Assembly (NCBI GenBank): GCA_922989275.2
Contig: OV277869.1
Span: forward strand, 18,499,189-18,563,188
Reading direction: 5' to 3'
From: Gari tellinella
Lineage: Eukaryota; Mollusca; Bivalvia; Cardiida; Psammobiidae
DNA length: 64,000 nucleotides
Part shown: piece by piece, positions 1-64,000 of the stretch
Layout: the number at the start of each line of letters is the position of its first letter
Position numbering within the stretch: position 1 is the stretch's first letter
Translations under genes and position numbers: made by a program
Notes under the pieces: generated by a model
The model's database searches: none
Told to the model about the DNA's origin: nothing
What the model saw: only the letters and a program-made list of their open reading frames with translations

Positions 1-225
1 TAGAGATGTTTTACTGTATTTGATTAACACTTGCATTTGCTTTGTATAGAGACATTGTGTTATATCAATGCATGAATAATCATGGAAAACAGGGAAATCT
101 GGCCATTTCTAAAGACAAAGATTCATAACACTCTTCACTGTATTACAGAAATAACACTTTTGAAATAATCATACTGTTAAGACAAGTTGTACTCAATGCA
201 GAACAAAAGTAATGTAGAAAGTTTC

Positions 226-465
226 TTAACCTATTACTCAGTAAAAACGACTTTTTATGCCTCTAATCTATTCTTCCACTGAAGAAAACAGTTCCCATTC
301 ATACAATCATGAAAACACACCATAAGAAATATATTTTATATCCTAGCCGATGATAGATTAAAGCAGGATGAAAGTAAAGCAGAATGTGCCTTAATTTACT
401 TTCAATCTGCATTATGTATTCATTTGTCTTCAAAACTAGAAACAGGCTATAGGGTAATGAGTTAA
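226..465 (-). mobile_element. MITE-A copy, reverse orientation
   Basis: TTAA at both ends; the long arm ('taatctattcttccactgaa', 'atcctagc') precedes a broken stem (AAGCAGGATGAAAGTAAAGC on the left only), and the short arm with AAACTAGAAACAGGCTAT closes it. The palindrome's second half is deleted. Confidence 0.85.
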
Positions 466-536
466 TGAGCTCTCTGCATTATTTGTGTTCTACATTAGGC
501 TGTCATAGGTCATTAGATATTTCTGCAATGAAAGCA

Positions 537-702
537 GGGCTCTAGATTAGGGGAGACTGTTTCAAAATCTAAAATCTTTATTTCTGCATTAAACCCTATG
601 GTGTCACTACTCATTAGAATGGTCACCATAGGATTAGGAAGCTAAAATAAGTGATAACATGTTGAATTTGTTCAGTATACTCCCTCTTATCTGGAACCCT
701 GG
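537..702 (+). mobile_element. MITE-B copy with shortened stem
   Basis: Begins GGGCTCTAGATTAGGGGAG and ends CTCCCTCTTATCTGGAACCC. The centre has CTACTCATTAGAAT but lacks the returning arm seen in other copies. Confidence 0.8.
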
Positions 703-837
703 AAGGTAATAGAACACAGAACTAACTCTATATATATCTACTATATTCATTGTCTTAGAAGATAAAGATTTATATAGTGAGGAATATATTATTCTTTCCC
801 AACAAACACTTTTGTATTCCAAGAACTACTGTCCATT

Positions 838-906
838 GTAATCAGTTTGGAACCAGATCAGATGTTGAGGAACTCGGTATCTGATCAAGCTCAAGACCGT
901 TTGACA
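838..906. repeat. MITE-C-type stem, diverged
   Basis: The arms 'gtttggaaccagatcagatg' and 'tatctgatcaagctcaagac' plus CGTTTGAC form an imperfect hairpin of the AAACAGTTTGGATCC type. Confidence 0.5.
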
Positions 907-1039
907 CTCCTATCAAAATAAACTACATAATCAATGTTTTCAGAAACATTGCAATTAGTTTAACCAATTGACTCCTAATTTGACGTATAGCCATCCTCTT
1001 ACAAACAGCGTACCTGTCAATAGCACACTTTACCTATAC

Positions 1040-1101
1040 AAACAGTGCAGACCCTATTCAGAGGGCTCCTAAAGGAACCTCTGATTTGGTCTGCACTGTG
1101 T
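1040..1101. repeat. MITE-D-type hairpin
   Basis: ACAAACAGTGCAGACCCTAT pairs with GATTTGGTCTGCACTGTGTG around GGCTCCTAAAGGAACC. The flanks show no clear ends of the family. Confidence 0.7.
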
Positions 1102-1424
1102 GGAATTTTGAAAACATATGATAACAAGAGCGTGTCCCAGTTACACGAATGCCCCCGATGATACAGGGAGGGGAATCCAGACTATCAAACGTAAAAGTTA
1201 GAGAGCTGAAACTGTAGTGGAGCGCCATTTTGAGGACTTCAAGGGCCATTACTCCAAAGGGCCTAGCATAAATTGGTGCCGCTGGTTATCCAAATTGGTC
1301 TCCATTTTATGTCAACAAACATTTTCAGAAAGTTTGGTGATGATCAGATGAAAAGCAATGTGTTTGTGAAACACAAATGCCCCCAGCCAGCATCATGTTC
1401 TGTAATGTAATGCTTATTTGCAAA

Positions 1425-1850
1425 AGTAGGTCAAAAGTCATGGTCGTAGGGTAAATGAAACATTGGCATGGTTGGAGAAGTCTTAACACAAGAAACCTAT
1501 AAAGTATGGAAGCTCTAGGCCTACTGGTTCAAATGTTATAGGCGTATAAAGATTTATACAAATAAAGGTCAAAGGTCAAGGTCATAAGGGCAAAAACGTA
1601 GGTATGGTTGGAAAGGTCTTGACACAAGAAATATATACACAAAATATGAAAGCCGTAGGCCTACTGGTGCAAATGTTATAGCCATTTAAAGATTTCAACA
1701 AAAGTAGGTCAAATGTCAAGGTCAAGGTCACAAGGTCAAAAAGGTTTGTATGGATGGAAAGGTCTTGATACAGGGAAGACACATGCCAAGTATAAAAGGT
1801 CCAGGTACAAAAATGCAAGAGTTATAGCCAAGGTTAAGGTTTTTGGCACA
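1425..1850 (+). repeat. Three tandem units of about 140 bp containing AGGTCA repeats
   Basis: Units begin near 1425, 1566 and 1706, each with AGGTCAAA-GTCA, then GGTATGGTTGGA-AGGTCTTG, then GGCCTACTGGT-CAAATGTTATA. The second unit contains AGGTCAAAGGTCA. This is a diverged molluscan dispersed repeat leading into the GACGGACG tract downstream. Confidence 0.8.
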
Positions 1851-2135
1851 GACAGACGGACAGACGGACGGACGTGCCACCGAAATGGGTTAGAGGGCCT
1901 TTTCTTTTGTTATTTTCTTTTGTTTGAATAACGGGCCACGGCCCCTTATTCTATTGTTACGCAATGAACTCTATTGTCTTCTTTTGTTATGTTTACCGTT
2001 ATCTGGCCAGAAAAGGCCCTCTAACCCATTTCGGTTGTGCGGACAGACGGACGGACAGACGGACGGACAGACGGACAAACCAACAGACATGACAAAAACT
2101 ATATGCCCCCGAATCGTAGATTCTGGGGGCATAAA
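1845..2135 (+). repeat. GACAGACGG microsatellite pair with inverted repeat, ending in GGGGGCAT hairpin
   Basis: GACAGACGGACGGAC-type tracts at 1849-1875 and 2040-2076 flank an inverted repeat: CCGAAATGGGTTAGAGGGCC at about 1880 and its complement at about 2011-2032. A short stem then follows, TGCCCCCGAATCG against GATTCTGGGGGCA (2103-2131), which is the usual terminus of this repeat type. Confidence 0.75.
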
Positions 2136-2233
2136 AATAATCCTAAATAGTCAAAAATGGACTTGAAACTAAATGTGGAAAGACTAAGATATTTCCGCCA
2201 CTGTAGCAGGTCTATATTGCCTTGTATACATAC

Positions 2234-2456
2234 CAGTTCCCATGATATTGTTGCGGCGGACGTTGACGTCCATGGACTGTATCAGTAACATGGCGATGAT
2301 CTGTGGATGGTTGTTCATGGCAGCGTAGTGTAACAGAGACAGGCCATGCTCGTCCTGCTTACCCAGGCGTGATGCTTGCATCATCTTCCTACACAGTGCC
2401 TGGAACATGGCAACAAGCCCACGCTTCGCCGCCTCCTTCAGGCCACTATACGGAGT
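2234..2456 (-). CDS. Exon 6 of the ankyrin-repeat gene (residues 493-566), ankyrin repeat
   Basis: Acceptor TATATCAG, donor GTATGT (phase 1). It encodes TPYSGLKEAAKRGLVAMFQA, a second helix pair, and then an ankyrin repeat: DEHGLSLLHYAAMNNHPQII followed by AMLLIQSMDVNV. The exon ends inside the repeat array, and no further exon is visible to base 1. Confidence 0.88.
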
Positions 2457-4704
2457 CTGATATAAAAATTTCACTTTCAGTCATTTACTCCATTTTCATA
2501 AAAACACTATTCTTAACAAAATTTAAATTTTAGTTACAAGCTGATTGGTTTGAAAATAGGGATACAGTAAAACCTCTTTTGCGGTGTCAATTATTAGGTG
2601 TTTACAACAGGTGACTGTTAAAGAAATGTAAGAGTTAAACTAGGTATTTACTAAAAATAAACAATGGATGCTATTCAATGTCCATGTCATCTCTTACAAC
2701 ATATTTATATGGCGGAGGGACTACAACATACGGCTTATAAGTGTTAATAATGAGCACTCATGTCAGATTCTCTGTTTAATTTCTTTTTTACAGTAGTGAT
2801 ATTAAATTATCAGTAATACATGTATCTAATATTTTTGTGTTCACACTGATGTATGAAACAGCTTCACGGTTTAATACAGTGTGACTAGGCTTTTTTTCTT
2901 CATAACTCCATGAAAATAAAAATATTAGATATATTCCTTAAATAAATGGAAATATTTTCTAAATTGGAGAAATAAACTGTATGCGCTGAAAGGCGCTTCT
3001 ATGGGTGAAAGCGTTAAAGTATATTATATGTTCTGTTCTCCCAGTCCTCATACCATGCTTACCTTGCACTTGATGGCCTTCTTGTAGCCAAAGTATTTCT
3101 TGAACTGTTCATGTAGATGGATGTCATTCATTGGTAATCTCTTTGGCTTGAGTTTGTTGATCTCCTCATGGTAAACCTTCACCCACAGTGGCTTCTGGGG
3201 GTTGGTGGGGTAGAACGTCTCAAACTCCAGACATATCACATGATAACTGGAGCACACACATATATAAATCATATCAGCTAATAGAATACAATATCTAATG
3301 TTATATTAGGCTTTAACCTGGGTATACTGACGCTTGTTAACCCATTACCCCATAGCCTGATTCTAGTATTGTAAATAGGTGACCACTTAAACCAGGTTGA
3401 AAGTAAAGCAGAATGCGCTTTAAGCTTTTATCTACTATATAGAAAATATTTCTTATGATACATATTCATGACTGTATAAATTGGAAGTATATCTTCAGCG
3501 GAGCAATAAAATAATGGCGTAAAAAGGCATATTTATGGGGTTATGGGTTAAAACAGTGTGCACCGAGTGTCTGACATGAGTCTGCACTTATTCCTGGTGG
3601 ACATTTTCCTTATTTTATCAGCCAATGTAATACTTCAGAAATGATAGACATTCATAATGGCTAGAGTTTCATATATTAATATTCAGTGGAACAAGGGTTA
3701 ATTGGTAGTCTAACATTAAGATAAACCCATTACCTCATAGCCTGTTTCTAGTTTTGAAGACTGTGCAGATAACCACTTAAAGCAGGTTGAAAGTAAAGCA
3801 GAATGTGCCTTAAAGCACATTCTGCTTTCCTTTCAGCCTGCTTTAAGCTTCATCTGAGAAAATATAGAAACTTTTTCTTAGGTGTTTACTCATGACTGTA
3901 TAAATTGGATCTATTTTCTTCAGTGGACAAATAAATTCAAGGCATAAAAAAGCGTACTTATGGGGTAATGGGTTAATGCAGGATGAAAGTAATGCAGAAA
4001 ACTCTTGCAGGAATGTTCAAGTTTTACGTTTTTTCACTAACCTTTTGCCATCTATAACACAGGTAGGAACTTTATAGTGTTCCAGCATGGTGTTTTCTAC
4101 GTCGAGGATTTTGTTGAGGTAAGTTGTTGCATCCTTCATCACTTCTTCATAGCTCTTCTCATAGTCACCATCTTCCTTCAGCTGGTCTGTCTCCAAATCT
4201 ATCATGATTCCTGCAGATAAATATCAGTTTTCATGAGGATGTGTTATGCTATATGGTTGTGAGACATGGGCTGTATCAGCATCCACACTCAGACGACTGC
4301 AGCGAAATGACAGAGCCATGGTAAGATTGGCCTGCCTGGTCAAGCCAGAAGATGGTGTCCCCTTTGGCTCTCTACTATCTCAACTAAACATAAGATACAG
4401 TGCAGAGTTGCTCCAATCAAGTAGGCTGAGATGGCTTGGCCATGTAGATTGCAGCTCAGGCTGGATCTCACAAATTGGATGTCTGAATGTCACAACACCC
4501 CGGGATCCAGGCACACCAAAGCTAACCTGGGAAGACCTTATGAAATGTGACCATGAGGCTCTAGGAATGGAAAATACCAAGTTACCAACCCACAAATTTG
4601 CCAAGAATGGAGAGGGTGACTTTGTTCCTGACTAGACAGCCATGCAAGCTTCACCTTTATAAGAAGGATTAATCAATGGCCTGGTTAAAATCAAAACTTG
4701 ATGG

Positions 4705-4736
<32 letters not shown>

Positions 4737-7700
4737 TATAAATCAGTAATGTACAGAGATATTTCTTTTGATGCATACTGTTGACTATATAAATTGGATG
4801 TTTTTACAGTGAAAGAATAAATCAAAGGTGTTAAACCAGCATCTATGGGGTAGTGAGTCAATCTATCACAGTTGTTGTTACTATCTACAAAAGATCTTCA
4901 GTTCCTATCGATATCATTAAATGTCTGGGGCCCGTTTCCTAAAACTTTGTGCGACAAATGATGTCGTAAGTCAGACTATAAAAGTCTCAATTATTATTTA
5001 TTTCTCCATCTAATCCTGTCTTGTGAAAAGACAATTCCAAAGAGATGTAACAATCAGGATTAAATAGAGAAATCAGAAATTTAACATATTTTAAAGTTTT
5101 GACTTATGACCGTTTTTGTCGTACAAAGTTATATGAAACAGGCCCCTGATCTGGATCTAAAATGTTTGCAAAAATTTGTTATATTTTTCCTTCCTTATTT
5201 AGGGTGTAAAACAGTCACCTGCTGACCATTCAATAACTTACCACCATGCAAATGAAAGTAGTGGTTTCCAAAGTTGAAATTCTTGCACTTGAAATCTGTG
5301 CTCTGCATGAGGGGAGGTAACTCTCTCTCAGTCCGACATTCATCACCTGTAGGTTAAAGAAGATACAGTTAAACCTATGAAAACACATGCAACCCTAAAG
5401 ACAAGTATACTAGCAAACAGAGTAGAGTAGACCTTGTTCAGAAGACTCCTTAAGGAATCTTCTGAACATGATCTGCACTGTTTGTGTGTGTGTTTTTGCA
5501 ACATATAATAAATAGTCAAATATGGACTGAACTTAATTTGAAAATTAAATTTTCCATTCAATGTTTCAAGAGGGAATGAGTAAACCCATTATCCCAAAAC
5601 CTGTTTCTTATTTTGAAGAAAGCTGGCCACTTAACCCTTTACCTGATAGCTTAGTTATAATATTGAAGGCAGGTCACCACTTAAAGCAGGTTGAAAGTAA
5701 AGCAGAATGTGCCTTAAGGCACATTCTGCTTTACTTTCAGCCTGCTTTAAGCTAAAATATGCTAGGCTATATAATATATTTGTAATGGTTATTGTTCATG
5801 AGGGTATAAACTGAAACTATTTTCTTCAGCGGAGGAATAAATTAAATACGCTAAAAGTCGCTCCTATGAGGGAAAGGGTTAAAGCAGGTTGAAATTAAAG
5901 CAGAATGTACTTTAATGTACTTTTGGCCTGCAATCTTGTTTGATGATTGAAAGGGATTTGTAAAGAGCAAACCTGAAACAATACATTTATTATTAGTTAT
6001 GTGTTTATGCATGAAAACAAAAAACAACCAGCTTTTAAAAATATGAACATCTGAAATGTATAACATAACTTTCTTGATACATGGAAAAGAAAGAGAAAGG
6101 AAGAAATTAAGATAATAAAATGTAATGTAAAGGTATTTATGTACATGTATACAGATATAAAGATAGGCAAGTTTCAGTTAACCAATTACCCTATAAAAAT
6201 GCTTTTTTACGCCTCTAATTTATTCCACCAATGACATAATTAAATTCCAATTTAAACAGTCATGATATGCAGCATAAGAAATATTTTCTATATCATAGCA
6301 GATGACAGCTTAACACAGGCAAAAATTAAAGAAGAATATGCCTTAAGGCGAATTCTGCTTAACTTTCAACCTACTTTAAGTGGTCACCTGTTTACACAAT
6401 AAGTAATAGGCTATGGGTAATGGATTAAACAAATTCACCATTGGTAAAAAAACAAACAGTCTACATACATTCATAGTCAACATCTTTCAGAAACAAAACA
6501 GCAAGTATACACACTGACAAAAATGTTCTTTTTCTGATCAAACTCAAATCAAACAAGGATTTATCTGATGCAAATATCAAATTACAAACACTCAAAATTC
6601 TTAAAATCTGGAATGCAATCCAAAATTTCCTACAGGTTACGCAATTTACACACAGAGATCATATTCTTTAACTATAGGCATAATTTAACCCATTAACCCA
6701 TAACCTGTTTCTAGTTTCGAAGACAGGTGACCACTTAAAGCAGGCTGAAAGTAAAGCAGAATGTGCCTTAAGATGTATTCTGCTTTACTTTCAGCCTGCT
6801 TTCAGCCATTATCTACTAAAATAAAGAAAATATTTCTTATGGTACATAATTCATGACTGTACTTAGTGGAACTATTTTCTTGAGTGGAGGAATAATTTAA
6901 AGGCATAAAAAGGTGTATTTATGGTGTAATGGGTTAATCAGTATCTTCATTGAAAACATGAATAACAGGTTTAGACTAAAGAAATGGTTTAAGGTGTCTT
7001 TATAGCTTTAAAACTGCAAAAATTGTGTTTTTAACCTTTTTTCCGATTTTGATAGCCGACATTCTGTTCTACATTTTACCAAAATCTCAAAAACCAAACC
7101 AAACGCATTACACGGCTATCTGATCAATAAATCACATCTCATTAAGCACTCCGTAGTCCAGCCACGTGACCACCTAGAGGCGTTCTCCAGCTGCTGTTGC
7201 GTGATTTATGGGTCTCGCATGTTAAAATCATTATTGAATTATGATTGGTATATTTTATTAAGGGTGGAGCTAAGGAAAATCGCTTATGAAATATGTGTCT
7301 TCTTATTGGTTGAAACAAAAAGGACATAGTTGAACCCCGGGGGTATTCGCACTGTGTCAGACAGTCAAAATGACACGCTTATCAGTTAATTGACGTTTTC
7401 GGCACCTCCTTATTTTCAAACACGCCGCATCTTTGGACAACGATTGTGTTCGCGGTAGGGGTCCGATTTTCATGCGGTTTAAAGCAGATGAAAGGGTATT
7501 ATCTTCTCTAGTGAACCGTGTCTCAGAATGTTGATGAGGTTCTCCAGCTGTTTACAGCAAAGCATTACGTAATAGAAATCGACTTTAAACGGTAAAATAA
7601 CTTTGATGTTACTTAATAATAGTTGGAAGGGGAATTTTAAAAATCTGAGACACGGATCCCTAGATATGTTACTGAAGTGTATTATGGGCAATTTTAAAGG

Positions 7701-10700
7701 CGTTACAAATTAAGACGGCTTTGAAATCGCTGTTTGAATTTTTTTTAAATTTGTCTTATAAAATCGTAAAAAAATAAAATATTTTTTTAAAAAAGACATT
7801 TTGTGGTGACATGTGTACCACTTAAACCATTCAGCTATAAAATGGGGGAATAAATTATAAATCATGATGATAAATAAGAAAAATCCGCTTGCAGTATCGA
7901 AACTATAAAGCTACCTTAACTTGTCACTATGAGAATGTTTAATTGTAATTAAAATCAACATCACTTAATTCAAACTTACCTGAATCTTAAACTACAGAAT
8001 TCTTTGATAAGTTGAGCTCAATGAAATTCTACTGTTGTGGATGCATTGGTCAAGAAAGGCTCAATTGTATAATAAAATCATGTACACTATCAGGGCTCCA
8101 GATAAGGGGGGTATTTCAAAAACTAAAATCTTTATTTCTGCATTAAACCCTATGGTGTCACTACTCATTAGAATCGTCTCTTCGAGACGATTCTAATGAG
8201 TAGTAACACCATAGGATTTGGTGTTGAAATAAGTGAGAAATTGTTAGTTTTGTTCAGTTTACTCGCTCTTATCTGGAGCCCTGCACTATGTATACTATAT
8301 ATAACTACACATATGGTTATATCAATTACTACTACATATAATTATGTGAAATCAATTATTACTACACATATGTGAAATATATTACTACTACACGTATGCA
8401 ATATCAATTATTACTACACATATGTGAAAAGCGCTTTTTGCTGTTAGGAAAACATGAAAAGCTAGTTACAATGCACTGCCTGTAACTATACACATTACCG
8501 GTTTATAGACCCATTTAAACACACCCTCTCTAATAAGTAACCCTTCATAATATCAACCAAAATAACCCAAAAACACTGAGCTAACCTAAAAATGTAAAGC
8601 TCTTTTAATGTGAAGTTTTTCAGTTGTCTCCTACATTTGTTTTTTCATAAATTTTGATTTTTCAAACAAATCTTTTACAATAAAAGCAGAGTGCCAAACC
8701 GTTTTGGGTCCAATTATACAACATCTCATCTGGATCAAGACTCTTTGCAAAGTTAAAATCATGTCAGTGTGCCAAGAGTGAAACACAGAAAACCTGATTA
8801 AATTTATTGACTTTGCAATGCCCCTGGGGGTATTTAAAAGGGTTTATACAGTATATATGTAATGCGTTGCACCTGAGGACTATCATGATGATATATTAAG
8901 CACATTATTCTTATAAGCAAGTGAATGCCGTTTTATTTTAGGGGCAACTATCCATTTGAACGTTTACATCATCTTTTCAAGAAAACTCAAGGGATAAGGA
9001 ATAGAAAAACACTGATCATTCTTTAAAGAAAATAACACTGTCCAAGAGTTTGAACTTAAAAACGAGGTATAACTCCAGTTAAGGGAAGTATATGTACATA
9101 ATTATATCTAAATCCTTGTCTCCATGAAAACCTATTTTGTGACTTCTAATTGGAATTGTCTTGTAGAGACAATTTTAATGAGTAATCCTAACATAGAAAT
9201 AAGGTGGAGAATTTCAACCCATTACCCCATAAATACATCTTTTTACTCCTTTAATTTGTTCTTTCATTGGAGAAAATAGATCATTGTTAAACAGTAATGA
9301 ATATGTATCATAATAAATATTTGCTATATACTAGCAACTGATAGCTTAAAGCAGGCTGAAAGTAAACCAGAATGTGCCTTTAGGCACATTCTGCTTTACT
9401 TTCAACCTGCTTTAAGCAATCACCTGTCTTCAAAACTAGAAATTGGCTATGGGATAATAGGTTAAATAATAAAGAAATACTGTAAATGTTTAGCTTAATT
9501 TCTCTAATCTGGAGTTCTGATGGGGATAACAAAAGTAAAGTATCTTAGACCAACAACAAGATGACAGTTAAACACGGGGGAACTCACAAACTGAGACAGA
9601 AAAGTATAGAGGATGGCACTGAACAGGAGTTCTAACCAGTTTCTGCTACAGAGGCACACTAGAATATCACAACAAATACTAAGTTAAGGTCACATAACTG
9701 CTCATCATCTGTATATATATCTTGACAATTTTGCGCTAAAACAGTAGCCTTAACTTGCTCTTGTCAAACTATCATTGATCAGACAATTACTCCATTCCTG
9801 CTCTGGGTGTCTTTATATAGCTATTTATGTCGATAAATAACTATATATAGCTAATGTTAAAATGTTATAATTTATAATTATGAACCGACTTTAAATAAAA
9901 TTTGAATTGAATTTGATCCCAACTGTTTACAAATGCAGGTCAAGACATGTGACATAATTGGATCAACTTTAGTTTAACATTATTGATCAGTCTTCAATGA
10001 TTACAAAATCTTATCTAAAAGTTATAGTTTCCCCAGGAAGAAGATTTTGCCCATTAGTATCAATACAACATTTAAACGATTACTCCACAGTATTGCGTGT
10101 ATGATCAAAGCCTTGGAAACAACAATGGCAATAGTTATGTCAAACTTGTGTCAAGTGGCTGTTAACCCTTTACTCCACAGAAGGACCTTTTAGCGCATTT
10201 GATTTATTCTTCCACTGAAGGAAATAGTTCCGATTTATACAGTCATAAACATTCATAAACATGTAATGAAAGAACTATTTTCAATATCATGGAAGATCAG
10301 ATGACTTAAAGTAGGCTGCAAGTCAATAAGAATGCGCCTTTTTAGGCACATTCTGCTTTACTTTGAACCTGCTTTAAGTACCGGCCGGGTACTCACATGT
10401 CTTGAAAACTAGAAACCGGCTATAGGATAAACGGTTAAAAAGATGTACAATGGAGTCTTTCAGCCAGGTGGCATATGAACACTTGTCTAAAGGTAGTGAT
10501 GAAACTCATATTTATATAAACATGACTGTTTTGATTTTCCAAATGGAATATTCTGCCTTTTAAATAAAGACCAGTTTACATTTATCAAACTCTTGAGTGA
10601 CAGCTGGTCCCAAAAATATTTAAAACCATTTGTTTTTATGGATCTCCATGCAACTTTAGCAGCCACTGATCACAAGTTGCGAAGCGGTTCGGCACATGTC

Positions 10701-13700
10701 TACAATAACTGCAGATTCACCATTACTTCTCTGGGTTATTCAGCTAGAAAATTTAAGAAATCAAAAGCTATAATGATCAAACATGGTCGCAATAATTAAA
10801 CAGTAAAGCTTTATGATGTTTGCATGCCATGCATAGAAGCAATATTTGATACTGTAAGCTTGTTAACTGTTATATTTTCAATGACAACAATAATGCTATC
10901 ATTCAGGGGAGAAAACTCTGGATATACTGTCCTATTTCATTAGGTAATTATCTAACTTTGGATATCCATCTTTCCAAAGATCTTAAAAACTTGTGACTTT
11001 ATAAATATATCTACCAAAGAGCTCCAGATAAGGCGGGTATTTCCAATACTTACTTCTTAATGCACGGCTCAAGATATGTGGAGTATTTCAAAATCTAAAA
11101 TCTTTATACCTGCACCAAACTCTATGGTGTGAATACTCAATAGAATTGTCTCAAAGAGAAGATTCTGAGTAATAACACCATAGGGTTTAGTGCAGACATG
11201 TTGGAAAACTTGAAGATTTACTCCCTCTTATCTGAAGCCCTGCTTCATGTCTCCACCAAATCCTATCTTGTAACCACTCAATAGAATCATCTTTCCAGCT
11301 GAGGCAATAACCATTTACTCCATAGCCTGTTTCTAATATTCAAGATAGGTGAACACTTAAAGCAGGTGAAAAGTAAAGCAGAATGTGCCTTAAGGCACAT
11401 TCTGCTTTACTTCCCACCTGCTTTAAGCTATCATCTGCTAAAATATAGAACATATTTCTTATGATACATATTCATTACCGTATAAATTGGAACTATTTTC
11501 TTCGGTGGAGGAATAAATTAAATGTGTAAAAGGTGTTTCCATGGAGTAATTGGTTAAAGGATACATAGTATCTGGAACCCGTAATGATCTACAGAAGTAT
11601 CTCGAACCCTTAATAATCTACAGAAGTTTCAACTTGTTCATGATACTAATCTACATGTATGTATTAAGACAATCATAGGCACAACAGATAATCTACTCAT
11701 CTATTACTAAATTGACTGAAAACTGGATCAAGAAACTAAAGATAGTTCCAAGAAAATGATTAGCACATATTTAGATAATATTTCTTCCAAATCTTGTTCG
11801 TCAAACCTTAGTGATCTAACTGACCATTTTATGAAGACGTCTTTAACTCTAAGCATATCGGGTAAAACCATGATAACCTTTGCAAACTGTTTGGATCCTG
11901 ATAAGACACCGTGTAACATGGCATCTCATCTGGATCCAAACTGTTTGACACTCTGAACCTATTTTGATTTTTTTTTTGAAAATTATTTTTTTGAACAACA
12001 GCAGACGACAATTGTTGCAGACGAAAAAATTACCCAGCATGCAAAGAGCTAAAGACAGATTAATTGCTACCTCCTGCATTGCTTTATATCTGCAATATAC
12101 CATGTTTGCATCCTTTCCTCTATATAAGGAAGAAAGATGAATGTAAATCAGAAAGCTCCAAAAGTAGCTTTCTGCTTTACTTTCATCTTTGCTTTAAGCA
12201 GTCCAGACTTGCTTTAAACACATCAGAAAATAGTAAACTGTTGATTTGGCAATTTGGGTTTTTGAGGAAAGGGTTTTAGAAAAATATTCATATATCTTCA
12301 AATGGATGAATGGGTTCATCACGGCTCCAAATAAGAGGAGTATTTCAAAAATTAAAATCTTTATGTGTACATTTAAATCCTATGATGTCACTACTTATTA
12401 GAATTGTCTAGTCGAGATGATTCTAATGAGTAGTATATAACACGAAAGGATTAAACGCTGTCTTGAAGGAAATAATGTTGAATTTGTTTAGTTTACTCTT
12501 TCTTATCTGGAGCCCTGGGGCCCGTCTTACGAAATCTTGTACGGCATAATATTGTCATAAGTCAAATTCTAAAATCCTCAATTATTATTTATTTCTCCAT
12601 CTATTCCTGTCTTGTGACATCTCTTTGGCATCGTCTTTTCAAGATGATGCCAAAGAGATGTCACATAACAGTATTAAATCAGAAATTAGATTTAAAAGTT
12701 TTGACTTATGACCCTTTTCATCGTATGACCTTTCGTTAGACGGGCCCCTATCTTTTACACAGGTTCCTCTGTATCTGTACTTCTAGGAATTCCACTGTAA
12801 TGTCAGATAAATAAGCACCAATATTCAAATGTCTGCCCACAAAAGCATGCAACAAAAGACAGAAGAAACAAATTAGTAGTATGCTAATTACAAATGAAGC
12901 TATCTCATTGGTTCAATCATGCAGCGGGGGGTTATGATTGGCTATCAGTTTGGCTAAGGCTGTTATGACTTACTGGTATGGTATGGGCTCGATGAGGTAT
13001 GGGAGAATCCTGCAGTTGATTTACATATTCAAATCTATTACATTTGCATAACAAAGCATGTGTACATTTGCATATTCATGAGTTAAACAATTGTTTACTT
13101 TCTATTGTGTGTATCTGTGTATAGATAAAAATTACGATAAATGTCAGTTTGAATTACAGGAAAACCTGTATGTAAATAGTATATTTCATCACTTTTGACT
13201 GACAATCTTGAAACCATCATTAAACAAAAATTATGAGAAAAAATAATAAACTTATAATTGATTTCATTCTTATCATGTTCCAACTTAAGTAATCTGTGTA
13301 ATAACATTCTCTGTAAGTTTTGAAATGAAATATGTTCAACCAATAATACAGAACTATATGAACATTACAAATATCACCTCCTTAAAAACATACAATAAAT
13401 ATTAAAGATTAAAAACAATTAACATTCAAGACTTAAATAAACCCCAACAAACATGTACAAAATGTAATTATATACATAAAAATTATATATGTTCTAAAAT
13501 AGTCTACTAAATGAATCTTCTACTGAGTACATGTACATTTCATTTTCATATTACATCAATACTGCCACAATAGATCGCAAACAGCATAGACCCGGATCAT
13601 ACCATATAGCACCTCATCAGGATCTATAGATTCGTAGCTTAGGTTAAGTTAAGATCGCAAACAGCATAGACCCCGATCATACCATATAGCACCTCATCAG

Positions 13701-16700
13701 GATCTATAGATTCGTAGCTTAGGTTAAGTTAAGATCGCAAACAGCACAGACCCGAATCATACCATATAGCACCTCATCAGGATCTATAGATTCGTAGCTT
13801 AGGTTAAGTTAAGATCGCAAACAGCACAGACCCGAATCATACCATATAGCACCTCATCAGGATCTATAGATTCGTAGCTTAGGTTAAGTTAAGATCGCAA
13901 ACAGCATAGACCCGAATCATACCATATAGCACCTCATCAGGATCTATAGATTCGTAGCTTAGGTTAACCCTTTACCCCATAGCCTGTTTCTAACTTTGAA
14001 GACATATGATCACTTAAAGCAGGTTGAAAGTAAAGCAGAATGCGTCTTAAGGCGTATTCTGCTTTACTTTCAGCCTGCTTTAAGCTTCCACTTGCTAGAA
14101 TAAAGAAAATATTCTTTATGATACATATTCATGACCGTAAAAATTGGAACTATACTAATGAGTTGACTCAACATTGGGTTGGTACAGACTTAAAGGAGAA
14201 TTAACCCAATACATATAAATACGCCTTTTTACGCCTTTAATTTATGTCTTCACTGAAAAGTGAAAACATTAATGAACTTGCACCAAAAGAAATAAATTTA
14301 TATCCTAGCAGATGGAAGCTTAAAGCAGGCTGAAAGTAAAGCAAAATGTGCCTTAAGGCACATTCTGCTTTACTTTCAACCTGCTTCAAGAGGTCACCTG
14401 TCTTGAATACTAGAAACAGGCTATGGGGTAGTGGGTTAATGTGAAACTTCTGGTTTAGCTCCCTCATATAGTCTAAAGCCTTGCTGTTTGTGAAGTCTAA
14501 CAGTGACATGGCCCATACAGTGGAGAAGACGTTTAATTCTTTTCCGTTTGAATGCAAAAGCCGATATGCATTGCAATAAAATGTAGATTTTTTTTTTGGA
14601 CAACTTTTCCTTTTAATCTAAGAAGCAAACAATTTGAAGCTATAGGTTTTAGCGTAAAGGTGTTTATTGGGAAAGAAAAACGTCTTCTCCTCTGTAGATC
14701 ATTCTATACAAGGCTCCAGTAGGTAATCTGAACATTTTCAACATTTTCTTCTTTATGCTTCCACTAAACCCTATATTGTGACCACTCGTTTGAATCGTCT
14801 CTTTCAGAGGATTCTGATGAGTCAGGTCACAACATAGGGTTTATTGGAAATTGGTCCTTGAAATATTCATATTATCTGGTGCCCTGTCTATAGAATGTAG
14901 AAGCTTATAACACAGTATTAGTGATTAGTTACTTCACATTACACAATCAACACACACAAACGCACACACACATGAATAACATAAAACCTACAAAACAATG
15001 ATTATTCATCATTTACAAGTAATCAGCAGGCATAATTTGCCAGCTGAATGATAAAGCTAAAATAGAAATTCCCAATACCTTGGTTGTATACCTTATGATT
15101 GATGTATTGGAACTGACACGTCTAACTAATTAGTGTAGCAGCAGTCTGATCAGGGTCTACAAGTCCAATTAGGTCAAGGTCAAGGTCAAAATCATGGTTG
15201 GATAATATGGGTGAATTGGTAGTGGTCAAAGGCAACAACTGTACAAAATATTGTAATTAATACTGTTGATGCCAGATGAAACGATAAAATCTAGTTTTCT
15301 AAGAAATAGGCCATTTTCAATACTCTAAGTCCAAATAAGCCTGAGGTCAATTTCTTTATTTGTTATGATTTTTCCTCGCTTTTAACAGGATTTCAGTCAT
15401 ATTGCGACGTCCAGCTAATTACTGGTAGAGGAGGACCACAGAGGCCCTTTATGCACCGTTTCAGGTACAAATTGGCAACGGGGTAGGCTAAGGTCAAAGT
15501 CAAATGTTTGGTGATATTGGTGGATGGGGAATGGTCAAAGGCAACAGCTGTATAAAGTATCCAAGTATTTGTGTGAGCGGTGTTGATGTTAGAAGAAATA
15601 CCTCTTACACAGGGACAGGACGATAACTATAATGCCTCCGCATCTATAAATGCCAGGGGCATAAAAAGTTTCAAGGGAGGAAGTATAGATGTTGCGTGTT
15701 TCTTTCATTTGAAACAATTCCTAAACTTATTTCTTCATTTACTGACTGCACTGAAAGGGACCACTTTTAATGTAATATGACATCATGTCTCGGAAGTCGC
15801 ATATAAGTGTTATGACCTATGATAACTCTTTTCAACACTATGTACCTTTTGTGGGTTATTAGGTGCCCTTGTGGATCTTTTTAGTTACAAAACATGAACC
15901 AGTCTTTTTGGAATCCTATGTAGTTTAATAATTACTGCTCTAAATTAGCAGAGCCCTCTGATCTTGGTCTACACTGTTTGCAAATGTAAAGGGTATATTT
16001 TAAACAAGTTCAGGTTTCACACAAGATCCACAAGGAAACCTTATAACCCACAATAGTTACTCAGTGTTGAAACGGTTAAGACAGGGTATAATGACCTTGT
16101 ATACCTGTTAAACCCATAAAATAATTACTCTTGCAAATGGTTTAGATGCAGATCAGATGTGAAGTTAATCAGCGTCAAATCATGATCCAAACTGTTTGTC
16201 TCTAGGATCTTTCTTCAGAAAATACAGAAAACAAGTGAATGTAAGAATTTTAGCAAACAGTATTTCTGTAGCAGACATCATTTTGTACAGAAGGTTTAGG
16301 TGTGATAGTCTCAAATCTTATCGATATAATTTATCAAACGAGATTAAAGTTAAACCCTTCAAATACTCGAATAACCATTACATCACAGAATTTTAACCCT
16401 GTTCACTATGCAGGCATATTTGAAAACTGTTGCAAACAGTTTGGATTCAGATGAGACGCTGAATAACTTGGCGTCTAATCTGGATCCCAACTGTTTGATG
16501 CTATGATTATGTTTTCTGAAAGAAAATTACTTACTGTTACATTTTGAGAATTATTGCTGACAGCAAAGTTTGCAGACAACAATGACATAACTTGCAGAAT
16601 GTTACGAGTCTTCCGTTTTCTGATAAATGAGCGGTTATTTTCACTCTTAAGATGGTTGCGCCATAGACAAACAGTGTAGACATAGATCAGAGGGCTCCTT

Positions 16701-19700
16701 CAGGAGCTCTCTGATCTTTGTCTGTACTGTTTGCAAAATCCTGCACTTAACAGTGTCTTTTAAAACTTGCTGTGCACAATAAACTGATACCTTTATAAAT
16801 TTCCTAAATTACATTCAAAGTGAAAAATAGTTTGGAATCCCCCTTTGGATCATGATAAGGTGTCAGGTTACTAACCAACAGATCTTGATCAAACTGTTTG
16901 CAAGTACAAGAAAAGTCACAGAAGCCCTTGACAAGAGTTTACTCATGCAACAATTGATTTCTGCATGAATACTGTTCAGAATGTCACTGCAAGTTTTTAA
17001 AAAAATTATTTTACTGGTAGACCAATTAAAATAGGAAACAAATGAATTAAATGAATTAAAGAAATACTTTGCTGTTGATCTAGATTTAGATTCAAACTAC
17101 TTGCAGAGCCATGAAATATTGGGTGATCATGATCAAATTTATTGAGAGGTTTTTACCCCTTCTTTGCCATATTGCCATCTGCTTCAATATTGTTGTCTGC
17201 AATATCATTTCAAAGTTAGATTTAAGGCAGTATAACTGACCTAATTTCAAAACAAGCGGCAAACAGTTTTGATCCCGATCAGACACCACGTTACGCGGCA
17301 TCTGATCAGGATCAAAACTGTTTGTAAATGTGCTTTATGGCGTCATTGAGAGTGAAACGGTTAAACCTTAAGGACACAAACAATTTTTTTTATCAGAAAA
17401 ATTGTCGTCTGAAGCAACTCTCAATGTGTAAAATAAATCTTCGTTTCTTTCAAGAAATACCTTTCATTGTCAAACAGTTTGAATCAAGTATGTACATCAA
17501 GCTAACTTATGTCTTATCTGGATCTATATTGTTTGCAAAAGCTACAATAAATTTGCCAACAGAATGATATAGGTTAACTCCCTGAATGCTGCATATTTTT
17601 TCATTTGCATCAATCTGTTCTAAAAATGAAAATTTCCAAAAAGCTCTTTTCAAAACAGGGTCAGATTGTAACACAGTTTAGATTGTGTAAGTCAGCATCT
17701 CATCAGGATCCAAACTGTTTGCAAAGGTGGTCATAGTTTTACTACTAGCATGCTAAGAGTTAAGGACAAAACTAGTTCTCAATGATATGTCCTTAGCTTA
17801 GATAGGCTTATTCAGATTATATGAAATGAGATTAAATTGAATTCCTATAATCTCCAACACCTCAGATCATTCTGCCCATGTTAGTTTGCCCCGGTAGATA
17901 ATTGATATATTATAGTAAAGACTCACTTATTGCAACCAATGCAATGAAATCTCGTTTAACCTATTGCCCTATAAACATGCCTTTTAATGCCTTTAAATCA
18001 TTCCTCCACTGAAGTAAATTGTTCCAATTTATAAGTGATGAACATATTCCATTAGAAATATTTCTATATCCTAGCAGATGATAGCTTACAGCAGGCTGAA
18101 AGTAAAGCAGAATGTGTGTTAAGGCTTTCAACCTGCTTTAAGTGATCAATTGTCTTCAAAACTGGAAACAAGCAATGGGATGAAGGGTTATAGATGGATT
18201 GCCGTTTAGCCCTTAACCTCACAGCCTGTTTCTAATTCAGGTGACAGGTGATCATTTAAGACAGGTTGAAAGTAAACCAGAATGTACCTTAAGGTGCACT
18301 CTGCTTGACTTTGAGCCTGCTTTAAGATTACATCTGCAAGAATATAGAAACCATTTCTTAGTGTACTTTTTTATATTCACAACTGTATAAAGTGGAAACA
18401 TTTTCTTCAGTGGCTTCAAAACTAGAATCAGTTGGAGTATGGAGTAAAGAGATAACCCTTAACCCCTTAGTCTGTTTCTAGTTTTGGAGACAGCTGACCA
18501 CTTAGAGCAGGGTGTAAGTAAAGCACAATGTGCCTTAAGGCACATTCTGCTTTACTTTCACCCTGATTTTAGCTACCATCTGGTAAGATATACGGTAGAA
18601 AATATTTCTTATAGTACACTGTATAGAGTAGAACTATTTTCTTCAGTGGAAAATTAGATTTAAAGGCATAAAACTGTATCTATGGGGTAAAAGGTGAAAG
18701 ACAAATTCCTGTTTATATCATAATGAATTAAGGTAAAGCAAAAAACTCAATCGAGAGTGCATAGCTTTCACATTAATTTGTGGGATTGTAATTGCAGGGT
18801 TTGCAAGATTTTCAATCCAGAAACACGGATGTAAACAGATTCATTAATTATCTGACAGATAGAAAGACAGACTGACAAATGAACATATAGACACCATGCA
18901 AGATAGAGAGAGTAAAACACACATAAAACAGACAGACAGATATATAAAGAGACAGAAAATTGATAGAGACATCATGAAAGATAGATAGACACACATATAT
19001 AAGATACACACACACACACATATTCTATTAAGTCTATCTATTTACAACAGAAATTTGATATAGAGACACCATGGACACACATATAAGATAGACACACATG
19101 CACACATACACACACATATTCTATTAAATCTATCTATTTACAACAGATATTCACTATGTCTAAGGTATGTGACTATTTCACTATTGCATCATACAGTGAG
19201 ACCTACATATAGAGAATAGTATCAAAACTTAGTTAATACTGCACTTTTTCTATTCCATATTGATAAACTTTGTAAAAGCCTAAAGCATGCAGATAAACAA
19301 TGGGCAAGGGGGGAATTATTATTTGCATACTTTAGGACAAATGTGAGTTTTGACAACTTTTTTTTTTTTTTGGACAACCTTTTTGTCAAACAGTTTCAGA
19401 TTGGCCAGATCAGAAACTAAACTTCTCGGCACCTGATCTACCTCCAAATTGTTTGATATTGACAACAGTTCTTGGAATGATCGAGTTAGGTGAGAAATAT
19501 TCACATTTTCCCCCAAAGACAGGCAGTGGTGAATCATAAGCATTAACTCTTTCAAAACTAAGAGTGAGACATTAGGTTCCCTTGTGGATCTTTTTAGTTA
19601 CAAAAATATGTACCAGTCTACTTGGAATACTTGTTGGTCTAAATTAGAAAACAGTACAAACCCTGATCAGAGAGCTCCTATAGGAGCCAACTGATCTGGG

Positions 19701-22700
19701 TCTACACTGTTTTCAAAATGTATTGAGTATATTTTAAACAGATCCATGGTGTTAAAATATTTTATTCTTTGCTGGTAATTTTTTCATCTGCAACAATTGT
19801 TGTCTGCTACTGCTTTGAAATTGATTTTTCAAAATAGGGTCAGATAGTCAAACAGTTTGGATTCTGATGAGACGTCTCATTATTTGACTTTTTATCATGA
19901 TCCAAACTGTTTACAAAATTTATCCTAGTGCCATTGCTATCATGCTAATTAATTGATAAGCTGATTACTTTACTTTTGTTAGATACTATCAATGGATTGC
20001 ATTTGTAAAGCAAAATGATCTATTTGATGCATATTTTACATCTATAGGCCAAAGTATTTATTTCATGTACACTGCTAGTATAACTCAATTTGGAATTCCT
20101 AGTCTTCATGGTAGAAAACAGAGGAGTTCCAAATGAGAGAGACAGATTCCTTTACAGTTATCTCCCTTGTTATCCTTTGAAATGGACCAAAACTGTATAA
20201 ATACCAGTATTAACTCAGCTATTAGCTCCAGACAAGAAAATAATACAAAAGATTATAACAAATTAAGAGTAATATAATCAGGGCTGCTATAAATTGATCA
20301 AGAAAATCCTAAGATTTCCAATTTTTCAATCCCGATTTCTTAAAGCAAGTTGAAAGTAAAGCAGAATGCACCTTAAGGTGCAGTCTGCTTTACTTTCAGC
20401 CTGCTTTAAGCTACCTTCTGCTAGGATTAAAACTGAAGATTTAGGAAAAATCCAGAGAAATGGCAGCTTTAATTTACTCTACCATAATTATGTATGAAGG
20501 GCTTCATCATCTCCATTTTGTATAATGCAAGGGAGGTAACTGCTGTGTGGAGTATAAGAATTACTTCACTAATCACATGACTTATCATGCAAATTCTACC
20601 TGTCACATGTTTCTACTAGTCACATGGTTATTCAACTACATTTATGAATATTCATGGCTCATCCTAAGACTGTATTTGGACCTTCATTAGTTTCTATGAC
20701 AAAAATGTCTTAATCTAACACATGTATTGAATTTCTGGGCAGAAATGACTAAAGCAACATATTCTACAGCTTGAGACTAAAGGTGAGTCCAAAAGAAATA
20801 TGTGGGCTTGATCTGCAATCCAACCTGTTAACTAAGCCTTCCCCCATAGGAGCTCCTTTTAGCGTTTTAATTTATTCCTCCACTGGAGAAAATAATTCCA
20901 ATTTATAGTCATGAATATGTATCATAAGAAATACATTCAACCTGCTTTAACCCATTCCTCCCTGAAACCTCAAATGGAAAATTCTAGTTTTCAATTAAGC
21001 CATGACCTTGACCTCTGACCCATTGATATAGGCGTTGAACGCAACAAATCGTCTTTGTCAGATGAACTGTGACTTTGAACTTTGATTCATGGTCATAGGA
21101 GTTAAACAGGACACATCGTCTTTGTCTGGGGAATATTTGTACCAAGTTATTTGAAATCCAATGACCCATATGAAAGTTACAGCCCAGACACAAAATTTGT
21201 GACAACAAATCTTATCCTGTAACCTTGACCTTTGATTCATGGACAAGGGAGTTGAACACAATACATCTTCCTTGCCTGGTGAATATTTGTGCAAATTATT
21301 TTGAAATTCATTGACAAAAACCAAAGTTACAGAATGGACACGAAATTTGTGTTGGATGCATGCAAGGACAGACGGACACTGCGATTACTATATATGCCTG
21401 CCTTCGGGAGGCATATGAAAGTATATTTATGGAAAAATAGATTAATCATGTCTTAGTTGAGCCATCAATATAAACAGTATACCAACCTCTAGATCCTCTA
21501 AATCTCGCTTCTAACCCAGGTAAGCAAAATTCAAAAAATACAGAATTAATAATCTAATGAAACAAATAACTTATCAACACAACACAGAACTAATATCTAC
21601 AATAATGACATGGGATCATAGAATAACTATTGTCACACTAAGGAACACAATGCATGTATTTAAAAGTATGACAAACAGTACAGACCCATTTCAGAGAGCC
21701 CTCTTATATGGGTCTACACTGTTTGCAAAGGATGTATATAATCGGTAAACAGAGCTCCAGATAAGGGGAGTATTTCGAAAGCTAAAATCTTTACTTCTGC
21801 AATAAACCCTATAGTGTCGCTACTCATTAGAATCGTCTCTTAGAGACCATAGGATTTGGTGCTGAATAAGTGAGAAAATGTTAGATTTGTTCAGTTTACT
21901 CCCTCTTATCAGGAGCCCTGTGTAAGTGTTAACAAGAACCATTCATTTTCAAAGAATTGTCACATTCATTTACAGTAGTTAGGTCATATTGACCGAGAAA
22001 TTGCTGTTTTAGCTGAAAAGTAAAAGTTATTAGTAACAAGGTCAAACTTTACATTATGTATTACATTCTGGCTAGACCCAGACACATCATGTCAAGCAAA
22101 AGATACTGTTATATTAGAAATGCATTTATCCCATTACCTCATAAATAAGACCTTTTATGCCTTTCATTTAATCTTCAAATACATTTGTAGTTACAATTTA
22201 TAAAGTCATGAATATGTATCATAAGACATAATTTCTATACTCTAGCTAAAGATAGCTTAAAGCAGGCTGAAAGTAAAGCAGAATGTGTCATAAGTTACAT
22301 TCTGCTTGTACTTTAAAGCTGCTTTAAGTGGTCATCTGTCTTCAAAACTAGATACAGGCTATTAGTCTGGTAGCAGATAATGATATTTTAGCTTAACCTT
22401 GCTTGGAGTTGTATAGAAAATGTTTTTGTGGTTTTTGGTAGAATAGACCCTCAGCATCAAGGATCCGATGTATGACCGCCGGTCATCCTTGAGCGTTTCC
22501 AGATATTCAAGATGGCGTCCAAGATGGCCGCCAGCATGTATCTGGCTAACTGTTAGGTTTGATTCAATAAGCTATAACGGAATTTTCAGCAAATTATAGT
22601 TCAATTTAATCTTTGATGACATAATTAAAGTTCAAAATAGAAATAAAAATAATCTATAATTCAAAATGGCGTCCAAAATGGCCGACAAAGACCATTTTTA

Positions 22701-25700
22701 TGTGAAATAAAATGAAAATGACACTTTACAAGGCTACGATTTGCTCCAGTTTTTTCCCGTCGTGATAATATAATTATTCATAATTAATAAAAAAAAAAGC
22801 GTGAAAAGATCAAGTTGGCAATTAACTCATTCATAAATGAATTATCAGAGACTGTCACCAGAATACAGTATGCATAAAAAACATACAGCTTAAGTTTACA
22901 TTGAGTTAGTCCATGCATAACGATGTAAAATGACAAGCTGTTGGGTTTGATTTAAATTTGTCAGCAGAATATAGTTCACTTTCATAACGTTTGACATTAT
23001 TTAAGTTCAAAATAGAAGTAATAATAATAATGCTTTATTCAAATTGGCGTCCAAAATGGCCGACAAAGTATTAAGGTGACGTCCAAGATGGTTGCGAGAA
23101 TAAAAATGAAACTGCTGTCAGTTTAGATTAGGTAATTATCAACTGTAAACAAGATTAAAAGTAGTTCAATACTTCTTCGATGTTTAAAAAAGCAAACAGA
23201 GAAAAGTATACTGTTAATTTCAAAATGGCGTCAAAAATGGCCGACAAAATATGCAAAACAGATGCTTGTCTCTTCAATATTATATAATAAGCAAAAAAAA
23301 CCAGAAAGTAACCACTTTTGTATTCTTAATTATAAGCGTCTCATACATAAACTTATCATTGTGGCTAAATAACTGGCACATTGTATTGAAAATGAAAGGT
23401 CGATAACTCTTTCCGGAAAACAGCATTTTTATTATAAACTTTCTCCATAGAGGAGATACAATGGTGCTCATATTCAGCCGCTAGAACATTTGCTTAAAGA
23501 AAATAAAAACACATTAGACTTTCATTCATCGCAATATTCACGGCGTTATCAAGACTAGAAAGTCTTCAAATATCAAATTACCTCCCTTTGATTTGAAATA
23601 AGAATATACCTTGTATGTTTCATTTTCGTTACATGTGTCGTTTAATATAAATGTTTTACTGGAATACATTGGTGAACGTATGAGCCCTAAAAATCTAAAA
23701 CAAAACTTGAGTTGATGAAGTACTTCAAAAGATATGGAGCCTGAACATTTACGAAATGTAAAATAAATGTAAAAAGTGAGTATATAATCTATCCACCAAG
23801 CATACCATTCTTTTTAGCCTCTTTTTAAGACAAATGAGTGTTTTTAAGAATTACTTAGAATTATGGAATAACTGTTTTCAAAATTTGAGGTTAATTTAGT
23901 TTGAGTCACCATTGATGTTTGTGTTTTGAACATGAATTATATGTTTCGTTTTCTAAATGTCAATCAGAATTGCTGCCAAAGTCAGCGTTTTTTGTTTTGT
24001 TTGTTTTTCAAGAAGTAATATTATGTGAGATGTAATATAAATTGGATACTATTCCTGTTTCTGCATGTATTGTGAATTTGAAAATGAGTATGTCGCACAC
24101 AGCAACCTACTATGTAAAGGAGTTAATAAACATATTGGTTGCGATATACAGTACGTTTATAAATTAGCACATGCATATTGTACTATTATATAAATGAATA
24201 TTCTTATTAGTAGGGAATAAGATTGCACACTATAAATGATATTTAGAAACAAAAGGTCATGTCAAGTTTCTAACATAGCTTGCAATTAAAATTAAGTTAG
24301 TTTTACTTGACATGATCCTGAGTTTATTTCTCAACTGCTGTGGATGTCCTAGCAACTCAGGTAGGCTAAATGTGGCTAGAATGTCCTCAAACCTGATTTA
24401 TATGCTCCTCTGACACGCAGGACCTGGTCATCTCTTCCATAGTCTAACCATGGCGATTGTGATCTCTTACTAAGTCTAAAGCGCAGAATGGTCCTCCTCG
24501 TTATTGAGTTGATGCATGAAGTGGCACACTCCACCTGTCCAAAACCTTTAGTTCTCATTATTTGTATCTGTAGGACCTCCTCGTCCTGTTTAACGCCACA
24601 GATCCAACTGTCACAGGCTCAATTTCTGCAAACTGTCTGCAAGTCTTCGGCAGACGACATTAATGAATAACCTCCATATTAAATGAAAAAATAACAAACA
24701 GGTGTTGAACACAATTATACGAGACTCAACGGATATAATTGTGCTAGGCCTTTCTTTGAAATGTCCTGTGATTATGACAAGCTCGAATCCTCTTATAGCA
24801 AACACCATGTTACAGAAGCTATTCTAGACACCAAACGTAGCCCCATCGACACCTAACTGAGTAACTGGTCTTCCATCAAAATGACAAGTTTAGTCCTGAC
24901 GTCATGGGCATACAAAGTCTACACTGCTTGTAATTTTACAATTAATGTCACATAACTACTGTAATTGAATGTTCTCCAATCTGACAGTCAGCACAGCAAC
25001 ATTCCCTACAGTCTCGAAGAAGACCAAGCCAATGACTACTCTGAGATCATGAGCCAAGAATTCTTCGTGTTAACTCTCAGTCAACTCGGTTTGATAACAT
25101 CCTTCCATCCACCTTTTTGGGTTACCCTGTCAGTGAATTTGTGATCACAGAAAATTGTGTACAGAAGCGCCAATGGAACACCTTTGCTAGACTCTTATGA
25201 CAGAGCATCATACACTAGTAAAGCGGAACATCAAGCACTGGTACAGCAGAGGGTTGAGATCAAATACCTAATGCAAACCATACACAAAAACTTCACGTAG
25301 TACTGCCCGCTTCATGTAAGCGGTTTTCAAACTCTGTTTGACATGCAAATCGCATTCCTCAAACCAAAAGCTCATTCTTGGTATTGAATCTAAAGGTTTT
25401 CTCCAGATCAACCAATAAATACGAAAGAATCAAGCAGGAAACGCAACACAAACAATACACCCACCTCTAAAGCAGAACACACACACAGTCATACCATAAC
25501 ACACACACACACTAATGCCACATGCAGAGGTTTGATTTCGACCTTTTACTTGTGCTATAGATGGTACACGGTGAAGAACGAATCAATAGTATCTCTACCC
25601 TTAACAACGCAACACTACATGCATCACTGTTGATAATCTCACGCACAGAGGTATCTTTTTAATCGGTTCATCAACTTTATTGTCTGGTCCTTGAGCTTTA

Positions 25701-28700
25701 CCACATGATAAGTGTCGCTCATACGAGCTTGTTATTCACTTTTTTATTGTTTATTGTTTGAGGATGTAATTTGCCTCCCTGTCCTCAGAGATCACACAAT
25801 TACTGAAAATCGCATCAGTCAGTCGTCTTCAAATCTCAAACCCCTTGTTCTCCGAAGCTGCTTTAATCATCTCGGTTATCACTCCTGATAGGCCAGCGGC
25901 CTTGCAGTATATCATCTTGTCAAGAGTTATGCACTTCTTATACAAGATGACCACTTTTGTAGTGACTGACTTTGACAGTAACTGTACCAAAGTTCTGTTT
26001 ACTTTGGTAATTCAGGAGTAAAGATGTGCAATTTTTTATATTTGAAATTATATGTGTGATGTCATTCTTTCTTATTCTACTCTATGGTTAAGCCAAAAGA
26101 CTGTTCAGTCAAGTGTCTGTGTAGCCATGTACTCATTCAGCAATATTTCAAAGATATGATGATTCTTTGCAGCAGCAGTACTAGCTTAGAAACTTACATA
26201 ATACATGTTAAAAGGCCTGATGAAAAGGAATACTGAACAAAGTTTTATACTGAAAGATACTGTACACAGTTATCTGGTTTCAAAGAGGTGCCACCACATC
26301 CTCAGGAGACTTGCATCCCAAGAAAGTTATTGGTATCCATTCTACCAATTTATTTCCCTGTTCCTAAGAAGCTCACATGTAATTGAACTATTTAACAAGA
26401 AAGGTGACATGTGGTGACAAATGTCACAGTAATGCAAACACAGAACTTTACTTTTGTACGATAATTTCAGCATTCTTTGCTTACAAAACAGTGCAATTTA
26501 TATATTAAAGGTAGGTAATTGGGTTCTATGAACTAATCTATAATATTTGAGTTTTGACTTGACTAATTACTTTTCTGTTAATCTGAAATATTTATTGCAT
26601 TTTACATCGTTATGCAAGAACTATCTCAATGTACACTTAAGCTGTATGGTTTTTATGTATACTCTATTCTGGTGACAGTCTCTTATAATTCATTTATGAA
26701 TGAATTAATCGCGATCTTTTCACGCTTTATTATTAATTATGAACAATTATATTATCACGACGGGGAAAAATTGGAGCAAATCGTAGCCTTGTAAAGCAAC
26801 GCACATACTTTGCATTTTATTCTACATAAAAAAGTACTTTGTCGGCCATTTTGGACGCCATTTTGAATTATAGATTATTTATTTCTATTTTGAACTTTAA
26901 TTATGTCACAAAAGATAAAATTGAGCAATAATTTGCTGAAAAATCTGTTAAAGCTTATTGAATCAAACCTAACAGTTAGCCAGATATATGCCGGCGGCCA
27001 TCTTGGACGCCATCTTGAATATCTTAAAATGCTCAAGGATGACCGGCGGTCATACATCGGATCCTTGATGCTGAGGGTCTATTCTACCAAAAACCACAAA
27101 AACATTTTCTATACAACTCCAAGCAAGGTTAAACGTGTCCGCGGCCGGACTATATGGGATAAAGGTAAACTACAGATCATGCAGTAAGTATTGACCTATA
27201 AGTAATATACATAGAAGACATTATTCTTTCCCAACAAACATGTTTGTGTTAAAACAATTACAATGCTCCCTCCCCACAGGGCCACAACGGCAAGTCCCTC
27301 CTTACAATAACGCTTGCCGCTGTACCCCAATCAAGACAATTATGTCTAACCTTTTCATGACCTATCGTCTGCTTAAAATTGTCATCTACTGTTTTTCTCA
27401 AAGTCACATATTGGGACATTTTGAAAGAAAAAAACATAATGCTGAGTGACAAACAGCTTGAATCAAGATCAGATGCCACGAAGCGTGGCGTCTGATCTGG
27501 ATTCAAGCTGTTTGCAAATGTAAGCCAATGTCCCTCCCTATAACAACTCCATCCGAACAACACACACAATGTTGTCTCCTACTGGGTGTTATTGTAGAGA
27601 GGGAACACTGTAAGTCCATTGCAAACAGTTTGGAGCCTAATCATTGTTTATATGCCATGTACAAATTTGTATATGGTCAGGCTTCAACCTGTTTTCCACT
27701 CAATGTTCAATTATTTTATTAACAATTTCAATTATTCTGGTGATAAATTGAGTTGAGTTTTACAGAGCTAAGGGGAGTATTTCACAAACTAAAATCTTTA
27801 TTTCTGCATTAAACCCTATAGTGTCACTACTCATTAGAATCGTTACTTCGAACTGATTCTAATGAATAGTACCGTCATAGGATTTGGTGCTGAAATGAGT
27901 AAGCTGGATTTGTTCAATTTACCCCCTCTTATCTGGAGCCCTGGTTTTATGAATACATGCATGACTATTCAACAAGAGGAGGAATAAAAAAGGACTTTAG
28001 ATTGATTACCGTACCCTACATGGTCAAACAATTTCTATCTAATGCAGGGCTGCCATTTCTCCGGATTTTTCCTAAGTCTTCGGATTTTTATCCTAGCAGA
28101 TGGAAGCTTAAAACAGGCTGAAAGTAAAGCAGAATGCACCTTAAGGCGCATTCTACTTTACGTTCAACCTGTTATAAGCAGTCATGTGTTTTCAAAACAA
28201 GAAACAGACTATGGGGTAAAGGTACGGTTAGTAAAATTGCATCTGAAAAAATGAAAATTTGAAATCTTAGGATTTTTATTATCAACTTATGGCAGCCCTA
28301 CTAATGCCATCTGTATCATGAACAAGACAGTGCCCCCTGGTTTGTTTTATCATATCAAATGATATAACTACTCTCCTCAATGACACCTAATCTTCCAAGT
28401 TTTTAAACAATCCACCTCTGTTTACATTTACTTTGTAAGAAAATTCAAACAAGTACTTCAAACTCACTGTGTGCCCAAGGTAAATCTCCCCTTTCTTTCA
28501 CTCTTTAATTACAGCACCCAATCCACCGTAGCGTAGATATTACACGTAGAAGGTCATCACTTAACCCATTATCCCATAGATATACCTTTTTATGACTTTA
28601 TACAGTCAAGAAAATATATCATAATAAATATTTCCTATATCCACACAGATAGAGGCTAAAGCAGACTGAAGTGCAGAATGTGCTTTAAAGCGCATTCTGA

Positions 28701-31700
28701 TTTACTTTCAACCTGCTTTAAGTGGTATTCTGTCTTCAAAACAAGAAACAGGCTATGGGGTAAAGGGTTAAGCATGTGCAAAAAAACGCAAAATATTGTT
28801 TTCTTCTGTTATCACATCGATTCCATCATACATGTGAATTTATTTTTTGGGTAGTCTTCTTTTAATAAGCAAGTTAAAATGACTTGTTCTTGCTAGATTT
28901 TTACATTTCTTCAGAATATTTGAAAATAGAAATACTTTTCTTTTCATTCCTTATATTTCAGAAAGGTTTTCTGTAGGGACTTTTGATAAACACAGACAGA
29001 TTTTCAATAAATTGTTCATTTATACTGAAAGGGATGTTTCCATTTTTGTACCACCCTGATGTAAGGCCGAAACGTTGGTTAATAAAAAACATTCAGCACA
29101 ATATAATACTGTGTGATCCTACTCTTCTCGTGTTTTATTGTTTAAAAGGGATATTGATAGTGGCAATTATAATGCCTTATTTTTCCTTAATTTATAAACT
29201 TTAAACGCAAACAGGGCAGACCTGATTGAAAATACCATATGTTCCAACATCTTATGTGTTGGTCAATGTCCATTATGGGACTAGCTGACACTAGAACTTA
29301 ATGGGTTAAGCTGGCTAAAAGGTTTCCCTTGTTGACACTTTATGTCAGCATGACAGTTAGTAAGTGGTCTGTTTGATTAGCTCATAACTGTTGTAAACTG
29401 AACCCTAACTGAGAACATACAGTAAAACCTCTCTATCAGGACCACTTACTTGAGATAATTATAAGGTGTTTATGACAGGTGACTGCTTAAAGCAACGTGA
29501 CAGTAACACAAAAAGCTCCTTAAGGAGCTTTCTGTTTTACTGTCACCTTGTTTTAAGCAGTCCCCTGTCTTTTATACAGAAGGGTTCCTATAGGAGCCGT
29601 CAGATCAACATCTAAACTGTTTGTCACACATGTTATATATTTCGGAGAGAAAAAAACAACATTAAAGGTAAATGAAAATTGATTCCTTATTAGACAATGA
29701 AAGTCCCCGGCATTTAAAAGTTCAGCGTAAAATTATTTAGGAATATTAGAAGCTTTATAAGGCAAAAAATAAGAAACTGTTTGAAATGTTCTGTAGTATT
29801 GTGACCTGCTTAGTTTACATATTTTAAAACTAAATAACATTAATAAATTTATTAGAATGGAAAATAATTGGGATCATAAACTTAAAACACAGTTATTGTT
29901 TGAACATATGGCAGAACCCATTTTGCCCAAACAAAATGTTTGGCCTACACAAAATAAAACCAATTTGCAGTGAAAAATACAACAATTCATATCAAGGAGT
30001 CACTCTTGTACCGGTATTAGGTATGACAACCACTAAATGTAAAACCCCTTACAATTTTATTCTTGCACATGCTTGCTTCATGCAAGATTAAAATATTGCA
30101 GAAGCTCCTTACGAGACATCAACACTGTTTCATTGAGTGGTCTGTTAACCCTTTACCCCATAAATACGCCTTTTTACACTGATGAATATAATTCAACTTT
30201 ATACAGTCAAGAATATGTACCATGGGAAATATTTTCTATATCCTAGCAGCTGGCAACCTAAATGCGAATCTGCTTTACTTTCAATCTGCTTTACTTGCTC
30301 ACTTGTGTTCAAAGCTGCATAGAACCAGTCTATGGAGGTAATGGGTTAACACAAGTTTTACTGGGTTTTATTACATGTATTCAAATCTTATATCACAATA
30401 GAATTTAGAAATTTGGGACAAAATTGACATCACAGGTGGTAGAAAGCTATGACAGCAGATAAAAGATATATTCAAAATATTTATACACAGATCACTGTTT
30501 TATTTATATAGCTAAGATCTAATACAGTAAGGATTTAAAGCATTTCATCATGGTCATCTGCCAGTGATTGATGGCATACAGGCCGACCATTACATTTTAA
30601 CTATTCAAAGCAGCAATTGACAAGAAGCTGCATAAACAATCTTTGAAACCTTTTCCCCCATAGCTTGTGTTCAGCAATGAAGACAGGTGGTTGCTTTAAG
30701 CAGGCTGAAAGTAAAGCAAATTACTCCTTAGCCCATTACGCCATAGATACACCTTTTTACAGCCTTAATTCATTCCTTCCCTGAAGAAAATGGTTCTATT
30801 TGATACAGTCATGAATATGAACAGTAAGACATTTTTTATATATCCCAGTAGATTGTAGCTTTAAAAGAAGGGTTAATGTTTTTTTGTTTTTTTTTATTTT
30901 ACGTCGCTTTCAACAGTATTTCAGTCATATCACGACGTGCAGCTAATTACAGGTGGAGGAAGACCCCAGAAGTCCTTTAGGCACTGTTTCAGACACAAAT
31001 CGACAACTGGGTAGAACCACTGACCTTCCGCAAGCCAGCTGGAAAGCTTCCCCACATGAAAAATATGAACGACCCTACTGGGATTCGAAATCACAGCGGT
31101 GAGGAGCTTAGTGATGTAAGTCACAGTGACTATACCACTAGGCCACGGAGGCCCCTCAAAAGCAGGGTTAAAGTAAGGCAGAATGCAACTGAAAGAGCAT
31201 CCTGCTTTATTTTCAACCTGCCTTGATTGATAACCTGTCTTCAAAATTAAAAACAGGCTATTTGGTTAGGAGCATTCTGCTTTACTTTCAACCTGCTATA
31301 GGTAACAGCAGCTAGGATATGGGAAATAATAATATATATGTATTGCAATTTCGTAACTTATTAAAATGAAACTATTGTCTTCAGTGGAGGAATAAATTAA
31401 ATGTGTAAAATGTGTATCTATGGAGTATTGGATCAAAATAAGGTGAAACAAAACAGAAAGCTCCTTTCTGTTTATTATCACCCTGCTTCAAGCAGCGATC
31501 TGCCTTAACCCTTTGAGCCCTAGTCCCGCATATAGGCGTCCTTTTCAAACAGTGTACATGTGAATAGTACACCTGTCCTGTGCAAACAGTGAAGACCCAG
31601 ATCAGAGGGCTCCGAAAAGAGCCCTCTGATCAGGGTCTTCACTGTTTGTCATAATGCCAAAAATGGACAAAAACAACCCTTAAAAGTCAGAAATGGACTA

Positions 31701-34700
31701 GACTAAAATTGAAACTAGAATTGTCCATTGAAAGTTTCAGGGAGGAAAGAGTTAAACCCAATAATTATACATTATTTAGTGGTCATATTATAGCTGTTTT
31801 ATAGGTCGTTTGCAGTTCAAAAAAACACGATAATTTTCAAATATCTCCATAACAAGAAAACGGAGACAAATGGAATTTTGCATAGATTTATGATATACCT
31901 ATACCAACTCTGACAAAAAAGAAATATTTTTTTCTCTTCGTAATAAAAAAGTTTTATTCATACCTTCTATATAAAGTTTACACTTCTAAGGGACAGTTTT
32001 CCGAAGGGTGATTTCAAGTTATTCAACAGCCTATCTTTCACGACCCGGCAACGCCTCACCGTTAAGCCATCGCATACCATAGCAGTTTACAACTAACCGA
32101 ACGAGGCCCTGGCTGGGGTACGTTAAACGTATTAACCGACCATACTGTTATTTGCGCACATGTTAGATCCTAATCGGACACCGGAGCCATTTCGTATCTG
32201 AATAGGATCCGAACCATGTGTCACTCATACGAAAGTTTTATCAACAAAACGCAAAATAACTAAATGCGATAAATAGCAGAAGATACATGATCATACCAGA
32301 CGATCTACACCAACTTACCATTATCAAATTTTCAACAGAATGTTTCCAGATCAGTTCGAAAACCTTTATTATTTTATCGCTTAAAGGAAACGTAATGTAA
32401 ACGTAAGTGCAATATACAACTCGAACATTGATACATATTAAACTCCAGATAAGGGGAGTATTTCCAAAACTACTAGTAAATCTTTATTTCTGAATTAAGC
32501 CCTATGGCGTGACTACTCATCAGAACCGTCTTTCTTCGAGTAGTCACGACATAGGATTTGGTGCTGAACTGGGTGAGAAAATGTTGGACTTGTTCAAGTT
32601 TCTCTCTCTTATCTGGAAGCTCTGTAATTATGTAGAAATGTTAAAGCTTCGGTTTGAAAAGTAATTGCAATTCTCTTTATTCCTGGTGAAGAGTTCGTGG
32701 ATTTAGGCATAGTAAAATGTAATGGATTAAGGGGCCTCACAATTAATTTTGTACAACTAAACAACCAATATCAGCACGGGATTCACCTTTCAGACAGAAG
32801 CAACTTGCACGGGATTTTACCTGGGGATATGCTCCAATATAAACAAACGTGATCAAGGTAATAGCCAATAACACCCCACGTAATTGACCATTTTCAGCGA
32901 CACAAAATTTATATAAAACAAAGAAGAAAAGTTTTTAGTTAGACTTTCAAAAATTCTGAATTTCCTTGTCAGAGTTGGTATAGACACATCATTAGTGTAT
33001 GCAAAATTCAATTTAAATACGTCCATTAGTTTTAAAATTATCTAAGATTTGTCGTGTTTTTTTGAACTGCAAACGACCTATACTGTATTTCTTTTATAGT
33101 TGTACTACAGACAGCACTATCTTTGAACCCAGGAGCAAACAACAGTGATTAATCCCTCGCCTGCCATGGTAGAACACTTTTAATATTGACCTCTGCACTA
33201 TTTCTCAAACTTAGACAGAAGACATGAATATGAGTGTCAGTGTGGATACTGATACAGTACACCCAGATACTTGACATCTGATCAGGATCTACACTGTTTA
33301 CACTTGCCAGTGCATTCTGACCAAGACAATGAAAGGGTCAACTCTTTACAGGCTAGCAGAGGAACCATACTATCCTTTACAAACAGTTTGGATCCTGATG
33401 AGACGCCACATAATGTGGCGTCTCATCAGGATCCAAACTGTTTGACACTATGACCCTGTTTTGAAAAGAAATTTATATAATTCTATTTTTAGAACAGTAG
33501 CAGACAACACATTTTGACAGACAGAAAATAACCCCGCATGCAAAGGGTTAAATGTTGAGCAATTATTGATACAATTCCGTTGTCAATCTTTGCTATTGTT
33601 GAACGACAATGCTTGTTTGGCCGCTCTGTTGTCCAGCACAGAACGAATTCTCCAAACCACTTTGACAATTATTGACAGACATAAAAACATCAACTACCCT
33701 AACTCTAACCCTGTTATAATATCACCAGCTTCAATATTGTTGTCTACGAAATTTAAATATCTAGTCTACATGCTTTTATCAAAACCGTTTTGTCTCCCAA
33801 AAAAATCTGTATACCCGTGTCAAACAGTTTCATTACTGGTCTGATGCCCAGGTAGGTAAATTAATTGTTGATTTGGATCCGAACATTTTGCAAAATTTAT
33901 CCAGAACATGGAAAGTTTTAATTTATTAAAGCAAGGATATCCCTGGATAAACAAGAAAGTTCTCCTGCATTGATAAAAAAACAAATTTATTAATTTAAGT
34001 TTGCACAGCAGGCTAAACAGTTTGATTAATTCTTTGCATGCTGGGTAATTTGTTTATCTGTAACAGTTGTTGTCTGCTACTTTTCTAAAATTAGAATTTC
34101 AATTAATTTTTAACCAATTACTCAATAAATACGCATTTTTACACCTTCAATCGAACCGCCTACTGAAGAAAAAGGTTCCACTTTATACAGTCATGAACAT
34201 GTACCATTAAGACATAATTTCTATATTATAGCAAATTATAGCTTAAAGCAGGCTGAAAGTAAAGTAGAATGCTTTCAACCTGCCTTAAGTAGTCACTTAT
34301 CTTCAAAACTAGAAACAGGCTATAGGGTAATGGCTTCAACAGGGTCTTCTGCTTTACTTTCAGCCTGCTTTAAGCTCCTATGTGAGGAGGAACTTGTAAT
34401 GGCAGCCTTTGATATTTCATGTTCAAAACACTCTAGCTGGGAATTACTTGTCTTAGTGTATGAATAGCCTAAAGGCACAATCCTACCGAGATTGGTGTTT
34501 AAAACGCGCAATTTCTTATATATGTGCATTTTCTATGTTTTAAAACTAAGTCAAATCGCGTGTAAGAAGCCTGACATATGCCCCCACTTCGTAAAGAATC
34601 CAACCTAAATGTGTCGAATTCTTATCGTGTTGGTTTACATTTTAAGCGGGTTTGTTTACAAATAAAACAAGCTTGTTCCGATAAAGATCACGTGATTGAT

Positions 34701-37700
34701 ACGTAGCGCGGCGATAATTCATAAACACTGTGTGCAAAGCCGAGCGAAGCCGGAGCATTTCCGTAATAATTTGTCTTCGATCGAAATGTCAACAAAACAG
34801 ATTTAAAAGTCGACTTGTTTCCACCAATTTCACGGATTTGAAAGCAATGTTGTCTCAATAATCATCGGGATTACTTCTTTTTATAGGTTTAGATTACGAA
34901 TGTGTCTACATTTTCAGGTTTTAAAAGTGTGCGATTTTGGCAATTTGACAGTAATGTTGGGACTTTAAAGTAAAATAAGATGCATTTGTGGGGTAAGGGG
35001 TTAAACGATTTTTCATACAATTTTTTTTCCAATCGCTGCTTTGAATAGAAAAAAAAATATGATACTCATTAATTGCACACAGAGAGTTCAAAATAATCAT
35101 TCATCGGCTTCAGTCTAGACAATTATCATTCAGAAGAACTAGCATATACAGTAAAACCTCTCTAATACGGCCACTAATTTGTGTTAATTATTAGGGGTTA
35201 AGAACAGGTGAATGCTTAAAGCAAAGTGACAGTAAAACAGAAAGCTCCTGTAGGAGCTTTCTGTTTTACTGTCACCTTAGTCTAAGCAGTCACCTGTCTT
35301 TTATAAAATCAATTAGCCTTATTTTTAGTGGTCGTAATAGAGGAGGTTTACTGTATATTATGTGGCAGGGTATCTTGTCTGTGCTGGAACGTCTCATCAA
35401 AAATGCATAGGTCAAGCAAGCTTAGACATCAAATCAATAGGCAAGTGTCAAAAGTAAAGATTTCAATATGAATATATCTTATCTACTGTCACTTCCACAC
35501 CTCGGGTAGAGTTTCTGCCTTAGAGTCTGTTTGCAGTTACATTTCACTACCTTAACAAGTTTGTTTTTTTGGGGTTTTTTAAATATAATTGGCTTTTAAA
35601 GAGACTGAAAACCAAATGGTGTATTTGTATGATAAAAAGAAAACAATCAAATAAAAGTAAATTTGTGGCATTATGGTACATCTGGCATTTTGTTAGCCAA
35701 GTGGTTTAGGAGCCTGATTCAATTTTTGGAGATTATCAATATATATGACCTTTAAATTTCATTAAACATTCTTAATGAAGCTTTCAACAGTCGTGGAACA
35801 GCCACATTTCAAAGCAGAATGCAACTTTCCTAGTCCCAAAATTATTTGTTGCGTTGTATTACAAAGAAGGTTTTACGTCCAAGCAGCCCTGATCAACACT
35901 TGCTCACTTTCAGTGGGACATCCGAATTATTTGTACACAAAACAAATTGAAAGTAGAAACTACAAATTTTATTATTATCATATTTACCTCATAATGTAAT
36001 GCTTATTCACTGTAAGTTTATTATTTTAAATCTTTTCACTGTTTTATCTAATACGGTTCTCAAAATTAATCAATTTTTCATTTTAATATCAATGATATTG
36101 AGTGTTGTTTTATTGATCGGATGAGTACTGAGTCAAAGTCTTGAACTCGATGCTGACTTATATAGATAAATTCAAATCAAAGATTTGAAATAATCAAAAA
36201 TGGCTTTCCTCTCATCACTAAAGGTAGATTACACATTAATTTTGTTCTACCGTAAGCTGCAGGGTGTCTTTAAGACTTTCTTTGAAACTTCGCTTTAATG
36301 AATGCCATAGCAATTTAATTTTTTGGAGTGAATACATTTAACCTTGACTATTCAGATAGACGACACTTGAAACCTTTAATTTTCTTGATAGCTACCAGTT
36401 TAATTATGCACTCACATAAACACACATTAATCTTTAAAGCATAATTATGTTAAATATTTAAGCAAAATTTAATAGTTTTATTCTATCAATATAAACAGCT
36501 CAGTGATAACCCTTACTATGAAAGAAACCAGTATGCGTAGCATTAACAGTGTAGAACCTGATCAGGGGTCTTTTTCAGAAGCGCTCTGATTAGGCTCTAC
36601 GCTGTTTGTAATACTTTAAATTACATGATGTAGTTTGGAGACAAAACCCTTGAGATACACTTAAATTGGTCATTTATTAGAAATTGGAGGACTGGTTGTA
36701 AGGGTTATCTTTGTCATGCAATCATATTAATCAATGTCAAGCATACACAACCAACATAATGTTTAGGCACAGTTTCAACAATACAAATATAATACAAGAT
36801 TCAAATTCTCCAACCAATTAAAACAAAACACTTCAAGTTTAATATTTTCTCGCAACAGTCTTACTTTTTCGAGTATGTTTCTTTTCTGTTGTTTGAAATT
36901 CAATAGAACACAAAGTCATTAAAATTGAAATTGTGGTATCTGTTTAGAAATTGAAAAGTTTTTAATTTTTAAGAGAAAACAAAAGAGTTACGGTTCATGC
37001 TTTCATATAAAGTAAAACCCTTCTAATACGACCACTTAAAAGTAGATTAAATGACTGTATAAACAACAGGTGACAGCTTAAAGCACGAACGTAAAACAGA
37101 AAGCTCCTAAAGGAGCTTTCTGTTTTATGTTCACCTTGCTTTAAGTGGTCACCTTTCTTAAACATAATAACATAAACACAATTTAGCGGGCGTAATAGCG
37201 AGTTTCTACTGTATATACTTTGAATTGGATTTTCTAGCATTTTGTATAAATCCCCTTATTACATTCTTTGTCATTTATTCTTTCATTCATCTGTATATCA
37301 ATATGTTCAATATCATGTTTGTCAAAACTATTTGGTCCAATTTTCAGACAGTACCATTGCATAAATAGTTAACCCATTACCCCATAGATTGCTTCTAGTA
37401 TTTCAGATAGTTTACCACTTAAAGCAGGCTAAAAGTAGAGCAGAATGTGCCTTAAAGCACATTCTGCTTTACTTTCAGCCTGCTTTAAGCTGTCATCTGC
37501 TAGGAAATAGAACCATTTCTTATAGAACATGGTAAAACTATTTTATTCAGTGGAGGAATAAATAAAAAGTGTAAAAAGGTGTTTTTATGGGGAAATGGGT
37601 TAAATACATGTAGTAGTGACAAACTTAGTTCAGAGACCATTAATTGAAGAAATATTGAACCAGGTGGTCTTTAAAGATATGTGACTGCTTTATGCAGGAT

Positions 37701-40700
37701 ATAAGTAATGCAGAAAACTCCTTCACAAGCTTTAAGCATTACTTTTGTCCTGCATTAAACATCCCTAAAGAAACCTCAACATCTCTTCAATAACTGGCCA
37801 CTGAACATAGATTTACTGTATATTTTCTATTTGTTTAGAACTGAACATTTGAACTTTTAAATACAGTAAAATCTTTATTAAGACCAATAAAACTAAGCCT
37901 AATTGATTGTAAAAAAAGACAGGTGACAGCTTAAAGCAAGGTGACAATAAAACAGAAAGCTCCTGAAGGACTTTTCTATTTTACTGGCATCTTGCTTTAA
38001 GCAGTCAGCTGTCATAAACATCTAATAATTAACACAATTTAGTGGTCATAAAAGAGATGTTTTACTGTATGTACTGTAGCTGATATTTGCTGTATTTTTT
38101 TGTTTTCAATTTCACATGCATATTGACTAAAAGGCTTACGGACCCATTGTATCTCAGACGTCTTAAAGTCAACTTAAAATATAGCACTGGCTTTTATCAA
38201 AAGTTCTAGCCACTGCTAACAAAATATTTGCACTAATGTTTGTCCGCACTTTTGACCCTTTTCTTCTGCAGAAATGCTAAGGACTCCTCTACCTTTTTCT
38301 TTAACCCTTTTCCCCATAGAAGTGACTTTCATCGCATTTACTTTTTTCCTCCACTGAAGAAAATAGTTCCAATTTATAGTCATAAATATGCACCATAAGA
38401 AATGTTTTCTATATCCTAACAGTTGATAGCTTATAGCTGGCTGAAAGTAAAGCAGAATGTGCCTTACAGCACATACTGCTCTACTTTCAACCTGCTTTAA
38501 CCCTTTACCCAATAACCTATTTACAAAATTAAAGACAGGTGATCACTTAAAGCAGGTTGAAAGTAAAGCAGAATGTGCCTTAAGGCACATTCTGCTTTAC
38601 TTTCAGCCTCCTTTAAGCTAAAATCTAAAGCTATATAAAATATATGTAATGGTAATTGTAAATGAGGGTATAAACTGGAACTAGTTTCTTCAGCGGAGGA
38701 ATAAATTAAATACGCTAAAACTCGCTTCTATGGGGGAAAGGGTTAAGTGGCCACTTGTCTTCAAAATTAGAAACAGATTATGGGCTAAAGGGTTAAAATA
38801 AGCACAACTAAGTTTAATGAAAGTAAATTTTATGCATGTGAAAGCTTAACCTTTTCCTCACTAAAATTTCAAATGGACAATTCCAGTTCTCAATTTAGTC
38901 TAGTCAATTTTTGACATTATAATTATGGTTGTTTTTGTCAATGTATTGCACTATGAGATAAAATTTGATAAACAGTGCAGACCCTGATCAGAGGGCTTCT
39001 TAAGGGGCCCTCTGAACTTGGTCTTCACTGTTTGCATAGGGCAAGTGTACTCTGCACATGTACTGTTCGCAAATGATGAACTAGGGTTCAAAGGGTTAAA
39101 ACAGGATGAAAGTAAAGCAGAAAGCTCCTACAGGAGCTTTCAGCTTTACTTTAATCTTGTTTTAAACTGCCACCTGCCTTAAACATTGTTGGATATCAGT
39201 GATTCACACATTTGACAATATGACAAAGGGTTAAACCTTGACCTGAAACCAGTCTAACTAGTTCAAGTATTTAAAAACAAATTTGATTTAAACCAGACAA
39301 TTATGCACCTTTGAAATGTATATCTATAGATTTAAATCCTGATAACACATAACTCCTGGTTTTCTCAATAGACATTGATCTCTTCCTCTTTTTAACGATA
39401 GGTAACATTTTTCTCAATTTCTTTAATTTAAACCTGTTGTAATTTCAAGTAATTAAATAAAAAGAATGTATGATTGGACTTAATTTTTTGTTGTCTGTTA
39501 CTAGTTTATAATAAAAGCCTGAAAAAAAGCAAAATTAGAATTCTACATAATTGATTACATGTTCAGTAAAACCTCTCTATTACATCCACTAAAACGAAGG
39601 CTAATTGATTGTATAAAAGAAAAGTGAAAGCTTAAAGCAAGGTGACAGTAAAACAGAAAGCTCATAAAAAAGCTTTCTGTTTTACTGCCACCTTGTTTTA
39701 AGCAGCCAATTAACTGTCATAAACACCAAAACAGTTACATCAATATAGTGGTCATAGTACAGAGAGGTTTACTGTATACTCTTGGTATTAACTCTTTCCT
39801 CCCTGAAACTTTAAATGGACAATTCCAGTTTCGATTTTAGTCTAGTCCATTTCTGGCATTTAAGGGTTGTTTTTGTCCATTTTTGGCCTTATGAAAACAG
39901 TGAAGACCCTGATCAGAGGGCTCCTTTTGGAGCCCTATGATCTGGATCTTCACTGTTTGCAAAGGACAAGTGTACTATTCACATGTATACTGTTTGAAAA
40001 GAACGCCTATATGCGGGACTAGGGTTCAAAGGGTTAAAAATGTGGAAGAGGGCGGAGTGGGGCTCAAAGGCACTTCTGTGGAGAAAATGGTTAAAACAAG
40101 AAACTAGACTAGATTTGTACAACATACTTAATATACTCATGAAATTTATCTACTGACTAGTCTTCAAGTCTAACAAAAAATCACCATGACATATGCCTTT
40201 GAGGCTTTTGTAACTGCCATGCAAAATTATCATCACTACTACTAGTGTAAGTATATGAATGAGAATGTTTTAAAAAGGTTTTAGGGTATTTTTTAAGCAT
40301 GAGCAATTTAGTGTAAAAGCATTTCAATAGAGAAATTCAATTCAGTTCATGGACAAGGAAGTGTTCAATCCATTTTAATGATTCCTGAACTCCTTCCCTA
40401 TATAAACATTTGGGTTCACCATATACGGTAAACCTTGAAAGTAGTAAAGTTGAGTGTAAGATATCCTGTCATTTACAGTCAAAACATGATTGTGTAAGCT
40501 GTCTTTGTTTGAAGATAAGTTTTTAAAGATATATGGCAATTGCTAAATGCAGAACAAAAGTAAAGCAGACAGCTATATCATACCTTTTTATTTGTTTAAG
40601 TCTCTTCAGACCACCATAATGCTGAGTGAATGATCTGCAATAGTTGTTATCTTACACAAAGTAGGACCAAAATTAACAAAAATTACTAAAGAAAATATGT

Positions 40701-43130
40701 TTGACTTTCTGCCACTTTATAGATTCATGGTGTTTAACTCATTACCCCAAACATGTTTTTTAGATATTAAGACAGGTAATCACTTTAAAGTAGGTCGAAA
40801 GTAAAGCAGAATGTGCCTCAAGGCACATTCTGTTTTACTTTCAGTCTGCTTTAAGCTTCCATCTGCTAAGTAATAGAACAATGGCAGCATAACTTTTAAG
40901 AAGTAAAAAGGCATATCCGCATATTTGGAGTAATGGGTTAAAGATTGCATGTCCTACCTTTCATACTAACCTGTTAAATTTGGAAGAAGTCTGTTAACAT
41001 CTGGAATCTTCATCCTCTTTTTCATTCCTATCAAAAATGGAGTCATGTAGCTGATGAACTTCAACAAATACAGCTGCCGACGAATCTCCTGCTTGTTCGA
41101 TAAGTGCTCCTTTACCAACTGCTCGTGTAACTGCAAGCGTGAATTGAGTCTCTCGTACGACACATGATCCAATTTATCATCTAAAATTTTCACCACACTA
41201 GAAACGTTCCAGTCGGAATCCATGACAAACAAGTCTTTGTAATGAACAACTTTGTTTTGGAACAGTGTCATTTGCATTAAGAGATCGTCGACATGTGACA
41301 TAAAGAATCTTCGCTCCTCTGCCATTTCCTGATCACCGGGAGTCTCCACAGGAAGTTTGTTATACGCCTCTGAGTAGTCAGGGTCTTTGGTTATGTCTAT
41401 GAGACCTGTGAAAAGTAGACAGCGATATGATGACGACCAATGTTCAAATTTATATTTTTAAATCATTCGCCCCTGAAACTTTTAATGGAAAATTCTAGTC
41501 TTAAAGTGAGTCTAGTCCATTTTTTAGTTATTTTGGGTTGTTTTACTAAAATTTGAAATATATTGCAGAAACTACAAACAGTGTAAACGCTGATCAGAGG
41601 GCACCTTCAGGAGCTCTCTGAACTGGGTCTACAGTTTGTATAGGAGTATTAGGACAAATGTATCCTTTAAGGCTTTATTGGTTGATATTTTAACTCTCTA
41701 TAAGACTATAACTAACGACGGGCAACTCATAACAATAAGGTAAGTAACCCTTAGATTTGTCATTTCAGAGTTATTTCCCTTGCTTGGACATCAAATTTGT
41801 AAATTAAATTTCTCAATAACTATCAAAGGTTATCATTAACTTGAAAGTTTATATACTTGTTTAGTATTAAAAGGTAAACTAAGTACAATAAGGCTATTCC
41901 AGAGTTATTGCCCTTTTTGTTTTTAATTAGGATTTGTGATTGAAATTTCTCAATAACTATCAATGGTATTAACTTGGAACTTGGAATACTTTTTAGAATC
42001 AAAAGGGAAACCAATTACATTAAGGGATATAATAACCCTGGGATTTGTTATTTCACAATTTCCCCGATTTTGTTCTTAAAATTTGTAAATGAAATTACGG
42101 AATAACTATTAAAAGTATTTGAAACTTGGAATACTTGTTCAGTATCAAAAGTGCAGTTCATTACAACAAGGCAGATAGCCCTGAGATTAGCATTCCAGAG
42201 TTATTGCCCTTGGTTTGACTTAGAATTAACAAATGAATATTCTTAATAACTATCAAAGGTGATAACTTGAAACTTTGTACGTATACTTGTCAAGTATTAA
42301 ACCCTTTACAATAAGACAGGTAGTCCTGGGATTTGTAATGCCAGAGTTATTGTCCTCGTTTTGACTCAGAATTCACATTTAAATTTAATTAGAGTTTCTC
42401 TTAGACTATCAAAGGTATTGACTTCAATATTAGGAGGTTGAGTGTCTAGCGCCCGTTTATGGTTACTTTCGACCTGCTTTAAGTGATCACCTTCAAAGCT
42501 AGAAACAGGCTATGAGGTAAAAGGTTAACTATGGCTTGTACACCTACCACTGTTGATAAACTCGGTAATGAGTGTCTTTTTAGTTTCAGGTTTTCCATTG
42601 TTATTCACATCTAGACTAGATCTCCACTTCTCTGAAAACTTTGTCCGCTTATCCTTTGGAAAGTAACTGCCATGCCACAAACATTTCATCATGTAATCCA
42701 CACTGATCATGATTTGACCAATTCTAGTGTCCTGATATGCTGGTGGCAACTGACAAGTGGTGCTCTGATCAAAGTTCGCCTCCAATGACAGAGTAGGTGT
42801 CTGATTGAGAACAAACAACCCCATAGTCAGTTCTCGTACAATTTGATGGAGTTCTCTGTAGTCTAGAGCCGGGTTAATATGATCTTCCTCTGGGATTAGA
42901 ATGACACAAGTATTGGAGTTCTGTGGGTTTATATTGCTTATAAGACCCATGGGTGGATCTGTAGGGTATCTGAAATCTTCTGTTGATAACATCCAGTGAG
43001 TCTGCATGTACCCCAGCAGTTCCTGGCACTCATACCGCTCAAACTTCTCAATGAAGCTCAAAGCACTTCTTGCAATACTTTGCGAAAGGATTTGCTCCTC
43101 CGTCTTTTCTGCATCCTGTTCCTTCGACAT
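2234..43130 (-). CDS. Ankyrin-repeat protein of unknown name, 5' part (six exons joined, truncated by window edge)
   Basis: Six minus-strand exons (43130-42548, 41405-40971, 5346-5242, 4210-4042, 3246-3063, 2456-2234) join in one frame with GT-AG sites, giving 566 residues before the window ends. The start is ATG at 43130-43128, with A at -3 (AAG before ATG). Residues 1-492 match no family I can name; they are hydrophilic with short hydrophobic helices and show no signal peptide or membrane segment, so a soluble intracellular protein is likely. At about residues 527-560 an ankyrin repeat is clear: D-x-x-G-x-S-L-L-H-Y-A-A, then I-I-x-x-L-L and D-V-N. More repeats presumably follow to the left of the window. 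Such repeats are protein-binding scaffolds; no catalytic motif was seen. The main uncertainty is whether small exons were missed in the 35.6 kb second intron, although phases on both sides agree (1/1). Confidence 0.8.
2566..2635 (+). mobile_element. MITE-E partial (left end only)
   Basis: TACAGTAAAACCTCTTTTGC through GGTGTTTACAACAGGTGACTG matches the left arm of MITE-E; the stem is lost. Confidence 0.6.
2640..3060. other. Intron 5 of the ankyrin-repeat gene, unannotated part
   Basis: AT-rich intronic DNA between exons 6 and 5. Only a short MITE-A-like tail ('gcgctgaaaggcgcttctat', near 2980-3020) is recognisable. Confidence 0.4.
3063..3246 (-). CDS. Exon 5 of the ankyrin-repeat gene (residues 431-492)
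   Basis: The first base completes Ser (AG|T). It encodes YHVICLEFETFYPTNPQKPL and a basic tail ending KKYFGYKKAIKCK at donor GTAAGC (phase 0). The YHVICLEFETFYP stretch looks like a beta strand pair in a compact domain just before the ankyrin region. Confidence 0.86.
3337..3551 (+). mobile_element. MITE-A copy with collapsed stem
   Basis: TTAACCCATTACCCCATAGC at the left and TTATGGGTTAA at the right. Only the first stem arm (AAACCAGGTTGAAAGTAAAG) remains before the long arm. Confidence 0.88.
3722..3976 (+). mobile_element. MITE-A copy, stem complete
   Basis: The stem AAGCAGGTTGAAAGTAAAGC returns as CTTTCCTTTCAGCCTGCTTT around TGTGCCTTAAAGCACA. It ends TATGGGGTAATGGGTTAA. It lies between exons 5 and 4, about 65 bases from exon 4's donor. 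Confidence 0.9.
4042..4210 (-). CDS. Exon 4 of the ankyrin-repeat gene (residues 375-430)
   Basis: Acceptor CTGCAG and donor GTTAGT (phase 2). It encodes an acidic helix-rich stretch, IMIDLETDQLKEDGDYEKSY onwards, ending CVIDGK and a split Ser codon. A LINE fragment begins within 40 bases upstream of the acceptor. Confidence 0.85.
4230..4735 (+). mobile_element. 5'-truncated LINE with reverse-transcriptase C-terminus and (ATG)n tail
   Basis: From 4246 a 129-codon frame encodes LYGCETWAVSASTLRRLQRN, then DRAMVRLACLV, RLRWLGHV and a PGTPKLTWED motif. This is the typical C-terminal end of non-LTR reverse transcriptases with an upstream endonuclease (RTE-like by my reading; clade not certain). 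The frame stops at 4633-4635. The 3' end is a GATGATGAT run (about 4699-4734), as in elements that end in short tandem repeats rather than poly(A). It inserted just upstream of exon 4's acceptor. Confidence 0.85.
4927..5146 (+). mobile_element. MITE-F copy
   Basis: GGGGCCCGTTTCCTAAAACT at the left is inverted as TATGAAACAGGCCCC at the right; inner arms are TGTCGTAAGTCAGACTATAA against GACTTATGACCG. The central stem (TTTGGAATCGTCTTTTC-type) is partly deleted. Confidence 0.85.
5242..5346 (-). CDS. Exon 3 of the ankyrin-repeat gene (residues 340-374)
   Basis: A 105-base exon with acceptor CCTACAG and donor GTAAGT, phase 1 on both sides. It encodes DECRTERELPPLMQSTDFKC and then KNFNFGNHYFHLHGG. 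It matches the phase left by exon 2 even though the intervening intron is about 35.6 kb. It lies at the junction of MITE-F and MITE-D insertions. Confidence 0.78.
5368..5580 (-). mobile_element. MITE-D copy
   Basis: The stem GCAAACAGAGTAGAGTAGAC with GTCTTCTGAACATGATCTGC is followed by the long arm ending 'ttccattcaatgtttcaag'. It overlaps the region just upstream of exon 3's acceptor. Confidence 0.7.
5581..5935 (+). mobile_element. MITE-A copy (host) split by a second MITE-A
   Basis: The host's left arm (CCCATTATCCCAAAACCTG... GGCCAC) stops at TTAA 5631 and resumes after TTAA 5882 with AGCAGGTTGAAATTAAAGCA. Removing the insert plus one TTAA restores the consensus CCACTTAAAGCAGG. The host's right half is decayed. 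Confidence 0.88.
5635..5878 (+). mobile_element. MITE-A nested in another MITE-A at TTAA
   Basis: It begins CCCTTTACCTGATAG and ends CTATGAGGGAAAGGG, with TTAA immediately on both sides (5631-5634, 5879-5882). The stem AAAGCAGGTTGAAAGTAAAG is a near-perfect palindrome around GTGCCTTAAGGCAC. Confidence 0.92.
6178..6428 (-). mobile_element. MITE-A copy, reverse orientation
   Basis: TTAACCAATTACCCTATA start and GGGTAATGGATTAA end; stem arms AACACAGGCAAAAATTAAAG and CTTAACTTTCAACCTACTTT, diverged. Confidence 0.88.
6685..6937 (+). mobile_element. MITE-A copy
   Basis: TTAACCCATTAACCCATAAC to GGTGTAATGGGTTAA. The stem runs about 6737-6805 with a CCTTAAGATG centre (one arm mutated). Confidence 0.9.
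7140..7460. other. CpG-richer intronic patch with ATTGG boxes, function unknown
   Basis: Compared with neighbours this stretch has many CpGs (CCACGTGACC, GCGGTAGG, CACGCCGCAT) and an ATTGG pentamer near 7305. No repeat family or exon was recognised. It could be an intronic enhancer or an alternative promoter, or simply older unique sequence. Confidence 0.25.
8092..8282 (+). mobile_element. MITE-B copy, near-complete
   Basis: AGGGCTCCAGATAAGGGGGG at the left; CTCGCTCTTATCTGGAGCCC at the right. The central stem CTACTCATTAGAATCGTCTC pairs with GAGACGATTCTAATGAGTAG around TTC. It is a good type copy. Confidence 0.93.
9214..9465 (-). mobile_element. MITE-A copy, reverse orientation
   Basis: TCAACCCATTACCCCATAAA start, GATAATAGGTTAA end; stem AAAGCAGGCTGAAAGTAAAC with GTTTACTTTCAACCTGCTTT-type return around GTGCCTTTAGGCAC. 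Confidence 0.9.
10162..10438 (-). mobile_element. MITE-A copy with small insertion beside stem
   Basis: TTAACCCTTTACTCCACAGA to GGATAAACGGTTAA. After the second stem arm (GAACCTGCTTTAAGTA) there are about 12 extra bases (CCGGCCGGGTAC), a CG-rich palindromic scar. Confidence 0.87.
11021..11242 (+). mobile_element. MITE-B copy with internal duplication
   Basis: GCTCCAGATAAGGCGGGTAT to CTTATCTGAAGCCC. The left arm shows 'gtatttcca' and again 'gagtatttcaaaatctaaaa', a partial repeat of the arm. The stem is diverged. Confidence 0.8.
11307..11557 (+). mobile_element. MITE-A copy
   Basis: ATAACCATTTACTCCATAGC to ATGGAGTAATTGGTTAA; stem AAGCAGGTGAAAAGTAAAGC around TGCCTTAAGGCA with a good return. 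Confidence 0.9.
11881..12063 (+). mobile_element. MITE-C partial: stem plus right arm
   Basis: AACTGTTTGGATCCTGATAA pairs with TCTGGATCCAAACTGTTTGA (11881-11950). The right arm 'acagcagacgacaattgttg' and 'ttacccagcatgcaaagagc' closes at the usual GCATGCAAAG end. Confidence 0.82.
12322..12516 (+). mobile_element. MITE-B copy abutting MITE-F
   Basis: GGCTCCAAATAAGAGGAGTA to CTTATCTGGAGCCCTG, directly followed by GGGGCCCG of a MITE-F. The stem is CTACTTATTAGAATTGTCTA with ATTCTAATGAGTAG. Confidence 0.88.
12517..12748 (+). mobile_element. MITE-F copy, near-complete
   Basis: GGGGCCCGTCTTACGAAATC to TTTCGTTAGACGGGCCCC. The central stem GACATCTCTTTGGCATCGTC pairs with GATGATGCCAAAGAGATGTC. Confidence 0.92.
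13572..13967 (+). repeat. Tandem array: five units of 80 bp
   Basis: Units start at 13572, 13652, 13732, 13812 and 13892, almost identical (differences at CATAGACCCGG/CACAGACCCGA). Each has GATCGCAAACAGCATAGACC, then CACCTCATCAGGATCTATAG and TTCGTAGCTTAGGTTAAGTT. GCAAACAG...GACC and CATCAGGATC resemble one arm pair of the MITE-C/D stems. The last unit is cut at its TTAA by a MITE-A. Confidence 0.97.
13964..14150 (+). mobile_element. MITE-A copy, right end lost
   Basis: It starts TTAACCCTTTACCCCATAGC exactly at the TTAA of the last 80-bp unit. The stem around GCGTCTTAAGGCGT is intact, and the long arm stops after 'aattggaactat'. Confidence 0.88.
14201..14439 (-). mobile_element. MITE-A copy, reverse orientation
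   Basis: TTAACCCAATACATATAAAT start and GGGGTAGTGGGTTAA end. Stem AAAGCAGGCTGAAAGTAAAG around GTGCCTTAAGGCAC. Confidence 0.9.
14709..14886 (+). mobile_element. MITE-B, diverged
   Basis: AAGGCTCCAGTAGGTAATCT to TTATCTGGTGCCCTG; the stem 'accactcgtttgaatcgtct' pairs with 'aggattctgatgagtcaggt'. Confidence 0.78.
15160..15670 (-). repeat. GGTCAAGGTCA repeat, two partial units around a SINE fragment
   Basis: Units at about 15167-15270 and 15483-15590 share 'gtggtcaaaggcaacaactg'/'atggtcaaaggcaacagctg'. Between them, about 15370-15475 matches the 3' part of the SINE at 30877-31157 (TTTCAGTCATATTGCGACGT, AGCTAATTACTGGTAGAGGA). It ends with a TGCCTCCGCATC...GATGCCAGGGGCA-like terminus. Confidence 0.72.
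16431..16500. repeat. MITE-C-type hairpin
   Basis: GCAAACAGTTTGGATTCAGA pairs with TCTGGATCCCAACTGTTTGA around GACGCTGAATAACTTGGCGTC. Confidence 0.85.
16668..16735. repeat. MITE-D-type hairpin
   Basis: ACAAACAGTGTAGACATAGA pairs with ATCTTTGTCTGTACTGTTTG around AGGGCTCCTTCAGGAGCTCT. Confidence 0.85.
17259..17326. repeat. MITE-C-type hairpin
   Basis: CAAACAGTTTTGATCCCGAT pairs with ATCAGGATCAAAACTGTTTG around GACACCACGTTACGCGGCATC. Confidence 0.85.
17956..18190 (-). mobile_element. MITE-A copy with half stem
   Basis: TTAACCTATTGCCCTATAAA start. The stem AGCAGGCTGAAAGTAAAGCA runs into CTTTCAACCTGCTTTAAGTG with the centre deleted. It ends GATGAAGGGTTA. Confidence 0.86.
18213..18455 (+). mobile_element. 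MITE-A copy, chimeric right end
   Basis: TTAACCTCACAGCCTGTTTC, stem around GTACCTTAAGGTGC. Near 18415 the long arm jumps to the short arm of a reverse copy ('cttcaaaactagaatcagtt'), suggesting recombination between two copies. Confidence 0.78.
18459..18698 (+). mobile_element. MITE-A copy adjoining the previous one
   Basis: TTAACCCCTTAGTCTGTTTC, stem AGCAGGGTGTAAGTAAAGCA around GTGCCTTAAGGCAC, ending CTATGGGGTAAAAGGTGAA. Confidence 0.86.
18850..19150 (+). repeat. GACA/GATA and CACACA microsatellite tract with about 100-bp duplication
   Basis: AGACAGAC and GATAGATAGA runs lead into a duplicated segment: 'acacatattctattaagtct' near 19015 and 'acacatattctattaaatct' near 19110, each followed by 'atctatttacaacag'. 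Confidence 0.85.
19645..19718. repeat. MITE-D-type hairpin
   Basis: AAACAGTACAAACCCTGATC pairs with GATCTGGGTCTACACTGTTT around GAGAGCTCCTATAGGAGCC. Confidence 0.8.
19745..19960 (-). mobile_element. MITE-C, near-complete
   Basis: 'ctttgctggtaattttttca' and 'tgcaacaattgttgtctgct' form the left arm. The stem CAAACAGTTTGGATTCTGAT pairs with ATCATGATCCAAACTGTTTA. The far end is eroded. Confidence 0.75.
20281..20470 (+). mobile_element. MITE-H copy carrying MITE-A stem
   Basis: CAGGGCTGCTATAAATTGAT and 'aaaatcctaagatttccaat' at the left, 'ttaggaaaaatccagagaaa' and TGGCAGC at the right. Inside is the MITE-A stem (AAGCAAGTTGAAAGTAAAGC around GCACCTTAAGGTGC) plus 'ctgctaggat'. Confidence 0.82.
20828..20950 (-). 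mobile_element. MITE-A remnant joined to MITE-D at TTAA
   Basis: The long arm of MITE-A ('tttaatttattcctccactg') skips most of the stem to CAACCTGCTTTAA. There the MITE-D start CCCATTCCTCCCTGAAACCT begins exactly at the TTAA (20947-20950). Confidence 0.75.
20951..21420 (-). repeat. GACCTTTGA repeat with short hairpin terminus (GGCATATGAAA type)
   Basis: Two to three units with 'accttgacctctgacccatt' and 'gtaaccttgacctttgattc', each followed by 'gaatatttgt'. It ends with GGACAGACGGACA and a TATGCCTGCCTTCGGGAGGCATA hairpin. The first about 40 bases are MITE-D left arm. Confidence 0.7.
21669..21730. repeat. MITE-D-type hairpin, shortened
   Basis: ACAAACAGTACAGACCCATT pairs with ATATGGGTCTACACTGTTTG. 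Confidence 0.8.
21751..21920 (+). mobile_element. MITE-B copy with lost second stem arm
   Basis: AGAGCTCCAGATAAGGGGAG to CCCTCTTATCAGGAGCCCTG. CTACTCATTAGAATCGTCTC is followed directly by 'ttagagaccataggatttgg'. Confidence 0.88.
22126..22366 (-). mobile_element. MITE-A copy, end eroded
   Basis: TTATCCCATTACCTCATAAA start; stem AAAGCAGGCTGAAAGTAAAG around 'tgtgtcataagttaca'; ends in AACTAGATACAGGCTATT. Confidence 0.85.
22397..22935 (+). repeat. Left terminal inverted repeat of the 4.73 kb element
   Basis: Includes ATCAAGGATCCGATGTATGA, GACCGCCGGTCATCCTTGAG and two ATGGCGTCC pairs. Inside the arm GACCGCCGGTC is a small palindrome. Differences from the right arm include CGTTTCC versus CATTTTA after TTGAG. 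Confidence 0.9.
22936..24250. other. Interior left part of the 4.73 kb element
   Basis: No coding frame recognised. Two further ATGGC pairs occur (about 23043-23073 and 23222-23245: AAAATGGCGTCAAAAATGGC), so the motif pair recurs at least four times on this side and twice on the other. The rest is AT-rich. Confidence 0.5.
24376..25935 (-). pseudogene. Dead non-LTR retrotransposon reverse transcriptase inside the 4.73 kb element
   Basis: Read on the minus strand with several frameshifts and stops, family landmarks appear in order: KAAGLSGVITEMIKAASE (about 25918-25850), RLTDAIFSNCVISED, KLKDQTIKLMNRLKRYLC (about 25700-25640), VKGRDTIDSFFTV, LVDLEKTFRF (about 25400), and far downstream ICGVKQDEE, ATSCINSIT and GAYKSGLRTF near 24376. 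These correspond to the start of the RT domain, the 'GRGTTDAIF' region, the 'DLEKAFD' catalytic-aspartate region and the C-terminus. The catalytic YADD region is not readable. It belongs to the same broad group as the fragment at 4230-4735, with much greater decay. Confidence 0.78.
25960..26595. other. Interior right part of the 4.73 kb element
   Basis: AT-rich with no recognised frame or repeat. A short inverted repeat (ACCAAAG...CTTTGGT, about 25987-26011) lies just upstream of the LINE remnant. Confidence 0.4.
26596..27128 (-). repeat. Right terminal inverted repeat of the 4.73 kb element
   Basis: Reading inward it repeats the left arm, including CCGTCGTGATAATATAATTG and 'gaattataagagactgtcac'. 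A 9-10 base insert (near 26800) distinguishes it from the left arm. Confidence 0.9.
27261..27610 (+). mobile_element. MITE-K copy carrying MITE-C-type stem
   Basis: CAATGCTCCCTCCCCACAGG to AGAGAGGGAACACTG, with TA on each outer side. Inside (27449-27520) a perfect-looking stem: CAAACAGCTTGAATCAAGAT with ATCTGGATTCAAGCTGTTTG around GATGCCACGAAGCGTGGCGTC. Confidence 0.88.
27762..27942 (+). mobile_element. MITE-B copy
   Basis: The left end is eroded (AGAGCTAAGGGGAGTATTTC); the right end is CCCTCTTATCTGGAGCCCTG. Stem CTACTCATTAGAATCGTTAC with TGATTCTAATGAATAG. Confidence 0.88.
28046..28299 (-). mobile_element. MITE-H copy with 6-bp target duplication, carrying MITE-A stem
   Basis: CAGGGCTGCCATTTCTCCGG at the left and TTATGGCAGCCCTA at the right; CTAATG stands outside both ends. 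Inside, from 'atcctagcagatgg' through the stem (AACAGGCTGAAAGTAAAGCA) to 'gactatggggtaaaggt', it is MITE-A sequence. Confidence 0.88.
28561..28771 (-). mobile_element. MITE-A copy with deletion in long arm
   Basis: TTAACCCATTATCCCATAGA to GGGGTAAAGGGTTAA. The long arm lacks the TTTATTCCTCCACTG segment; the stem is around GTGCTTTAAAGCGC. Confidence 0.88.
29415..29580 (+). mobile_element. MITE-E copy, right end replaced
   Basis: TACAGTAAAACCTCTCTATC, then ACAGGTGACTGCTTAAAGCA and stem GTGACAGTAACACAAAAAGC around TCCTTAAGGA. After CCCCTGTCTTTTATA it switches to half a MITE-D hairpin. Confidence 0.82.
30145..30349 (-). mobile_element. MITE-A copy with collapsed stem
   Basis: TTAACCCTTTACCCCATAAA to GGAGGTAATGGGTTAA; only one stem arm (CTGCTTTACTTTCAATCTGC) remains. 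Confidence 0.87.
30728..31268 (-). mobile_element. MITE-A copy split by a SINE
   Basis: The long arm (CCCATTACGCCATAGATACA... GATTGTAGCTTT) ends at 30876. The stem resumes at 31158 (AAAGCAGGGTTAAAGTAAGG, 'gcatcctgctttattttcaa') and closes with AAACAGGCTATTTGGTTAG. Confidence 0.85.
30877..31157 (-). mobile_element. tRNA-derived SINE with target-site duplication
   Basis: On the minus strand it reads GGCCTCCGTGGCCTAGTGGT (A-box-like), then GTGATTTCGAATCCCAGTAG (B-box-like), then a body with AGCTGCACGTCGTGATATGA and CTGAAATACTGTTGAAAGCG, and an A-rich end (AAAATAAAAAAAAACAAAAA). The flanks AAAAGAAGGGTTAA (30863-30876) and AAAAGCAGGGTTAA (31158-31171) are a 14-bp duplication with one mismatch. 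The 3' body resembles the conserved 'ATGACTGAAATA...' domain known from bivalve SINEs; the exact family is not assigned. Confidence 0.9.
31505..31755 (-). mobile_element. MITE-D copy, full length
   Basis: TTAACCCTTTGAGCCCTAGT to GGGAGGAAAGAGTTAA. The stem CAAACAGTGAAGACCCAGAT pairs with TCAGGGTCTTCACTGTTTGT around AGGGCTCCGAAAAGAGCCCT. Confidence 0.92.
31802..33080. mobile_element. 1.28 kb TA-flanked element with long inverted repeats
   Basis: TAGGTCGTTTGCAGTTCAAA (from 31802) is inverted at the right end (to 33080), with TA outside both ends. Homology of the arms continues for about 150 bases ('ataccaactctgaca' against 'tgtcagagttggtata'). The interior has no transposase frame and holds a MITE-B and a diverged MITE-C-like hairpin (about 32163-32222: 'tagatcctaatcggacacc'). 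TA duplication suggests a Tc1/mariner-type non-autonomous element. Confidence 0.82.
32442..32624 (+). mobile_element. MITE-B copy inside the 1.28 kb element
   Basis: ACTCCAGATAAGGGGAGTAT to TCTCTTATCTGGAAGCTCTG; stem GACTACTCATCAGAACCGTC with 'cgagtagtcac' (centre deleted). Confidence 0.85.
33327..33551 (+). mobile_element. MITE-C copy, full length
   Basis: Perfect stem AACAGTTTGGATCCTGATGA with TCATCAGGATCCAAACTGTT around GACGCCACATAATGTGGCGTC (33379-33446). The right end GCATGCAAAGGGTTAA is typical; the left end is CAACTCTTTACAGGC. Confidence 0.9.
34110..34340 (-). mobile_element. MITE-A copy followed by half of another
   Basis: TTAACCAATTACTCAATAAA start. The stem lacks its centre; it ends GCTATAGGGTAATGGCTTCAA, and then a second half-stem (TCTGCTTTACTTTCAGCCTG) follows. 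Confidence 0.82.
34550..34990. other. Unique-looking intronic patch with CpGs and a palindromic E-box
   Basis: Contains GATCACGTGATTG (near 34687; core TCACGTGA, the USF/MITF-type E-box) and ACGTAGCGCGGCGATAAT. It is not part of any repeat family I can see. It ends in a MITE-like 'ggggtaaggggttaa' near 34990. Confidence 0.3.
35156..35355 (+). mobile_element. MITE-E copy, full length, TA target duplication
   Basis: TACAGTAAAACCTCTCTAAT to GGAGGTTTACTGTA with TA outside both ends. Stem AAGCAAAGTGACAGTAAAAC pairs with GTTTTACTGTCACCTTAGTC around AGCTCCTGTAGGAGCT. Confidence 0.93.
36536..36612. repeat. MITE-D-type hairpin
   Basis: 'agcattaacagtgtagaacc' pairs with 'attaggctctacgctgtttg' around a diverged centre. 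Confidence 0.75.
37005..37216 (+). mobile_element. MITE-E copy
   Basis: 'ataaagtaaaacccttctaa' to 'agcgagtttctactgtat'. Stem AGCACGAACGTAAAACAGAA around AGCTCCTAAAGGAGCT with return TTCTGTTTTATGTTCACCTT. Confidence 0.88.
37369..37603 (+). mobile_element. MITE-A copy
   Basis: TTAACCCATTACCCCATAGA to ATGGGGAAATGGGTTAA; stem AAAGCAGGCTAAAAGTAGAG around GTGCCTTAAAGCAC. The long arm is slightly shortened. Confidence 0.92.
37670..37770 (+). repeat. Related hairpin (TGCAGGA-TAAGTAATGCAGAAA type)
   Basis: GCTTTATGCAGGATATAAGT and its return ATTACTTTTGTCCTGCATTA form an imperfect stem. It is similar in layout to the MITE-A and MITE-E stems but with TGCAG...AATGCAG arms. Confidence 0.7.
37863..38070 (+). 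mobile_element. MITE-E copy
   Basis: ACAGTAAAATCTTTATTAAG to AAAGAGATGTTTTACTGTAT; stem AAAGCAAGGTGACAATAAAA around AGCTCCTGAAGGACTT. Confidence 0.9.
38301..38796 (-). mobile_element. MITE-A copy (host) split by a second MITE-A
   Basis: The host runs TTAACCCTTTTCCCCATAGA to the stem return CTTTCAACCTGCTTTAA (38500). It resumes after TTAA 38746 with GTGGCCACTTGTCTTCAAAA and ends GGGCTAAAGGGTTAA. Excision of the insert plus one TTAA restores CTGCTTTAAGTGG. Confidence 0.9.
38501..38742 (+). mobile_element. MITE-A nested in MITE-A at TTAA
   Basis: CCCTTTACCCAATAACCTAT to TCTATGGGGGAAAGGG, bounded by TTAA at 38497-38500 and 38743-38746. Stem AAAGCAGGTTGAAAGTAAAG around GTGCCTTAAGGCAC. Confidence 0.92.
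38847..39099 (+). mobile_element. MITE-D copy, full length
   Basis: TTAACCTTTTCCTCACTAAA to GGGTTCAAAGGGTTAA; stem AACAGTGCAGACCCTGATCA with TCTTCACTGTTTGCATAG return around GGGCTTCTTAAGGGGCCC. Then 39097-39180 is a related hairpin (AAAACAGGATGAAAGTAAAG around AGCTCCTACAGGAGCT). Confidence 0.9.
39562..39776 (+). mobile_element. MITE-E copy
   Basis: 'ttcagtaaaacctctctatt' to 'cagagaggtttactgta'; stem AAAGCAAGGTGACAGTAAAA around AGCTCATAAAAAAGCT with TTTTACTGCCACCTTGTTTT. Confidence 0.9.
39788..40037 (+). mobile_element. MITE-D copy, full length (best example)
   Basis: TTAACTCTTTCCTCCCTGAA to CTAGGGTTCAAAGGGTTAA. The left arm has AATGGACAATTCCAGTTTCG; the stem AAACAGTGAAGACCCTGATC pairs with GATCTGGATCTTCACTGTTT around AGGGCTCCTTTTGGAGCCCT. 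Confidence 0.93.
40734..40941 (+). mobile_element. MITE-A copy 30 bases from exon 2
   Basis: TTAACTCATTACCCCAAACA to TTGGAGTAATGGGTTAA. Stem AAAGTAGGTCGAAAGTAAAG around GTGCCTCAAGGCAC; the long arm is shortened. Confidence 0.88.
40971..41405 (-). CDS. Exon 2 of the ankyrin-repeat gene (residues 195-339)
   Basis: The acceptor is TTTTCACAG and the first bases complete a Gly codon left by exon 1. The exon reads LIDITKDPDYSEAYNKLPVE, continues through a helical, Leu/Met/Arg-rich stretch and ends NRLLPNLTG at donor GTTAGT (40970). It is in phase 1 at both ends. The only ATG-less part, before GTG at 41349, is in frame and clearly coding. Confidence 0.88.
41461..41662 (+). mobile_element. MITE-D copy in intron 1 of the ankyrin-repeat gene
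   Basis: 'aatcattcgcccctgaaact', 'gtccattttttagttatttt', and the stem ACAAACAGTGTAAACGCTGA with 'ctgggtctacagtttgtata'; the right end is eroded. Confidence 0.75.
41720..42430 (-). repeat. Diverged tandem repeat, about 4.5 units of 125-155 bp
   Basis: Units begin near 41766, 41890, 42055, 42195 and 42342 with 'agagttattgccctt'-like sequence. Each then shows 'aaatttctcaataactatca', 'ttaacttggaacttggaata' and 'attacaataaggc'. It occupies most of intron 1 of the ankyrin-repeat gene. Origin unknown. Confidence 0.8.
42462..42528 (-). mobile_element. MITE-A fragment (short arm only)
   Basis: GACCTGCTTTAAGTGATCAC, AGCTAGAAACAGGCTATGAG and GTAAAAGGTTAA, 20 bases from exon 1's donor. Confidence 0.75.
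42548..43130 (-). CDS. Exon 1 of the ankyrin-repeat gene (residues 1-194)
   Basis: It opens with MSKEQDAEKTEEQ and reads 194 codons plus one base to the donor GTAGGT at 42547. The sequence includes a DYRELHQIVRELTMGLF segment and IGQIMISVDYMMKCLWHGSY; both look like conserved globular sequence, but I do not recognise the domain. Upstream, an acceptor-like ATTTCAG at about 43150 suggests a 5'-UTR intron. Confidence 0.88.
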
Positions 43131-43308
43131 CTTGCCTTCTTATGGTAACACTGAAATATATTATTGAGTATTCTCATAATCTTCAAAATGATTGCAATGA
43201 ACAATATCTCTGGTCAGGGATTGACATCAACTATATTATGTTCATCTTGTCCCAAGAGGTTGGTTTGTTTGTTAAAGTCTGTTATATACTAGATATCCAT
43301 TTTAAAAA

Positions 43309-43783
43309 TTAACGCCTTAATTTATTCCTCCACTGAAGAAAATTGTTCGGCTTTAAACAGTCATGAATATGTACCATAAGCAATAGAGTCCATATCATAG
43401 CAGATGATACCATGAAGCAGACTGAAAGTAAAGCAGAATGTGCCTTAACTCATTACCCCATAGCTTGTTTCTTGGTTTGAAGATAGTTGACCACTTAAAG
43501 CTGGTTGGAAGTAAAGCAGAATGTGCCTTTAAGGCACATTCTGCTTTACTTTCAGTCTGCTTTAGGATACCATCTGCTAGAATATAGAATGTATTTCTTA
43601 TGATATATAATCCTGACTGTATAAATTGGAACTACTTTCTTCAGTGGAGGAACAAATGAAAGGCGTAAAAAGGTGTATTTATGGGGTAATGGGTTAAAGC
43701 GCATTCTGCTGCATGCTTTACTTTAACTCAACCTGCTTTAAGTGGTCACCAATATTCAATACTAGAAACAGGATATGGGTTAA
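43309..43783 (-). mobile_element. MITE-A copy (host) split by a second MITE-A
   Basis: The long arm ('ttaatttattcctccactga') leads to AAGCAGAATGTGCCTTAA (43448). The host resumes after TTAA 43697 with AGCGCATTCTGCTGCATGCT and ends GGATATGGGTTAA. Here the insertion hit the TTAA at the very tip of the host's stem. Confidence 0.88.
43449..43693 (+). mobile_element. MITE-A nested at the stem tip of another MITE-A
   Basis: CTCATTACCCCATAGCTTGT to TTTATGGGGTAATGGG, between TTAA 43445-43448 and 43694-43697. Stem AAAGCTGGTTGGAAGTAAAG around GTGCCTTTAAGGCAC. Confidence 0.92.
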
Positions 43784-44274
43784 ACTTAACCTAAATGTAC
43801 AAAAATTAAGTAAAGGAAGTGATTAATAGTCAACTAGTGAGTAGTGTCATATGTGCCATACTTTTTGGGTTGTGTATTTTTCCGTTTTAAATAATTCACT
43901 CAACATGACATTTATCCCGAAAATCCTAGTAAACAAGATTCCACTGATTGCACACGTACGGTTAAATCATGACAGACAATGTGAAACAATCTGACAATTA
44001 CATTGAATGTGCCGAGATTTTACCTAGAAGGAAATACCCCACCCACCTCAGCGCGTCCTATGTTACCGAAGTAGTTTTAACGCCTCAGTTTTCTTCTGTG
44101 GTTTTTGCATAATCCCATGCCATAAATCTTATATTTTGTGCCAGTTTAAATCCTCCAATGAAACACTCGTTTCTGAAATAAAACAATATTCCAATAAATA
44201 AAGCAGCTTCATTGACAACCATGCAATATCTTGTTGTTTTCGACTGCAAGCACCTGTTACTACAATTGTCGAAA

Positions 44275-44345
44275 CGAAGTTTTCATTGGTTCGATCAGTG
44301 TGGACGACAGCCAATCAAATAATGCAATACTTTAATAGGCTTTGG
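44275..44345 (-). promoter_or_regulatory. Possible promoter region of the ankyrin-repeat gene (two CCAAT boxes)
   Basis: Around 44284-44288 and 44308-44312 there are two CCAAT/ATTGG pentamers about 24 bases apart, roughly 1.2 kb upstream of the start codon, in a locally less AT-rich patch. An intron in the 5'-UTR (acceptor near 43150) would make this distance plausible. No TATA box or transcription start can be asserted. Confidence 0.22.
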
Positions 44346-44819
44346 GTCGGGCATAAATCTCGGCATAGTCTCGTGATGAAGTTAATTTATAAAAACGCCG
44401 TATACATGGTATAGCAAATTTTGTAGTAGATCTAGGTTATAAGATTTTAAACGCATAATTTTACAAACAAATCTAATGCCGAAAAAGGACAATAAATTGC
44501 AGGCTTACCTATGATGCTTTTTTAAAAAAAAAACAAAAAAAACAACAAACCCAGATATACTCGCAAAAATGTTTGACAAAACCAGACTTATAGAATCTCT
44601 TGAAAATGTGGTGTTTCCAAAACTGCCACTGGCATTCACAGTTTACATATTCGTGCTTTAGAAGCCAGGGGTTGAATCACGAATTAATAAGTGCTTATTA
44701 ATTCGTGGTTGAATTGAGCAGTTAGTAGATAATGTTTTCACTAAGAAATATATACAAAAATAAAAAATAAATAATTAAATATACCAGACAACACAATATT
44801 ACTCTGATTTATGTTTTAT

Positions 44820-44914
44820 AATTATTTTTGTTATTACTATTATCATTATTATTATTATTATTATTACTACTACTATTATTATTATTATTATTGTACCAGA
44901 TTTATATAGCGCTC

Positions 44915-44952
<38 letters not shown>

Positions 44953-44980
44953 GTACCAGATTTATATAGCGCTCTTTTGA
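44820..44980 (+). repeat. ATT microsatellite with duplicated 60-bp segment
   Basis: Long ATT runs interrupted by TTGTACCAGATTTATATAGC plus GCTCTT, present twice with a 60-bp period (44891 and 44951). Confidence 0.95.
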
Positions 44981-45164
44981 AGTCTTTTTAAACAGGAGTT
45001 TTGCGTTCAAACGCGCTTGACGTGATATGGAACAAGAGAAATTCCTTCAATAGTATTACCAAGATTATAGTTATTTAGTTTGTAAAATCAACTTTAAAAT
45101 GAGTCAAATAATTAAAAGATCAATGGCATGATTAAAATAGTGATTTAAAAGTCATTGTTGTCCC

Positions 45165-45465
45165 ATCCTACCCGGGACCTATATTATCCACAGCTGAATT
45201 ATACCCTTCATCTATAGAATAAACTGCCACAGAATAATACAACAGACCCGTAGCCAACTGGTTTCAACGAGATCAGAGTCATTATCCCTACAATCAAAAT
45301 CCACTAGACAGGCACCGGGTCAATGGTACAACTCCGGAACTCCAATTAAGACCCACAGCATAAACACATAAAAAGAACACAGTCTAGAGGTAGCTGTCAT
45401 CTATTCACTCCGGCTCCACACACCCGGGACCTACATAATCCATGGCTGAGTTACAGCCTTAATTT
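45165..45465 (+). repeat. Two copies of a 40-bp motif
   Basis: 'ctacccgggacctatattat' with 'ccacagctgaattataccct' near 45171, and 'acacccgggacctacataat' with 'ccatggctgagttacagcct' near 45422. Function unknown; probably a dispersed-repeat fragment. Confidence 0.65.
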
Positions 45466-46517
45466 ATAAAAAAAATAAAGACAATAATTAATTATAGAAG
45501 CGGTCAAGGTCGAGAATAAGGTCGACCACAGTGACTTGAAAATGTTACGGGATACTAGGCATTCCCTAGATTTACTTACACAACACGGATAATGGGGTCA
45601 CGAACGGACGGACGTTCTAATATTTCAGGTTTATGTGACGTTCCCATTGTTAAAAAGGCGTGAAAAGCCACACAAAGAATTGATTGATTTTATTTTGGCA
45701 ATAGTGGCATAACATGGCAATACAAATGCATATACATATAATGAAAACTACAAATGAATAACAAATAATGCATATACATGAAAATGCACATGATATGCTC
45801 ACTAATACCAAGGATTGCACAAAAAAGGAAAAATGTATTTTCCCTTATTTCCATTGTGGTCCCCGATACTAGTGGCAGATCCATGAAAGTCATGCATTGA
45901 TTACATAAACAAAATAATAATTTAATGATATGAAAATATTTAGTAAGTTTTCAATATCACATAAAGAAGCCACATAAACCAAAAAAAGCCATAAAACCCA
46001 AAATGGACTAACGAAATGAACAGCTCTATTGTTTTCTTTTGTTCTGTGTTATGTTACCTAGTCCCATCAACCCAAAATGTTCGCGCGGACGGACAGTCAA
46101 GCGGACGTTCTAACAGGAGGAAATTTATGTGGCTATTTTCTATTGTTTTCTTTTGGGTGGCTAGCTACACAAGCGACAATTCATTTTTGCTCTAACTTGG
46201 AAAAAATGACCTGAAGGCTAACCCTACCCCTTACCCTATGTCCCACAACTGGCCAGGTTAATGTCACAATAAATGGCAAGGTTAATGTCACAAGAGACTT
46301 ATGGGACTAAGAATTTTAGTCACATAAGTACCCTCCCGTAAGCACGGATGAACGGACGTATGCACAGTTTACTCACTATATGCGCATCGGAAGCATGACA
46401 ATAGGCGAATCTGGTTTGTTGTCTCTTTAACATCAGCATGCAATCTGCCGAGTGTTGAAATATGATGTGCCAAATTATCTACATCGTGCACGATGAAGCA
46501 AACATGATTTTTAGAAT

Positions 46518-46790
46518 TTAACCCTGTCATTACCAATGTTCACCTTTTCACCCATATACTCATTTTTATGCATTTAATTTATCACTCTAACAAAGAAAAT
46601 ATAGTTTCAATTCATACAACTAAGAATATGTATCACAAAAAATGTTTTCTATATTTTAGCAGATGGAAGCTTAAAATAGAATGAAGGTAAAGCAGAATGC
46701 GCCTTAAGGCACATTCTGCTTTTCTTTCAACTTGCTTTAAGAGGTCAACTGTCTTTAATTAAAAAAAATAGGCTATGGTGTAAAAAAGTT
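46518..46790 (-). mobile_element. MITE-A copy, diverged ends
   Basis: TTAACCCTGTCATTACC start, 'tttatcactctaacaaagaa' long arm, stem AAAATAGAATGAAGGTAAAG around GCGCCTTAAGGCAC, and 'ataggctatggtgtaaaaaa' end. Confidence 0.82.
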
Positions 46791-46892
46791 ATTTTTTTCT
46801 AAGACGAAATACCGTCCGCAAGAAATTCTTGGCTGCAATTTTACCCAAAGTTCGGGTTTTTTTTTAATTCTGATAGAAAAAAATATTGACGA

Positions 46893-46967
46893 GAGTGTCG
46901 AATAGTTCGGACCTTGATCGGACGCCGCGGTACGCGGCGTTTGATATGGATCAAAACTCTTTATAAA
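46893..46967. repeat. MITE-C-type hairpin
   Basis: 'gaatagttcggaccttgatc' pairs with 'gatatggatcaaaactcttt' around GGACGCCGCGGTACGCGGCGT. Confidence 0.75.
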
Positions 46968-47300
46968 GTCTACTTCTTATTGGTTGAAAGATATTGTCTT
47001 CCGACGAAAATCCCTACAACAACATAATCCAATCATTTTAAGTTTTTTTCCGTATAACTGAAGTTACATTCGCTGATATTATTATTATTATTATTATTAT
47101 TATTCATAATAATAACCTACGAATACATGTTAAATCCTATTTCATCGGTATCAACCCGATAAAAACTTTATATCACGTGTTATCTTTCTTCAAGATAGTA
47201 CTTTAGTTCAAGATAACTACTTTGCAAGCACATGCAGATGCGGATCTAACGTAAAACATCCGGGGCACAATGCCAACTAATCCGGCCATCATTTCAAACC

Positions 47301-47688
47301 CAGGGGCCCGGATAAGGGAAGTTTTATGTCTACACCAAACCGTGAGACGTGACTACTCGTTAGAATAGTCTCGATAGGACTGAGTGCAGACATCAGGGCT
47401 GTCATAAAGTGATCATAAAAATCCTAAGATTTCAAAGTTTCAATTTTTCAGACGCAATTTTACTAATCGTACGTTTACCCCATAGTCTGGTTCTAGTTTT
47501 GAAGACACGTTACTGCTTAAAACAGGTTGAAAGTAAAGCAGAATGCGCTACTTTCAGTCTGTTTTAAGCTACCGTCTGCTAGGATAAAAATCCGAAGACT
47601 TAGGAAAAATCCGGAGAAATGGCAGCCCTGAGACATGAAGGAGAAAATGATGATGTACTTGAGTTAACTCCTTGTTATCTGGGGCCAT
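47301..47688 (+). mobile_element. MITE-B copy split by MITE-H
   Basis: 'caggggcccggataagggaa', then ACTACTCGTTAGAATAGTCT. The right part resumes at 'agacatgaaggagaaaatga' and ends CCTTGTTATCTGGGGCCATG. Confidence 0.78.
47394..47630 (+). mobile_element. MITE-H copy with 6-bp target duplication, carrying MITE-A stem
   Basis: CAGGGCTGTCATAAAGTGAT to GGAGAAATGGCAGCCCTG; AGACAT stands outside both ends. Inside it has MITE-A sequence from 'accccatagtctggttctag' through the stem (AACAGGTTGAAAGTAAAGCA) to 'gtctgctaggat'. Confidence 0.9.
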
Positions 47689-47795
47689 GCAAACCTACTA
47701 CTATTTCATGTCACAGGTATGATAAAGTTGTTGGTCAATGCAAGCAAAGACCAGTTGTCACGTTTAAAGAGACTGAAACATAAACACGTAAAATA

Positions 47796-47974
47796 CAGTC
47801 GAAACTCGATACTTCGAACTCGGGTTAGTTCGAACATACCCATATTTCAAAGTTAAAACGTGGCCTAGCATATGGGTATATGTTCGAATTGAGTGAGATC
47901 AAGTTATCGAAATTAATCTTATAAAATACCGATTAGGTCGATTTAAGGGAGTTCGAAGTATCGAGTTTCGACTG
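47796..47974. mobile_element. MITE-I, TA-flanked element
   Basis: CAGTCGAAACTCGATACTTC is inverted as GAAGTATCGAGTTTCGACTG, with TA outside each end. The interior also has an inner near-palindrome around 'catatgggtatatgttcgaa'. Single-ended relatives occur near 53183 (TACAGTCGAACCTCG). Confidence 0.88.
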
Positions 47975-48694
47975 TATAAGTTAAGGAGAAAAAATGATTA
48001 AAAATGCATTTCAAAGAAAAGTTAATTGAGCTTGGTCGGGATGTGAAAGTTGGCGGTAAAGGGGTTAACCCCGTCAATTTCTTGCTCCGACTACAATGCT
48101 TATTTCCAAACGCGGCATCTGATCAGGATCAATATTGTTTGACACTCAAGTTTATTTCTTAAGTCAAAATACCTAACATTTTAAATTTGATGAATAAAAT
48201 CAGACGACAATAGTTGCTTAAAGCTGACGATTTCATGGCAGTGAAGTGGTTTAAAACGCATTCAACATGAAAACATCCAGAGACCTCGCATTCTCGTTAT
48301 ATACATGTAGTGATGCCAACAAACTCGCAATTATAAGTCAACATGCTTAATTTTAAGTCGAACCGTTGCTAAACTATGTTTGAACTTCGAAATATGGGTA
48401 AGTTCTTTTTACAAGAATTCGATTTATGGAAGCCAAACTGTAGAATTACGAGTATAAATCTCACTGAAGCGAGTTCGAATCATCGATCTAGTAAATGGCT
48501 GATGATTTTGATTGACAAATTCATTTTGTGTTGTAAATTTGTAATCTGTTTGTCCGCACGGTATTGAAACTTCATATCCGCCCTTGATATTGACCAAACG
48601 CTACCACCGTGTTAACTAGTTATATTAACCCTTTAAATACATAAACTGCACATCTGAAATTCATTTCTATTGTGAACCTGTAAGGCTTACGGTA

Positions 48695-48775
48695 CGTTAA
48701 AACTTACAGTTTTGGTCCTGATCAGACCCCACATTTGATGGGATCTGATTTGGATCAAAACTTTTTGAAAAGGTC
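48695..48775. repeat. MITE-C-type hairpin just upstream of the dioxygenase gene
   Basis: 'aacttacagttttggtcctg' pairs with 'tttggatcaaaactttttga' around GACCCCACATTTGATGGGATC, about 140 bases before the ATG; it may be in the promoter or 5'-UTR. Confidence 0.7.
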
Positions 48776-48908
48776 TTCAATACTCGTCATCTCTAGTACT
48801 GTAAGGGTAACTTACAGTCAGTTCCGTTTAGGTTGGCAATTAGGTACAGTGTGGATGGTGGTAATCTGACGACACGTTAGAAACAGAGGACTAAAAGAGA
48901 ACTCGGTC

Positions 48909-49855
48909 ATGGGCAAATCTGCCCGCACCACCGATCGGAAAGTCGAACCGGAAGTGAAAATAAATGACAAACAGGAGGAAGATATAAGTGATTCTATTGA
49001 AGAAAGACTCAAACGTGTTGAACTGGCGCATACGCAAAGTTCTAGCGATGCGTACAAATTTGCATTTTTCTTCTTTATGGGCGTGGTTTTAACTATCATA
49101 GTATATCCAGGAGTATTCAATACTATAGAATCTTTGAAAAAACACGATGTGACTGTTCAAGCACATGTGGAAGTGGGACAAGATGATGTTGAACAAGTGG
49201 CGGCGATTCGGGATAAAGGTAGAATCAAAAGAGCAACGGATCAAACAGAGACAAACAAAACAAACGATGGTGTGATAAAATCCAAACAAGAGGATTTAGT
49301 TACAGATGACTCAGATGAAACTGACATAGACTCAGATGAGTTAGCATATACGGAAATAGATTTAGACGAACCAGTCAACGATGTCAAAGCTAAACGGGAA
49401 GAAGATCCTTTGATAGGTGAAACTTCTGATGTAGCTGATAAAAAGAACATTGTACCTCTAAAACTGACTCCTGTCAGTCCTGAATCAGAAACAGTTACAA
49501 TTGAAGTGGAACCAGAACAAGTAAAATTGTTTCCAGAAACACCAAAAGATACAAAAGAGAAACTAAAGAAAGGAACAGGAGACAAAGGTATACCTAAAAG
49601 CGGCAAAACTGCAGTCAAAGAGAAGGAATCGAAATCTCGTTCAACAAAAACAGACCAAAAGACAGCTGCAACAAAACAAGATTCACAGGTGAAAGATGGT
49701 AAGACGAATGAAAAGACGCCAGCAGTGCCTAAAGAAATTCAAGATTTTAAACCAACATATCTAAAAACTACCAAGCCAAAGAAAATATTTGCAGATGGAC
49801 GAAGAATTCCTCCAACCGAGTTGTTACCTCAAAAACCAAACAATAGCAGCGTAAA
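48909..49855 (+). CDS. Exon 1 of the dioxygenase gene: cytosolic tail, membrane anchor, charged linker
   Basis: ATG at 48909 has G at -3 and G at +4. The exon codes 315 residues plus two bases to donor GTAAGT at 49856. An in-frame TAA (49857-49859) overlaps the donor, so an unspliced reading stops at once and looks like a stand-alone 316-residue protein. The linker is rich in KTxxK/KDxxxK patterns and acidic patches (DDSDETDIDSDE) and has no Cys, as expected for a flexible spacer. Confidence 0.88.
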
Positions 49856-52800
49856 GTAAGTTTCGAGACCAAAACTCTTAACTCAGTTACCCTTGAAACT
49901 TTTAATGGACAATTCCAATTAAGTGTAGTCCATTTTTACTATTTAGGATTGATTTTGAAAATGGTGTTCCAGGGGCCCGTTTCATAAAACTTCGTACGAC
50001 AAATGTTATTGTAAGTCAGATTATAAAAGTCTCAATTATTATTATTTCTCCATCTAAACCTGTCTTGTGACATCTCTTTGGAATCGTCTTGAAAAGACGA
50101 TGCCAAAGATATGTCACAAGACAGGATTAGATGGAGAAATTAGAAAGTAAATGGGTTTTTTAAAGTGTTGACTTCCGACCGTTTTTGTCGTACGAAGTTT
50201 TATGAAACGGGCACCAGAACCATACAAATACGGCGATAGCGCCAAGCCATCCATGCCAATGGCAGACACAGAACGTACCATTCATATCCTAAAAAGGATA
50301 TTTCAAACACGTATATATACATGTACATGTATTATATATACGCCTAAGAATTGTAAAATGACAGTACAGACCATGATCTTTTTAAAGACATTGCCTGACC
50401 TAGTTCGGCGATTACAAACTGTTAGGCAAAAACCATGCAAACATAATTCTGTAAAATAGCTCATACCTGTGGTAATGTCTATGCAAAAAAACCAATGAAG
50501 CGTCTCATGTAAGGCCCGACTTTTACATTTCATAGTTTGGGTTTTTAAAAAAAAAAAAAAAAAAAGAGTACGAGTATGTCAGGGCCTCTTTAGACAGAAT
50601 GAGATGGTTTTCCACATGTCTCATGCTTTTACAGAAATACTTCTAATGGTGTATATTCATGACTATAGCAAAGTGGACATTTTTTCTTCATTGTAGGGAT
50701 AAATTAAATGTGTAAAAGGGCATATCTATGGGGAAATTGATAAAGACAAGCGACTACTTTAATGTAGAACAAAAGAAACACTTTAAGATACAGGTATGTT
50801 TGACTTTAAAAAGGCGATTTTGAATTACCGAAAATAAATCGTAGGACTAAACGTGATTTTGACTTAATTAAGCGAATATTCGAATTATCGAGATTATGCC
50901 GTACTTGTTAACACTTCTACTTTTGATTGCCAGAATATGGATGTTCGACGAGTTCCTATCCGAGCAAGAATGCGATGGTCTGATGAGGGTGCACAATCAG
51001 CACGTGCAAGAACAGTCTAAAGATGATCCCATACTTTGCTTTGACACAATCGCCACGTTGCGGAAACACTTGAAAAACGCGGGAAAACATAGAGTGCATG
51101 TGACACCACGTGACTTCACTGCGGGTAATATTAATCAGTCTCATATGGACTGCATGATAATCACTGCACCATGACAAATATGTGTATTACCGGTTGTATA
51201 TATTAAATATTTTGTTGTGTAGTTTCTTGGGTTTATATACATGTTTAATTAGGATAATTAACTATTCTCTTGTGATCGCGACTATTTTCAAAAGTCAACC
51301 CAATTTTGTATACGATCGCTGGACCCATTACCACAAAGCCTGTTCCTAGTTTTGAAGACAGATGGTCACTTGAAGTAGGTTGAGAGGAAAAACTAACATG
51401 CGTCTCAATGCGCATTCCGCTTTACTTTCAGTCTGCTTTAAGCCACCACCTGTTTGGATATAAAACTATTTTTGCACACATGCACTAGGCTAGCATGCAT
51501 GTATAAAGTGGACCAATTTTCTTCAGTTGAGGAATATAGATTAAAAGCGTTATAAAATGTATATATGGGATGATGGGTTAAAAGAAATAATTTCAGTGTC
51601 AATCAGTTGTCTATAGCTATTTGATAATAAGCATCAGAGTTGTTTTATAACCCTTAAAAGTAGAAGTATGCATGCGCAATGGAACTTCTTAAAGATATCC
51701 AAGTTTATTCATAAAAGTTTGTTGGACGATGATTTATTCTTTATGTAAACAAAACGCAGTATAGATTGATCATTCCAATGATTCCCAGTGCCGCTAATAA
51801 GGGGAGTATCTCAAAAGCTAAACTCTTGACAATCCTACAGTTTGGAGCCATTCGTACAAATCTTGACTCTTTCACTAAATATTGACAAGCAATATACAGT
51901 AAAAACTGTATTTAACAATCAGCGAATGAGGAAGTGTGTTGATCTGTATAGGTACGGGTGGCCGCTTAATGTAGGACAAATGTAATGCCAAAAGCTCCTA
52001 TATATATAGAACCGTTCTGCATTCCCGTTGTCTTTCATTAAGCTGTCACCTGTTATATTGGCTATAAATATGCACACCTCTAGTGATCGCTTAACCCCTG
52101 AAACTCCAATCTCCAATTAAGGCGAGACAATTAGTTAATACAGTGTTCACCCTCTACAACAACACACAGTGGGAGGGAGTTGTTATAGGGAGGGATATTG
52201 GCTTACATGTGCAAACAGCTTGAATCCAGATCAGATCAGGCTGTTTGTCACTCGTCATTATGGTTTTTTATCAAAATGTCCAATATGTGACTTTCAGAAA
52301 AAGAACAGACAACAATTTTAAGCAGACGATAATGCAGCCGTCAGTAGGTTGGACATAATTGTCCTGAGTAGGGAACAGCGGCACTCGTTGTTGTAAGGAG
52401 GAATCGGTGTTCAGAGGCCCATTGTGTGGAGAGAGCACTGTATTAACGATATATTGCAAAATGACAAACATGCAGTCCCTGGTCGGAGGGCCTCTGCAGG
52501 AACCCTCTGCTCATGGTCTACACTGTTTACATAGGCCATACTAGTATGTACTCTTTAAAGGTACACTTATTCTTTTATTAATGACGAGTTAACTCGTCGC
52601 CAGGGATAAATATGTTACTACAGTTTTAACTGACCTATCACGTGTTTTCAGGCACAACGTGTGTTAACAGCACCTTCTCCTCCCAGCTCAAGACCTGGCT
52701 GAAGGGCAACTGGAGTTATAGCACAGCCTTTTACCCCGGGGAGAGCAGGTTTGCCAGCATATTCGAGAACCGAGTCGAGCAGGCCATGGGACTAACGCCC

Positions 52801-55800
52801 ACCAACGGTGGAAAATTCCAATTAACTTCATACCCGCTTGGAATAGGTACTTTAACTAACCCAGTATTCCCCGTCAATTTAATATTATAGTAAATATAAC
52901 TACTTAGTTACATTGAGGTAAAAGTTCGGGTCAATGTCGTCGAAATTTTAAAATATGTTTGTTGCCATAACTTTGAACATTGAAGATGGTCAGGCCATCT
53001 GTACTAAAAACTAAACAGTAGAATCAATTTCCATGCACAATTGTCAAATTGCAATTTTTGAAGACTTAACCATTGAAAGAGTTTGTCAGATATAACAGAT
53101 AAAATAAAATAAAAAAATCAGGAAACAAGACAAATATGCTATCATGGATCAACTAATGGCATAGTTGGGTCTACTGGTGTACAGTCGAACCTCGACAACT
53201 TAAGTTGAACTATTTCGTTACGTATTTCTGCAATAGGGTGTCCCAGAAAAAACGGAACCATGGGTCAAATATGGAATATATCCATTTTCTATCAATACTG
53301 ATAAATAAAAGGTATATAAATAAGTAGAGACGACATTTTGCCGTATGTCGTCCAAATTTGGTCTAACAATATTCAGCAGTTTTTAAGATATGAGCATTTT
53401 TAAGCAATCAATCAAAAACCTGTTTGTCCATGATTTCGATATTTCTTTACACTTGGCGCACATAGAAAAATAGGATGTCACTGTACAGTGATTTGACGTC
53501 TATCCACATGTTCGTCTTTGATACGGAGTCAACATCACACGATTTTATTTTCATTTATTTTACTGTCTATAATGTAATTTCATTTTATCGGTTTTTAAAC
53601 AGTTTATACTATTTTAGAAAAATCGAAACATACTAATGTCATTTCTACCACAGTGGCTCTGCATGAAACGAGTATTTGAAAATAACTTGGCAATGTCGGG
53701 ATAAAAGTTCTATTGTAAAACAAAAATAAATTATGGTTCAAACATAGATATCAAACTGTACATATTAATTGGTTATGAAAGAAACAGCGCAAATTAAAAT
53801 GATTGACAAGAATAATCTGACGGCGCGTGACATAAATTAAACATGTGTAGGGTTTCATAACCGCCATTGGTACCAGCATGTTGAAATACGCTCAAATGAC
53901 AGGCAATTTGTAATAGATTCTTTAAAAAAAAAATAAGATGACTTGATAGATTCAATTGGCATGTGCAGCATGTATATTTGTTTAGTTTCTGGGACAATTG
54001 ATACATATACAGGTAAAGAATAAACATTTGCACGATTGTTTTGACTATGCTTTAACAGTGCAAAAAGCTGCAGTGCGTAATCAAAAAAACCAATACCATG
54101 GTCAAACGGGTTTTAGGGCTCTTCATTAAAATACTCATAACTTTAAAACCGATGTATATTTCTAAATACAATTTGGCAGAAATATGCCAAACTAATGTAT
54201 CTACAAAATTGCATATTTATCTTTTCAAATATATGTCTACTTTAGGAAAAATATACCTTTGGACTAGGGTTCCGTTTTTTCTGGGACACCCTGTATATAT
54301 ATTTCAATATAAACCCGTTCTCTGCCTTGGTCGACAACACTGAATTATACAAACAGTATTGATCTTGATCAGACGTTGGGTCAGTGGCAGCGACCTATAC
54401 GGGGGGGGGGGGGGGGGGTTAATTGCTCACATACGTTGATTGACCACGTTTTAACTTTCAAATACCTACACCTTCGATTAACCTGTTCACTGCCTTACCC
54501 CGTGTACACTTGTTATTTGCAAACATTTTTGATCCTGATTAGATGCCGCGCCATGCGGCGTCTAATCAGGGTCCAAACTGGTTGACACTCATTTCAATAT
54601 TAATTCAAAATACCCGAAATTTAAATTTGAGAATAAAAGCAGATGACATTAATTGATGACGTAATGGCAATGAAGGGAGTAAATCGGGTTCGAATTATCG
54701 GGTAATTCGATTGATCGAGGTTAGAGTGTAGTGGTATTTTCCCCAGGATACAAGAGCCACACCGACTGTACGGAGGACAGCGAGCAGAGGGACAGGGTGG
54801 CCACAGTTCTCGTCTATCTCGACACGGTGTCAGAGGGAGGAGAAACGGACTTTCCAGGTGCTGATTTACAACTTTGGAAATGTTTATTCATGAAATTAGA
54901 TCTAGTCAAAATACGCAATAGCGCTTATAATTTTGTTTTTAATTATTATTCTAATAATCATTATAATCGTTCATTATTGCAATTTTTATTGATGTTGTTA
55001 TTACTTTTATTTCTATTACACGTAATATTATTAGTAGCTTACGCAAATACCGACGTACATCCAAAATTATATTTGGGTGTACGAGTTTTGAGGAACGCTA
55101 GAGAATCTAATAACTGAAAGAGAGGTTTTATCCAAACTCAGAACCCACCCCTTTCCCAATTATCTAGAACGTCGGATTCTATTTTCAACAATGAGAAGAA
55201 TCGATCCCCTGTATCTATTTTCGGGGCTTAATTGCCGACAAACTTGAATCTGAAGTTGTATTCAAGACTGTTCATTCGCCAATAAACGTTAAACATTAAA
55301 CGTCTGGCAATTATCATTTTCTCCGACAGAGCTGGGTATATGGGCTCGGCCGAGGAAAGGTCGGGCTTTGATGTGGAACAACATGGACGAGACAGGCAAG
55401 TGCGAGCCAATGTCAATCCACCAGGCTAAGAAGGTGGCGAAAGGACACAAGTTCATACTACAGCGATGGTAAGTTATACAAGGAGAAAAAACGTTATTAC
55501 AATGCTCCCTCTCTACAACAACACCCAATCGGAGACAAAGGCCGTGTGCGTTGTTCGGAGGGAGGCGTTATTGGGAGGGAAAATTAAACTTGGCTTACAT
55601 TTACAAACAGCTTGTATCCAGATCAGACGCCGCGTATCTGGATGTAAGCTGTTTGTCACCCGTCATTATATTTATTCTATCAAAATGTCAAACTATAATT
55701 ATGTTACTTTGACAAAAAACAGCAGAAGACAATTCTAAGCAGACGATATTGCAGCAGTAAAAGTTAATTACTTAATTAATTATTTCGGGAACTGCGGCAA

Positions 55801-57037
55801 GGGTCGTTGTAAGGGGGAGTCGTTGTTGGGGGCCGTTGTAGGTAGGGCGAGAGTACTGTATTTACCTTATGAATACGCTTTTTAGTTTTTACTTATTCAT
55901 CCATTGAAAAAAAAAGTTCAGTCATGAATATGTATCATAAGAAATAGTTTCTATATCCTAGCAGATAGTAGCCTAAAGCAGGCTGAAAGTAAAGCAGGCT
56001 GCTTTACTTTCAACCTGCTTTAAGTGTACACCTGTCTTCAAATCTAGAAAATATGTAGATTATGGGGTAAAGGGCTAAACGATTCGCACATGAAATCCAA
56101 GCATTGTTACAAAATGGCAGGCATGTTTAACATATATACCATTATTTGAAAAAGAAATACATGTATTGAATAATTATCTTAATCTGGATGCGGCAAGCTC
56201 TATGGGCCTGGTCAAATCAAAATGTCAGAGAATTATTAAAACTTTTACTGATCAAATCACTTAGGTTCATTTTTATCAAACGAATTTGAATTATTGTCAA
56301 TTGCGCGTCTTCTGTTAGCGCAACTTTACAGAAGAACTGGACTTTAAGCATTGAACAGTCAATCGAATACAACCACGTATGTCACACATGTGCAAATCAT
56401 GTGTTGTTGAACATTGAAAGAAATCCAATTAAATGAATTAACAAGAGCATAACCATGAACAACCTCAAGGGACATAGTAAAAGTAGTAGTTATAAGCATT
56501 TTTCGAAACCAAAATGCAGATTTCGAAACCTACACGCGGGTCCTAAGTTCAAGGTCACTGGTGTCAAATTTTTACGTGTATGGAAATATCTTGTCGATAT
56601 ATATACACATGCATACCAACCTATATGAAAGCAATATTTCAAGGGAGTATTTTCTTTAAATTGTTCACGCCATTCGCGACGACAGGGGTATAGCATACGC
56701 TCGCTTTGTACGTTGTACAGGGGGAACATAAAATGTATAACTCTTAATATAATGACAAATTTTGCAGGTGATAGTTTTAAAGCAGACGGTATTACGACAG
56801 GATAAGAGTTAAATGCATAAACAGTATTGAAATGTCTTTTTATTTACCTATAGGTATTATTACAAGAGCTTCTACTCGCTGGGAAAACGCCCGCCTGAGC
56901 CACCCATACCACAACGGTCTCCAGGGCAACCACGTGTTTCCTGTGACGAGTACGAATATGGCAGCTGTCGGTGGTACGACGAGTGGAACTTTGAACATAT
57001 GATAGAATATGAGAGACAAAAATACACGTTGATATGA
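48909..57037 (+). CDS. Type II membrane 2-oxoglutarate/Fe(II) dioxygenase, prolyl 4-hydroxylase type (six exons joined)
   Basis: Exons 48909-49855, 50934-51124, 52652-52846, 54747-54857, 55330-55468 and 56854-57037 join in frame (1767 bases, 588 residues). Residues 1-48 are a charged, probably cytosolic tail; about 49-70 (YKFAFFFFMGVVLTIIVYPG) are a single membrane anchor with no cleavage site, so the rest should be lumenal. Residues 75-315 are a Lys/Glu/Asp/Thr-rich, probably disordered linker. Residues 317-535 are the P4Hc-type double-stranded beta-helix. Iron ligands are His449 and Asp451 (HTD) and His512; Lys522, ten residues after the distal His, fits the 2-oxoglutarate-binding Lys of prolyl 4-hydroxylases. 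The tail (residues 536-588) is Pro-rich and then Cys/Tyr/Trp-rich. Family knowledge predicts oxygen- and 2-oxoglutarate-dependent hydroxylation of peptidyl proline in the secretory pathway. The substrate is unknown, and an asparaginyl/aspartyl or lysyl target is not excluded. Confidence 0.88.
49972..50214 (+). mobile_element. MITE-F copy in intron 1 of the dioxygenase gene
   Basis: AGGGGCCCGTTTCATAAAAC to GTTTTATGAAACGGGCAC. Stem GACATCTCTTTGGAATCGTC with GACGATGCCAAAGATATGTC; flanking inner arms CCTGTCTTGTGACA and TGTCACAAGACAGG are also paired. Confidence 0.93.
50545..50745 (+). repeat. Poly(A) run and half MITE-A
   Basis: A run of about 19 A (50547-50565), then the MITE-A long arm only ('tattcatgactatagcaaag' to 'tatctatggggaaattgat'). 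Confidence 0.75.
50934..51124 (+). CDS. Exon 2 of the dioxygenase gene: N-terminal part of catalytic domain
   Basis: Acceptor GATTGCCAG; its first base completes Lys316. The exon encodes IWMFDEFLSEQECDGLMRVH and onward to VTPRDFTAG, then donor GTAATA at 51125 (phase 1). The pattern 'hydrophobic-x-x-F-D-E-F-L-S-x-x-E-C-D' is the usual opening of P4Hc-type domains. Confidence 0.87.
51322..51581 (+). mobile_element. MITE-A copy in intron 2 of the dioxygenase gene
   Basis: 'acccattaccacaaagcctg' to GGGATGATGGGTTAA; stem AAGTAGGTTGAGAGGAAAAA around GCGTCTCAATGCGC. Confidence 0.87.
51895..52085 (+). mobile_element. MITE-E-like element with alternative stem
   Basis: 'tacagtaaaaactgtattta' at the left, stem 'cttaatgtaggacaaatgta' with 'cgttgtctttcattaagctg' around 'gctcctatatatatagaacc'; the right end is unclear. 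Confidence 0.6.
52141..52440 (+). mobile_element. MITE-K copy, TA-flanked
   Basis: CAGTGTTCACCCTCTACAAC to GTGTGGAGAGAGCACTG with TA outside. Inside, GCAAACAGCTTGAATCCAGA and AGGCTGTTTGTCACTCGTCA (stem shortened), then 'agacaacaattttaagcaga'. Confidence 0.87.
52464..52535. repeat. MITE-D-type hairpin
   Basis: 'aaacatgcagtccctggtcg' pairs with 'gctcatggtctacactgttt' around 'gagggcctctgcaggaaccctc'. It is about 115 bases upstream of exon 3. Confidence 0.75.
52652..52846 (+). CDS. Exon 3 of the dioxygenase gene
   Basis: Acceptor GTGTTTTCAG, donor GTACTT (52847), phase 1 at both ends. It encodes TTCVNSTFSSQLKTWLKGNW, then a FENRVEQAMGLTP helix and GGKFQLTSYPLGI. The helix followed by 'x-x-Q-x-x-x-Y' is the P4H arrangement just before the HxD iron motif. 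Confidence 0.9.
53236..54293. mobile_element. 1.06 kb mariner-like non-autonomous element in intron 3
   Basis: GGGTGTCCCAGAAAAAACGG at the left; the inverse CCGTTTTTTCTGGGACACCC at the right, followed by TG and TA. The left TA abuts GGG directly, so two terminal bases seem lost there. TTTTTCTGGGACACCCTGTA ends are widespread in Tc1/mariner-type elements. No transposase frame survives. Subterminal inverted similarity exists ('atatttctaaatacaa'). Confidence 0.8.
54401..54418 (+). repeat. Poly(G) run of 18
   Basis: Eighteen consecutive G in intron 3, between the mariner-like element and a MITE-C hairpin. It is liable to length variation and sequencing error. Confidence 0.9.
54516..54593. repeat. 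MITE-C-type hairpin
   Basis: 'gcaaacatttttgatcctga' pairs with 'tcagggtccaaactggttga' around TAGATGCCGCGCCATGCGGCG. Confidence 0.82.
54747..54857 (+). CDS. Exon 4 of the dioxygenase gene: HxD iron-binding motif
   Basis: Acceptor CCCCAG, donor GTGCTG (54858). It encodes YKSHTDCTEDSEQRDRVATV, then LVYLDTVSEGGETDFP. His at 54758-54760 and Asp at 54764-54766 form HxD. 'VLVYLDTVxEGGETDFP' is the diagnostic core strand pair of prolyl 4-hydroxylases. Confidence 0.93.
55330..55468 (+). CDS. Exon 5 of the dioxygenase gene: distal His and 2-oxoglutarate Lys
   Basis: Acceptor CCGACAG, donor GTAAGT (55469). It encodes LGIWARPRKGRALMWNNMD, which corresponds to the P4H 'P-x-x-G-x-A-x-x-W' strand, then SIHQAKKVAKGHKFILQRW. 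The distal iron His is at 55419-55421 and the Lys ten residues on at 55449-55451. A MITE-K insertion starts 32 bases past the donor. Confidence 0.92.
55500..55858 (+). mobile_element. MITE-K copy, TA-flanked
   Basis: CAATGCTCCCTCTCTACAAC to GGGCGAGAGTACTG with TA outside. Stem ACAAACAGCTTGTATCCAGA with 'tatctggatgtaagctgttt', then 'gacaattctaagcagacgat'. Confidence 0.88.
55861..56077 (-). mobile_element. MITE-A copy with shortened stem
   Basis: 'tttaccttatgaatacgctt' start. The stem AAAGCAGGCTGAAAGTAAAG folds directly on CTTTACTTTCAACCTGCTTT; end 'tatggggtaaagggctaaa'. Confidence 0.85.
56100..56840. other. Intron 5 of the dioxygenase gene, remaining part
   Basis: No exon or repeat family recognised up to about 56700; from 56740 there is a MITE-C right-arm-like piece ('agcagacggtattacgacag'). 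Confidence 0.4.
56854..57037 (+). CDS. Exon 6 of the dioxygenase gene: C-terminal tail and stop
   Basis: Acceptor TACCTATAG; its first base completes Trp528. It encodes YYYKSFYSLGKRPPEPPIPQ, then CDEYEYGSCRWYDEW and a charged end, with TGA at 57035-57037. 'R-W-Y-Y-Y' closes the catalytic fold. The Cys/Tyr/Trp-rich tail is outside the core domain and may be lineage-specific. Confidence 0.88.
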
Positions 57038-57052
57038 GTGCCCTCTGATAAC

Positions 57053-57221
57053 AGGGATCCAGATAAGAGGAACAAATCCAACATTTTCTCACTCATTTCA
57101 GCACCAATTCCTATGATGTGACTACTCATTAGAGACGATTCTAATGAGTAGTGACACCATAAGGTTTAAAGCAGAAATAAAGATTTCAGTTTATGAAATA
57201 CTCTCCTTATCTGGAACTCTG
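57053..57221 (-). mobile_element. MITE-B copy immediately after the dioxygenase stop codon
   Basis: AGGGATCCAGATAAGAGGAA to CTCCTTATCTGGAACTCTG; stem TGTGACTACTCATTAGAGAC with TTCTAATGAGTAGTGACACC. It begins 16 bases past TGA, so it is probably transcribed in the 3'-UTR. It contains AATAAA (57176-57181), a possible polyadenylation signal. Confidence 0.88.
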
Positions 57222-57228
57222 TTATAAA

Positions 57229-57471
57229 CTCGAGACCCCTGATACTACAAATGGACTATTCCAGGTTCCAATTGACTGTCACTACATTTTTGACTATACA
57301 GGATTGTTTTTATAATATATTCCCCAATGACAACAGTGCAAACCCTGATCACAGGGATCCTTTTAGAGTCCTCTGATCTGGGCTTTCGCTGTTTGCATTA
57401 GACAAGTGTACTCTTCACAGGTACACTGTTTCTAAAGGATGAATATACCATCACTAGGGCTCAATGGGTTA
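57229..57471 (+). mobile_element. MITE-D copy
   Basis: 'ctcgagacccctgatactac' start, stem ACAACAGTGCAAACCCTGAT with 'atctgggctttcgctgtttg' around 'gggatccttttagagtcctc', end CACTAGGGCTCAATGGGTTAA. Confidence 0.85.
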
Positions 57472-57479
57472 AGGGGTCT

Positions 57480-58100
57480 GCTGATCTACATGTCTGCACT
57501 TTTGCTGGATAACAAATAAGAACAAACACTATTGTTTTATGGTAGAAAATAACAATTTATTTCTATTCAGTGAGCCAAAATAGAAAATATTCACAATTTA
57601 CATAACTGTTTTAAAGTGTAACATATAGCAAAGAATGCATTCCATCATTCAGGGGGTACATTGAATACAAAAATATAGAAAACAAAACCTTTTGAGATTT
57701 TCCCCTGAAAAACTTTACATTTGAAACTTTTTCATCTTAAAATCAAATTTAAGTTTTGAATTAAGATGCCACCTGTGTCAAAGAGGGCTTATTACACATG
57801 TTGACTGTAAAATAATTCTCAAGATGTGAGGCTTGCTCCTCAGTTAACTTTGCTACTCATACATACAAAATAGGTGGGTAATTTCTTGTATAAAATCACA
57901 CAGTTTGAAACCTGACAAAAGGACGACACTTTGAAATGGAAGTTTGTATGTCAACAAGTTTGGGAAATAAAATAGCTACATGTATGTACTGTACTAGCGG
58001 ACATGTGAAATATTTCCATTAGCCTGTTCTTGTCAACATCAAACCTAACCCTGGTTTCAAGCATTTAAATAAGACAAGTGGCAGCTTAATACAGCCACTT
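57480..58100. other. No gene recognised
   Basis: AT-rich DNA after the dioxygenase gene. It could hold the distal 3'-UTR (an AATAAA lies near 57965), but nothing marks it as transcribed. Confidence 0.35.
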
Positions 58101-58118
58101 TGTTAAGTAAAATTGAAC

Positions 58119-58235
58119 TCTTTAGACAGATGGATGCTTAATACAGAACAAAAGTAAAGCAGAAGGTTCCTTAAGGAGCTTTCTGCTTTACTTTTGTTCT
58201 GCATAAAGCAGACACCTGTCTTTAGACATCTATCT
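58119..58235 (+). repeat. Hairpin of the TACAGAACAAAAGTAAAGCAG type
   Basis: 'atgcttaatacagaacaaaa' and its return 'tttgttctgcataaagcaga' around GGTTCCTTAAGGAGCT, with outer arms 'agacaggtg'/'cacctgtct'-like. Same layout as the MITE-A and MITE-E stems. Confidence 0.8.
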
Positions 58236-58553
58236 ATTTAATTAACTCTACTCCAATTAATGTTTGTTTGACACAGGTTTACTCCTAAAGTCTTGCTACT
58301 GATAGAAATGATATTGCTACTGAAAATACAGTATTAATTATCCTAGAACTGCTTATGCTCTCTCAACATAGAATGTTCTACACAGAATCACTACCGAAAC
58401 TAGTACAGTAGACGTGTATATATTATTCACCGATCAGTATACTATTTCTATGTAGAAGAATTCCTACTTTTCTCTGTAAATGGATGATAAATTTCACACT
58501 ACAATTAAACTCCAATATTGCAGCCCTTCTAACATGGACTCTTTGCCGGTGTC

Positions 58554-58655
58554 CTAGCAGGTGAATGCTTAAAGCAGGAAGAAAGTAAAGCAGAGAGCTT
58601 ATAAAGGAACTGTCTGTTTTACTGTCATTCTGCTTTAAGCTGCCACCTGTCTATT
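58554..58655 (+). repeat. Hairpin of the MITE-E stem type
   Basis: 'agcaggtgaatgcttaaagc' with 'ctttaagctgccacctgtct' as outer arms and GAAGAAAGTAAAGCAGAGAG inner arm. Confidence 0.72.
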
Positions 58656-58952
58656 ATACTCAAACATGAGCCTACTTTTGAATGGGTGTAATATTTAGAT
58701 GTTTTGTAAGTTACTGAACCATTCAGTAATACTCAGTTACCAGAAATAGTTATATATGTATGATTGGCCAACAGAAAATGTTGAACAAGTTTTATCAATT
58801 ACTACTAAGCTATCCTATATATATGCAAACAAAATGAGAAAATAAGCCATACAAACCAAGGTAAATTTGCTAGTACATGAATGAATCTTTTATTGTTTGA
58901 AGAAATAAATTATAATTTATAACTCTCTCATATTTCAGAGGGCTGGGGGCAT

Positions 58953-59200
58953 TTAACCCATTGCCCCATAAATATGCCTTTTTATGACTTTAATTTATTC
59001 CTTAACTGGAGAAAATAGTTTCTCTTTATACAGTCATAAGTATGTATCAAGAGAAATATTTTCTATATTCTAGCAGATGTTTGCTTAAAGCAGGCTGAAA
59101 GTAAAGCAGAATGCTAAGGCGCATTCTGCTTTACTTTCAACCTGCTTTAAGAAGTACCTTGTTTTCAAAACTGGAAATAGTCTATGGGGTAACGGGTTAA
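58953..59200 (-). mobile_element. MITE-A copy
   Basis: TTAACCCATTGCCCCATAAA to TGGGGTAACGGGTTAA; stem AAAGCAGGCTGAAAGTAAAG around ATGCTAAGGCGCAT (centre shortened). Confidence 0.92.
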
Positions 59201-59644
59201 ATAATGCATAAATATATAAATTAAACAGGGAAAAATCATCATCAGAACAATATCTCCCTTTTTTAAATTACTAAAAAAATGAGGCAGACACAATAAATAA
59301 CGAAAATAGGTGAAAAGAACCCAATGTACAAAAACTGATGAATGGGTAAAAACAGTATTAATGGACTACAGCTTGCCATCACTAGAGTACAAAGATGGGC
59401 AGTGCAAAATGTGTATCAGGCACATCAAAATATATAAATAATAATTACATGAAACTGCCAATCATTTGAAATATACAACCATCTTTCCATATACATGTAC
59501 AGTAAAACAGGTGTTCATGGGGCTATCAATACTGCATATGTATCTTTTAACCCTTATCCTGCCGAAATATTGTCTGCTTAAAAATATTCTGTCTGCAAAT
59601 TTGGTAGAATTAAGATTTATACATTTTTAAATTGAAGAAACCTT

Positions 59645-59735
59645 AAATCGAGTGTCAAACAGTTTTGATCGCGATCTGGATCAAAACTGTTAGCAATACC
59701 AGTCACATCGTGATCGGCTGGATAAGGGTTAAGAA
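59645..59735. repeat. MITE-C fragment
   Basis: GTGTCAAACAGTTTTGATCG with 'gatctggatcaaaactgtta' (centre lost), and 'taacccttatcctgccgaaa' upstream as the left end. Confidence 0.65.
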
Positions 59736-59775
59736 AGTTTATAAACACAAGCTCCGAGACCTCTAAAGACTGCAG

Positions 59776-60026
59776 TTAACCTATTACCCATAAATACGCT
59801 TTTTAACACTTTTAACTTATTCCTCCATTGAAGAAAATAGTTCCAATTCATTAAACCATAAGTATGTATCATCAGAAATATTTTCTATGTTCTACCAGAT
59901 GAAAGCTTAAAGCAGGCTGAAAATAAAGCAGAATGGGCCTTAAGGCACATTCTGCTTTACTTTCAAACTGCTTTAAGTAGTCACCTATATTCAAAACTAA
60001 AAACAGGCTATGGGGAAATGAGTTAA
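59776..60026 (-). mobile_element. MITE-A copy
   Basis: TTAACCTATTACCCATAAAT to ATGGGGAAATGAGTTAA; stem AAAGCAGGCTGAAAATAAAG around GGGCCTTAAGGCAC. Confidence 0.92.
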
Positions 60027-60204
60027 ATACCTATACAGACAGGTAACTACTTCATGCAGTACAAAAGTAATGCAGAAAGTTCTTATATAAGGCTTTCTGC
60101 ATTTCTGCATCCTTCTGTAACACTTTCAGTTCTTATTCTTAAGAGAAGCTACATAACACTGGTTTTACTGTATATGTTTATATTGAACAGAAAGCAAACA
60201 TGGG

Positions 60205-60330
60205 TTATAGCGAGAGACCTCGGTAATTGAGTGGTAATGGTTGTGGGTCTGACAAACAGACTTTCAAAGCTCTCCGTTTGAGACCCATAATTACTTTCAT
60301 TGTGTAAAGGATTGAAAGGTATTCAAGCCA
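60205..60330 (+). mobile_element. tRNA-like SINE head, decayed
   Basis: AGACCTCGGTAATTGAGTGG and TAATGGTTGTGGGTCTGACA resemble an A-box region; CTCTCCGTTTGAGACCCATA resembles a B box. The layout parallels the head of the SINE at 30877-31157, without its body. Not a functional tRNA (no acceptor stem). Confidence 0.55.
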
Positions 60331-60495
60331 TTTTAAGCCCCTACCAGAACAAAATAAACAGAAATTGATAAGTTTAAAACAACTCGCTCACAAAATATAT
60401 AGGACTAAAATGCCAATTTCACAAAATTAATTGTGCCTGAAAACAACTTCATATTTCTACTGTATCCAGATAGGAGTCGTAAGACACTTGTCCTA

Positions 60496-60600
60496 CACCC
60501 TGACAGGTGGATGCTTAAAGCAGTCTGAGAGTAAAGCAGAAAGCCCATTCATGAGCCTGCTTTACTTTCAACCTGCTTTAAGTGACCAACTATCTTAATC
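60496..60600 (+). repeat. Hairpin of the MITE-A stem type without MITE-A ends
   Basis: 'aggtggatgcttaaagcagt' and CTTTACTTTCAACCTGCTTT as arms around 'agaaagcccattcatgagcc'. Confidence 0.75.
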
Positions 60601-60808
60601 GCTGAATAAACGCCATAAATGAAAGGGCTTAATTGAATTACCATTAACATATATTATATTTCGAATCTTTGGAGACCTGATTAAGTTCATCACACTTCAT
60701 TATAAAACCCCAGTTAAAATGCAGATAAAATATAAAACTAAACCCTAACTCCACCCTAATGTTATAAACTAAAAGGCACCCCACTCATATCACAAAGTTT
60801 GAACTATC

Positions 60809-61059
60809 TTAACCCATTACTCCATAGCCTGATTCTAGTTTTGAAGACATGTGGCCACTTAAAACAGGTTGAAAGTAAAGCAGAATGCTCCTTCAGGAGC
60901 ATTCTGCTTTATTTTTAACCTGCTTTAAGCTACAATCTGAAACAATACTAGAAATGCCTTCTGTTTCATGTTCAGAACTTCCCAGCTGTGAACTACTTTC
61001 CTTAATATATAGAAATAATCAGAGGAGCGAAAAGGTGCCTCTATGGAGTAATGGGTTAA
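60809..61059 (+). mobile_element. MITE-A copy with altered stem tip and long arm
   Basis: TTAACCCATTACTCCATAGC to CTATGGAGTAATGGGTTAA. The stem tip is GAATGCTCCTTCAGGAGCATTC, i.e. the MITE-E-type GCTCC...GGAGC tip in a MITE-A frame. Confidence 0.88.
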
Positions 61060-61209
61060 CTTGATCATCAGAACACCGCTCAAAATTCCAAAATTCACAA
61101 ACAACAATCAATGGTAATAAAACAACAGTAACATATGTATAAAAGTCTAACAGTTTGTTCTCCATTTCAACTTCACTTCTCCAAGCTTTTCCACCTGTTC
61201 GTACTCTAT

Positions 61210-61460
61210 TTAACCCTGTACTCCATAGAAGTGCCTTTTAGCGCATTTAATTTATTCTTCGACTCATGAAAATAGTTCCAATTTACACAGTTATAAATGT
61301 GTTGTATAAGAAATGTTTTCTATATTCTAGCAGATGGTAGCTTAAAGCAGGTTGAAAGTAAAGTAGAATGCGCCATAAGGCGCATTCTGCTTTATTTTTA
61401 ACCTACTTTAAGTAGTCACCTATCTTCAATTCTAGAAACAGACTATGGAGTAAAGGTTAA
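61210..61460 (-). mobile_element. MITE-A copy
   Basis: TTAACCCTGTACTCCATAGA to CTATGGAGTAAAGGTTAA; stem AAAGCAGGTTGAAAGTAAAG around GCGCCATAAGGCGC. Confidence 0.92.
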
Positions 61461-61464
61461 GTAC

Positions 61465-62155
61465 AAGTACAAAGGTACCCATGTCTTTACAAAATCTCTA
61501 TGTGGTGACTACTCATTAGAGACATTGATTCTTAAAGAAGCCACATAATTTGGTTTTATGAAATCATAACGGAGAAAACGCTCTAGTATAACCACTCTAA
61601 TCAGGTACTAGTATCTTGGGTTTCTACAATGGTTTTTCTGCTAAAACAATTGTCTGTGGAACTTCTCAAAGGAGATTTATTTGCTACGTCTTTCAGCAGT
61701 TTCTTTAAACAGTCATTTATTTAAACTTGACAGTACACTTTATTCCTATAGGAGTTTTCTGCTTTATTTCTGTCCTATAAGTCATAGTCTTATAATCTTA
61801 TACAAGACTTCCTATTCGTCTACCTTTTCTATGTGGCTGCATAAAAACAGCTTGATTGACAGTCACATGCACGGTAATGGGAAACAGTTATGCCATTTCC
61901 ACTGTACAATGTTATACTGTCACACTAATCATTATCTCGAGAAATCAATTAGTACATCTAATGCTGTTAGCTCAAAACAATACCTACAGAAATCATCATT
62001 GTTGTGCTGACTCTAACCAATAATTGCAATTCTAGCTTCCACGGGTGAATAAAGATCTACACAGTTTGTTAAAGAAGATAACAGATACAGTCATGTATGG
62101 CCCAGTCTGTGTTTAGTGATATCAAATAAAGCACTGGATCTCTATAGAAAGATGC
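61465..62155. other. No gene recognised
   Basis: About 61490-61560 is a MITE-B-like fragment ('tgtggtgactactcattaga'). The rest, including a 109-codon plus frame at 61681-62010, lacks similarity to known domains. Confidence 0.4.
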
Positions 62156-62159
62156 CTGC

Positions 62160-62398
62160 TTAACCCAATACCCCATAAATACGCCTTTAATTTATTCCTC
62201 CACTGAGGTAAATAGTTAGTTTATAGAGTCATGAATATGTATGATAAAAACTATTTTCAATATTCTAGCAGATGGTAGTTTAAAGCAGGATGAAAGTAAA
62301 GCAGAATGCCCCTTAAGGGGCATTCTGCTTTACTTTCAACCTCTTTTAAGTAGCAACTTGTTTACAAAACTAGAAACAGGCTATGGAGACGGGATAAA
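62160..62398 (-). mobile_element. MITE-A copy
   Basis: TTAACCCAATACCCCATAAA start; stem AAAGCAGGATGAAAGTAAAG around GCCCCTTAAGGGGC; ends GAAACAGGCTATGGAGACGG. Confidence 0.9.
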
Positions 62399-62519
62399 TA
62401 AGGGTCAAAGTAATGCAAGAAGCTGTTTTAGAAACTGTCTGCATTACTTTAGTTGTGAAATAAGCAACCATTTGTCTAGAGAGATCTCAAAATTCTTCAT
62501 CTAATAGGTCACTTAATAC

Positions 62520-63035
62520 AGGCTTGACTTGACCATTTTACCAGAATGAGAGATTTATGAACTTATTTCAAAGTGTAGAGTTAGCAAGAAAGTCAAATCA
62601 AAAACAACAAAAACTTAAAATGTGCTGTAAATGTTTCTAAAACAACAGAAAAATACACACAGAGAAAATACTGAACAGAAGATGTCTTGCCACCCTAGCC
62701 AGGGCGTGCAAGTAGGTAAAATAATACTTTCTGGTAGAGAGACAGATCACATGAGTGGCCTTGACCAATTACAATCAGATATCTAGGCCCATGGATCATA
62801 CAATGGGTCTTGGACTGAAACACATCATATCCCTCAAGATACCCTTCCAAACATAGACGCGCCTTTTAGCGCATTAACTTTTTCCTCATAGAGATGCCTT
62901 TTGATACTTATAAATACCAAGCCCTGTTTAAAGCACCAAAGGAAACCTTCCCTGTATCCTGACATGTAGGTGTCCAATTGTTATGTTGTTCCAAATTAGA
63001 TGTCAGACAAAGAAATATCTGTGTGCCCTGAATGG
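62520..63035. other. No gene recognised
   Basis: AT-rich sequence with a short MITE-A-like tail ('cgccttttagcgcattaact') near 62860; nothing else nameable. Confidence 0.35.
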
Positions 63036-63040
63036 TAGAT

Positions 63041-63232
63041 AATCCCATTATGCCATGGCCTGTTTCTAGTATGAAAGACATGTGACCACTTAAAGCAGGT
63101 TAAAAATAAAGTAAAGCTTTACTTTCAGTCTGCTTTTAGCTATCATCTGCTAGGTCATAGAATTACATGTATAGTGCATATTCATGACTGTATAAATTTC
63201 TTCAGTGAAGGAATAAATCCAAGGCATAAGGG
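63041..63232 (+). mobile_element. MITE-A copy with short stem
   Basis: 'aatcccattatgccatggcc' start, AAAGCAGGTTAAAAATAAAG folding onto CTTTACTTTCAGTCTGCTTT, long arm 'tattcatgactgtataaatt'; right end eroded. Confidence 0.85.
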
Positions 63233-63611
63233 GCCTATACATGTATTAAATTATGGGCTAGTTAGTGACATATTCACAATAGGGATAGTCTGAACAAGTT
63301 GTCGTAATAGTCAAGGCCACGTGAGATCTACTGCTGTGTATGAAGGCTGAAAGTTAAAATGAAAAATAGATAATGTTATTATTTCAGAACCTACAGAAAA
63401 TAAATTGCCCTCTAGTGTTAAAGTAAAAGTATTGTACATAAAGATCAAAGACCAAAGGATTATTCGTATTTACCATATACAATGTTTGATCTTCAAATAG
63501 ACTCTTCAATATTTTCAAAAAGAACCAAGATTCTTGCCCTCTGCTTGAAAATATAACAACAAAGCGGGCAGACCATGGTCAGTTTTCTGGGTCTACACCG
63601 ATTGCCTTACA

Positions 63612-63847
63612 GTAACCCATTACCCTTTAGTCTGTTTCTAATATTAAAGATAGGTGATCATTTAAAGCAGGTTGAAAGTAAAGCAGAATGCGCCTTCAGG
63701 TGCATTCTGCTTTACTTTAAACCTGCTTTAAGTTACCATCAGCTAGAAATTATTTCTTATGGTACATATTTGTTACTGTATATAGTGCAACTATTTTCTT
63801 CAATGGACCAGTGAATAAAAGGCGTTTTGTAAGGGGTAATGGGTTAA
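63612..63847 (+). mobile_element. MITE-A copy
   Basis: 'gtaacccattaccctttagt' to GTAAGGGGTAATGGGTTAA; stem AAAGCAGGTTGAAAGTAAAG around GCGCCTTCAGGTGC. Confidence 0.92.
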
Positions 63848-64000
63848 AATACTGCAGGGACTTGCATCCCTAAATTAACTGGTCATTCAGAATTGAGAAA
63901 GTTAGGCTGCATTAAGGAATATTCTACAGTACATAATATGTTATATCCTAATACCATACAATCATTCAACTTAAATGAGTTTTTCCTTCAATTAACAAGA

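What the first reader, a model, noticed from the sequence alone, without database searches (positions are those of the whole stretch)
28046..28299. MITE-H: a CAGGG-ended element that has captured the MITE-A hairpin
Seen: CAGGGCTGCCAT...TGGCAGCCCT ends with 6-bp direct flanks (CTAATG) enclose a MITE-A segment from its outer 'ccccatag' region through the stem to 'ctgctaggat'. The copy at 47394-47630 has the same inner junctions, also with 6-bp flanks (AGACAT). The copy at 20281-20470 shares the right-hand junction. So one ancestral capture was followed by spread. The ends and duplication resemble hAT-type rather than TTAA-type elements. Inference: palindromic cassettes move between transposon superfamilies.
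Basis: partly seen in the sequence, partly recalled or inferred. Interest (0 to 1): 0.78.

Follow-up and report, generated by a model that had tools for sequence, protein, structure and literature searches.

The report
Chimeric mini-transposon carrying a borrowed hairpin
A short jumping-DNA family in an animal genome is built from the ends of one kind of transposon and the hairpin middle of another kind, and the combined element has spread to thousands of places.

Summary
Confirmed and extended. MITE-H (28045-28300, 47394-47630, each with exact 6-bp duplications; 20279-20471, decayed) has CAGGG ends round a fragment of the TTAA-flanked MITE-A: the hairpin and most of the right arm and end. In the 1.6-Gb genome its left end has 22,842 near matches. 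All 60 fetched copies, taken as exact left ends, and all 8 found in another 200 kb carry the hairpin; 43 of 55 with a recognised far end have perfect duplications. One older copy, L092, keeps MITE-A's right end almost whole beside H sequence, so MITE-A most likely inserted at a TTAA in H and was then trimmed. Direction is A to H. Related hairpins form the centre of a third, TA-flanked family, MITE-B; three H-type copies hold another TTAA family's hairpin at the same place. MITE-A's hairpin core has four to five times fewer shared variants than its arms but equal private ones, in two samples; H1 copies do not show this. hAT membership fits ends and duplication; no transposase partner was identified. 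Chimeric MITEs have precedents.

The parts
28039..28044 (.). 6-bp target-site duplication CTAATG, left copy
28045..28300 (+). MITE-H copy 1 (CAGGGCTGCCAT ... ATGGCAGCCCTA)
28090..28222 (+). MITE-A-derived segment inside MITE-H copy 1 (ATCCTAGCAG ... CTATGGGGTAAAGG)
28107..28178 (+). palindromic core (hairpin) inside the captured segment
28301..28306 (.). 6-bp target-site duplication CTAATG, right copy
47388..47393 (.). 6-bp target-site duplication AGACAT
47394..47630 (-). MITE-H copy 2; 19 bp missing from the hairpin
47475..47585 (-). MITE-A-derived segment inside MITE-H copy 2
47631..47636 (.). 6-bp target-site duplication AGACAT
20279..20471 (-). MITE-H copy 3, decayed; same left junction, MITE-A right arm lost (a deletion it shares with genome copy L087:7655-7844), no target-site duplication seen at the expected ends
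20339..20427 (-). MITE-A-derived hairpin inside MITE-H copy 3
58952..59204 (+). MITE-A copy; its cassette groups with those of MITE-H in the cassette tree
62159..62391 (+). MITE-A copy; its cassette groups with those of MITE-H in the cassette tree
29418..29622 (+). MITE-B copy (TA-flanked, CAGTAAAACCTC ends) with a related hairpin as its centre
35147..35356 (+). MITE-B copy, same build
37009..37214 (+). MITE-B copy, same build
37862..38070 (+). MITE-B copy, same build
39562..39777 (+). MITE-B copy, same build

Best explanation
MITE-H is a chimeric non-autonomous DNA transposon. Its ends (CAGGGCTGCCAT, 6-bp target-site duplication) are those of a hAT-like element, probably of the hAT6 type. Its middle is a fragment of the TTAA-flanked, piggyBac-like MITE-A: the whole hairpin and most of the right arm. 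Shown: the build, the shared junctions, the duplications, the copy number. Inferred: a MITE-A inserted once at a TTAA just before TACGATTC in an H progenitor; a deletion then joined H's left arm to MITE-A at ATCCTAGCAG, removing MITE-A's left part; a later small deletion cut the last bases of MITE-A's right end in the lineage of subfamilies H1 and H2; and the chimera was moved in trans as a unit by a hAT-type transposase. Older H-type copies with another TTAA family's hairpin (MITE-D) end at the same H sequence, so this spot took up TTAA-element DNA in more than one lineage.
For: Build and junctions. 60 fetched genome copies: 56 of 60 match the left junction within 3 edits and 57 of 60 the right within 6 edits; the left misses are L033, L034, L044, L045 and the right misses L011, L029, L033, and by eye these belong to subfamily H2, an H1/H2 mosaic (L011) or copies cut short (L029, L033); by pattern or by eye all 60 carry MITE-A-type sequence beside the left arm. 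Of 55 with a recognised far end, 43 have 6/6 and 6 have 5/6 duplication bases (the script took, among candidate ends, the one with the best flank match); 20 of 55 are exactly 256 bp. In 200 kb not chosen by sequence, 8 of 8 left arms found by profile have the hairpin beside them. Nested insertion: copy L092:629-1112 (484 bp, flanks TACCCA/TACCCG) reads GTATGGGGTAAAGAGTTACAAGTACGATTCG, close to a whole MITE-A right end (GGGTTAA) followed by H sequence. Direction: H keeps 10-13 bases of MITE-A's 18-base terminal repeat; H cassettes group with 2 A cassettes (96/93); mean A-H cassette distance 0.223, A-A 0.219, A-B 0.425. Sister form with MITE-D: L006:2278-2611, L007:656-942, L073:5684-5821.
Against: In both trees the cassette of copy 3 pairs with a MITE-A copy (92/74, 93/73) and not with the other two H cassettes; the AU test does not reject H as one clade (p 0.48 and 0.37). 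Nor does it reject A as one clade (p 0.22). The uncut right end rests on one copy with two mismatches to the expected 14 bases. The junction pattern has six times fewer matches than the left end (3,734 against 22,842); in the unchosen sample 6 of 8 copies pass the left-end test but only 1 of 8 the H1 junction test, since H2-like copies have an indel there, so this is explained but was not seen in my exact-match sample. That sample favours young copies and comes from three contigs; L027 and L040 share flanks and variants and may not be independent. Of 12 hAT genes whose downstream 1.5 kb I read, none ends in MITE-H's ends. The MITE-D form rests on three copies, one complete, none with a clear duplication.
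Confidence: 0.8

Rival explanations
1. Mechanism rival: hAT-style repair filler. During repair of a gap left by excision, synthesis jumped to a MITE-A copy and back, as proposed for other captures; no MITE-A insertion into H was needed.
For: In H1 and H2 neither end of the fragment is an intact MITE-A end with TTAA. Filler DNA is present in most maize Ds-related elements (PMC3260210, abstract and passages).
Against: Copy L092 keeps an almost whole MITE-A right end beside H sequence; the same H position follows an intact GGGTTAA of MITE-D in L073.
Confidence: 0.12
2. Mechanism rival: an H element that already held a MITE-D hairpin exchanged it for MITE-A by recombination at short similarity between the right ends of the two TTAA elements.
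For: H-type copies with MITE-D at the same right-hand position. Of five copies with H2 right parts, two read GCGA before GGGG as MITE-D does where MITE-A reads GCTA, one reads GTGA and two CTA.
Against: Three copies of the D form only; the GCGA resemblance can be single substitutions.
Confidence: 0.2
3. MITE-A took its hairpin from MITE-H.
For: None found.
Against: H holds part of MITE-A's terminal repeat, which has no partner in H; in the window MITE-A arms are more diverse (mean distance about 0.36) than H arms (0.14-0.16).
Confidence: 0.02
4. Several independent MITE-A insertions or captures at a hot spot in H.
For: TTAA MITEs do enter the same kinds of site repeatedly: MITE-A inside MITE-A hairpins, MITE-D DNA in H. 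Copy 3's cassette pairs with a MITE-A copy in the trees.
Against: The left junction, which no target preference fixes, is the same in H1, H2 and copy 3 apart from one- or two-base indels.
Confidence: 0.06

Closest known systems
CMITE and CMITE-IN of Acropora corals (PMC2872659; abstract, passages and sections 13 and 17 read)
   Same: TTAA MITEs whose inner region is better conserved between families than the ends; a new mobile family (CMITE-IN) made by insertion of such a MITE.
   Different: The coral families in what I read are TTAA-type, the word palindrome does not occur in the paper, and CMITE-IN holds a full MITE copy; here a trimmed MITE sits between ends of another type.
MER6 (PMC6887750; abstract and section 2.4 read)
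   Same: A MITE with mariner ends and a foreign middle (a SINE domain) that spread with it.
   Different: Donor is a SINE, not another DNA-transposon MITE; one recipient family.
Maize Ds elements with filler DNA (PMC3260210; abstract and passages)
   Same: Non-autonomous hAT elements with hAT ends and unrelated inner DNA.
   Different: 8-bp duplications; filler varies between elements in some classes; not described there as the hairpin of another MITE.
hAT6 group (named in PMC12730594, passages)
   Same: 6-bp target-site duplications.
   Different: Membership of MITE-H could not be settled, since no transposase gene with its ends was identified.

Membership tests
hAT (hAT6 group) for MITE-H | 6-bp target-site duplication | tested here: met
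   2 of 3 window copies; 43 of 55 genome copies exact, 6 of 55 with one mismatch
hAT (hAT6 group) for MITE-H | short terminal inverted repeats beginning CAGGG (motif recalled) | tested here: met
   CAGGGCTGCCAT at one end and its near complement at the other end of the 256-bp consensus
hAT (hAT6 group) for MITE-H | mobilised by a hAT transposase | tested here: inconclusive
   the genome has at least 150 matches to PF05699, 150 of 300 candidates scored, several in open frames of over 700 aa; 1.5 kb downstream of 12 of them shows no MITE-H end belonging to the gene
canonical hAT for MITE-H | 8-bp target-site duplication | tested here: not met
   duplication is 6 bp in both window copies; the genome copies were scored at 6 bp only
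IS3EU for MITE-H | 6-bp duplication and termini TAYGG..CCRTA (as PMC12730594 gives for fungal families) | tested here: not met
   termini are CAGGG..CCCTG
piggyBac-like for MITE-A | TTAA duplication, ends CCC | tested here: met
   TTAA near the left end in 19 of 22 and near the right end in 13 of 22 copies; two nested MITE-A copies have TTAA at both sides (by eye)
piggyBac-like for MITE-A | piggyBac transposase | not tested
   none sought
Kolobok for MITE-A | termini 5'-RR and YY-3' after TTAA (PMC9587614, passages) | tested here: not met
   terminus after TTAA is CC
Tc1/mariner-like for MITE-B | TA duplication and CAGT ends | tested here: met
   by eye: TA at the left in 4 of 5 copies, at the right in 4 of 5
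Tc1/mariner-like for MITE-B | mariner-type transposase | not tested
   none sought

The most novel reading that the evidence does not exclude
The hairpin core is a portable part that different transposon families gain because it helps a source element to multiply: the core of MITE-A is held constant among source lineages while arms and even ends drift, related hairpins sit in TTAA-, TA- and 6-bp-type families, and one chassis (H) has carried hairpins from two unrelated TTAA families.
Probability: 0.25. Interest if true: 0.85.

Novelty: new variant of a known kind. Interest (0 to 1): 0.6.

Why it matters
It shows, with breakpoints, duplications and copy numbers, that short non-coding transposons can be assembled from parts of families with different ends and still spread widely. 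The contrast in MITE-A between constraint among source elements and ordinary decay after insertion makes an old puzzle, why the inner part of some MITEs is better conserved than their ends, open to a direct test of transposition with and without the hairpin.

Tried and rejected
Searches for the elements in other collections found nothing: a 21-base left-arm pattern in viral contigs, a hairpin pattern in viral contigs and in prokaryote genomes; no Rfam family at gathering threshold. Two further papers were opened for passages only and not used: PMC4732748 and PMC3942097.

Idea that the hairpin is itself a TTAA- or TATAAA-flanked mobile unit: the flanks in MITE-B proved to be part of an inverted, not a direct, repeat, since MITE-B is a palindrome along its length. 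A search of the window for empty outer palindromes found two hits, both of another sequence.

Idea that the hairpin arms co-vary because of structure: over families, cells with double changes and the covariation score exceed 500 of 500 shuffles, but within MITE-A alone double changes do not exceed shuffles (22 against mean 14.6, maximum 37), so the signal mostly separates families. In 50 H1 copies (5 H2 or mosaic copies dropped of 55) the core is not significantly poorer in shared variants (0.018 against 0.025 and 0.028, p 0.22); this goes against the functional reading, though H1 is young. Arm and core distances among 22 MITE-A copies are not correlated, so exchange of cores between lineages is not excluded as the cause of the uniform core.

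Idea that a hAT gene next to an H element (L092) was its autonomous partner: the H element there is a separate 484-bp insertion with both ends and near-matching flanks.

Six cassette loci in the window and 18 of 81 in the 200-kb sample have no recognised arms and were left unclassified. Some of the 46 window loci counted as MITE-A have an A arm near only because another MITE-A lies beside them, and one of the 46 (37675) has a B arm near as well. The tree used 47 of 48 aligned cassettes (one shorter than 70 bases dropped); one search used 36 of them.

For that reason nested insertion is now the favoured route, the odds for repair filler went from 0.4 to 0.12, for exchange from 0.25 to 0.2, and the overall confidence, which now includes the route, from 0.85 to 0.8.

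Full report
The window is part of a 1.598-Gb genome in 80 contigs. It has an ankyrin-repeat fragment and, below Pfam's cut-off, a 2OG-Fe(II) oxygenase fragment, and one protein with 59 relatives of which one carries an animal name, Ascaphus truei; by recall it resembles a bivalve, which I did not test. BLAST of copies 1 and 2 with 400-bp flanks shows that their similarity stops at the element ends.

The captured piece. MITE-A, aligned from 22 copies, is 254 bp with TTAA near its left end in 19 of 22 and near its right end in 13 of 22 copies. Two MITE-A copies lie inside other MITE-A hairpins with TTAA at both sides; with the inner copy taken out the outer one aligns along its length apart from small gaps. 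So MITE-A behaved as a TTAA transposon. MITE-H copy 1 contains MITE-A from ATCCTAGCAG to CTATGGGGTAAAGG, that is the hairpin, the right arm and most of the right terminal repeat, and nothing of MITE-A's left arm. A lone piece of MITE-A's terminal repeat inside H gives the direction A to H.

Genomic copies. The 41-base left end of MITE-H has 11,404 forward and 11,438 reverse matches with up to 3 mismatches, and none read backwards. I fetched 60 of the 100 listed places, all exact matches, the first 20 each on contigs C1, C2 and C4. The far end was recognised in 55; of these 43 have 6/6 and 6 have 5/6 duplication bases, the script taking the candidate end with the best flank match; 20 are exactly 256 bp. 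The left junction matched in 56 of 60 and the right in 57 of 60 at the stated tolerance; by eye the exceptions belong to a second subfamily, H2, or an H1/H2 mosaic, or are cut short. L011 and L052 join an H1 left part to an H2 right part. Three copies without most of the hairpin (L012, L024, L059) keep MITE-A sequence on both sides and are later deletions. A 37-base pattern over the H1 left junction has 1,891 and 1,843 matches, six times fewer than the left end. In 20 pieces of 10 kb taken at round positions on C3 and C5-C10, 8 left arms were found by profile and all 8 have the hairpin beside them; 6 of these 8 pass the left-end test but only 1 the H1 junction test, because H2-like copies have an indel at the junction. 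Copy 3 of the window shares its loss of MITE-A's right arm with one of the 8, L087:7655; the loss includes H sequence that the other forms have, so it is a later deletion.

How it entered. One H copy, L092:629-1112, found beside a hAT gene, is 484 bp long with flanks TACCCA and TACCCG, has another palindromic insert in its hairpin, and reads GGGGTAAAGAGTTACAAGTACGATTCG where H1 and H2 read GGGGTAAAGGTACGATT. That is MITE-A's right end, GGGGTAAAGGGTTAA, nearly whole, followed by H sequence. It supports insertion of MITE-A at a TTAA in H, with the right end trimmed later; it is one copy with two mismatches.

The hairpin in other families. A profile built from MITE-A hairpins finds 60 stretches at E below 0.01 in the window: 46 with a MITE-A arm within 140 bp, 5 MITE-B, 3 MITE-H, 6 with none. 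The reversed window gives 5 hits, the best at E 5.7. The five MITE-B hairpins match at E 1e-11 to 9e-17 on the better strand. MITE-B has CAGTAAAACCTC ends with TA, and its arms are inverted repeats of each other up to the hairpin. In the 200-kb sample there are 81 hairpins: 46 A, 9 B, 8 H, 18 none. The cassette tree separates the 5 B and 6 of 8 unclassified loci from A and H (98/86) and puts the three H cassettes with two A cassettes (96/93); within that set copy 3 pairs with an A cassette (92/74). AU tests reject neither A (p 0.22) nor H (p 0.48, and 0.37 with the right arm) as a single clade.

H-type elements with another hairpin. One right H arm in the sample (L073) had no such hairpin. It follows the right end of another TTAA family, MITE-D. 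L006:2278-2611 is an H-type element with both arms and the MITE-D hairpin, and L007:656-942 matches it over all but the first 25 bases. Aligned right junctions read CTATGGGGTAAAGG before TACGATT in H1, GCGAYGGGGTAAAGG in two H2 copies, and GCGAAAGGGTTA with variants in the D form. So DNA of two TTAA families adjoins the same H sequence. Two insertions at one TTAA or an exchange of interiors could do this; three copies do not decide it.

Conservation of the hairpin core. In 22 MITE-A copies the core differs from the consensus at 0.065 of sites against 0.171 in the left arm of the same copies, lower in 21 of 22 (CpG columns left out). Split by kind, private changes occur at the same rate in core and arms (0.034 and 0.041, p 0.31), while variants shared by copies are five times rarer in the core (0.025 against 0.128; by column p about 6e-11 with three alignment methods). 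The core is also poorer in shared variants than the ends. The test repeats on 21 near-full MITE-A copies of the 200-kb sample: shared 0.035 in the core, 0.173 and 0.130 in the arms (p 2e-10), private 0.039 against 0.036 and 0.034 (p 0.19). Thus copies decay evenly after insertion, but the source elements kept the core. Selection for transposition or exchange of cores among sources could do this; distances of arms and core are uncorrelated, which does not separate the two. In 50 H1 copies the effect is not significant (p 0.22).

Transposase. The genome has many hAT dimerisation-domain matches: 150 reported, 150 of 300 candidates scored, several in open frames over 700 aa. I read 1.5 kb downstream of 12 of them; only L092 has MITE-H arms, and these belong to the separate insertion above. 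The partner of MITE-H is therefore not identified, and most hAT genes were not examined.

What is known. Chimeric non-autonomous elements have precedents: CMITE-IN in corals, MER6 in mammals, Ds filler in maize. The coral MITEs also have an inner region better conserved than the ends. The inner sequence of a rice Stowaway element was found to enhance transposition (PMC3660474, passages). Five sequence strings of these elements occur in no paper of the held library, and the rows listed by the nine other literature searches (lists of 8 to 20 of often more papers) show no title or abstract start that describes this case; most subscription papers and Repbase are not in that library.

Noticed in passing
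38300-38796 and 43309-43783: MITE-A copies inserted into the hairpins of other MITE-A copies at TTAA (right-hand TTAA and central TTAA); the hairpin is a landing site for TTAA elements.
   Followed up: yes
L029 (genome copy): A MITE-H copy whose sequence stops matching at the TTAA of the hairpin, as if another element had inserted there.
   Followed up: no
L006:2278-2611, L007:656-942, L073:5684-5821: H-type elements carrying the hairpin and right end of a different TTAA family (MITE-D).
   Followed up: partly
L011 and L052: MITE-H copies that join an H1 left part to an H2 right part, suggesting recombination between subfamilies.
   Followed up: partly
L009-L068 (genome copies): Deletions of 8 bp or more in the 72-bp hairpin core in 11 of 50 H1 copies, against 5 of 50 in the right H arm and 0 of 50 in the MITE-A right arm.
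   Followed up: partly
about 31504-31647 and 39895-40037, also 38956-39098: A further TTAA family (TTAACCCTTTGA...) with its own palindromic centre; two copies are 94% complementary over 143 bases and lie against hairpins of the studied type.
   Followed up: no
13572-13971: Tandem array with an 80-bp period, ending where a MITE-A copy begins.
   Followed up: no
50872-51174 and 54725-55117: Exon-like open frames; the second matches 2OG-Fe(II) oxygenase below the Pfam cut-off, the first has no Pfam match.
   Followed up: no
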